Made by a program: the position numbers and the translations under genes
The notes under the pieces: model-generated
What the model was told of the DNA's origin: nothing
Databases searched by the model: none
What the model saw: the letters and a program-made list of their open reading frames with translations, nothing else
DNA from: Bacteroidales bacterium
Lineage (GTDB): Bacteria > Bacteroidota > Bacteroidia > Bacteroidales > UBA932
NCBI GenBank assembly: GCA_017625725.1
Contig: JAGAKH010000050.1
Coordinates: 1-37,054, forward strand
Direction: 5' to 3'
Length of the DNA: 37,054 nt
Shown: piece by piece, positions 1 through 37,054 of the stretch
How positions within the stretch are numbered: position 1 is the first letter of the stretch
Layout: the number at the start of each line of letters is the position of its first letter

Positions 1-1478
1 CAATACTTCGTTAAAAATTTAACAATTAAATAGTTTTCAATTACTTGCGTATACAATAGCCCGTTTTGAGGTAGCTTTACAGCACCTCGCAGACGGCATA
101 GAACAAAGCCGAAAAAAGTGTTAAAAAAGATGAAAATAATGCTTGAAAAATTTGGATAAGTGCTTGATTTTCAGTAACTTAGAGTTAGCACACTTTAGGT
201 TACAAGACATGAAAATCAAGCCCCTTATCCAGCTCAGAGAGATGATTTCGAAAGCCCTCTCCGGCCAGACAAATTTAAGCAAAACTTTTCAATCTTTCTT
301 CATCGAAGCCATGGAACTTTTTCTTACCATACCAAATCGCATCAACTTCCTTCAGATGGGGAGGTTCGGACGCTCGTCCGAACAGCGGTTCCGTATGAAC
401 TTCAGGAAGAAGTTTGACTGGATATCGTTCAACCGGACATTGGTCCAGGAAGGCAAACCTAATCGCCGGGCGATAGCCATAGACCCGAGCTATATCTGCA
501 AATCCGGAAAGAAGACTCCAGGTGTAGGATACTTCTGGTCAGGATGTGCTTCTGCTGTGAAGTGGGGCCTCGAACTTATGGGCTTCGCCCTCGTTGACGC
601 CGATGCCGGGACAGGAGTTCATCTTGTAGCCAAGCAAACCTTCACTGACAAAGTTAAGGGTGCTGTTCCCTACTATCTCAAGCACATGGATGATCATAAC
701 ACCATCATTGGCATTTATCTGAGAACCATACACTCTCTCAAGGATGACCTTCTTAAGTTGTCTGACTGCCTCGTTGCTGATGCCTTCTTTTCCAAGGAGA
801 CCTTCGTTACCGGGGCCAAAGCACTGGGCTTCAATGTTATCAGCCGTCTTAGGGATGATGTTCGTCTGAAGTACCTGTACACTGGCCCAAAAACGGGAAA
901 GAAGGGGCGCCCAAAGAAGTTCACTGGTCCTGTTGATCTCAAGTCTTTGGATAAGTCCGTCTTTGTGACCACCTCGCTGGAAGACGTTATCCTGCATTCA
1001 GCCGTAGTCTGGGCAGTGAGCCTCAAACGGGAGATAAAGGTGGTAATCGCAGATTACATTGACTCGGATAAGAAGACTCAGTCCAGGAAGGTATTCTTCA
1101 GCACTGACACCGGCATGAATGCGATAGACATTTTTGATGTTTACCGAACGAGATTCCATATCGAGTTCCTCTACCGTGATAGCAAGCAATTCACGGGACT
1201 GTGCAACTGCCAGTCAAGGGATGTTAAAGCAATGGACTTTGCGTTCAATATGTCTCTCTCTACAATCAACGTTGCCAGACAATTTGGAAAGGAATATGAC
1301 GTGGATCTGTCCGTCAGCGATGTCAAAATGCTACTACATAATGCTGCAATGGTTGAACGAATATTTTCAACGTTCGGAAAAAGCCCGAACTTGATGAAAA
1401 ATAACACCGATTTCAAAGAACTTTTATTCTACGGCCTCCGGGCCGCTGTATAACTTTTATAATTTTACCGAACTATTG
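1..1478 (+). mobile_element. IS4-family insertion sequence with both terminal inverted repeats
   Basis: The first bases (caatacttcgttaaaa) match the reverse complement of 1463-1478 (caatagttcggtaaaa) with two mismatches. The similarity runs on to about 21 of 27 positions, which defines left and right terminal inverted repeats around a single transposase gene. The total length of about 1.48 kb is normal for IS4-family elements. The window begins exactly at, or a base or two inside, the left end, so no target-site duplication can be checked. The right end lies inside the 3' end of the neighbouring protease gene. Confidence 0.85.
143..1453 (+). CDS. IS4-family DDE transposase
   Basis: The gene encodes a cut-and-paste transposase of 436 residues, or 414 if translation starts at the internal ATG at 209. 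The DDE catalytic set is visible: a first Asp in AIDPSYICKS, a second in CLVADAFFSK, and the Glu in YRTRFHIEFLYRDSKQ. That last stretch fits the IS4 signature Y-x2-R-x3-E-x6-K exactly. The reading frame is intact and lies between the two terminal inverted repeats, so the element may be active. The 5' part between 1 and 142 holds only the left end and a presumed promoter. The family assignment rests on the signature and is firm; the closest named IS cannot be told from sequence alone. Confidence 0.93.
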   Translation: MKNLDKCLIFSNLELAHFRLQDMKIKPLIQLREMISKALSGQTNLSKTFQSFFIEAMELFLTIPNRINFLQMGRFGRSSEQRFRMNFRKKFDWISFNRTLVQEGKPNRRAIAIDPSYICKSGKKTPGVGYFWSGCASAVKWGLELMGFALVDADAGTGVHLVAKQTFTDKVKGAVPYYLKHMDDHNTIIGIYLRTIHSLKDDLLKLSDCLVADAFFSKETFVTGAKALGFNVISRLRDDVRLKYLYTGPKTGKKGRPKKFTGPVDLKSLDKSVFVTTSLEDVILHSAVVWAVSLKREIKVVIADYIDSDKKTQSRKVFFSTDTGMNAIDIFDVYRTRFHIEFLYRDSKQFTGLCNCQSRDVKAMDFAFNMSLSTINVARQFGKEYDVDLSVSDVKMLLHNAAMVERIFSTFGKSPNLMKNNTDFKELLFYGLRAAV

Positions 1479-3320
1479 AGGAGATAAAGAAGAGAGATAA
1501 ATGTTTATATAAACCTCTTTTTGATATAAAGAATCATCATTATAAGTATAATTCCAATCCGGCACTCCATCAATATAGGTTACTGGTTCACAACAATTTC
1601 CGTTGCTATCAAGTAGCTGAAAACTGGTGTTTGTCATTGTTGTCAAAACGAGTAAGCTGGAATCTACTGTGTAGGCCGTTCCAATATGACGTTTTTCAAT
1701 TTTTGGAAAGATCTGAATTGATGTATTCTCATCTAATTGTTCAGTTTCTTTAAGGTATATAATTGCGTTTTTTTGAGTTTGTATATCATTTATTGGTATC
1801 CACTTATTCCCATTCACACATTTAAAGACAAGAGCGATGTAATCTCCTGTTTCGATAGGTTTTGTTATTGTACATTTGATTGAGGAACAGACTTTTTTAA
1901 GGAAAATAGGTTCTGATGAACTTATAAACTCTTTTAAGTTCCCTCCCGCATCGAATGTACACGCCCTTACATCTCCAATATAATCACCATTTTTATAATA
2001 CATGGGATTTTCGGTGCTTAAATGGATGTTACATAAAGTGAAGGGCTTGCTAAGGTCATATTCTTTTTCCAGAATAGAAAGGTATGATGCTCCATCACTC
2101 CATGACAAAGTGAATTGAGGAGTATTGCCTTTATCTGCTTGCAGACCAAGCCATGCATTTTGGCCCCAAAAGTAGTTCGGGTGCCGTGAATTATCTAATT
2201 TCGGATGTGTCGTTGAGAAAAATCCATTAAAAGTGCCATCCCATCCCCAATTAAAACTTATATAGTGATTCTCATCAAATCCATCTGCTACAAATGCATG
2301 ACCAATGTTATTGTTGTCTCTTCCTGACATTAAAACTGGTCTTCCAGCCGATATCTCAGATTCTAATACTGATATCCATTCTTCCCATGTATGATAATCT
2401 GCCAAATCGAGTCTCATGCCGGCGTCATAATTCATATATTTATATAAATATTTACTGGTTTCTAATGCTGCGGCAGATCCATTTACTCCATATGCTACTT
2501 CTACAATTGCTCCACAATCTTTCATTAATGTGGCGATCGCATGTTGTTGTTCGTCTGTATATCCCTTTTCAAGAGAGCTATATAAAGGCATGTTTTTCCA
2601 GAGATACTCATGTCCTAAGTAATATCCACCTCCTTTTATCGTATCTATATCATCGGGCTTATGCTGTCCATAGCCATTTCCTGTATTTGGATCATAGTAA
2701 TATTCTGGTATATACCCATTACCCTCTTTAGGCCATTCCCAAAATCTCATGACTATTGCAATTGCTGTTGGCAAGCACCCGGTGAAGGTTTTTTCTCCAT
2801 CAATTGTAGGACAATAATTGTTGTAAGGGAATCCCTGTCCCCATTGAGCAGTTTCCAGTTTTACATGTTTAGGAACAGTCTGTGTCGCTTTAGTGGGATA
2901 TATGAGATCATTCCATTTTTGTCTTATCCCAGTTTCAGGATCATTATCTTTTTGTCTTAAAATCAACTCTGATTGTCCTTCGAGCCAAGCTCTTACTCCT
3001 TCAGGCATGTTGTCTGCTTCAAATTTATTTTCAAAAGAGTATGCAAGGATTGGAGCTGCAGATGTATGGTTCGAAACTATAACGAAGCCTCCGTTTTCAT
3101 TGTTGAAAATGAAGAAGGGTATATCAGATATATCTCCTGATTTCGTCTGAAGACATTGTTCATACTTTACTTCAACTAATTTGACAGAACCTGTTATAGT
3201 TGTCGGATTCCCTGAAAAAAAGTTATGCGCTATCTCGAAGGCTGTTTTTTTTCCAATAGGCTCTGCGCTTGCATATATCGATATAAAAGCGATAGCGAGT
3301 ATACAAAATAATCTTTTCAT
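1473..3320 (-). CDS. C10 (streptopain-family) cysteine protease, 3' end cut by the IS
   Basis: This is a secreted papain-fold cysteine protease. Residues 1-19 form a Sec signal peptide, 20-140 resemble the C10 prodomain that blocks the active site, and the catalytic domain follows. The catalytic Cys is Cys182 in FTGCLPTAIAIVMRFWEWP, the His is His341 in GHAFVADGFD, and Asn357-Trp358 lie in FNWGWDG; this is the streptopain arrangement. About 240 residues follow the catalytic domain, with beta-rich character. The last sense codon and the stop codon (1473-1478) belong to the right terminal repeat of the IS, so the original C-terminus has been lost. Relatives often end in a secretion/sorting domain, which is absent here. 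The gene lies 15 bases downstream of the collagen-repeat lipoprotein gene and is probably co-transcribed with it. The catalytic domain is complete, so activity may survive. Confidence 0.9.
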   Translation of the reverse strand: MKRLFCILAIAFISIYASAEPIGKKTAFEIAHNFFSGNPTTITGSVKLVEVKYEQCLQTKSGDISDIPFFIFNNENGGFVIVSNHTSAAPILAYSFENKFEADNMPEGVRAWLEGQSELILRQKDNDPETGIRQKWNDLIYPTKATQTVPKHVKLETAQWGQGFPYNNYCPTIDGEKTFTGCLPTAIAIVMRFWEWPKEGNGYIPEYYYDPNTGNGYGQHKPDDIDTIKGGGYYLGHEYLWKNMPLYSSLEKGYTDEQQHAIATLMKDCGAIVEVAYGVNGSAAALETSKYLYKYMNYDAGMRLDLADYHTWEEWISVLESEISAGRPVLMSGRDNNNIGHAFVADGFDENHYISFNWGWDGTFNGFFSTTHPKLDNSRHPNYFWGQNAWLGLQADKGNTPQFTLSWSDGASYLSILEKEYDLSKPFTLCNIHLSTENPMYYKNGDYIGDVRACTFDAGGNLKEFISSSEPIFLKKVCSSIKCTITKPIETGDYIALVFKCVNGNKWIPINDIQTQKNAIIYLKETEQLDENTSIQIFPKIEKRHIGTAYTVDSSLLVLTTMTNTSFQLLDSNGNCCEPVTYIDGVPDWNYTYNDDSLYQKEVYINIYLSSLSPQ

Positions 3321-3335
3321 ATATACACGAATGTG

Positions 3336-4862
3336 TTAAAGTTTACTCAAATCCAAATGTGTGATATCTCTAACGTTTTGAATCACGATAGATTCCGGTA
3401 AATCGTTGAAGTATAAGTAGGCTGAAGTATTTGTGGAAGCACTATAATCATGTGGAGTGGATAATGGATATGTGTCTGAAGTTCCATCGCCCCATTCTAT
3501 TATAGATAACACGTTATCTCCTATTATTTGGGGATAATAGAGTTGAGTGCACTCGTGAGATATTCTGAGTATATAGTTGTCGCTAAGTTGGCAGACCACA
3601 TATGGTACATTGAGGTCTTCATATGAAAACACTAAAGTACACTCTCTGAATTTACCAGAAGAGTTCTTTTCAACTGAAATTGTGTGAGTGGTTTCGTCTA
3701 GTTCCTTGGTCTCGATTTTTTTTACCCACTCAATATCAGATGGTATTGTCAATTCCAGATTTGCGTTGGTAAGTATTGGGATTTCATACGTTCCACCATT
3801 CTTCCCTACAACCAAAGAGTCTTTTTCAAGATATGCATCTATAGCTGCTTTCTGCATAATCGTGATATCTACGTTATGACTGTGAGATTCACCTAATAGA
3901 CGGATTATACCATTTCGTTCGTTATGTGAGGTGTTTTCATCTATTGTTAAAGTAGCATGATATTCTGAGAGACTTTTAGTGATTTCTGCATGTATCCAGG
4001 AGTTATATTCTTCTGGAACAATTATTTTAAATCCGATATTACTGAATACTGATAAATCTACAATGCCTCCTTCTGAAGTGAATTCCAGTATGTTGCCATT
4101 CTTGACTGTAAGTTCTGCTCTTTCAAATGTAAGAGTTTTCATCGCAATACGTTCACCATTTGACGCGAATACCACAACTTTGCTGTATTCATCAAACTCT
4201 TCTGCAAACAGAATCTCTACTGTTGCAGAATTAGTTTGGGTTTCTGAGAAAATTATTCTTGATTTTATGTCTGCAGAAGATATGCATTCGATGATTACAG
4301 GACTTATGCTGCTTTCCCATGATATGGGAATTGAAATGGTCGAATTCGGAACGGCGATAATATCATTACTCTTATCAATGACTAATGATATTGATCCATA
4401 TATCGGGATAATGAAATCGGTTCCATCTGTAAGACAGAACTTGACGTAAGTATCCTCAATAATAATCTCTCTAATGTAAGTGTCTCCGTCTTTCCCGTCC
4501 TTTCCATCAGCACCGTCCTTTCCATCAGCACCGTCCTTTCCATCAGCACCATCTTTCCCGTCCTTTCCGTCTTCTCCGTTCTTTCCATCAACTCCATCTT
4601 TCCCATCAGCACCGTCCTTTCCATCTTTAATAATAGCAGTTGAACCGTCAGAAAACACAATGGTATAGCCATCTCCATTATTTTCGACAGAAATAATGGA
4701 GAGTTTATTCTCCAAAGCATTGAGGGCAACTTCAAGAGCAGTTATTTTTTCGTTAATATTATTCAATTCTTCCCAAATACCTTTGTGACATGAATGCAGA
4801 ATAGTCACTGTCGCAACCACAATGACAATTCTGCTTATAAAGTGCAGTATGCGGTTATACAT
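3336..4862 (-). CDS. Surface lipoprotein with DUF4988-like N-terminus, collagen-like repeats and BACON-like domains
   Basis: A 508-residue predicted lipoprotein with lipobox ILHSC (Cys25). Residues 29-58 form a short heptad-like helix (IWEELNNINEKITALEVAL), as in DUF4988 proteins of Bacteroidota. Residues 81-128 are about 16 G-x-y triplets, mostly GKD and GAD, which is a collagen-like segment. Two beta domains of about 85 residues follow (roughly 255-340 and 345-430), with the spacing and SNI/TNA...W pattern of BACON domains. The C-terminal part includes IEWGDGTSDTYP and ends LDLSKL. This points to an exported adhesin or binding protein rather than an enzyme, and no catalytic motif is visible. 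It sits between the FISUMP-like lipoprotein and the C10 protease in the same orientation. The exact ligand is unknown. Confidence 0.82.
   Translation of the reverse strand: MYNRILHFISRIVIVVATVTILHSCHKGIWEELNNINEKITALEVALNALENKLSIISVENNGDGYTIVFSDGSTAIIKDGKDGADGKDGVDGKNGEDGKDGKDGADGKDGADGKDGADGKDGKDGDTYIREIIIEDTYVKFCLTDGTDFIIPIYGSISLVIDKSNDIIAVPNSTISIPISWESSISPVIIECISSADIKSRIIFSETQTNSATVEILFAEEFDEYSKVVVFASNGERIAMKTLTFERAELTVKNGNILEFTSEGGIVDLSVFSNIGFKIIVPEEYNSWIHAEITKSLSEYHATLTIDENTSHNERNGIIRLLGESHSHNVDITIMQKAAIDAYLEKDSLVVGKNGGTYEIPILTNANLELTIPSDIEWVKKIETKELDETTHTISVEKNSSGKFRECTLVFSYEDLNVPYVVCQLSDNYILRISHECTQLYYPQIIGDNVLSIIEWGDGTSDTYPLSTPHDYSASTNTSAYLYFNDLPESIVIQNVRDITHLDLSKL
4495..4548 (-). repeat. 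Three perfect 18-bp tandem repeats in the collagen-like segment
   Basis: The 18-mer ccgtcctttccatcagca occurs three times head to tail, and degenerate 9- and 18-base relatives continue to about 4625. Each unit encodes two G-x-y triplets (GAD-GKD on the coding strand). Because units are multiples of three, gain or loss by slippage would change repeat length without breaking the frame. Confidence 0.9.
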
Positions 4863-4928
4863 AAGCTCGTCGAGATTAGTTACTAGTAATGAGAAATATT
4901 AATCTTGAGAGGGGATTAAGTACTTTGA

Positions 4929-5654
4929 TTATTCTTCAATATAAACAGCTCTGATCGGTAATCCATGATGGCGTTCTTCTGAAGTTATAAGCCATGATGT
5001 TCCATATACTGCAATTGTTGTGGCGAACATGTCATCAGACCTGTAGTTTGTCCATAATTGAAATCCAAGATGGTCTGTGTAGCCATAATCAGAATAACTA
5101 CCGTTGTTTATGAAAGTGATGGAGTTACCATTTGGCCCGGTCAATGTATATGCTCTAAGTGCTTTGCCGTTTTCCAGTATCGGAACTGTCGATAGCTCGC
5201 AGTTCATCATCAGTTCATTGCATTCCTCTTGTGTCGGTATTCTCCAATTCTTGCCTAAAGTTTGAGTGGCAACATCATCAATAGGGAGCAGTACCTCGAT
5301 TCCATCTCCTCCTTCTATTTCAATAAGTTTGTTACCTTCCTCATCATAATCGAGAGATGTCCAGTAGTCCACATATTTTGTATATCGCATTGATTCCTCG
5401 TCATAAAACGCATAGTTCTCTTTAGTGTATTCTGACTTTTCTTCTTTCTCTCCCCAGGCATAAAAATTACCAATTTCCATCGGAGATTCTGCTCCTATGT
5501 TCTTGACGGCCCATTTTACACTTAAGCCAAGATCAACATACTCTTTGTCTGGCTCTTCGTCTGGAATGTCTGGATATACTACTGTTGTGTTATCACAAGA
5601 AATAAGTGTTAGACAAATGAGTGTGATTAAGAAATAATTCATCCGGTTCTTCAT
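4929..5654 (-). CDS. FISUMP-like lipoprotein
   Basis: A predicted lipoprotein of 241 residues. I choose the ATG at 5654 (MKNRMNYFLITLICLTLISC) because it opens directly into a signal peptide with lipobox LISC; an in-frame extension up to 5726 has no signal character. The ATG at 5642 is also possible. The mature part begins YVDLGLSVKWAVKNIGAESP...IGNFYAWGE, which is the recurrent pattern of the Fibrobacter succinogenes major paralogous (FISUMP) domain common in Bacteroidota surface proteins. It continues with WRIPTQEECNELM and ends in LPIRAVYIE. No enzymatic motif is seen. It is the first gene of the three-gene minus-strand set and lies behind a leader of about 240 bases full of inverted repeats. 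Function is unknown; surface display is inferred. Confidence 0.78.
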   Translation of the reverse strand: MKNRMNYFLITLICLTLISCDNTTVVYPDIPDEEPDKEYVDLGLSVKWAVKNIGAESPMEIGNFYAWGEKEEKSEYTKENYAFYDEESMRYTKYVDYWTSLDYDEEGNKLIEIEGGDGIEVLLPIDDVATQTLGKNWRIPTQEECNELMMNCELSTVPILENGKALRAYTLTGPNGNSITFINNGSYSDYGYTDHLGFQLWTNYRSDDMFATTIAVYGTSWLITSEERHHGLPIRAVYIEE

Positions 5655-5714
5655 AAGTAAAGCGAAATTTATTTCTTCACCGGCGCCAAAGTGGAGTGGT
5701 TTATTTAAAAGAAA

Positions 5715-5869
5715 GCGTGGCACCATGGCTTATTCATCTTAACGGGTCGTAGGAAACCTTGTGCATAAATAAGCCACAGCGCCACGCCGTAATTCACAAG
5801 TGAATACGACGAGGCGGTTAGCCTATTCTCAGCACATATCGAATTTCCTACGTTCGTTAAGAGAGAATA
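5715..5869 (-). other. Interleaved inverted repeats in the leader of the lipoprotein operon
   Basis: Four inverted repeats are packed here. Arm A (5715-5734) pairs with 5768-5787 at 17 of 20 positions. Arm B (5737-5756) pairs with 5844-5862, including cgtaggaaa/tttcctacg and ttaacg/cgttaa. Because B lies inside A and its partner lies outside, the order A-B-A'-B' would give a pseudoknot-like fold. A small hairpin (attcac/gtgaat near 5792-5805) lies between, and tattctc (5824-5830) pairs with gagaata (5863-5869). A TAnnTTTG match on the minus strand at 5902-5909 would place all of this in the 5' leader of the gene starting at 5654. I do not recognise the family. Apart from this, I see nothing gene-like in 5655-5965. 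Confidence 0.55.
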
Positions 5870-5901
5870 AACTACACTTTCGTGTTTTTCAGTATTTGCA
5901 A

Positions 5902-5909
5902 CAAATGTA
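5902..5909 (-). promoter_or_regulatory. Candidate -7 box for the FISUMP/collagen/C10 operon
   Basis: On the minus strand the bases read TACATTTG, an exact fit to the Bacteroidota -7 pattern TAnnTTTG. No TTTG is seen at the usual 19-21 base distance, so the support is moderate. Transcription from here would give a leader of about 240 bases before the ATG at 5654. Confidence 0.4.
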
Positions 5910-5957
5910 AGAAAAATTGTTGAGTTTAAGGTGTTTTGCTATTATTTAAGCTTAAAG

Positions 5958-5988
5958 TTTGCATTGTTACCAAATATTGGTAACTTTG
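5958..5988 (+). promoter_or_regulatory. parDE promoter with overlapping palindromic operator
   Basis: TTTG at 5958-5961 is followed after exactly 19 bases by TAACTTTG at 5981-5988, a textbook Bacteroidota promoter. A palindrome, gttaccaa-ata-ttggtaac (5966-5984), fills the spacer and overlaps the -7 box. This is where a ribbon-helix-helix antitoxin would bind to repress its own operon. The ATG at 5994 begins only 5 bases after the -7 box, so the transcript has almost no leader. Confidence 0.75.
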
Positions 5989-5993
5989 TAAAA

Positions 5994-6248
5994 ATGAATG
6001 ACATGAAAACAACATCGGTAGCTCTTGGCCCATATTTCGAGGATTTCGTAAAGACTCAGGTCGCAAATGGAAGGTATAACAATGCGAGTGAAGTAATCAG
6101 AGCCGGACTTCGTCTTCTTGAAGATGATGAGAGCCGCATAATTGCATTAAAGGCTGCGATCCAGGAAGGAATTGAAAGTGGCGAAGCAGAGAATTTTGAC
6201 CCGCAGGCGCATATCAAATCACTAAAAGCCTCTTTAAGAAATGCCTAA
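5994..6248 (+). CDS. parD: ParD-family type II antitoxin
   Basis: An antitoxin of 84 residues (81 if the ATG at 6003 is used). The N-terminal part, TTSVALGPYFEDFVKTQV, followed by GRYNNASEVIRAGLRLLEDDE, is the ribbon-helix-helix fold of CC2985/ParD-type antitoxins: a beta strand, then two helices that dimerise and bind DNA. The acidic, flexible C-terminus (EGIESGEAENFDPQAHIKSL) would wrap the toxin. A longer reading frame from 5931 is unlikely because the promoter and operator lie within 5958-5988. It overlaps the toxin gene by 8 bases, typical of translational coupling. Confidence 0.9.
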   Translation: MNDMKTTSVALGPYFEDFVKTQVANGRYNNASEVIRAGLRLLEDDESRIIALKAAIQEGIESGEAENFDPQAHIKSLKASLRNA

Positions 6249-6549
6249 AGTACGTTTCTCAAATAAGGCTGTGGAAGACCTGACGTCCATATGGCGTTAC
6301 ACGGTTAACGAATGGTCAGAAAAGCAGGCCGATGAGTATTATGAAATGCTCATTACTTCGTGTAACCGCTTGTTAAGCTATTCTGTCTTGCTTAACCGGA
6401 GCTACGAAGAGATTGCTGAAAATCTTTATGGTGTCAAAGCGGGACATCACATAATCTTCTACCAACCATTGAATGAAGGTGATATTTACGTCGTCCGTAT
6501 TCTTCATGAAAAGATGGATATCAAGAGTCGTCTGACAATGAAGAAGTAA
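6241..6549 (+). CDS. parE: ParE-family type II toxin
   Basis: A 102-residue RelE/ParE-superfamily toxin. The pattern MPKVRFSNKAVEDLTSIWRY, then a helical middle, LYGVKAGHHIIFYQ, and a terminal VVRILHEKMDIKSRL is typical of ParE. ParE proteins act on DNA gyrase, whereas the related RelE proteins cut mRNA; the VRILHEKMD ending favours ParE. It is coupled to the upstream antitoxin by an 8-base overlap. The frame is complete. As part of an accessory segment next to a tRNA it may stabilise the segment. Confidence 0.9.
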   Translation: MPKVRFSNKAVEDLTSIWRYTVNEWSEKQADEYYEMLITSCNRLLSYSVLLNRSYEEIAENLYGVKAGHHIIFYQPLNEGDIYVVRILHEKMDIKSRLTMKK

Positions 6550-6617
6550 GATTCTATAAAAGGAACAATCGGGCCCATTGACAGCCCGTAGGAAAAATGT
6601 CGGAAAAGAATACAGAA

Positions 6618-6649
6618 AATCCCCATTCTAGATATCTGGAATGGGGATT
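6618..6649 (-). terminator. Intrinsic terminator after tRNA-Arg
   Basis: An 11-bp perfect stem (aatccccattc at 6618-6628, gaatggggatt at 6639-6649) with a 10-base loop. On the minus strand it is followed by TTTT. It lies just 3' of the tRNA and would end the rplS-tRNA transcript. Confidence 0.8.
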
Positions 6650-6653
6650 GTAG

Positions 6654-6727
6654 TGACTCCGACAGGATTCAAACCTGTAACCTTCTGATCCGTAGTCAGA
6701 TGCTCTATTCAGTTGAGCTACGGAGCC
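6654..6727 (-). tRNA. tRNA-Arg (anticodon ACG)
   Basis: The minus strand folds as a full cloverleaf. The acceptor arms are GGCTCCG and CGGAGTC (one G-T pair), the D arm is GCTC...GAGC, the anticodon arm is TCTGA-CTACGGA-TCAGA with anticodon ACG, and the T arm is ACAGG-TTTGAAT-CCTGT. The discriminator base is A and CCA is not encoded. ACG (modified to ICG) reads CGU, CGC and CGA arginine codons. It lies 19 bases downstream of rplS and is probably on the same transcript. Confidence 0.97.
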
Positions 6728-6746
6728 GTTATGTAGTCGAGACTGA

Positions 6747-7118
6747 TTACTCAGCCTTTACGCCGACTTTCTTCTCCTTGATACGAGCCTTCTTACCTGA
6801 GAGTTCGCGGAGGTAGAAGATACGTGCGCGACGAACTTTACCAACCTTGTTGAGCTCGATAGACTCGATGAATGGTGACTCCATAGGGAAGATTCTCTCA
6901 ACGCCTACTCCGCTGGCAACCTTACGTACTGTGAAAGTTCTTGTTGCTGCAGAAGCTCCACGGAGCTGGATAACTGTTCCTCTGAACTTCTGAAGTCTTT
7001 CCTTGTCACCCTCCTTGATTCTGTATGTCACGGTGATTGTGTCACCGGCCTTGAATTTTGGGTAGCTTGCAACCTGCTCATTTGCAAATGCCTGCTCTAC
7101 TACTTTAATAAGATCCAT
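6747..7118 (-). CDS. rplS: 50S ribosomal protein L19
   Basis: L19 sits at the interface between the 30S and 50S subunits and is essential for normal translation. The protein has 123 residues, close to the family's usual 115-120. It carries the expected core: FKAGDTITVTYRIKEGDKER, LQKFRGTVIQLRG, FTVRKVASGVGVERIFPM and VRRARIFYLRELSGKKARI. It has its own strong promoter (7198-7228) and a leader of about 70 bases with a hairpin. tRNA-Arg(ACG) follows. Confidence 0.98.
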   Translation of the reverse strand: MDLIKVVEQAFANEQVASYPKFKAGDTITVTYRIKEGDKERLQKFRGTVIQLRGASAATRTFTVRKVASGVGVERIFPMESPFIESIELNKVGKVRRARIFYLRELSGKKARIKEKKVGVKAE

Positions 7119-7142
7119 TTCTGTATTAAATTAAATTTAGTG

Positions 7143-7181
7143 GCAACATTGCGCTATTTTTCACCCTTCGCAAGAGGTTGC
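7143..7181 (-). promoter_or_regulatory. Candidate L19 leader hairpin
   Basis: In the leader of rplS the minus strand can fold GCAAC-ctc-TTGCG-loop-CGCAA-t-GTTGC: two perfect 5-bp helices separated by an asymmetric internal loop, with a 15-base apical loop. Ribosomal-protein leaders that bind their own product are known in several bacterial groups, including for L19. This could be such an autoregulatory site. The evidence is only the foldability and the position. Confidence 0.5.
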
Positions 7182-7197
7182 TTTGATTTTGGGATTG

Positions 7198-7228
7198 CAA
7201 AGGTATGAATAAAATTCAAACCTGCAAA
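7198..7228 (-). promoter_or_regulatory. rplS promoter
   Basis: On the minus strand, TTTG (7225-7228) is followed after exactly 19 bases by TACCTTTG (7198-7205), a perfect match to the Bacteroidota primary-sigma promoter. The predicted start near 7193 gives a leader of about 75 bases before the ATG of rplS. Confidence 0.75.
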
Positions 7229-7263
7229 CTTTTTTCGCAAAAATATTTCAAAAACCTCAAAAT

Positions 7264-8430
7264 CTAATCAAACAGATCCTTCAACTTGTCAAAAAAGCTC
7301 CTGTCTTCCTTGGTAGGATTTGGCTTGAAGGCCTCCTTGTCCCTGAGAGATTCGATTACTGCCTTCTCTTCCCTGTCAAGCTTCTTTGGAATCCACACTG
7401 CAAACTTGACGTAGAGATCACCGGTTCCACCATAGCCGTTGACTGTAGGAAGTCCCTTGTTCCTGAGCCTTACTACGGTTCCTGACTGGGTTCCCGCGTC
7501 AACCTTTATCTTATATGGACCGTCAAGGCATGGGATTTCCACATCTGCTCCGAGGATTGCATCCGGCATTGAGATGATCTTTGTATAGTAAAGGTTGTTT
7601 CCTTCGCGCTTGAGGTTAGGATGTTCCTGCTCCTCGATAACGACAAGAAGGTCTCCATTGATTCCGTTGTTCTTAGCCGCATGGCCCTCGCCCTGGATGG
7701 TCAACTGCATTCCGGCCTCCACTCCTGCAGGAATCTTTACCTTTATCGTCTCACGCTTGCGTACAAGGCCTGTTCCGCCGCATGAACGGCAAGGATTGGT
7801 GATGACCTTTCCTTCTCCGCCGCACTGCTGGCATGTCGAATAAGTCACGGTCTGGCCGAGGAATGAGTTCACGACCCTCTGCACCTGACCTGTACCGTTA
7901 CATGCGGAGCAGGTCTTGATGTCGGAACTGTTCTTTGCGCCTCTTCCGCCACATTCAGGACATGGCACGCTCTTTTCAATGCTTATCTCCTTTTCGACAC
8001 CTTTGGCGATCTCCTCAAGGGTCAGTTTCACGCGCACGCGTATGTCGCGCCCTCTATATACTCTCTGCTGCTGCCTCTGTCCGCCTCCGAAGCCTCCTCC
8101 GAATCCGCTGAAGCCTCCGAAACCGCCTCCGAACGCTCCTCCGAAGAGGTCGTTGAGGATGTCGTTGAGGTTTCCGAATCCGCCGCTGAAGTCCGGAGCC
8201 GCGCCATCGACGCCTGCATGTCCGAACTGGTCATATTTTGCCTTCTTGTCTGCATCGCTGAGGATGGAGTATGCTTCCGCAGCCTCCTTGAACTTTTCCT
8301 CGGCCTCCTTGTCGCCCGGATTCTTGTCAGGGTGGTACTTGATGGCGAGCTTTCTGTACGCCTTCTTTATCTCATCTGCCGAAGCGCTCTTGTCAACTCC
8401 GAGCACCTCGTAATAATCTCTTTTTGCCAT
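7264..8430 (-). CDS. dnaJ: Chaperone DnaJ
   Basis: DnaJ is the Hsp40 co-chaperone that delivers unfolded proteins to DnaK and stimulates its ATPase. In the 388 residues, the J domain spans 1-70 with the HPD motif at 33-35. A Gly/Phe-rich linker spans about 75-120 ([16 protein letters not shown]). Four zinc-binding CxxCxGxG repeats follow ([32 protein letters not shown]), then the two C-terminal substrate-binding beta domains. All type I DnaJ features are present. It starts one base after the grpE stop codon, so the two are translated from one message. dnaK is not in this window. Confidence 0.98.
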
Positions 8431-8431
8431 A

Positions 8432-9049
8432 TCAGATTCCTACTACTACTTTCGCGAAGCGGATTACTTTTCCATTAAGAGTGTATCCTGTCTGGACAAC
8501 GTCGAATACCTTGCCCTTCTGCTCCTCGTCCTGAACAGGGAACTGGGCTACAGCCTCGTGAAGGTCTGTGTCGAAAGGCTGGTTCATCGCATCTATTACA
8601 GCAAGGCCCTTGGTCTTGAGGTATCCCATCAATTTGCTGAAAATGAGCTCTGTACCCTCCTTTGCTGCGTCGCTGTCATTTGACTCCAGAAGAACCTTGA
8701 TGGCTCTTTCGCAGTCGTCAAGAACTGGCAGAAGGCCCTTGATCGTGTCAGTGGAAGCCATGCTTACAAGCTCGAGCTTCTCCTGAGACGTACGTCTGCG
8801 GTAGTTGTCGAACTCCGCCATGAGCCTGATGTAGTCGTCCTTGTCCTTGGCAACCTTGTCTTCAAGCTCGGTCACCTTCTTTTCAAGTTCCTCGATCTTC
8901 GCCTTATCTTTATTTCCCTTCTTCAGGAAACTCTTCTTTTCTTCTTTTACCGGAGCCTCCTTCTCTTCAGCTGCCGGAACCGCTTCCTCTGTCTGAGGAA
9001 CCTCCTCCTGTACTGTCTGCTCCTTTTCCATCTTTGTGTTTTCTGACAT
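8432..9049 (-). CDS. grpE: Nucleotide exchange factor GrpE
   Basis: GrpE releases ADP from DnaK so that the chaperone cycle can restart. The protein has 205 residues. An acidic, low-complexity N-terminus (about 1-45) is followed by a long coiled coil ([20 protein letters not shown]), the core motif [17 protein letters not shown], and the C-terminal beta domain ending [17 protein letters not shown]. Length and motifs are ordinary. It forms a two-gene unit with dnaJ. A promoter at 9168-9175 leaves a leader of about 110 bases that also holds a short reading frame. Confidence 0.97.
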
Positions 9050-9125
9050 ATTCCTTGATCTCCTTTATCGTTATCTTTCCGAATAATAATGCGATAATTA
9101 TCGCAATTGTAATGGTAATCAGCAT
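8967..9125 (-). CDS. Possible small membrane peptide overlapping the grpE start
   Basis: A 52-codon reading frame starts at an ATG in the grpE leader and runs into grpE in another frame. Its first half encodes MLITITIAIIIALLFGKITI, a clean single transmembrane helix, followed by a charged stretch [15 protein letters not shown]. The hydrophobic part lies wholly outside grpE, so it is not a shadow of that gene. It may be a leader peptide that affects grpE translation, or chance. I do not recognise a family. Confidence 0.3.
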   Translation of the reverse strand: MLITITIAIIIALLFGKITIKEIKEYVRKHKDGKGADSTGGGSSDRGSGSGS

Positions 9126-9167
9126 GTTCGTCCACTCGCGGAAATTTGGGGACCGCGATTGAAGCCG

Positions 9168-9175
9168 CAAAGATA
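9168..9175 (-). promoter_or_regulatory. -7 box of the grpE-dnaJ promoter
   Basis: The minus strand reads TATCTTTG, an exact TAnnTTTG match. A T-rich run (gttttc) lies 19-21 bases upstream where TTTG would be expected. The transcript would start near 9163. Confidence 0.55.
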
Positions 9176-9219
9176 CAAATAATCTGCCATCCGAGAAAAC
9201 TGACATTATGGCAGAATAA

Positions 9220-9244
9220 AGGCTGACAGTCAATCTGCCAGCCT
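9220..9244 (-). terminator. Possible terminator of the MFS transporter gene
   Basis: Arms aggctgacag (9220-9229) and ctgccagcct (9235-9244) form a 10-bp stem with one mismatch and a 5-base loop. It lies 20 bases past the stop codon at 9265. The T tract on the minus strand is weak (ttTATTCT). Confidence 0.5.
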
Positions 9245-9264
9245 CATATCATGAATCCAGATGA

Positions 9265-10734
9265 TTATTCTTCGATCTTCTTGTACTTAGGCACGAGCAT
9301 CTTCATGACAGCCCAAGCTATCAGATATGCCACTGCACAGATGCAGAATACGATCATATATCCGGCTTCCTTTCCTTCAAATCCGAGGAATGAGAAGGCT
9401 GCGCCTGCATTTTCGGAATATGTGAAGAGCATACCGGCTCCCTTGTTGATGAGGAACGAACTTACACCGCCGGCCATGCCGCCGATACCGGTGATGGTAG
9501 CGATCGCTGACTTAGGGAACATGTCACCGACAGTTGAGAAGAGGTTTGCAGACCAAGCCTGATGTCCGGCTCCTGCGAGACCTATGATTATTGCTGGCCA
9601 CCATGCCGAGAACTGTCCCATCGGCTGTGCGAACAGCGCGAAAAGCGGGAAGAATGCGAAAATGAGCATTGCAAGCATACGTCCTGAGTAAGGATGCATG
9701 TTCTTCTTCTCCACGAAATATTTAGGAAGATATCCTCCGAATATCGATATCACGGTCACGATCGCGTAAAGGGTGACGATCAGAGCCATTCCCATTCCTG
9801 AGGACGACTTGTAACCGAACTGATCCGAGAAATATGCAGGTGCCCAGAAGAGATAGAACCACCAGACTCCGTCGGTGAAGAACTTACCTGCTATGAAAGA
9901 CCATGTCTGACGATATGTGAAGCACTTGAGGAAAGGAATGCTGCTCTTTTCCTCTGCTCCTTCGACCGGTGCGGGTTCGTCCTCATCCTGCTGGATATAA
10001 GCGAGTTCCACAGCGTTTACATGCTTTGACATGTGAGGCTTCTCGTACATGAACACCCAGAATCCCATCCAGATGAAGCCGAGGGCTCCGATAATTATGA
10101 ATGCCATTTCCCAGCCTCCGCCTATGCCTCTGTCCTTGAAGAACTGCGCGAGGAGCGGAATGGTTGCAGGGGCGATGAGAGCTCCTACTGATGCTCCGGC
10201 GTTGAATATCGAAGTCGCGAAAGCACGGTCTTTCTTAGGGAAGTATTCTGCTGTGGTCTTGATCGCTGCAGGGAAGTTGCCGGCCTCACCGAGGGCGAGG
10301 ATAGCGCGTGCCGCAAGGAAGAGCCATACGCTTACTGATGCTATGCCGAGAGCTGCTGCCGAACCAGCCTCGACCGCAGCCATCGCCTGTACGGACTCAT
10401 ATCCTTCGATATGCATTGTAGCCCATCCGCATGCTGCGTGAATGACAGCCCCGAATGACCATACGCCAATGGCCCAGAGATATCCTTTCTTGGTTCCCAT
10501 CCAGTCCACGAACTTGCCGGCGAAAAGCATGCAGATCGCGTAGATGATCGAGAAGAAAGCGGTGATTGTACCGTAGTCGTTGTCGGTCCAGTGGAATTCC
10601 GGTGCGATGAAGTCTTTCCATGTGAGGGAAAGCACCTGGCGATCCATGTAGTTGACGGTAGTCGCCACGAAAAGCAGTACGACCATCCACCAGCGCCAGT
10701 TGGTCATCAGTTCTTTGCCAGTGTCTTTTTTCAT
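9265..10734 (-). CDS. MFS transporter, hexuronate/anion:cation symporter type
   Basis: A 12-helix inner-membrane transporter of 489 residues. The start of helix 1 (WRWWMVVLLFVATTVNYMDRQVLSL) with NYMDRQ, and the following GTITAFFSIIYAICMLFAGKFVDWMGTKKGY, are characteristic of the ACS family that includes hexuronate transporter ExuT and related sugar-acid carriers. The middle loop (about 225-250) is acidic and the protein ends KYKKIEE. Translation could also start at the internal Met10. It is divergent from a LacI-type regulator across 153 bases, so it is a likely target of it. The substrate, probably a sugar acid, cannot be fixed from sequence. Confidence 0.88.
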   Translation of the reverse strand: MKKDTGKELMTNWRWWMVVLLFVATTVNYMDRQVLSLTWKDFIAPEFHWTDNDYGTITAFFSIIYAICMLFAGKFVDWMGTKKGYLWAIGVWSFGAVIHAACGWATMHIEGYESVQAMAAVEAGSAAALGIASVSVWLFLAARAILALGEAGNFPAAIKTTAEYFPKKDRAFATSIFNAGASVGALIAPATIPLLAQFFKDRGIGGGWEMAFIIIGALGFIWMGFWVFMYEKPHMSKHVNAVELAYIQQDEDEPAPVEGAEEKSSIPFLKCFTYRQTWSFIAGKFFTDGVWWFYLFWAPAYFSDQFGYKSSSGMGMALIVTLYAIVTVISIFGGYLPKYFVEKKNMHPYSGRMLAMLIFAFFPLFALFAQPMGQFSAWWPAIIIGLAGAGHQAWSANLFSTVGDMFPKSAIATITGIGGMAGGVSSFLINKGAGMLFTYSENAGAAFSFLGFEGKEAGYMIVFCICAVAYLIAWAVMKMLVPKYKKIEE

Positions 10735-10766
10735 TTTTATCTGTGGTTATTGGTTATTCCGTTTCA

Positions 10767-10792
10767 GGCATATGATGCCAGATGCAAAATTA
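10767..10792 (-). promoter_or_regulatory. Candidate promoter and operator of the MFS transporter gene
   Basis: On the minus strand TAATTTTG (10785-10792) fits the -7 pattern. Immediately downstream, at the expected start of transcription, is the inverted repeat ggcat-atg-atgcc (10767-10779), a plausible repressor site for the divergent LacI-family protein. No good -33 box is visible. Confidence 0.4.
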
Positions 10793-10887
10793 TGAATTAT
10801 TTCCGAAAATCCGTGTGCGGGCACGGTAAAAAGGCTGTATTAACAGATTTTTTTATCATATTTGTATGTCTTAATTATAATGAAAAT

Positions 10888-11949
10888 ATGAAAGCCGAGA
10901 TCAGCAAAGTCACTATCAACGATGTCGCGAAGGCGGCTGGGGTTTCCAAGGGAACTGTTGACCGTGTGATCCACAACAGGGGAGAGGTGTCCCGTAAAAG
11001 CCGAGAAAAGGTCCTTCGCGTCATAGATGAACTTGGCTTCAAGCCTAACCTCTATGCGTCTCTTCTGGCTTCCCAGAAGGAAAGGACCATCTGCTGCATC
11101 ATACCGGAATGCCGCCCTGGGGAATTCTGGTCCATGACCCGGAAAGGTATTCAGGATGCTGCGGCGGTTGTTTCGAGATATGGGGTGAAGGTGGTATGTG
11201 CAGGATTTGACCAATATAGTGTGGATTCGTTCAGAATGGCTTGTGATTCAGTGGTTTCCATGAATCCTTCGGGCGTGCTTGTCGCTCCGATGTTCCGGGA
11301 CGAGACTATGAGGCTTGCTGATTCTCTCTCATCTTCCGGCATACCTTTCATGTTCCTGGATTCCAAGATCGATGATGCCGGCTATCTTGCTTATTTCGGA
11401 ATGCCTATGTATGAAAGCGGATATCTCTGCGCTGACATACTCACCGGCGGTCGCAATATTCCGCATAAGGTATATGTGGTACGCATATCACGCGACAAGA
11501 CAGGCCTGTCGGATCCGACTGCTGCGCGAAGGGCTGGCTTCATGGACTTCATGGCAAGACATTATCCTGAAACACAGATAGAGAATGTGTTCATAGACCC
11601 TAAGGATGCAGCATCCATTCACGAAAGGCTGGATGCTACCGTCGGCAGGGAAAAGGACGGACGCTTCGTCGTGATGTTCAATTCCAGGATACATCTTGTG
11701 GCGGATTATCTGTCTGTCAAGGGATTTCATGACTGCCGTGTCGTAGGTTTCGATGCTCTTGAACGTAATGTCGCCGCCCTTAAGGATGGTACTGTATATG
11801 CCCTGATAGCTCAGCATACCGATCGTCAGGCTCTTGATGCCGTCAATGTCATGACCGATCATCTGCTTTTAGGTTCTCCAATCGCAAAGAGGGATAATTT
11901 CATACAGATGGACATCCTGAACCGTTACAATTGCGACTATTATCTATAG
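10888..11949 (+). CDS. LacI-family transcriptional regulator
   Basis: A 353-residue regulator. The N-terminal helix-turn-helix with hinge helix is clear: VTINDVAKAAGVSKGTVDRV, IHNRGEVSRKSREKVLRVID, ELGFKPNLYASLLAS. The remainder is a periplasmic-binding-protein-like ligand domain (CCIIPECRPGEFW, GVLVAPMFRDETM, GIPFMFLDSKID, VVGFDALERNVAALKDGTVYALI). I place the start at 10888 because a long in-frame upstream extension overlaps the divergent gene and is not regulator-like. A near match to the -7 box (catatttg, 10857-10864) precedes it. It lies between a sugar-acid-type transporter and the phosphoester/SusCD operon and could control either. Confidence 0.93.
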   Translation: MKAEISKVTINDVAKAAGVSKGTVDRVIHNRGEVSRKSREKVLRVIDELGFKPNLYASLLASQKERTICCIIPECRPGEFWSMTRKGIQDAAAVVSRYGVKVVCAGFDQYSVDSFRMACDSVVSMNPSGVLVAPMFRDETMRLADSLSSSGIPFMFLDSKIDDAGYLAYFGMPMYESGYLCADILTGGRNIPHKVYVVRISRDKTGLSDPTAARRAGFMDFMARHYPETQIENVFIDPKDAASIHERLDATVGREKDGRFVVMFNSRIHLVADYLSVKGFHDCRVVGFDALERNVAALKDGTVYALIAQHTDRQALDAVNVMTDHLLLGSPIAKRDNFIQMDILNRYNCDYYL

Positions 11950-11975
11950 TCGTTCCGATTCTTCCGGATAATGCG

Positions 11976-11991
11976 GATTTTACGTAAAATC
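11976..11991 (+). promoter_or_regulatory. Perfect 16-bp palindrome upstream of glpT, candidate LacI-family operator
   Basis: gattttacgtaaaatc is a perfect palindrome with a central CG, the shape favoured by LacI-family repressors. It lies about 33 bases upstream of the -7 box of the glpT operon. Confidence 0.5.
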
Positions 11992-12024
11992 ATTAATTTA
12001 ATGCACTGTTTCAAAGAATTTGAT

Positions 12025-12032
12025 TAAATTTG
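12025..12032 (+). promoter_or_regulatory. -7 box of the glpT-phosphoesterase-SusCD operon
   Basis: TAAATTTG fits TAnnTTTG exactly. It gives a leader of about 30 bases before the glpT ATG at 12069. A consensus -33 box is not evident, which would suit a promoter that needs an activator or is weak. Confidence 0.45.
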
Positions 12033-12068
12033 CAGGTTATTACCAACATTAGATATACCGCAAATAAT

Positions 12069-13448
12069 ATGGCAAAATTCTTTGATCCGCCTCAGGCGAA
12101 GCCTCTTCTTCCGAAGGAGAAGATCGACAGCGTTTACAAGTCCATGAGATTCAAGGTCTTCATGGGTTCGTTCATCGGCTATGCCGCATATTATCTGGTC
12201 CGCAAGAACCTTTCACTGGCTTCAGCCGACATGATCGCGGAAGGCCTCATCGACAAGCAGGGAGTCGGTATCGCGGCTTCTGCAGTTTCGATCGCCTATG
12301 CTTTCAGCAAGTTCGGCATGGGTATGCTTTCAGACCGTTCGGATGCGAGGAAGTTCCTCACGATAGGTCTTGTCATCGCATCTCTCGTGATGATGTCCGT
12401 AGGCTTCCTTCCTTTCTCGGCTACAAATATGGCCCTGAATGTGGCGATGCTGTTCGTCATCATGCTTTTCGTGGGTGTCCTTTCCGGAATGGGATGGCCT
12501 CCTTGCGGGCGAATGATGGCATATTGGTTCTCGAACAATGAACGAAGCTTCAAGATGTCTCTCTGGAACACTTCGCATACCATCGGTGCCGGTACTCTCG
12601 GAATCATCGCCATCTTCGGTGTCGGCCTCTTTGCCGATATGGGCATTGCACAGCCTTGGAGGGCCAATTTCATTGCTCCTTCTGTAGTCGCCCTTGTTCT
12701 GGCTGCTTTCTGCTGGTGGGCATTGAGAGATACACCTGAGTCATGCGGTCTTCCATCTGTGGCAGACTGGAGAAATGACCATTCAGGCGTGAAGACCAAG
12801 GAAAAAGTAGGCGAGAAGGTTCCTTTCAAGACCCAGCTCGTTGATTATGTCCTCAAGAACAAGTGGATCTGGTTCATCGCTCTGGCGAATGCATTCGTGT
12901 ATATGGTAAGATACGGTGTCGGTGACTGGGCTCCTACATATCTCCAGGAAACAGGCATCATGACAGGTGCAGAGAGTAAGCTCGCATTCTCTATCCACAA
13001 TTATGTCGGAGCTGTCGGAACAATCGTTTGCGGATGGATCTCCGCCAAGTTCTTCAAGGGCAAATGTGCTCCTCCTAACATCATCTTCATGAGTCTCGTG
13101 CTCGTCGGCTGTCTCATCTACTGGCAGGTGCCTGCACTCGCGGCCGCTACGGGAATCTCAGCAAAGGTATGGGTATATGTGGCCCTCATCCTCATCGGAT
13201 TCTGCATTTACGGCCCTGTGGCCCTCGTCAGTATCCAGGCTCTCAATCTCGTTCCTAAGAATGCAGCCGGTACTGCAGCCGGCTTCGTAGGCCTTTCAGG
13301 TTACCTCATCGGTGACTCGCTCCTTTCAAAGATCATCGTCGGCGGTATCGCAGACAAGAGCTGGGACATGGCAAACTTCACAATGGTGATCGGTGCTGCA
13401 CTCGGTATCCTTCTTTGCGTAATGACTCTGAAGTCGGAAAAGAACTGA
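12069..13448 (+). CDS. glpT: GlpT-type glycerol-3-phosphate:phosphate antiporter
   Basis: An inner-membrane organophosphate:phosphate antiporter of 459 residues. Starting at the ATG at 12069, the substrate-binding residues known from E. coli GlpT fall in matching motifs: Arg45 in GYAAYYLVRKNLSLA, His170 in WNTSHTIGAG, and Arg281 in MVRYGVGDWAPTYL. These separate GlpT from ordinary sugar MFS carriers. UhpT and UhpC are relatives, but the motifs fit GlpT best. It is the first gene of a seven-gene operon and ends 8 bases before the phosphoesterase lipoprotein gene. Its presence indicates that the operon's end product is glycerol-3-phosphate. Confidence 0.92.
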   Translation: MAKFFDPPQAKPLLPKEKIDSVYKSMRFKVFMGSFIGYAAYYLVRKNLSLASADMIAEGLIDKQGVGIAASAVSIAYAFSKFGMGMLSDRSDARKFLTIGLVIASLVMMSVGFLPFSATNMALNVAMLFVIMLFVGVLSGMGWPPCGRMMAYWFSNNERSFKMSLWNTSHTIGAGTLGIIAIFGVGLFADMGIAQPWRANFIAPSVVALVLAAFCWWALRDTPESCGLPSVADWRNDHSGVKTKEKVGEKVPFKTQLVDYVLKNKWIWFIALANAFVYMVRYGVGDWAPTYLQETGIMTGAESKLAFSIHNYVGAVGTIVCGWISAKFFKGKCAPPNIIFMSLVLVGCLIYWQVPALAAATGISAKVWVYVALILIGFCIYGPVALVSIQALNLVPKNAAGTAAGFVGLSGYLIGDSLLSKIIVGGIADKSWDMANFTMVIGAALGILLCVMTLKSEKN

Positions 13449-13456
13449 TTGCTAAT

Positions 13457-15376
13457 ATGAAGAGAATCATTTCATTGCTGGCTGCAGCCGCAGCAATAGC
13501 TCTGGCAGTTTCGTGTGGCAAGGAGCCGGAACCTGATGTGGATGTTCCGGAAAAGCTTGATCTCATGATCAGTCTTCCGGCAGTAATTGACGGAGCTGCC
13601 GGTGATGTCATTTCAGTGAAGTATTATTCAGGAAAAGGCCCGAAATCAGGCGATTCTGTTGTCCTGAAGAAAGGCTCGTCTGAAATATCATGTGAAATCG
13701 TTTCCATCGACAGCGAATCATTCAGCTTCAAGATAGCATCGGAGGTGGAAACTGGAAAATATACATTCTGCATACGCAGAGGCGACCTAACTCAGGCTGT
13801 CAGGGATGTCCAGTTCAACATCGAGAAAAGAAGCGAGATACCTGAGAAGGAGGGCTTCAATATCTATGGACAGATCTCATGCGACGGTGCCGGTGTCCCT
13901 GGAGTTGTCGTTTCTGACGGAGTGGAGGTGACCGTAACCGACAATGACGGAGTGTATTACCTTAAGTCCAAGGAATACAACAGAGTGGTGTTCATGTCGG
14001 TTCCAAGCGGTTATGAAGCTGAAACGTCAGGAGTGCTTCCGAAATTCCACAAGGTACTTGACGGAAATGCGGCTACGACAGAGAGGGCGGACTGGAACCT
14101 CGTGAAGGTTGAGAATCAGAACCATATCATGTATGTCCTTGGTGACATGCATCTTGCAAACAGGACTAATGACCTCAATCAGTTCGCCAACTTCACTGCC
14201 GATCTTGGCGCTCTTGTCTCATCGAACAAGATGAAGAAGCAGTATGCTCTGACATTGGGAGACATGACGTGGGATCTTTACTGGTATGACAACGCGTATG
14301 ACCTCAATTCATATGTCGAGACGATGAATTCAAGTATTACGGGACTTCAGATATTCCATACCATAGGAAATCATGACCATGACATGCTTTCTGCCGGAGA
14401 CTTCAATACGGTTTCCGCATATAAGAAGACCGTAGCTCCTACCTATTACTCCTTTAATATTGGCGATGTGCATTATGTCGTTCTTGACAATATCCTCTGT
14501 ACGAATGATGGAACCGGAAACAGGACATATGATTCAAGCCTTACGATAGATCAGATCGACTGGCTGAGGAAGGATCTTTCATATGTTGATAAGTCCAAGG
14601 CTCTTGTGATAACCATGCATGCTCAGATGTATGACGAGAAGGGAAAGGCTTCGATGGCTTTCGCTTCAGAGCTGGAGGAACTTTGCAACGGATATGAGAC
14701 CCATGTGATCAGCGCACATACCCATGTCGTATGGAACAACGACAAGACAGCGGAAAACGGAATATATCATCATAACAGCGGTGCAATCTGTGCTACATGG
14801 TGGTGGACCGGATATTATACTTCCGGACTCGGACTTTGCAAGGACGGTTCTCCAGCCGGATATTATGTATATGAAATGACAGGATCCGATGTCAAATGGA
14901 GGTTCAAGCCTACAGACAAGGATTTCAGCCATATGTTCCGTACGTATGACAGGAATGAGATCGTTCTTTCAGCGGCTGGGTTTGCACCGAATGCCGATTC
15001 CGGACATGCATCTTCATTCGAAAAGACAGCGTCCCATTGGGTATCGGGCAGCACTGACAATTATGTGTATATCAATGTGTTTGATTATGATCCTTCGTGG
15101 AAGATAGAGGTGACGGAGAATGGAAAGAGCCTTCCTTATGAGGTGGTAAAGGTCAAGGATCCTCTTCATCTTGTGGCGTATGAGGCCAAGAGATATAATG
15201 AAAACAAGACTCCGACCTCAAGCTTCAATGCCTATACCGTGAATTCGCATATATTCAGGGTACAGGCTTCTTCTGCCACATCCACCCTTGAAATAAAGGT
15301 GACCGACAGGTTCGGAAACTCTGCTTCGGAGAGCATGAAGCGCCCTAAGGCTTTCTCTCTTCAGGCATACAGATAA
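13457..15376 (+). CDS. Lipoprotein calcineurin-like metallophosphoesterase
   Basis: A 639-residue secreted phosphoesterase anchored by a lipid; the lipobox is LAVSC (Cys20). Residues 36-123 look like an Ig/TIG-type domain, 134-215 match the MetallophosN type (IYGQISCDGAGVPGVVVSDG), and about 223-430 form the metallophosphatase core. A C-terminal MetallophosC-like domain follows. Metal ligands are in place: Asp230 and His232 (LGDMHLA), Asp269 (LGDMTWD), Asn305-His306 (GNHDHD), His388 (ITMHAQM), His421 and His423 (SAHTHV). I choose the ATG at 13457 since it opens directly into the signal peptide. It would hydrolyse phosphate mono- or diesters at the cell surface or in the periplasm. A second protein with the same core lies at the operon's end. 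Confidence 0.9.
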   Translation: MKRIISLLAAAAAIALAVSCGKEPEPDVDVPEKLDLMISLPAVIDGAAGDVISVKYYSGKGPKSGDSVVLKKGSSEISCEIVSIDSESFSFKIASEVETGKYTFCIRRGDLTQAVRDVQFNIEKRSEIPEKEGFNIYGQISCDGAGVPGVVVSDGVEVTVTDNDGVYYLKSKEYNRVVFMSVPSGYEAETSGVLPKFHKVLDGNAATTERADWNLVKVENQNHIMYVLGDMHLANRTNDLNQFANFTADLGALVSSNKMKKQYALTLGDMTWDLYWYDNAYDLNSYVETMNSSITGLQIFHTIGNHDHDMLSAGDFNTVSAYKKTVAPTYYSFNIGDVHYVVLDNILCTNDGTGNRTYDSSLTIDQIDWLRKDLSYVDKSKALVITMHAQMYDEKGKASMAFASELEELCNGYETHVISAHTHVVWNNDKTAENGIYHHNSGAICATWWWTGYYTSGLGLCKDGSPAGYYVYEMTGSDVKWRFKPTDKDFSHMFRTYDRNEIVLSAAGFAPNADSGHASSFEKTASHWVSGSTDNYVYINVFDYDPSWKIEVTENGKSLPYEVVKVKDPLHLVAYEAKRYNENKTPTSSFNAYTVNSHIFRVQASSATSTLEIKVTDRFGNSASESMKRPKAFSLQAYR

Positions 15377-15417
15377 GATCTTACAACTATTAACAATACT
15401 AACTAATCATTAAGTTT

Positions 15418-18400
15418 ATGAGATTACTTAAATCTTTCGCTGCTTCTCTGGCTTTTCTGCTTGCAGGCTTCAGTGCCTTTGCGCAGAACAGAGAACTGTC
15501 CGGTGTCGTACTGGACGCGACTGACTTCCCGCTCATCGGCGTGGCTGTCATCGTTGACGGAACGACAAACGGAGTCATGACAGCAGATGACGGAACGTTC
15601 ACATTGACCGTACCGGCTACTGAAGTCATTCTTAATGTGTCGTCACTTGGTTACGAGACCAAGCTTGTTACAGTGCCTGCGACACAGGACAAGGTTACAA
15701 TCTATCTCGCAGAAGACAACATGATGATCGAAGAGACCGTCGTTGTCGGCTACGGTACTCAGAAGAAGGTCAACCTCACCGGTGCTGTGGGTGTGGTTGA
15801 CAGCAAGCAGCTCGAGGACAGAACATCGCATAACCTCAGTGCAATGCTTCAGGGTTCTGTTCCAGGCCTTAATATTTCGACATCAAGCGGTAATCCCGGC
15901 AGCTCCGGAAGCCTCAATATCCGTGGTATCGGATCTATCGGTTCAGGTGCCGACACTACTCCTCTCGTGCTCATCGACGGCGTCGAGGGTGAGATCGACC
16001 GTGTCAATCCTGCCGACGTTGAGTCTATCTCAGTCATCAAGGATGCTTCTGCGGCAGCTGTTTATGGTGCCCGTGGTGCTTTCGGTGTGATCCTCATCAC
16101 TACGAAGAAGGGTTCTGACAATGAAGGAAAGGCTACAGTACGTTACAGCGGCCGTTTCGGATGGGAAGAGCCTACTACATCGACCGATTACGAGACAACT
16201 GGTTATTGGTCTGCATTCATCCACAACATGTTCTGGAAGGCTGATAACGCCAACTCGAAGTATATCCAATATACTGACTATGACATGCAGCAGCTCCTTC
16301 TCCGTATCAACGACAAGACAGAGCATCCTGACCGTCCATGGACAGTGATCGAGAACAGAAACGGAAAGGATACCTATATGTATTATGCGAATACAGACTG
16401 GTGGCATGAGCTTTTCGTTGACCGTCATCCTGTACAGCAGCATCAGATATCCCTCAGCGGCGGATCAAAGGCTGTGAAGTTCTATCTCTCGGGAGCTTTC
16501 GACCAGCAGACCGGTATCGTGAAGAAGAATCCTGACGTGTTCACAAAGTACAATCTCCGTTCGAAGATCGACTTCAAGATCAACAAGTATGCGAAGATGA
16601 CCAACAATACGTCATTCTACAGCTCTACATATGATTATCCGGGCGTAGGAAACGTCGAGAATGCAATCGCATATGCCGCTAACCACGGTCTTGCATGTTT
16701 CCCTCTCCAGAACCCTGACGGATCATGGATCTATTCGACTCCGCACCTCAACTACAAGGTTGCCAACGGACGTCATATCGTTTATGGAAACGGTTACAAC
16801 ACAAACCTTGACAGGAAAACCGATTTCTCTAATACAACCGAGCTCACAATCACTCCTGTAAAGCAGTTCAACATCGTAGGTAACTTCACTTACAGATTCC
16901 ACCAGAACCGCAACACAAACAGATCTACCAATATGGTATATTCTGATTATCCAGGCCAGTTCGGTGCTTATACGACAGGTGCAGGTGACAACAATCTCTA
17001 TGAGACAGTTCAGACCATGAATTACCTTGCTGCAAACGTATTTGCAACATATGAGGATTCGTTCAAGGAGAACCACAACCTCAAGGTAATGGCCGGTTTC
17101 AATTATGAGTCATATTACAGAAAGGCCATCGATGCTACAGGTTACGACCTCATCACCGACGAGCTTTCAGACTTCAACCTCATCACTACCACAAGACAGC
17201 CTGTCCTCGGCGGTGGTCAGACAATCTATGCTCTTGCCGGATTCTTCGGCCGTATCAACTACGACTACAAGGGCAGATATCTTCTCGAGGTTTCAGGACG
17301 TTACGACGGTACTTCACGCTTTGCCGAGGGACATCGTTTCGGATTCTTCCCTTCGGCTTCTGCCGGATGGCGTATCTCTGAGGAGAACTGGTTCGCTCCA
17401 GCAAAGGACGTTGTCAACAACCTCAAGCTCCGTGCATCATTCGGTAGCCTCGGTAACCAGAAGGTGACCAACAATGCATGGATGAGAAAGATCACGTTCG
17501 ACAACTTCGCCGCTTATTCGTTTGACGGTTCTGCAATGGGACGATATGCTACCATTTCTGCTCCTAATGCATCAGACCTTACTTGGGAGACATCGACACA
17601 GTACAATGCAGGTATTGATGCAGGAATGTTCAATGACAAGCTCATGTTCACTGTCGAGGGCTTCATCCGTGATACCAAGGGCATGCTCCAGCAGGGTGTC
17701 GCTCTTCCAGGCGTATATGGCGCTAACTCTCCTCTCATGAACAGTGCAGACCTCCGTACATCAGGTTACGAGCTTTCGTTCAGCTGGAGAGATCAGCTTG
17801 ATCTCGGCGGCAGACCGTTCGGCTACAGCATTTCTGCAAACCTTTCCGACAACAGGACCATCATCACCAAGTATGACAACCCTGAGAGGACATTCGCAAA
17901 GGATTACTATGAGGGTATGGAGCTTGGCGAGATCTGGGGATTCGTTACTGACGGTCTTTTCCAGAGCGATGCAGAAGCTCAGGCATATGCACAGCAGGTT
18001 GATCTCAGCTACATCACAAAGCGTCTGACAGGTGGATGGCTTGCCGGTGACCTCAAGTATGTCGATATCGACGGTGACGGTAAGATCGGCCTCGGTTCAG
18101 ATACAGTTGACAAACCTGGTGACAGAAAGATTCTCGGAAACACCAATGCTACTCTTCAGTATGGCTTCACTCTCGCTTTCGACTACCTCGGATTCGATGT
18201 TTCGGCATTCTTCCAGGGAACAGGTAACCATTACTGGTATCCTAATGGCGAGTCAATGGCATTCTGGGGACCTTATTCACGTCCTTACTGCTCGTTCATA
18301 GCAGATGACTTCCTTGATCATGTATGGGCTGAGGATAACACAGACGCATATTTCCCACGTCCACGTGCTTATTCTGCATACACTTCAGGTGCATACCTTG

Positions 18401-18690
18401 CCAATGTGAATGACAGATATCTCCAGAATATCAGATATCTCAGATTCAAGAACCTTACAGTGGGTTATACCGTACCTCAGAACGCGACAAGAAAGATCGG
18501 TATCGAGAAGGTGCGCGTTTACTTCTCTGGTGAGAACCTTGCTTACTGGTCTCCATTCAAGCAGCACAGCAAGTACATCGATCCTGAGGCTGCATTTGAC
18601 AGAAAGAGCGGCGGAAGCCTTACACGTTACAACAACGCATTCTATCCATGGCAGAAGACCATGATGTTCGGTGTTGACATCACATTCTAG
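15418..18690 (+). CDS. SusC-like TonB-dependent outer-membrane transporter
   Basis: A 1090-residue outer-membrane barrel that imports oligomers using TonB energy. The signal peptide ends AFAQ at about residue 22. A carboxypeptidase-like regulatory domain spans about 27-100 (LSGVVLDATDFPLIGVAVIV). The SusC-type motif TVVVGYGTQKKVNLTGAV, containing the TonB box region, precedes the plug (NIRGIGSIG, PLVLIDGVEGEIDRVNPADV, SVIKDASAAAVYGARGAFGV). The 22-strand barrel follows and ends in the aromatic signature MMFGVDITF. It pairs with the SusD protein 23 bases downstream. The neighbours are phosphoesterases, so the cargo is likely a phosphorylated oligomer rather than a plain glycan. Confidence 0.96.
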   Translation: MRLLKSFAASLAFLLAGFSAFAQNRELSGVVLDATDFPLIGVAVIVDGTTNGVMTADDGTFTLTVPATEVILNVSSLGYETKLVTVPATQDKVTIYLAEDNMMIEETVVVGYGTQKKVNLTGAVGVVDSKQLEDRTSHNLSAMLQGSVPGLNISTSSGNPGSSGSLNIRGIGSIGSGADTTPLVLIDGVEGEIDRVNPADVESISVIKDASAAAVYGARGAFGVILITTKKGSDNEGKATVRYSGRFGWEEPTTSTDYETTGYWSAFIHNMFWKADNANSKYIQYTDYDMQQLLLRINDKTEHPDRPWTVIENRNGKDTYMYYANTDWWHELFVDRHPVQQHQISLSGGSKAVKFYLSGAFDQQTGIVKKNPDVFTKYNLRSKIDFKINKYAKMTNNTSFYSSTYDYPGVGNVENAIAYAANHGLACFPLQNPDGSWIYSTPHLNYKVANGRHIVYGNGYNTNLDRKTDFSNTTELTITPVKQFNIVGNFTYRFHQNRNTNRSTNMVYSDYPGQFGAYTTGAGDNNLYETVQTMNYLAANVFATYEDSFKENHNLKVMAGFNYESYYRKAIDATGYDLITDELSDFNLITTTRQPVLGGGQTIYALAGFFGRINYDYKGRYLLEVSGRYDGTSRFAEGHRFGFFPSASAGWRISEENWFAPAKDVVNNLKLRASFGSLGNQKVTNNAWMRKITFDNFAAYSFDGSAMGRYATISAPNASDLTWETSTQYNAGIDAGMFNDKLMFTVEGFIRDTKGMLQQGVALPGVYGANSPLMNSADLRTSGYELSFSWRDQLDLGGRPFGYSISANLSDNRTIITKYDNPERTFAKDYYEGMELGEIWGFVTDGLFQSDAEAQAYAQQVDLSYITKRLTGGWLAGDLKYVDIDGDGKIGLGSDTVDKPGDRKILGNTNATLQYGFTLAFDYLGFDVSAFFQGTGNHYWYPNGESMAFWGPYSRPYCSFIADDFLDHVWAEDNTDAYFPRPRAYSAYTSGAYLANVNDRYLQNIRYLRFKNLTVGYTVPQNATRKIGIEKVRVYFSGENLAYWSPFKQHSKYIDPEAAFDRKSGGSLTRYNNAFYPWQKTMMFGVDITF

Positions 18691-18713
18691 TCAAGTTGAA
18701 TCATTAAAGAATT

Positions 18714-20525
18714 ATGAAGATGAAAAAATATTTGATAATGATAGCTGCTGCAGCTCTCGCCTTCGCTTCTTGTGACATGCTTGACAAGGAGCCGTTGTCA
18801 GAGATGTCTCCGGAGTCTTATTTCAAGACTGAGCAGGATCTCCAGCTTTTCTCAAACACATTCTATAACAACCTTCTTCCTAAGTCGCCTTACGGCTACC
18901 AGAGCGATCATTATGTAAAGCAGACTATGTCTGACGAGCTTCATGGCGGTTCTTACCGTATCGTTCCTAACTCAGGCAGCGGCTGGTCATGGGGAGACCT
19001 CAGGAAGATGAACACTCTCCTCGGCTATATCGACAATTGCGAGGACGAGAAGGCAGTAACCGAATATACAGCTCTCACAAAGTTCTTCAGGGCTTTCTTC
19101 TATTACGAGAAGGTGAAGAGATTCGGTGACGTTCCATGGATCGATAAGGAACTCGGATCTGCTGACGAGGCTCTCTGGAACCCAAGAGACAACCGTGAGG
19201 TAGTCATGCAGCACATGCTCGAGGATATCAACTATGCCATCGAGAACCTTCCTGCACCTACCACACAGTTCCGTGTGAACAAATATACTGCACTTGCACT
19301 CAAGGCTCAGTTCTGTCTCTTCGAGGGTACTTTCAGAAAGTATCATGCAGGTGAGTCAACACTCAAGACCCTTCCTGCTGATGCAAAGGACTACAGGTTC
19401 TATCTCAAGGAAGCTGCTGATGCCGCTAAGCAGATCATGGACAGCGGAAAGTACTCGCTCTATTCTACAGGAAAGCCTGAGCAGGATTACCGCGACATGT
19501 TCGTGCTTGAGGACAGTGATTCGAACAAGGAGTTCATCCTTTCCATCAAGTGTGATTACGGTCTCGCCATCTTCCACAACGGTACTGCATACGGTCTTCT
19601 CCCGTCACAGGGACGTATCGGTGCTACAAGGAAGTTCATCGACAGCTACCTCATGAAGGACGGTTCACGCTTCACAGACAAGGCAGGCTGGGAGTCAATG
19701 GAGTTCGCTGCTCAGGTGGCTGACCGTGACCCTCGTCTCGCACAGTCTTTCCGTACTCCTGGCTATACCAGAATCGACGGAACCGACATCCTTGCACCGG
19801 ATCTTTCTTCAAGCTGTACAGGATATCAGACAATCAAGTGGGTGATGTCATGCAAGGCTAACGGCGGTGACTCTGACCGTGTTGACCGTTCAACAAGCGA
19901 CCTTCCTGTATATCGTCTCGGCGAAATCCTCCTCATCTATGCAGAGGCAAAGGCCGAACTCGGAGAGCTTACCCAGGAGGATCTCAACAACTCGATCAAC
20001 CTTCTCCGCAAGAGGGTAGGAATGCCGAGCCTTACACTTGGTGTGACTGCTGACCCATATCTCACAAATCCATCATACGGATATACCAACCCTAAGCTTC
20101 TTGCTGATCCTAACCTTGCGATCATCCTCGAGATCCGTCGTGAGAGAGCCATCGAGCTCGCACAGGAGGGCAACAACCGCTGGTATGACATCGTACGCTG
20201 GAGAGAGGGCAAGAGCGTTGACCAGCCTTTCTATGGCCTTTATTTCCCAGGTCCTGGCGAATATGACATCAATGGTGACGGCAAGCTTGACTACTGCCTC
20301 TATGAAGGTGACGTGAAGCCGGATTCAAAGGCGACATCTGTCCTCAAGATCGGTTCGGAGATTCTTCTCAGCAACGGAACAAGCGGATATGTAGAGCCTC
20401 ACAAGGGTGAGACACATACATTCAATGAGAACAGAGACTACTATTATCCGATCCCAAGCGACGAGCGTTCTCTCAACCCTAACCTTACCCAGAACGATGG
20501 TTGGGACGATGGTCTTGATTTCTAA
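18714..20525 (+). CDS. SusD-like surface nutrient-binding lipoprotein
   Basis: A 603-residue lipoprotein that caps SusC and captures the substrate. The lipobox is FASC (Cys20). Typical SusD text follows: DKEPLSEMSPESYFKTEQDL near the N-terminus, tetratricopeptide-like helices (AKFFRAFFYYEKVKRFGDVP-type, here TALTKFFRAFFYYEKVKRFG), YRLGEILLIYAEAKAELGEL, LEIRRERAIELAQEGNRWYD-like sequence with one extra Asn, and a C-terminal YYYPIPSDERSLNPNLTQN. Two Met codons (residues 1 and 3) are possible starts. It belongs with the SusC gene immediately upstream. Confidence 0.95.
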   Translation: MKMKKYLIMIAAAALAFASCDMLDKEPLSEMSPESYFKTEQDLQLFSNTFYNNLLPKSPYGYQSDHYVKQTMSDELHGGSYRIVPNSGSGWSWGDLRKMNTLLGYIDNCEDEKAVTEYTALTKFFRAFFYYEKVKRFGDVPWIDKELGSADEALWNPRDNREVVMQHMLEDINYAIENLPAPTTQFRVNKYTALALKAQFCLFEGTFRKYHAGESTLKTLPADAKDYRFYLKEAADAAKQIMDSGKYSLYSTGKPEQDYRDMFVLEDSDSNKEFILSIKCDYGLAIFHNGTAYGLLPSQGRIGATRKFIDSYLMKDGSRFTDKAGWESMEFAAQVADRDPRLAQSFRTPGYTRIDGTDILAPDLSSSCTGYQTIKWVMSCKANGGDSDRVDRSTSDLPVYRLGEILLIYAEAKAELGELTQEDLNNSINLLRKRVGMPSLTLGVTADPYLTNPSYGYTNPKLLADPNLAIILEIRRERAIELAQEGNNRWYDIVRWREGKSVDQPFYGLYFPGPGEYDINGDGKLDYCLYEGDVKPDSKATSVLKIGSEILLSNGTSGYVEPHKGETHTFNENRDYYYPIPSDERSLNPNLTQNDGWDDGLDF

Positions 20526-20547
20526 CAATTAAACTATAGATGAGATT

Positions 20548-22812
20548 ATGAGATTTATTAAGAATCTATATATATCAGCCTTAGCTGCAGTAGCCGGTGT
20601 TCTCGCGTTTACCGGCTGCCAGCCTGAGGAATCTCCGCTTTCAAGAGCTATCATGACCAGTGTTTCAGGTCTTGAGTTCGACGCTCTGAATGCTGAGCCG
20701 CAGACCATTACGGTTTATGCGGATGCTGACTGGACCGTTGAGGCTCCTGAGTGGATTACCGTTGACAGGACTTCAGGCAGCCGTACTATGGATGTCACCA
20801 TTTCCGTGGCAGACAACATGCGTGACGGTGCAATGGACAACCCGAAGAAGGATACTGTCATTTTCAGAGGATATAACCTTCTTTCAAATGCATATGTGAT
20901 TGTAAGCCAGGGTGGTGACAAATACAGGGATGTGCCTCCTGTAATCATTCCGGAAGTGTACGCCATGAAGGATGAGGAAGTTGTCATCCTTGATCACGTC
21001 GCAGTCGTGGCTGTTTCTGCAAACGGCTTCGTCGTGAATGACGGAAACGAAAGCATATATGTAGCAAGCAAGGAAGACCTTGTAATCGGTGACGGAGTTC
21101 ATGTAAGAGGTTCAAAGGGAACACTCAATGACATTCCTGCGATCACTGTATGCGACCTTGTGGAGAAGAAGGGCGACAATCGTGCTCCTGCATATCCTCT
21201 CATCAAGGACATCACTCCTGCTCTCGATGCATATGCACCATCAAAGATGGAATATGTAGAACTTACAGGTTCTCTTGACGGCATGAATGTGGCTGTCGAG
21301 GGTGCTGTAAGAGTTGGAGCGATCCTCGATCCAGCAGCTGAATTTGATCTTGCTGCCATCAACGGTCACAATGTCACTGTCAGAGGTTTCAGTTTCGGTG
21401 CTACAGTTTCTGTCGTGAACATCATCGTGACTGAAATCGTTGACCTCGGTGTTAACGAAATCATCTACTTCACTGATAACTTCGACTGGTTCGCTGACAT
21501 CGCTTCTGCAGAGGGAGCAGGTGATGCTGTAGGTACAGATGATCCTGGTACAACCGCTCCTAACGTATGGAAGATGGGTTCAAGCGCAGACTTCTTTGCA
21601 AAATTCAATGAGATCGGCTACCAGTATCTTTATGGTACTGTAGGTTCTACAGAGTTCGTGGCAGGTCCGGCTCAGGAACCTAATTCGAAGGTAGGCAAGG
21701 ACGGTTCGCTTTATATCCAGTCCAACTATCTCAAGTTCGGCCAGACCAGCTACAGTGGAGCTCTCGTTCTTCCTGCACTTTCTGCAATTCAGGGTGCAGC
21801 GAACATCCAGATCGAGTTCGACTGGTGCTGGCAGGTGACAGGTGCATACAAGCCTGACATCATGACTCTCTCAGTTGACGCTACGGCCGGTGCATTCGCT
21901 GACAGCGGATCGTCAACAAGCAACGAAATCGAGTCAGCTCAGTCACAGGTTGACGGAGACAGCCATATCCAGTGGCAGCATGTAGTGCTCGTTCTCAACG
22001 GAGCTACTCCTGAGACAGTACTTACCATCAGACCGACAAATGCCGACCCTACAGTACAGAATCCTGCAAGAAAGCAGAACCGCTGGTATCTTGACAACAT
22101 CAAGATCATCGACGCTGGCGGTGCTCCTGTAACTCCACCAGCAGGCGGAGCCAAGACCGTTTATTCTGATGATTTCGAATGGATCGCTCCAATGGCAACA
22201 ACCGAGGGAGCAGGTGACGCTGTAGGTACAGATGATCCAGGTACTACTGCTCCTAATGTATGGAAGATGGGCACAAGCGCTGATTTCTTTGCTAAGTTCA
22301 ACGAGATCGGCTACCAGTATAAGTATTCTACTATCGGTTCTACCGAATTTGTAGCAGGTCCTGCACAGGAACCAAAGTCAGATGTCGGCAAGGAAGGCTC
22401 ACTCTATATCCAGTCCAACTATCTCAAGTTCGGTCAGACCAGCTACAGCGGTGCTCTTGTACTTCCTGCTCTCTCTGCAATCGAGGGTACTGCAAACGTA
22501 TGCATCGAGTTTGACTGGTGCTGGCAGGTTACAGGTGCGTACAAGCCTGACCTCATGACTCTTTCAGTTGATGCAAGCGTAGGCCAGTTCCCTGATTCAG
22601 GTGCTCCTACAAGCGTGGCTCTTGAGTCTGCACAGTCAACTGTCGATGGAGAAAGCCATATCGCATGGCAGCACGTGTCCATCGTTCTCAACGATGCGAC
22701 AGCTGAGACAGTCCTCACTATCAGGCCTACAAACCCTGATCCGACTGTCCAGAACTCAAGAAAGCAGAACCGCTGGTATCTTGACAATATCAAGATCGTT
22801 ACTGTAGAGTAA
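20548..22812 (+). CDS. Surface glycan/substrate-binding-type lipoprotein with duplicated C-terminal domain
   Basis: A 754-residue lipoprotein (lipobox FTGC, Cys24) in the SusE/F position. Residues 36-121 resemble a BACON domain (VYADADWTVEAPEWITVDR). About 135-205 and 208-298 look like OB-type beta domains (FVVNDGNESIYV, VHVRGSKGT), as in DUF5689-type proteins. Residues 308-521 and 539-751 are two copies of the same 213-residue domain. The copies share long identities (GAGDAVGTDDPGTTAPNVWK; SLYIQSNYLKFGQTSYSGAL; QNRWYLDNIKI) and are separated by a Pro/Gly-rich linker. The fold is probably a jelly-roll binding module. No catalytic motif is visible. It likely binds the substrate on the surface for the SusCD pair; the ligand is unknown. 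Confidence 0.85.
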   Translation: MRFIKNLYISALAAVAGVLAFTGCQPEESPLSRAIMTSVSGLEFDALNAEPQTITVYADADWTVEAPEWITVDRTSGSRTMDVTISVADNMRDGAMDNPKKDTVIFRGYNLLSNAYVIVSQGGDKYRDVPPVIIPEVYAMKDEEVVILDHVAVVAVSANGFVVNDGNESIYVASKEDLVIGDGVHVRGSKGTLNDIPAITVCDLVEKKGDNRAPAYPLIKDITPALDAYAPSKMEYVELTGSLDGMNVAVEGAVRVGAILDPAAEFDLAAINGHNVTVRGFSFGATVSVVNIIVTEIVDLGVNEIIYFTDNFDWFADIASAEGAGDAVGTDDPGTTAPNVWKMGSSADFFAKFNEIGYQYLYGTVGSTEFVAGPAQEPNSKVGKDGSLYIQSNYLKFGQTSYSGALVLPALSAIQGAANIQIEFDWCWQVTGAYKPDIMTLSVDATAGAFADSGSSTSNEIESAQSQVDGDSHIQWQHVVLVLNGATPETVLTIRPTNADPTVQNPARKQNRWYLDNIKIIDAGGAPVTPPAGGAKTVYSDDFEWIAPMATTEGAGDAVGTDDPGTTAPNVWKMGTSADFFAKFNEIGYQYKYSTIGSTEFVAGPAQEPKSDVGKEGSLYIQSNYLKFGQTSYSGALVLPALSAIEGTANVCIEFDWCWQVTGAYKPDLMTLSVDASVGQFPDSGAPTSVALESAQSTVDGESHIAWQHVSIVLNDATAETVLTIRPTNPDPTVQNSRKQNRWYLDNIKIVTVE
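21469..22800 (+). repeat. Internal tandem duplication of a ~640-bp domain
   Basis: 21469-22110 and 22162-22800 encode the two near-identical domains. In a hand comparison of the first part of each copy, most base differences fall at third codon positions, so the duplication is not recent and the protein sequence has been kept. Confidence 0.9.
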
Positions 22813-22833
22813 CAACAGGTTCCTATATATGAG

Positions 22834-22863
22834 AAAGCCGGTGCAGATCTCTGCATCGGCTTT
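22834..22863 (+). terminator. Strong intra-operon hairpin
   Basis: aaagccggtgcaga (22834-22847) pairs with tctgcatcggcttt (22850-22863) at 13 of 14 positions, followed by only a short T run. It lies between the surface lipoprotein gene and the MBL hydrolase gene. It may act as a partial terminator or as an RNA stabiliser that keeps upstream SusCD expression higher than that of the downstream enzymes. Confidence 0.6.
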
Positions 22864-22883
22864 AACAGATAAGATATGATCTT

Positions 22884-24098
22884 ATGAAGAAGTTACTTTC
22901 ATTTTTTGCTGCACTGGCAGTCTCTTTCAGCATTGCTTCAGCCCAGGAATACCTCCCGAAATGGCAGGAGGGATATATGGATATCCATACAATCGCTACG
23001 GGAAGGGGAGATGCAACCTTTATCGTGATGCCTGACGGTACAACCCTCATGATCGATGCCGGAGACAACGGCAAGCTCAAGGATCCCCAGCATCCCGATA
23101 CCACCAGAAGGGCAGGTGAGTGGCAGGCCATATATATGAAGAAGGTCATGGAAGACCTTCCTGACAGGAACAAGGTGGATTATGCGATGATCACCCATTT
23201 CCACGATGACCATATGGGAGCTGTACGTCAGATGCTTCCCGGAAGCAATGGCTACGGTCTTTCTGGCATTACGCTGGTAGGTGAATTCGTGGATTTCGGC
23301 ACTTTGATCGACAGGGCATATCCGGATTATGATTTCCCTTCAAAGAAGAACGTGAACAATGCCAACAAGGGCTTCATGCCTGAGTATCACAAGTTCGTGG
23401 AGCATAAGATGGCTCATGGAATGAAGATGGAGAAATTCGATGTCGGCGCATTGAACCAGATCAAGATGCTCAACAATCCTAAGAAGTACAGGAAGAATTT
23501 CGAGATCCGCAACCTTGCTGCCAACGGCGAAGTCTGGACCGGAAAGGGCGAGGATGCCGAAAAGCAGTACAAGGGAGATCCGAAGCTTTTTGACGAGAAT
23601 GTGAACTCTTGTGCGATCCGTATAACATACGGCAATTTCAAGTATTACAACGGAGGAGATCTCAGCGGTGGAAACTGGGACATATATAAATCGAAGGAAA
23701 GGGACATGGAGACCCCTGTAGCCAAGGTCTGCGGCAAGGTGGATGTCATAAAGGCAAATCATCATGGCTATTACGACACCTGCAACGGCTTCTTCATGAA
23801 TACTCTTTCACCTGATGTTGTCATCATCGATGCGCGAAGCAACAATCATCCTGTACCTTCTACTATGGCCAGAATGACTGATCCGCTCGTATGGACAGAA
23901 CAGGGCGAATTCTATATTACCGTTGACAAGGCGCGCGAAAAGCTCAGCGAAGAGCTCTGGAGCCATTTCAAGCCTTGGGGCCATATTGTCGTGAGGGTAT
24001 ATGATGGCGGTAAGGAGTATCAGGTGTTCGTCCTCGACGCAGATACTACCGATTATCCGATAATATACAAGTCTGATATCAAGACAGCAGGAAAATAA
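22884..24098 (+). CDS. Secreted metallo-beta-lactamase-fold hydrolase (ComEC-type MBL domain)
   Basis: A 404-residue exported enzyme with a cleavable signal peptide (cleavage near ASAQ, residue 21) and no lipobox. The MBL metal motif HFHDDH is at residues 105-110. The usual Asp lies in YYNGGDLSGG (Asp259), and a terminal His pair is in KANHHGYYDT (293-294). The pattern DGTTLMIDAGDNG plus NHHG is that of MBL domains related to the ComEC tail. Such domains hydrolyse phosphodiesters or nucleic acids; pneumococcal phosphorylcholine esterase also has an MBL fold. In this operon a phosphodiesterase role is reasonable but not proved. The distance of 10 bases to the next gene indicates co-transcription. 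Confidence 0.88.
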   Translation: MKKLLSFFAALAVSFSIASAQEYLPKWQEGYMDIHTIATGRGDATFIVMPDGTTLMIDAGDNGKLKDPQHPDTTRRAGEWQAIYMKKVMEDLPDRNKVDYAMITHFHDDHMGAVRQMLPGSNGYGLSGITLVGEFVDFGTLIDRAYPDYDFPSKKNVNNANKGFMPEYHKFVEHKMAHGMKMEKFDVGALNQIKMLNNPKKYRKNFEIRNLAANGEVWTGKGEDAEKQYKGDPKLFDENVNSCAIRITYGNFKYYNGGDLSGGNWDIYKSKERDMETPVAKVCGKVDVIKANHHGYYDTCNGFFMNTLSPDVVIIDARSNNHPVPSTMARMTDPLVWTEQGEFYITVDKAREKLSEELWSHFKPWGHIVVRVYDGGKEYQVFVLDADTTDYPIIYKSDIKTAGK

Positions 24099-24108
24099 AC
24101 TATAAGAT

Positions 24109-26340
24109 ATGAAGAAGATATTTGCCATAGCAATGGCGTTCATGATGTTCGGCGGCATCGCCGAAGCCAGGAAGGTGTCCGGCAGCGTGGTCTCCGGTGA
24201 GGAAAAGCTCGCTGGTGTCATCGTTACTGACGGAAAGAATTTCACAACTACAAAGAAGAACGGCAAGTTCTCTTTCGAGATCAAGGATGATGCGGAATTC
24301 GTTTACATTGTGACTCCGTCAGGCTATGTGGCTGACTGGAGCACAGGCGTACCGGCTTTCTATCAGGAGGCTGCAGGTCGTGACAGGTTCGTATTCGATC
24401 TTCAGAAGACAGATGCATCCGGTGACTACTCGATTGTGGCCATTGCCGATCCACAGACACGTGACGAGAAGCAGTTCGCCAAGTTCGCAGACGAGCCGAT
24501 GGCAGATCTCTGCGAGACAGTCACGACTCTGACAGGGGCTTCAGTGGGCCTTGCTCTTGGTGATATCTGCTGGGATTCTCTTGAGCTTCTGGAAAGCTAC
24601 AGGAAGGAGATCGTCCGCACTGGAATCCCTTTCTATCCTGTGGTCGGCAATCATGACCATGAGCTCGAAGCTCAGGGTGATATACAGACTACAGCAGCAT
24701 ACAGGAAGGTCATGGGCCCCGAGAATTATGCCTTCTGTCTTGGCAAGGACGTGGTGATCGTTCTCGATAACATCATATATGACACTCAGAAGAAATATCA
24801 GGAAGGATATGCTTCTCATGTGATTTCATGGGTGAAAGGTCTGGAGGCTCTTCTTCCTGAAGGCGCATCCCTTTATATCGCTCAGCATTCTCCTGTGAAA
24901 TACTGGGAGAACGGACGCAAGATTATCGGTGCATCCGATCTTATCGATATCGTGCGTGGACGCAACGTCACCTTCATTTCGGGTCATACTCATGTGAATA
25001 ACAACCTTGAGTACGAGAAGAACATAACTGAGCATAATGTGGCTGCAATTTGCGGTTCATGGTGGGATACAGACCATTGCACAGACGGCACTCCAAGAGG
25101 ATACAAGGTGTTTACTATGAAGGACGGCAGACTCAGCTGGTACTACAAGTCTGTAGGACATGACAAGGACCATCAGGTGGAGCTTTACAAGCCAGGGCAG
25201 ACTCTTCAGCATCCGAACAGCGTCGTGGTGAACGTATGGGACTGGGATCCGGCGTGGAAGGTGGAATGGTTCGAAGATGGAAAGCCGATGGGCTCTCTCA
25301 AGCCTGTGAAGGAATATTCACCTCTTTATATCCATGAAATCAATGAGGCTTTCGCCGGCAGGAAGATTCCGGGATATAAGCAGCCGAACATCAATTATCA
25401 TTATTTCGCAGCGACTCCGAGCCAGTATGCGAAGAATGTGACCATATCCGTGGAGAGCCGTTTCGGAAAGAGATGGGTCTATAATGTGGATATGTCGGAA
25501 TATGTTGACGTGCAGGCCCATAGAGGAGGAGCCGGACTCATGCCGGAGAATACCATCGAGGCCATGAAACATGCTCTCGACATGGGTGTCAACACTCTTG
25601 AACTTGATCTTCAGATCAGCAAGGACGGTCTGGTGGTCGTATCTCATGATCCGTATTTCCACCATCGTTATGCCATCCGTCCGGACGGAAGCCATGTTCA
25701 GAAGGATGATCCTAAGGAGTATATCTATACCATGCCTTATAGTGAGGTCGCGAAATATGATGTAGGAAGCCGTCCGAGCGAGGTGTGGCCGGAGAAGGCT
25801 TGTGTCAAGACCGTGAAGCCTCTTGCGGATGATCTGATAGATTTCGTCGAGAACTATACGAAGGAAATGGGCTATTCTCCTGTAAGATACAATATCGAAA
25901 TCAAGTCTAAGGACGCTGCAGGCGAGGGACAGAACTGGCCGACTTATGACAGATTCGTTTCCGAGTGCTGCAAATTCCTTCATTCAAAGCATCTGGGAGA
26001 CAGGCTCGTGGTGCAGAGCTTCGACGTGAGGGCGTTGAACTACATGAATGAGAAATATCCGGAATTCATCCTTTCATATCTTGTCGATGCCAAGGCTCCG
26101 GATTTCGATACATATATGGCAATGTTGAAGTTCACTCCTCAGTGGCTCAGTCCTCATCATACAATCACTGATGAAGACCTTGTGAAGAAATGCCATGAAA
26201 AGGGTATGAAGATAGTTCCTTGGACTGTTGACGCACCGGAAGATATCAGGCGCATCCTCGATCTCAAGGTCGATGCCATCATTTCAAATTATCCTGACAG
26301 GGTTCTGGAACAGACCAGAGGATTCGTATATGCAAAGTAA
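24109..26340 (+). CDS. Secreted fusion: metallophosphoesterase plus glycerophosphodiester phosphodiesterase
   Basis: A 743-residue two-enzyme protein with a signal peptide (cleavage near AEA, residue 20). Residues 22-95 are MetallophosN-like, 105-345 the calcineurin-like core, and 355-460 MetallophosC-like. In the core the first metal motif is ADPQ (Asp114, Gln116 instead of His); then Asp152 (LGDICWD), Asn181-His182 (GNHDHE), His260 (AQHSPV), His293 and His295 (SGHTHV). Residues 468-740 are a GDPD domain with HRGG (471-474), PENT (479-482), Glu498 and Asp500 (ELDLQ) and His513 (SHDP), all catalytic positions of GDPD. GDPD splits glycerophosphodiesters to glycerol-3-phosphate and an alcohol, which the GlpT of the same operon can import. 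This is the last gene of the operon. Confidence 0.93.
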   Translation: MKKIFAIAMAFMMFGGIAEARKVSGSVVSGEEKLAGVIVTDGKNFTTTKKNGKFSFEIKDDAEFVYIVTPSGYVADWSTGVPAFYQEAAGRDRFVFDLQKTDASGDYSIVAIADPQTRDEKQFAKFADEPMADLCETVTTLTGASVGLALGDICWDSLELLESYRKEIVRTGIPFYPVVGNHDHELEAQGDIQTTAAYRKVMGPENYAFCLGKDVVIVLDNIIYDTQKKYQEGYASHVISWVKGLEALLPEGASLYIAQHSPVKYWENGRKIIGASDLIDIVRGRNVTFISGHTHVNNNLEYEKNITEHNVAAICGSWWDTDHCTDGTPRGYKVFTMKDGRLSWYYKSVGHDKDHQVELYKPGQTLQHPNSVVVNVWDWDPAWKVEWFEDGKPMGSLKPVKEYSPLYIHEINEAFAGRKIPGYKQPNINYHYFAATPSQYAKNVTISVESRFGKRWVYNVDMSEYVDVQAHRGGAGLMPENTIEAMKHALDMGVNTLELDLQISKDGLVVVSHDPYFHHRYAIRPDGSHVQKDDPKEYIYTMPYSEVAKYDVGSRPSEVWPEKACVKTVKPLADDLIDFVENYTKEMGYSPVRYNIEIKSKDAAGEGQNWPTYDRFVSECCKFLHSKHLGDRLVVQSFDVRALNYMNEKYPEFILSYLVDAKAPDFDTYMAMLKFTPQWLSPHHTITDEDLVKKCHEKGMKIVPWTVDAPEDIRRILDLKVDAIISNYPDRVLEQTRGFVYAK

Positions 26341-26362
26341 GCATCCGTCTGCAGCGGACAGT

Positions 26363-28255
26363 TTATAGATTTTCAGAGAGCTCCAGCCAACGGAGCTCTT
26401 TTTCGTCTGTAAGCTCCATTATCTGCCCTATGCGCTCAGATGCCGACTGCAGTTCCTCGAAAGGAAGTGTGCCGCTGCCGAGCTTATCCTCCAATGCCGC
26501 CTTTTCAGCAGCCAGGGATTCAAGATCCTTTTCAAGCTGTTCGAGCTCTTTCTGCTCCTTGTAGCTCAGTTTCTTTTTCTTTGCCGGAACTTCCGGTGCT
26601 GATGATACGGCCTCCTTGGCAGCCTTTTCCTTTGCTGCCTTCTCCTCGGCACGAGCTATCGAGCGCTGCTCTGCCTCATATTCCTTTATGAATTCGCGAT
26701 ATTCGCTGTAGCTTCCCACGAAGTCCTTTACAAGGCCGTTTCCGCAGAATATGAAGAGATGGTCAACAAGTTTGTCAAGGAAATGACGGTCGTGAGATAC
26801 TATGATCAGAGATCCTCCGAATTCCTTGAGATACTCTTCAAGGATGTTCAGAGTGACGATGTCGAGGTCATTTGTGGGCTCGTCAAGAATGAGCAGATTA
26901 GGCTGCTGCATGAGGATAGTGAGCAGATACAGCCTGCGCTTCTCTCCTCCGCTCAGCTTCTCGATCTTGTTGTTGAGCATCTCGTGCGGGAAGAGGAAAC
27001 GGTTCAGCAGCCATGTGTCGTTCACTATGTCAAGGACGGTGTCCTGAGGGTTGAAAGACATTCCACTCTGATGGTAATAACCTACCTTCAACGATTCTCC
27101 ACGTTCGATGGTACCGGTCATGATGCCTGGAGATGACTGCAGAGGAGCGGCTCGCTCCGCAGAAAACAGGGGATATGCTGCGCTCGACCGCTCCTCTGCA
27201 GTCATCTCTTGTACCATATCCGGGGTGTAATTCCCCGTAATAAGGTTCAGGAAAGTCGATTTTCCGGCACCATTACGGCCGACAATGCCGACTTTCTCGT
27301 ATCTCTGGAAATTATATGTGAATCCGTCAAGATAGCATTTGTCACCATAGTAGAAGCTCACGTCCTTGCAGTTCACGATTTTGGTCCCAAGCCTTGTCGC
27401 TCCCTTCATTGCTTCCATGCTGACCTGCTTCTGGGTATAGACCTGCGATGCCCTGTCCTTCAGGTCATAGAATGCGTTTATACGATAGCGGGCCTTTCCT
27501 GTGCGGGCACATGGAGTGCTCCTGATCCATTCCAGCTCCCTGCGGAGAATGTTGCGTACCTTGTCTGTCTCGGCATTGTAGTTGGCGATGCGTTCCTCAC
27601 GCTTTTCCAGATAATTCTGATAGTTTCCTTTGTATGTATAGACGGCTCCATGATCCATCTCCATTACTATGTTGCAGACTCGGTCAAGGAAATAGCGGTC
27701 GTGGGTAACCATGAGAAGTGTGCAGCGCGAACGGCTGAGGTATCCTTCCAGAAACTCGATCGCATCAATGTCCAGATGGTTGGTAGGCTCGTCCATGATG
27801 AAGAATTCCGCCTCGGTGGCAAGCATCTGGGTGATGGCCACACGCTTTACTTCTCCTCCTGACAGCTCCTTCATAAGCTGTTCCGGATCAGAGATATTGA
27901 AGTTCGTCAGGAATTTTACCACCTTGCGTTCGTATTCCCAAAGATGCTCCTGGTCAAGTCCTTTGGTGAATTCCACGCTTGATGACATGATCTGATCGAA
28001 GATCGTCTTTTCAGGATCAAAGTCATATTCCTGCTCTAAGAACGCGATCTTGATGTCCTTCAGGAACATGATCTTTCCGCCCGAATCGGACTTGTCCTTT
28101 CCGGCCAGAATCCTCATCAGTGAAGTCTTTCCTGTACCGTTAGGGGCTATGAGGGCGATCTTGTCACCCTCGTTTATGTTGAATCCGATCTTTTCGAAAA
28201 GAATCTTCGGTCCGTAACTCTTCGATATATTCTCTATCTGTAAATAGCTTGCCAT
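26363..28255 (-). CDS. ABC-F family ATPase (Uup-like)
   Basis: A soluble, ribosome-associated type ATPase of 630 residues with two ABC cassettes and no membrane segment. Cassette 1 has Walker A APNGTGKT (about 37-44), signature LSGGE (131-135) and Walker B FIMDEPTNHLD. Cassette 2 has GRNGAGKS (326-333), LSGGEKRR and LILDEPTNDLD. The C-terminus (about 535-630) is a charged coiled coil (KKKLSYKEQKELEQLEKDLE), as in Uup. Residues 347-379 are an odd insert between TPD and GTIERGE of cassette 2, encoded by an inverted-repeat element. The two-base spacing from trkA places it third in a GT2-trkA-uup operon. Uup proteins affect precise excision of transposons and ribosome function; the exact subgroup is uncertain. 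Confidence 0.93.
   Translation of the reverse strand: MASYLQIENISKSYGPKILFEKIGFNINEGDKIALIAPNGTGKTSLMRILAGKDKSDSGGKIMFLKDIKIAFLEQEYDFDPEKTIFDQIMSSSVEFTKGLDQEHLWEYERKVVKFLTNFNISDPEQLMKELSGGEVKRVAITQMLATEAEFFIMDEPTNHLDIDAIEFLEGYLSRSRCTLLMVTHDRYFLDRVCNIVMEMDHGAVYTYKGNYQNYLEKREERIANYNAETDKVRNILRRELEWIRSTPCARTGKARYRINAFYDLKDRASQVYTQKQVSMEAMKGATRLGTKIVNCKDVSFYYGDKCYLDGFTYNFQRYEKVGIVGRNGAGKSTFLNLITGNYTPDMVQEMTAEERSSAAYPLFSAERAAPLQSSPGIMTGTIERGESLKVGYYHQSGMSFNPQDTVLDIVNDTWLLNRFLFPHEMLNNKIEKLSGGEKRRLYLLTILMQQPNLLILDEPTNDLDIVTLNILEEYLKEFGGSLIIVSHDRHFLDKLVDHLFIFCGNGLVKDFVGSYSEYREFIKEYEAEQRSIARAEEKAAKEKAAKEAVSSAPEVPAKKKKLSYKEQKELEQLEKDLESLAAEKAALEDKLGSGTLPFEELQSASERIGQIMELTDEKELRWLELSENL
26377..26403 (+). 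terminator. Intrinsic terminator of the phosphoester operon, inside the 3' end of the ABC-F gene
   Basis: agagctcc (26377-26384) and ggagctct (26392-26399) form an 8-bp stem with a 7-base loop, followed by a T run to 26403 on the plus strand. It lies in the last codons of the convergent minus-strand gene. Confidence 0.7.
27130..27208 (-). repeat. Palindromic element inserted in frame in the ABC-F gene
   Basis: Two perfect 21-bp inverted arms, 27130-27150 and 27188-27208 (core ctgcagaggagcgg), enclose 37 bases. The whole codes for part of an insert of about 33 residues (EMTAEERSSAAYPLF...APLQSSPGIM) with no counterpart in ordinary ABC-F proteins. I saw no second copy in this window. Confidence 0.85.
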
Positions 28256-28257
28256 AC

Positions 28258-29616
28258 CTATTTAAAGAATTTATCGACTTCCTTCACAGCTTCAGGCAGG
28301 GCGAAAACGGCTACGCGGTCATATGCCTGGATATGTGTCTCACCGACGGCGATATATGATTCGTTGCCTCTGATGACTCCGCCGACAATTGCGTTCTTAG
28401 GGAAATTCATATCCTTGAGCGGCTTTTTTGTTATGGCTGTATCCGGAGCGACGATATACTCCAGCACTTCGGCATTCGTTCCGCTCATGTATTTGATGAA
28501 CCTTACCTTGTTGCTTAATGTGAACTTGAAGATACGGCTTGCCGTAATGAGCTTCTTATTGATCACGGCATCGACTCCCATGCTTTCTGCAAGACGTATA
28601 TACTCGATGTTCTCGACTTCGGCAATCACCCTGGCTATTCCCAGGCTTTTTGCAGCTACGCAGGCAAGGATATTGGTCTCGGAGTTGTTGGTGACTGCAA
28701 CGAATGCATCATATTCCTTTATCGATTCCTCGATGAGCATGTCGGAATTTCGTCCGTCTCCGTTCACCACTATAACGTTGCTTGGCAGTGTTTCCGAGAG
28801 GCTAAGGCACTTCTCCTTGTTCATCTCTATCAACTTCACGGAATCAAGCTGTCTTGCCATCTGCTTCGCCACCATCTCTCCGATCGGGCTTCCACCGAGT
28901 ATCATCACGCTGTTGACCTCTATGTTCCTTTTGCCGATATATTTCATCAGCATATCCATGCCTTCTCTTTTGGAGATGATGAAAACGAGGTCATGGTACT
29001 TGAACTTGGTGTCGAATTTCGGAATGATGGTGTCATTGCCACGTGAAATCGCCACGACCCTGAACTTCAGTCCTTCCTCGGCGGCTATCTTGCTGAATTC
29101 CATCATGTTCAGGCCGATGAGCGGAGAATCCTCCTCAAGCTTGAAGACTCCCACTTGAAGCTTTCCTCTTGCGAAATCCATCGAATCGCTGGAGGCAGTC
29201 CTTCTGAGAAGATCGATGATCTCGCCAGCGGCGATCTTTTCAGGATAGAACATAAGGTCTATACCCATTTCCGTAAACAGGTATTTGTTCTCGTATGAGA
29301 GATATTCCTCATTGTTGATCCTGGCCGTAGCCTTCTTGCTTCCCATCTTCTTGGCAAGCATGGCGCTGACGATGTTCACATCCTGTGATTCGGATGGGTT
29401 TACTGCAATGAAAAGATCGGCTTCTGCAACTCCGGCCTCCTGCAGCGTACGGATAGCGGAAGGATTACCTTCCACTGTCACGACGTCAGTGTTGGCGGCA
29501 AGAGCGTCAAGCCTTTCCTGTCGTTCGTCAATGACCGTGATGTCATTGGCTTCATTGCTGAGCATCTTGGCGAGGTGCGATCCTACCTCACCCGCTCCGG
29601 CGATTACGATCTTCAT
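28258..29616 (-). CDS. trkA: Trk potassium uptake regulatory protein TrkA
   Basis: A cytoplasmic NAD-binding subunit that gates the TrkH/TrkG potassium channel. The 452 residues show the expected duplication: RCK_N (about 1-120, GAGEVGSHLA and VIDERQERLD), RCK_C (about 140-220, GVFKLEEDSPLIGL), RCK_N again (about 232-345, MILGGSPIGEMVAKQMARQ, NGDGRNSDML) and a second RCK_C to the end. The channel partner is not in the window. It is separated by 4 bases from the upstream glycosyltransferase gene and by 2 bases from the ABC-F gene. Confidence 0.95.
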   Translation of the reverse strand: MKIVIAGAGEVGSHLAKMLSNEANDITVIDERQERLDALAANTDVVTVEGNPSAIRTLQEAGVAEADLFIAVNPSESQDVNIVSAMLAKKMGSKKATARINNEEYLSYENKYLFTEMGIDLMFYPEKIAAGEIIDLLRRTASSDSMDFARGKLQVGVFKLEEDSPLIGLNMMEFSKIAAEEGLKFRVVAISRGNDTIIPKFDTKFKYHDLVFIISKREGMDMLMKYIGKRNIEVNSVMILGGSPIGEMVAKQMARQLDSVKLIEMNKEKCLSLSETLPSNVIVVNGDGRNSDMLIEESIKEYDAFVAVTNNSETNILACVAAKSLGIARVIAEVENIEYIRLAESMGVDAVINKKLITASRIFKFTLSNKVRFIKYMSGTNAEVLEYIVAPDTAITKKPLKDMNFPKNAIVGGVIRGNESYIAVGETHIQAYDRVAVFALPEAVKEVDKFFK

Positions 29617-29620
29617 ATCA

Positions 29621-30724
29621 TCAAATCTTATAAAAATCCTTGTCTTCTATGCTGCTGAAGATCTTTTCTCCCTTCAGCATGGAGTGCAGGACAATCCATT
29701 TCCTGTAAAAACCATGTATTTCTCCGGTACCTTGCCTCAGGTAAAGGGAGATATCTTCGACTGACGGCCTTCTGACCATTCCGGAAGCATCCCTATGTGC
29801 CTTCCATACCGACTTGAAGCATTCCGGTTTCATTGTCAGGATATATACAAGGGCGGAAAGTCCGTCGAGACATTTTCTGAATCTTATGGTTCTGCGCGCC
29901 TTCCTGCTGCCTTTCCTTGTGGCCTCGTCAACTGGCATCCCTTTCTTTCTCATTGCCAATGCAAATGTCATAGCCAGATTGTTCTCAAGCATCAGCAGGT
30001 TGTTCCTGAAGTTCAGATAGAGCTTGAAAGGTGAGGTGGCAGGAAGAGTACCTCCTCCTACATGATATACAATGGATTCCGGTACGATTGTCACCTTATA
30101 TCCCGCAAGCTGCATCCTCCAGCACAGGTCGATTTCCTCCATGTGGGCGAAGAATCTCTCATCAAGCCCTCCGAGTTCTCCGAATACATTGCTGCGTACC
30201 ATCAGACAGGCCCCTGTGGCCCATAATACATCGGCAGGGGAGTCGTACTGGCCGTGATCCGTGTCAAGTCGCTTCATCACGCGTCCTCTGCAGAAAGGAT
30301 ATCCGTATCTGTCTAAACATCCTCCTGCCGCTCCGGCGTATTCGAACTTCTCGCGCTCCTGCCAGCTGTGTAGCTTGGGAGCACATGCGCCGCATTCCGG
30401 ATGATCTTCCATCCATCTTACGAGTGGAGAAAGCCAGTCTTCGGTCACCTCTATGTCTGAATTTATCAGTACGAACAGGTCGGAATCTATCTCTCTGAAT
30501 GCCTGATTGTATCCTCCGGTGAATCCGAGGTTTCTGTCGAACGTAATCGTCCTGACCTGAGGAAATTCCTCTTTCATTACCTTCAATGATCCGTCTGTGG
30601 AAGCATTGTCGGCAACAATCACTTCGGCCCCTTCCACCTTTCCGGCTGAACGCAGCAAGCCGGGAAGGAACTCCCTTAGGAAGTCTTCCGTATTCCAGTT
30701 AAGTATGACTACTGCGGTCTTCAT
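29621..30724 (-). CDS. Family 2 glycosyltransferase
   Basis: A 367-residue GT-A-fold transferase. The N-terminal nucleotide-sugar site is VVILNWNTEDFL, with DNASTDGS near 39-46 and the metal-binding motif NSD at 88-90 (LINSDIEVTEDWL). HMEEIDLCWRMQLAGYKV near 200-220 is typical of the rhamnosyltransferase-like subgroup. The C-terminus contains a helix that could lie on the membrane. It probably adds a sugar to a cell-surface glycan; donor and acceptor are unknown. It is the first gene of the GT2-trkA-uup unit, with a -7 box 15 bases upstream. Confidence 0.9.
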   Translation of the reverse strand: MKTAVVILNWNTEDFLREFLPGLLRSAGKVEGAEVIVADNASTDGSLKVMKEEFPQVRTITFDRNLGFTGGYNQAFREIDSDLFVLINSDIEVTEDWLSPLVRWMEDHPECGACAPKLHSWQEREKFEYAGAAGGCLDRYGYPFCRGRVMKRLDTDHGQYDSPADVLWATGACLMVRSNVFGELGGLDERFFAHMEEIDLCWRMQLAGYKVTIVPESIVYHVGGGTLPATSPFKLYLNFRNNLLMLENNLAMTFALAMRKKGMPVDEATRKGSRKARRTIRFRKCLDGLSALVYILTMKPECFKSVWKAHRDASGMVRRPSVEDISLYLRQGTGEIHGFYRKWIVLHSMLKGEKIFSSIEDKDFYKI

Positions 30725-30738
30725 GATGGTTCAACCTA

Positions 30739-30746
30739 CAAATATA
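30739..30746 (-). promoter_or_regulatory. -7 box of the GT2-trkA-ABC-F operon
   Basis: The minus strand reads TATATTTG, an exact TAnnTTTG match, giving a leader of about 10 bases before the ATG at 30724. No -33 consensus is seen. Confidence 0.45.
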
Positions 30747-30789
30747 GTAAAATAGTTGGATAGATTCCTCGTCAAGCTCGGAATGACAG

Positions 30790-31737
30790 CTACCGGCTGC
30801 CGAAATATATGAATACCATTCCGATAAGGATGAGAAGAAGGTCGATCGCCTTGGCCTTGAGGTTACGTTCCTTGAAGATCAGGACTCCGCAGGCAAAGGA
30901 AATGAGTACAGAGCCTCTCCTTACGAGAGATACGACGGAAATCATCGATTCCGGTGCGCTCAGGGCATTGAAATAAGCAAAGTCGGCGGTTGCTATGAAT
31001 ATGGATATCAGCGGAATTGCCCAGCTCCAATGGAAAGGCGTGGTGGCCTTTCGGCTCGGATACCAGAGCAAGGCGCATATGACTGTCATGATGATCAGCT
31101 GGTAGAGGTTGAACCAGCTCTGGACGAACATCGGTCCCAGTTCCTTCATTATGAACTTGTCATAGAGTCCGCTCAATGCTCCCATTATTGTCGCTCCGGC
31201 CACGCAGAATATCCATTTGTTGCGGGTGAAGTCGATCTGTTCCTTCTTGCTGGAACGACTCATGAGGAATATTGAGAGTATGGCGAACAGGACTCCCGTC
31301 CATTGGCACCAGTTCAGCCTTTCCCCGAAGAACCGCATGGCTCCGACGAGTACCAGCACAGGCCTCGTGGCGTTTATCGGACCGACAATGGTTATCGGAA
31401 GATGTTTCAGACCGAAATAGCCCGCTATCCATGAGCTCAGGACGATGAAAGCTTTCAGTATTACCAGGAGATGAGCCCTCAGAAGCGGGTGAGATGCGGA
31501 AAAACCGCTTCCATCTGCAGGAATGCCGTCAGGATATGTTACCGGATCCAGTACGGTTCCGGCAAATATTCCTCCTCCCAGTATGCTGTCTGCGATGAAG
31601 GGGGAGAATATCAAAGTTGAGAACAGGGTGTTCAAAAACAGCACTGGAAGGACTGCATTGTCCTTCAGTGCCGCTTTCTTGGAAGTGTCATAAAAACCCA
31701 GGAGGGTCGCAGACACGAATGCAAGCAGAAGCCACAT
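30790..31737 (-). CDS. EamA/DMT-family membrane transporter
   Basis: A predicted 10-helix inner-membrane protein with two EamA repeats. I choose the ATG at 31737 (MWLLLAFVSATLLGFYDTSK), 315 residues, because it opens directly into helix 1. The alternative ATG at 31767 would overlap the SlyD-like gene by 16 bases. The first repeat contains GPINATRPVLVLVGAMRFFGERL, the second ends SLVRRGSVLISFACGVLIFKER, the usual EamA pattern before the last helix. Substrates of such carriers range from amino acids to nucleotide sugars, so none can be named. It is the last gene of the zeta-tldD-pmbA-slyD unit. Confidence 0.88.
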   Translation of the reverse strand: MWLLLAFVSATLLGFYDTSKKAALKDNAVLPVLFLNTLFSTLIFSPFIADSILGGGIFAGTVLDPVTYPDGIPADGSGFSASHPLLRAHLLVILKAFIVLSSWIAGYFGLKHLPITIVGPINATRPVLVLVGAMRFFGERLNWCQWTGVLFAILSIFLMSRSSKKEQIDFTRNKWIFCVAGATIMGALSGLYDKFIMKELGPMFVQSWFNLYQLIIMTVICALLWYPSRKATTPFHWSWAIPLISIFIATADFAYFNALSAPESMISVVSLVRRGSVLISFACGVLIFKERNLKAKAIDLLLILIGMVFIYFGSR

Positions 31738-31751
31738 CTTGTCTGCCGATA

Positions 31752-32345
31752 TTAATGACAGCCGCAACCGCAGTCGCCGTCATGACCTTCGCCGCAGTGA
31801 CCGCCTTCGCATCCGCCGCAGTCTCCGTCGTGGCCATGGCATCCGCCACATCCGCATGAATGTACGAATTCGCCGTGGAGCCCTTCTGTAAGCTCCTTTT
31901 CTGTCGCTTCACGTACAGAGATCACCTCTCCTGTAAAATGAAGTGTCTTACCTGCCATCTGGTGGTTGAGATCCATCTTAACGGAATCTTCGCTGACTTC
32001 AAGAACTACTCCCGGGATCACACCGCCCATGCTGTTCATCATAGGAATCGTGTTTCCTGGTACAAGAAGATCTTCACGTACTTCTCCGTTCACTTCGAAT
32101 GCCGCCTTTGGAAGGTCGATGATCCTGCTCGGATCGACTTCGCCATAACCGTCAGCCGGTGCAAGGGTCACATCGAATCTGTCGCCAGGCTCCATACCTT
32201 CGATATGTGCCTCAAGCTTAGGCAGAAGACTGCCTGTTCCATGAATATAGTCAAGAGGTCTTTCCTTGGTTGTATGATCGACAATCTGTCCGTCAACCTC
32301 GAGGTCGTAGCTGAATTCGACTACTGTGTTCTGTGTAATTTTCAT
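31752..32345 (-). CDS. slyD: SlyD-like FKBP peptidyl-prolyl isomerase with His/Cys-rich tail
   Basis: A cytoplasmic folding enzyme of 197 residues. The start at 32345 (MKITQNTVVEFSYDLEVDG) is preferred over an in-frame Met 11 codons upstream. The FKBP core is split by an inserted flap domain (about 65-125) that acts as the chaperone part: YIHGTGSLLPKLEAHIEGM precedes it, PADGYGEVDPSRI lies in it, and HQMAGKTLHFTGEVISVREA follows it. The last 40 residues are extremely rich in His, Cys and Gly (CGCGGCHGHDGDCGGC), as in nickel-binding SlyD. A role in metal delivery or storage is therefore likely. Confidence 0.93.
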   Translation of the reverse strand: MKITQNTVVEFSYDLEVDGQIVDHTTKERPLDYIHGTGSLLPKLEAHIEGMEPGDRFDVTLAPADGYGEVDPSRIIDLPKAAFEVNGEVREDLLVPGNTIPMMNSMGGVIPGVVLEVSEDSVKMDLNHQMAGKTLHFTGEVISVREATEKELTEGLHGEFVHSCGCGGCHGHDGDCGGCEGGHCGEGHDGDCGCGCH

Positions 32346-32384
32346 ATTGTTTTCTTTTTTATATGTTATCATGTTCAAGATGCT

Positions 32385-33758
32385 TCAGGCAGAGAAGGAT
32401 ACGCCGTCAAAGGCCAGCGACGGTATCTGCCATCTTGCGCTTTCACGTGCATCCGTTCCTGCTGCAATAAGGTTGTTCCACAATTCTATGATGTTGCCGG
32501 TTATCAGCATCTCCCTTACAGGATGGGTTATCCTGCCCTTGCTGAAGGCGAAACCTTCTATACCGAAGGAGAAGTCTCCTGTCACAGGGTTGCAGTTGCC
32601 CCCGTTGAATCCGCTCACGAGAATACCGTTTCCGGCGAGTTTCATCAGATCCTTCAAAGATACTTCTTTTTCCGCTGACTGCAAGCGCTCTCCCTTGATA
32701 TATGGCATCAGACATGGCCTTGAGACATCTTCCACCGTCGGTTCCACTCCCATCTTGAGAGCCATGTAGGTATTGACGAAATATTGTCTTACCACTCCGT
32801 TCTCTATGATGGCAGAATCTTTCGTGGCCACTCCTTCGGTATCGAACAGCCTTGAACCGTTCTTTCCCGGGGTCCTTGCCAGATCCATCAGTGTCATTCC
32901 TTCGCTGAATACCTTCTTTCCCTCGGAATCTTCCAGGAATGACATCTTCTGCTGGATGGATGTCGCATTCAGGGCTGTCAGGAGAGGGGATACCAGTCTT
33001 GAAGCCACATTCGTATCGACTATCATCCTGTATCTTCCACTGCGCCTTTTCTTCGGGCCTATCTGACTTACAGCTCTCTCCAATGCTTTTGCCCCGCATT
33101 CCACAAAGTCGGTATCAGCTGCCTTCGGAACGGTCTGCCACCAGTAGCCGCTGTATTTGTTGCCATCCGTATCCTTTATAGTCATCTCGGAGAACACACC
33201 GAAGGTAGTTTCCATGTGTCTTCCTTCAAATCCCTGTGAATCAACCGTATAGCTGTCGTCTGCGGTACGCGAGTATTCGCATTCTTCTGAAATCAGCGAA
33301 TATCCCTTGTCCTCGTTTCCCGATATCAGCCTGTCGTATATGCTGAGCTTCATGGCATTTGCAAGCATCGTGTCGGCATCCATCGATTCATGGCTTGCGT
33401 CATAGAGTCCGAGCTCAAGACCGGTTACGGCATCTCTGGCTGTACGCTCCGGGGACGGAAGCTGTCTGCACGCATCCTCTCCCAGCATCCTTACCATCAC
33501 GATTGCCTTGCCGACAAAGTCCTCGAGTTCCTTTTCTTCAAGCCTGTTGGTAGAGAATGTGCCATACCTGCCATTGACGAACAGATACAGATATATGGAG
33601 CGGTCAGCGGAATGAGTCACCTTGTCGAGCTCTCCGTTCAGGATGGTATATGAATCCGATATGCATTTGTTCAGATATACCCTGACGCCGTCCGCACCAC
33701 ATGAAAGCGCATGACTGATACAGTGTTTCGCTATGTTCTTTTCCTCAGTTGTAATCAT
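32385..33758 (-). CDS. pmbA: TldE/PmbA-type metalloprotease subunit
   Basis: TldE (PmbA) forms a complex with TldD; TldD carries the zinc site and TldE completes the substrate channel. Known tasks in E. coli are maturation of microcin B17 and breakdown of the CcdA antitoxin. I start it at 33758 (MITTEEKNIAKHCISHAL), giving 457 residues; an in-frame ATG at 33800 would overlap tldD by 11 bases. Family text is visible: YTVDSQGFEGRHMETTFGVF, SGRYRMIVDTNVASRLVSPL, TRLFDTEGVATKDS-like sequence, and GNCNPVTGDFSFGIEGFAF near the end. No HExxxH motif is present, as expected for this subunit. Confidence 0.92.
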   Translation of the reverse strand: MITTEEKNIAKHCISHALSCGADGVRVYLNKCISDSYTILNGELDKVTHSADRSIYLYLFVNGRYGTFSTNRLEEKELEDFVGKAIVMVRMLGEDACRQLPSPERTARDAVTGLELGLYDASHESMDADTMLANAMKLSIYDRLISGNEDKGYSLISEECEYSRTADDSYTVDSQGFEGRHMETTFGVFSEMTIKDTDGNKYSGYWWQTVPKAADTDFVECGAKALERAVSQIGPKKRRSGRYRMIVDTNVASRLVSPLLTALNATSIQQKMSFLEDSEGKKVFSEGMTLMDLARTPGKNGSRLFDTEGVATKDSAIIENGVVRQYFVNTYMALKMGVEPTVEDVSRPCLMPYIKGERLQSAEKEVSLKDLMKLAGNGILVSGFNGGNCNPVTGDFSFGIEGFAFSKGRITHPVREMLITGNIIELWNNLIAAGTDARESARWQIPSLAFDGVSFSA

Positions 33759-33789
33759 CTTCTTCCGTTTGTTTCCAATTGTTTCGGAA

Positions 33790-35217
33790 TCATTCGCCAC
33801 CGACAGTGAGCGAACTGATCAGAACGGTAGGCATTCCGCATGATACGGGAACGCTCTGATCCTTTCCGCATGTCCATGTGCCGTTGTCTATCTTGAGATC
33901 GTTGCCGACTGCCACTATGTCTGTCAGGGCATGAGGACCGTTTCCTATGATGTTGATGTCCTTTACCGGTGCTGTCAGACGGCCGTTCTCGATCAGGTGG
34001 CCGCTTTTCACGAAGAAGGTGAAGTCTCCCTCTCCGATCTTGACCTGTCCGTTGGAGAACTCGTTTACATATATTCCGTTCCTTACTGATGCGATTATTC
34101 CATCCGGATCGGCATCGCCGCTTTCCATGTAAGTGGCTCTCATTCGTGGAATAGGGTTGTATCGGAAATTCTCGCGTCGGCCGTTTCCTGTAGGCGCCAC
34201 GCCATACCAGCTCGCGCTGATCCTGTCATGGAGATATGAGCACAGGATGCCGTCCTTTACCATATAGGTCTTTTCCCCAGGTACGCCTTCGTCGTCGTAA
34301 TTGCCTGATCCTCTGTTGAATGCAATGGTTCCGTCGTCTATGATGTCAACACCTTCGGGACAGACCCTTTTGCCCATCTTGTCAGAGAATATCGACTGCC
34401 CCTTGCGGTTGAAGTCGGCTTCGAATGCATGGCCCATTGCCTCGTGGAGAAGTATTCCGGAAGCTCCGGCTCCCATCACGACGCTCATCTGACCTCCCTT
34501 GGGCCTGATGGCATTGAATCTTTCGTCAATACCGCTTACGACCTCGTCGGCAAGTTCCTTCATCAGTTCCGGTCCGATGAGTTCGGCTCCCATGCGGAAA
34601 CTTCTCGATGCGCTCTTGTTTTCTGTCTTGTTTTCCTGCTGGAATACGGCAGTCACAGTCACGCTTCCCATAGGCCTTGTCTCATATGTGAGTTCTCCAA
34701 GGGAATTGTACATCATGACATCGCTTACCGAATCCGAAAGTCTGATAATGACCTTCACTATTCTCCGGTCTCTCGAAGATACGGCTGTTTCCAGCTCCTG
34801 CATGAAGGGGAGGAATGTGTCTGCGCTCCTGTCTCTCCAGTTTTCCTTCATGGGGTACAGGTCGGACATGGTGTCTCTAACCTTCATATATGTCCTTCCG
34901 TCTGCAGCGGTTCCTGATGCTATGGCAGATGCCGCCTTTGCAGCGGCCAGCATGTCGGCCATTTCCGTATTTTCGGAATATGCATATCCTGTCTTTTCTC
35001 CCTTGAGGACTCTGATTCCGACTCCGAAGTCCGTATGGAAGCCTCCGGAAGAAACCACTCCGTCCTTGAGCAGGAGGTTGAAGAATGTCGTATGCTCGAA
35101 ATACAGGTCACAGTAATCGCCTCCGTGAGCGAGAGCCGTTCCGACCAGGGTCTGCAGCTGGGTTTCCGTTACCTTGAATATGTTAAGATAATTGTTCTTC
35201 ATGTCCGTTTTTCTCAT
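33790..35217 (-). CDS. tldD: TldD metalloprotease
   Basis: The catalytic subunit of the TldD/TldE protease, about 475 residues. The zinc motif HExxxH is visible in LLHEAMGHAFEADF, and the conserved tail part with GDFTFFVKSGHLIENGRLTAP and CGKDQSVPVSCGMPTVLIS is present. I use the ATG at 35217, one base after the stop of the zeta-like gene; the ATG at 35202 (MKNNYLNIFKV) is also reasonable. A longer in-frame extension lies inside the upstream gene and is rejected. It is followed directly by its partner gene. Confidence 0.93.
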   Translation of the reverse strand: MRKTDMKNNYLNIFKVTETQLQTLVGTALAHGGDYCDLYFEHTTFFNLLLKDGVVSSGGFHTDFGVGIRVLKGEKTGYAYSENTEMADMLAAAKAASAIASGTAADGRTYMKVRDTMSDLYPMKENWRDRSADTFLPFMQELETAVSSRDRRIVKVIIRLSDSVSDVMMYNSLGELTYETRPMGSVTVTAVFQQENKTENKSASRSFRMGAELIGPELMKELADEVVSGIDERFNAIRPKGGQMSVVMGAGASGILLHEAMGHAFEADFNRKGQSIFSDKMGKRVCPEGVDIIDDGTIAFNRGSGNYDDEGVPGEKTYMVKDGILCSYLHDRISASWYGVAPTGNGRRENFRYNPIPRMRATYMESGDADPDGIIASVRNGIYVNEFSNGQVKIGEGDFTFFVKSGHLIENGRLTAPVKDINIIGNGPHALTDIVAVGNDLKIDNGTWTCGKDQSVPVSCGMPTVLISSLTVGGE

Positions 35218-35218
35218 C

Positions 35219-35836
35219 TTAGAGGGAGAGTATCTCTCCTGTCTCATCAACAATCTTCTTCCTGTCTTCAGCAATAGCCTTGATCTTTGCATATGTGGCC
35301 TCGTCCTTTATGTTGATGATCTCGCTTCCTGATCCTTCGGCTATTACGCGGAAAGGTATCTGCGAATTGTCTGCCAGGATCCATCTTTCGCAGATCGGAG
35401 CATATGAGCTGAAGAAATAATATATGCCGACATGATAGCGTCTTCTTATGGTCTCTTCAGGAATGTTATGTCCGCCCGCCTCGACTCTTGCACGTACCCT
35501 TTCGACTGCCAGATCCGGAGAATTCAGCCAGAAATACAGGAGTGTGACGGTATATCCGGCATCCTGTGCCATCTTTACCGTCTTGAGCAAGGTCCTTGTC
35601 GCCAATGTAGTCTCCACGGCGAAGTCCATCTGCTTCTTCAGGAGATATCTGATCTTCATGATCATATATCTGCTGGCCTGTATCGAAGCCTTTGACGGAT
35701 CGAACGGTGACAGCCCCTTGGCGAATTCATCTGAATTGACGAATTCCCTGCAGTCCAGCATTTCCGGCAGCAATGAATATGAAGCTGTGGTCTTGCCGGC
35801 TCCGTTGCAGCCTGATATTATATACAATCTTGGCAT
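35219..35836 (-). CDS. Zeta-toxin-type P-loop kinase
   Basis: A 205-residue protein with Walker A SGCNGAGKTT at 8-17, followed by FVNSDEFAKGLSPF (Asp of the zeta substrate site), ETTLATRTL and a lid region RRRYHVGIYYFF. This is the zeta-toxin/P-loop kinase family, whose toxin members phosphorylate UDP-N-acetylglucosamine. No epsilon-type antitoxin gene is next to it. Chromosomal zeta-like kinases of this compact kind are common in Bacteroidota and may not be toxins. It is the first gene of a unit continuing into tldD one base later. A -7 box sits directly at its start codon. Confidence 0.85.
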   Translation of the reverse strand: MPRLYIISGCNGAGKTTASYSLLPEMLDCREFVNSDEFAKGLSPFDPSKASIQASRYMIMKIRYLLKKQMDFAVETTLATRTLLKTVKMAQDAGYTVTLLYFWLNSPDLAVERVRARVEAGGHNIPEETIRRRYHVGIYYFFSSYAPICERWILADNSQIPFRVIAEGSGSEIINIKDEATYAKIKAIAEDRKKIVDETGEILSL

Positions 35837-35840
35837 AATG

Positions 35841-35848
35841 CAAATTTA
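35841..35848 (-). promoter_or_regulatory. -7 box of the zeta-tldD-pmbA operon
   Basis: The minus strand reads TAAATTTG, an exact match, only 4 bases before the ATG at 35836. The message would be leaderless or nearly so. Confidence 0.45.
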
Positions 35849-35873
35849 TAAATTACGCGATAGTCGCTACGGT

Positions 35874-36575
35874 TTATTTATGGGTGACACCGTATCCGAA
35901 AAGAGCGAAATCGCCCTTGCATGGATCCTCAGGCCATATTTCTCTGAATGCGTCAGTTATTTCCTGAGCGGTGACGATGTCCTTCTGCTTCCTTCCGGTC
36001 AGACCGAGGGCTGTTGCCTGGGCATATACATGGACATCAAGCGGAAGTATCAGACCTTTCTTGTCGGAGTTCTTCCATACTCCGAGATCCACCATCCCGT
36101 CGTCCCGGATAAGCCATCTGCGCATCATGCTGATCTTCTTGTTCGGAGCCTTCCTGTCTTCCTTCTGACCGAATATCTGTGTCCTTATGTCGTTGTCACT
36201 CAGCCCCTCCAGAGTACCGTACTTCTCGTAAAGTACCTTGAGTCTGCCGCATATCGCCGAGAATTCACTCCATTTTATCGTCCTGTGCAGACTGACATTC
36301 TCGTCGCGATATTCTCCGTTCATTATATAATCATATGGCTTCCAGCACATTTCGTCAAACATCCTCCCGCAATCCCTCACGATCATCGCTCGTCGTCCCC
36401 ATGCCAGATGTGCGGCAAGCAGGGCTGAAATCTCAATATCCGCAAGCGAGGCCTCTCCGGCTTCGTATCTGCGTGCGAACCGTGTCGGGAAGATTATCGG
36501 ATCTTCCTGAAAATATTTCGGGTTATTATATTCTTCCGCCCACCCAATCAGGGTCTCTTTCAATGCTGTGTCCAT
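35874..36575 (-). CDS. DUF2400 (TIGR02757) family protein
   Basis: A 233-residue cytoplasmic protein of unknown function. Family text is recognised: NPKYFQEDPIIFPTRFA near the N-terminus, ISALLAAHLAWGRRAMI, KKISMMRRWLIRDDGMVDLGVWK, LILPLDVHVYAQATALGLTGRKQKD and a C-terminal DFALFGYGV. The family is widespread in Bacteroidota and has a helical fold related to HhH-type DNA glycosylases, but no activity is established. It has its own promoter, with a -7 box 7 bases before the ATG. Confidence 0.88.
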   Translation of the reverse strand: MDTALKETLIGWAEEYNNPKYFQEDPIIFPTRFARRYEAGEASLADIEISALLAAHLAWGRRAMIVRDCGRMFDEMCWKPYDYIMNGEYRDENVSLHRTIKWSEFSAICGRLKVLYEKYGTLEGLSDNDIRTQIFGQKEDRKAPNKKISMMRRWLIRDDGMVDLGVWKNSDKKGLILPLDVHVYAQATALGLTGRKQKDIVTAQEITDAFREIWPEDPCKGDFALFGYGVTHK

Positions 36576-36582
36576 AATCTTA

Positions 36583-36590
36583 CAAAGATA
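36583..36590 (-). promoter_or_regulatory. -7 box of the DUF2400 gene
   Basis: The minus strand reads TATCTTTG, an exact TAnnTTTG match ending 7 bases before the ATG at 36575, so the transcript has a leader of only a few bases. Confidence 0.5.
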
Positions 36591-36625
36591 GGTATAATCT
36601 CAAAACAGGCCATCCCGTCGGACAT

Positions 36626-36659
36626 AAAAAAGAGACGACTGTGTAAGCCGTCTCTTTTT
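36626..36659 (-). terminator. Terminator of the peptide transporter gene, bidirectional in form
   Basis: aaaaagagacg (36627-36637) pairs with cgtctcttttt (36649-36659) around an 11-base loop. A-rich and T-rich flanks give a T run on either strand. It lies 20 bases past the stop codon at 36680. Confidence 0.85.
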
Positions 36660-36679
36660 GTGATGCGCTATGAGGATAA

Positions 36680-37054
36680 TTACTCTGTTGCGGACTCGAT
36701 ACGCTTCATGTTGGCGAACATGAATACACCTGCGAGGACGCAGATGGCGATGAGCACAACCCAGATAGACCAGAGCGGAATCTTCATCCAGAGGAGGCCA
36801 GGAACTGTTACAAGGTAGTTTCCGATGGCTGTAGCTGCGAACCATCCTCCCATCATCATACCTTTGTACTTAGGAGGAGCAACCTTTGACACGAATGAGA
36901 TACCCATAGGTGAAAGGAGACGCTCTGCAAATGTGAGCACGAGGTATGTTGAGATGAGCCATGTTGGTGATACGAGGTCAGGGCTTACTGTTCCGCCGAG
37001 CTCCTTAGGAGATGCGAGACCGAATGAGCCGAGTGTGAGGATAAGGAAGCCTGC
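36680..37054 (-). CDS. POT-family peptide MFS transporter, C-terminal part only
   Basis: The last 124 codons of a gene that runs out of the window on its 5' side. The visible part reads GSFGLASPKELGGTVSP, STYLVLTFAERLLSPMGISF, VSKVAPPKYKGMMMGGWF, ATAIGNYLVTVPG and two more hydrophobic segments. The pattern ERLLSPMG...VSKVAPPKYKGMMMGGWF is that of proton-dependent oligopeptide transporters (DtpT/POT) in Bacteroidota. These take up di- and tripeptides. A strong terminator follows the stop codon. Confidence 0.88.
   Translation of the reverse strand, partial: AGFLILTLGSFGLASPKELGGTVSPDLVSPTWLISTYLVLTFAERLLSPMGISFVSKVAPPKYKGMMMGGWFAATAIGNYLVTVPGLLWMKIPLWSIWVVLIAICVLAGVFMFANMKRIESATE

Follow-up and report, generated by a model that had tools for sequence, protein, structure and literature searches.

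What does a SusCD-type uptake locus import when its neighboring genes encode phosphoesterases and a GlpT-like antiporter? This question is raised by seven genes in a 37,054-nucleotide stretch of Bacteroidales DNA, the whole of which we call the window. We think it probable that these genes form a PUL-like operon for the uptake of glycerophosphodiesters and their catabolism via sn-glycerol-3-phosphate, with enzyme activities and substrate predicted from sequence. The basis of this reading is the gene content, the export signals, the conservation of motif residues and of gene linkage, and the association of GlpT with glycerol-3-phosphate dehydrogenase genes in relatives.

Gene content of the locus

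According to ORF calls and chosen start codons, all seven genes lie on the forward strand between positions 12069 and 26340, and the gaps between them (8, 41, 23, 22, 71, and 10 bases, 5' to 3') are exactly those given in a first-pass annotation, whose observation of this gene group is confirmed. The first gene (12069–13448) encodes an MFS organophosphate:phosphate antiporter (MFS_1, 131.5 bits) that is predicted to import sn-glycerol-3-phosphate. The glpT equivalog TIGR00712 was its top-scoring NCBIfam model, at 446 bits and thus under the cut-off of 632.55, and the protein is therefore called GlpT-like here. It is followed by MPE1 (13457–15376), a calcineurin-like phosphoesterase with a lipoprotein signal that exceeds the cut-offs of PF16371, PF00149, and PF16370. 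In an alignment of 19 MPE1 proteins including that of the window, the metal-motif residues are present in all and the lipobox cysteine in 18. Matches of the MPE1 profile to purple acid phosphatases in the PDB (E about 1e-8 to 1e-5) say only that a fold is shared; we propose that MPE1 is an endo-acting phosphodiesterase of the cell surface.

The next three genes encode a SusC-type TonB-dependent outer membrane transporter (15418–18690; TIGR04056, 884 bits against a cut-off of 368, with TIGR04057 also over its cut-off), a SusD/RagB-type surface lipoprotein (18714–20525; PF07980 SusD_RagB, 157 bits against 23.1; lipobox FASC), and a putative surface binding lipoprotein (20548–22812; lipobox FTGC). 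The last of these contains a repeated choice-of-anchor-J-like region, and its matches to BACON (20.5 bits, cut-off 25) and choice_anch_J (25.7 bits, cut-off 30) are below threshold. The four proteins of the surface route are net acidic (-18 to -49), which does not favor a polyanionic ligand.

The sixth gene (22884–24098) encodes an MBL-fold hydrolase with a Sec-type signal (PF00753 Lactamase_B, 25.9 bits against 22.7). Its metal motif HxHxDH (23196–23213) is invariant in all 11 aligned MBL proteins, and its closest solved relative by profile is the pneumococcal Pce/CbpE (1wra), a weak match (E 2.7e-8). The MBL domain and metal motif are shared with Pce/CbpE; a Pfam search found no choline-binding domain, and the protein is not filed in that family. 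Its proposed function is the removal of phospho-substituents. The operon ends with a periplasmic fusion of a calcineurin-like phosphoesterase and a GDPD domain (24109–26340), in which PF16371, PF00149, PF16370, and PF03009 all exceed their cut-offs; the MetallophosN, Metallophos, and MetallophosC domains occur in both this protein and MPE1. The GDPD domain (25519–26298, residues 471–730; PF03009, 132.8 bits against 23.6) retains H471, R472, E498, D500, and H513, which we take to be catalytic and which are kept in 67–70 of 71 fusions, the window's included, so that its family membership is clear from both score and residues. The top PDB relative of the fusion, 3ch0, covers the GDPD part (E 6e-56), and the motif residues are lost in one fusion clade (L114, L120, L128, and L134).

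As the first-pass annotation had stated, no glycoside hydrolase, lyase, or sulfatase domain was found in the seven proteins (Pfam, E <= 0.001). Although susC and susD are adjacent (TIGR04056 and PF07980 over cut-off), as in a PUL, the locus is not filed as a glycan PUL because no CAZyme domain was found in the seven proteins with Pfam. Promoter- and terminator-like sites at the locus were roughly as frequent in shuffled sequences. The grouping of the genes exceeds chance, since the same set recurs in many other genomes.

A LacI-type regulator gene adjoins the locus on the same strand (10888–11949; PF00356, PF13407). That it regulates the locus is not the reading we favor, because it tracks an MFS neighbor. 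The seven stretches with a LacI match (L187, L188, L194, L196, L198, L200, and L202) all had the MFS neighbor as well, none of the examined stretches had LacI alone, and in one genome (G024) the MFS neighbor was present with no LacI match. In L200, a KDPG aldolase over its NCBIfam cut-off and a KDG-kinase-like gene below such cut-offs sit between the two. The LacI gene thus probably belongs to a neighboring MFS/hexuronate block.

Linkage in other genomes and glycerol-3-phosphate metabolism

We surveyed 70 loci with a fusion match longer than 600 aa and counted partners within 12 kb of the fusion; SusC was present in 38, SusD in 37, MPE1 in 27, MBL in 11, and a GlpT-related protein in 11. GlpT is undercounted here because the flanks ended at 10 kb, and two of the 11 GlpT-related neighbors are merely 31–32% identical and on the opposite strand. 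SusC or SusD was not found in 9 of the 35 loci with full flanks. In the whole genomes of 50 of these loci, GlpT shared contig and strand with the fusion and preceded it by at most 17 kb in 22. The linkage is therefore not confined to this genome; such confinement would have counted against the first-pass reading. Linkage this close was not observed in 28 genomes; GlpT was on a different contig in 21, four had no GlpT at E <= 1e-60, and in L105, L116, and L118 it was 19 kb away, 42 kb away, or encoded on the opposite strand. Gaoshiqia sediminis A06 (L130), recorded as a strain rather than as a MAG or uncultured isolate, has the arrangement SusC-SusD-BACON protein-MPE1-fusion and no GlpT at this threshold. 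The order GlpT-MPE1-SusC-SusD was kept on one strand in 14 of 20 examined stretches, often adjoining grpE-dnaJ.

Phyletic co-occurrence was set aside as evidence. GlpT was found at E <= 1e-60 in 46 of 50 fusion genomes and, at a laxer 1e-40, in 13 of 395 genomes of the class, this one included. Of the 37 genomes of the genus, 25 have GlpT, among them 8 of the 9 that carry a full-length fusion and 17 of the 28 that do not, and because GlpT is partly a genus trait the 46 co-occurrences are not independent evidence. In the best fusion tree, the 38 typed loci require a minimum of 8 changes between the two SusD families; SusCD pairs therefore appear to have been re-coupled repeatedly to one enzyme core, which offers a testable case of modular uptake-locus evolution.

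The strongest new evidence is metabolic, and comes from dehydrogenase genes joined to GlpT. The glpABC genes encode the anaerobic glycerol-3-phosphate dehydrogenase. They are found as glpA-glpB-glpC immediately upstream of GlpT in three relatives (L193, L201, and L206), two of which also carry the SusCD operon. The L193 proteins exceed the GlpA, GlpB, and GlpC HMM cut-offs, and the products in L201 and L206 are 73–90% identical to them. Two more distant loci (L129 and L133) carry a glpD-like gene together with GlpT, SusCD, and the fusion; the L129 protein is under the cut-off of the NCBIfam glpD models. In another order, glpD-like and glpK/glpF genes sit beside SusC, SusD, GDPD, and GlpT (L164 and L166; L167 with glpK/glpF). 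These associations support the earlier proposal that GDPD and GlpT converge on sn-glycerol-3-phosphate, and it is from the linkage of GlpT to glpABC and glpD-like genes that we infer glycerol-3-phosphate:phosphate antiport. In the window's own genome, glpA is present on contig C89, and DAO_C, sought as a sign of aerobic glpD, was not found.

The same MAG contains a second orthologous copy of the locus, split across contigs C115 and C106, whose flanking genes show 64–83% protein identity. A true two-copy genome is unlikely, given the homologous flanks and a 99% identical relative (L070) with one GlpT match; the bin is probably a mixture of two related species.

Candidate substrates and competing explanations

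In the proposed pathway, MPE1 would cut the external substrate at the surface, and the resulting pieces would be bound by the surface lipoprotein and SusD and imported via SusC. Once in the periplasm, the pieces may be stripped of substituents or cut at internal diesters by the MBL protein and the phosphoesterase half of the fusion, while the GDPD half would free terminal glycerol-3-phosphate. Its transport into the cytoplasm, against outgoing phosphate, would fall to the GlpT-like antiporter, and GlpABC would then oxidize it. As for the substrate, a decorated poly-glycerophosphate of the wall-teichoic-acid type comes close to an even chance in our estimate. A teichoic-acid-like polymer is plausible given Pce as a relative of the MBL protein and the GH31 genes in some related loci (6 of 70); the latter also mean that the lack of glycoside hydrolases holds for the window locus and not for all of its relatives. 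The teichoic-acid part of the first-pass proposal thus gains some support, with phospholipid head groups as the second candidate. If the substrate is teichoic acid, the locus would connect gut Bacteroidales nutritionally to Gram-positive bacteria.

Phospholipid scavenging is less likely, and we give head groups a clearly lower probability. On this reading, the imported material would be the glycerophosphodiester head groups (glycerophosphocholine, -ethanolamine, -inositol, and -glycerol) that remain after lipases have acted on phospholipids of host, dietary, or bacterial origin. GDPD enzymes do act on such head groups, and some related loci contain a GDSL hydrolase (L133 and L164 by Pfam, L165 and L166 by BLAST), an alpha/beta hydrolase (L103 and L197), or a PLD-like protein (L165). 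Moreover, all eight of the 11 MBL-bearing loci with a stated gut site come from cecum, colon, or rectum, where bile phosphocholine compounds could arrive. However, single head groups are porin-sized and should not need SusCD, GH31 has no obvious role on them, and the GDSL protein of L133 has PDB relatives that bear the names of both lysophospholipase L1 and sialate O-acetylesterase, so that its presence does not imply lipid deacylation. Another glycerophosphate-bearing glycan is slightly less probable still as the substrate. A different possibility is that GDPD and the phosphoesterases merely strip phosphate decorations from a phosphorylated glycan or glycan-phosphodiester. Closely related GDPD domains from the genus do occur in fusion with a GH97 alpha-galactosidase-like domain (L064) or an endonuclease/exonuclease/phosphatase domain (L066); the surrounding stretches contain GH95 or GH92 as well as alkaline phosphatase. 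Those are different glycan loci with no GlpT match in the examined stretch, whereas the window locus has GlpT and no CAZyme, and we consider this explanation improbable.

Phosphate scavenging is somewhat less improbable, though we would not expect it. The locus would then be a gut counterpart of the Flavobacterium phosphate utilization systems, induced by phosphate starvation and yielding phosphorus rather than glycerol, and PUS I is indeed described as SusCD plus two periplasmic phosphodiesterases, one of the pf00149 family that is present here too (main text of PMC8115612). Against it, relatives join the locus to glpABC, glpD-like, glpK, and glpF genes, which fits carbon and energy use. In addition, GlpT-type antiport exports one phosphate for each glycerol phosphate imported. 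It is highly improbable that glpT and the SusCD operon are adjacent without a common function: separate contigs hold GlpT and the fusion in 21 of 50 relatives, and 19–42 kb lie between them in two, yet order and strand are kept in the 14 stretches noted above and the genes recur in a different arrangement in another taxonomic order.

Returning to glycerophosphodiester uptake, we regard as possible, short of likely, a fuller picture in which gut Bacteroidales partly live on Gram-positive walls. SusCD would import decorated wall-teichoic-acid fragments whose glycerol-3-phosphate is burned; a fixed core (GlpT, MPE1, SusCD, and the MPE-GDPD fusion) would be accompanied by a pre-fusion slot for interchangeable enzymes that take off side chains (Pce-like MBL, extra MPE, or GH31), whereas SusC-SusD would be swapped between species to track the decoration of the prey polymer. 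In one relative (L197), the surface protein and the fusion are separated by two large proteins without a Pfam or NCBIfam match.

Comparison with known systems

In Escherichia coli, glpTQ and glpABC combine GlpT, a glycerophosphodiesterase, and the anaerobic dehydrogenase, as here; to our knowledge, that system has no SusCD, surface enzymes, or fusion, unlike the window locus. The likeness to Pce/CbpE is one of sequence in the MBL protein, and it is weak. With the Bacillus subtilis teichoicases GlpQ and PhoD, the locus may share a functional analogy only, namely an exo-acting glycerophosphodiesterase and an endo-acting phosphodiesterase that release sn-glycerol-3-phosphate; the account in PMC7086022 concerns turnover of a Gram-positive bacterium's own wall, in contrast to SusCD import by a Gram-negative one here, and describes an enzyme that is specific for sn-3 units and thus attacks wall teichoic acid and not intact lipoteichoic acid.

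The suggestion that this locus would widen the range of SusCD was overstated, because SusCD-like phosphate utilization systems (PUS, PusCD) with phosphodiesterases have already been described in Flavobacterium by Lidbury et al. 2020 (PMC8115612). As that main text presents them, PUS resemble the window locus in a SusCD-like pair beside phosphoesterases rather than CAZymes, and in predicted surface binding, outer membrane import, and periplasmic hydrolysis. They differ in being induced by phosphate depletion, and GlpT, GDPD, and glycerol-3-phosphate have no matches in the main text of the paper. Among the matches listed from the open-licence PMC literature, none was seen to describe a SusCD locus that includes GlpT or a dehydrogenase for glycerol-3-phosphate. 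In contrast to PUS, the window locus has GlpT and the loci of its relatives add glycerol-3-phosphate dehydrogenases, which would link import by SusCD to the central catabolism of glycerol-3-phosphate and so extend it past glycans and phosphate rescue.

Gene content and linkage of the locus

The seven genes that the first-pass annotation had described on the forward strand at 12069-26340 are borne out, both in existence and in layout, by open reading frames, domain searches and the chosen starts: a GlpT-like antiporter, a calcineurin-like phosphoesterase (MPE) lipoprotein termed MPE1, SusC, SusD, a surface lipoprotein, a metallo-beta-lactamase-fold hydrolase (MBL), and a protein fusing MPE and GDPD halves. 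By eye and with a simple pattern, a lipobox was recognized in MPE1, SusD, and the surface protein, a signal peptide in SusC, and Sec-type signals without a lipobox in the MBL and the fusion; these predicted export signals are consistent with the layout of a polysaccharide utilization locus. With the window included, the metal-motif residues of MPE1 are conserved in 19 of 19 sequences and its lipobox cysteine in 18 of 19. The MPE half of the fusion carries DxQ at the first metal motif (window 24448-24456, residues 114-116) in every row of an alignment of 71 fusions, while MPE1 has DxH at this position, and thus the metal sites of the two may differ.

A single scan of the relatives' contigs yielded 79 loci from the best 80 of 181 relatives, and 70 of these contain a fusion match longer than 600 aa. 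Within 12 kb, these 70 fusion loci hold SusC (38), SusD (37), the surface protein (42), MPE1 (27), GlpT (11, two of which, L096 and L105, show 30-32% identity on the other strand), MBL (11), GH31 (6), and GlpD-like genes (2). Both SusC and SusD occur in 26 of the 35 loci having more than 9.5 kb on each side. Because GlpT in the window lies more than 10 kb from the fusion, whole genomes were searched for 50 of the 70 loci. GlpT was found at E <= 1e-60 in 46 of them and was not found at this threshold in the other four (L090, L099, L114, and L130). In 22 of the 50 genomes it shares contig and strand with the fusion and lies no more than 17 kb upstream of it: inside the locus DNA in eight (L092, L093, L097, L103, L129, L131, L133, and L136), on a contig of genome G024 that equals the L072 contig in length, on contigs matched by length in L070, L071, L075, L076, L077, L079, L080, L083, L091, L101, L102, and L104, and likewise by length in L117, where the SusCD-MPE1 block is inverted between GlpT and the fusion. 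Larger or altered spacings were seen in L105 (19 kb upstream), L116 (42 kb), and L118 (16 kb, other strand). GlpT is on a contig of different length in 21 of the 50, which is no proof of unlinked genes in fragmented MAGs; in L078, L073, and L074 that separate contig holds GlpT, MPE1, and SusC together and thus may be a broken-off part of the locus.

Ties to glycerol-3-phosphate metabolism and candidate substrates

That the locus is an uptake system yielding glycerol-3-phosphate is well supported. The gene order glpA-glpB-glpC-GlpT-MPE1-SusC-SusD occurs in L193 and L201, and glpA-glpB-glpC-GlpT in L206, with SusCD not directly after. The L193 proteins exceed the GlpA, GlpB, and GlpC HMM cut-offs, and their counterparts in L201 and L206 share 73-90% identity with them. 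Among 61 sampled relatives, five (G008, G015, G019, G032, and G036) have glpA on the strand of GlpT and about 4 kb or less upstream of it, and a GDPD gene precedes GlpT in G008, G015, and G036. Loci titled Rikenellaceae (L129) and Prevotellaceae (L133) show the order glpD-like, GlpT, SusC, SusD, fusion; both glpD-like genes exceed the Pfam DAO and DAO_C cut-offs, and the L129 protein falls under those of the NCBIfam glpD models.

Across the class, GlpT was detected at E <= 1e-40 in 13 of 395 sampled genomes, our own included. Ten other genomes have GlpT at E <= 1e-90, and in nine a GDPD-domain match adjoins it (four at 39-44%; five at 23-32%, by BLAST alone); G227 has no such match beside GlpT. 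SusC and SusD share the run with GlpT in 4 of the 10, all of one family code within another taxonomic order. These four (L164-L167) contain SusC, SusD, GDPD, and GlpT, with an MPE gene in three; L164, L166, and L167 contain FGGY-kinase and MIP-channel genes, the L166 kinase scoring over the GlpK cut-off. With two candidates scored per genome, the full-length fusion was not found in the sampled class genomes except our own.

Regarding the substrate, the first match in the MBL profile search was Pce/CbpE, the pneumococcal teichoic-acid phosphorylcholine esterase (PDB 1wra; E 2.7e-8), and the alignment includes the HxHxDH stretch. The position just ahead of the fusion varies among loci: it is occupied by MBL, by MBL and an additional MPE, by GH31, or by other genes, or it is empty. 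For GH31, the best solved relatives carry the names alpha-xylosidase (7wj9) and alpha-glucosidase or glucosyltransferase. PMC7086022 describes GlpQ as exo-acting, sn-3 specific, and impeded by glycosylation and alanylation, and PhoD as endo-acting and cutting glycosylated wall teichoic acid; by analogy, this logic would account for the accessory enzymes of these loci. A phospholipid substrate is suited equally well by the GDSL and alpha/beta hydrolases of some related loci and by the titles of MBL-bearing MAGs, which give a hindgut site in 8 of the 8 that name one.

Other GDPD and phosphodiester loci were also noted. In L064 (9147-11924, G012) a GDPD domain is joined to a GH97 alpha-galactosidase-like domain, and the same stretch also encodes GH95, GH2, alkaline phosphatase, and phosphoesterases. 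In L066 (8503-10230, G033) GDPD is instead fused to an endonuclease/exonuclease/phosphatase domain; this locus also encodes GH92, alkaline phosphatase, and a ROK protein. The GDPD genes of L068 and L069 equal the L066 fusion in length (575 aa). A different locus, L148 (9028-19177), combines an NAGPA phosphodiester glycosidase, MPE, SusC, SusD, and an endonuclease/exonuclease/phosphatase protein.

Evolution of the locus and its host genome

Gene trees were compared among 12 MBL-bearing loci. The SusC and SusD trees group the window with G024, L079, and L080 at 100% bootstrap, whereas this group appears in 0% of bootstrap trees for GlpT, MBL, and the fusion; MPE1, at 20%, does not decide either way. 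Well-supported branches exclude the group for MBL and for the fusion, but none does so for GlpT, whose tree is less resolved. Given this conflict, the SusC-SusD module seems to have been transferred between species independently of the rest of the locus. Two SusD families switch at least eight times over 38 typed loci on the 70-row fusion tree, a quick tree in which some branches are long; L074 was typed from a different contig of its genome. Loss of GDPD motif residues is confined to four fusions (L114, L120, L128, and L134) that form one long-branched clade, and a SusD match was not found in these four stretches.

The named relatives are nearly all Bacteroidales/Bacteroidia MAGs, many with ruminant or horse gut sites in their titles and three titled Candidatus Cryptobacteroides; the fusion of L070, from a goat rectum MAG, is 99% identical to that of the window. 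Our own MAG (G000; completeness 79.7%) contains a second orthologous copy split over two contig ends, C115 and C106 (L052 and L050). Since the C106 flanking genes are 64-83% identical to the window flank, the simplest explanation is that the bin contains a second, related species, and the MAG probably mixes two related species.

Beside the locus, window 9265-11949 encodes an MFS transporter and a divergent LacI gene. In L200 this pair is accompanied by a KDG-kinase-like gene and KDPG aldolase, and the region thus looks like a hexuronate block. Window 1-6000 is possibly an island; its GC is 0.38-0.41 versus about 0.46-0.51 further on, it encodes a C10 peptidase (Spi-type propeptide) and a DUF4988/BACON/collagen protein, and a tRNA-Arg lies nearby at 6653-6727.

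Comparison with described systems

Among the matches listed from open-licence PMC literature, no description was found of a SusCD locus with teichoic acid, GDPD, or GlpT. We conclude that the locus is a variant of the SusCD system not described before in the literature found. The nearest described systems found are the SusCD-like phosphate utilization systems (PUS) of Flavobacterium (PMC8115612).
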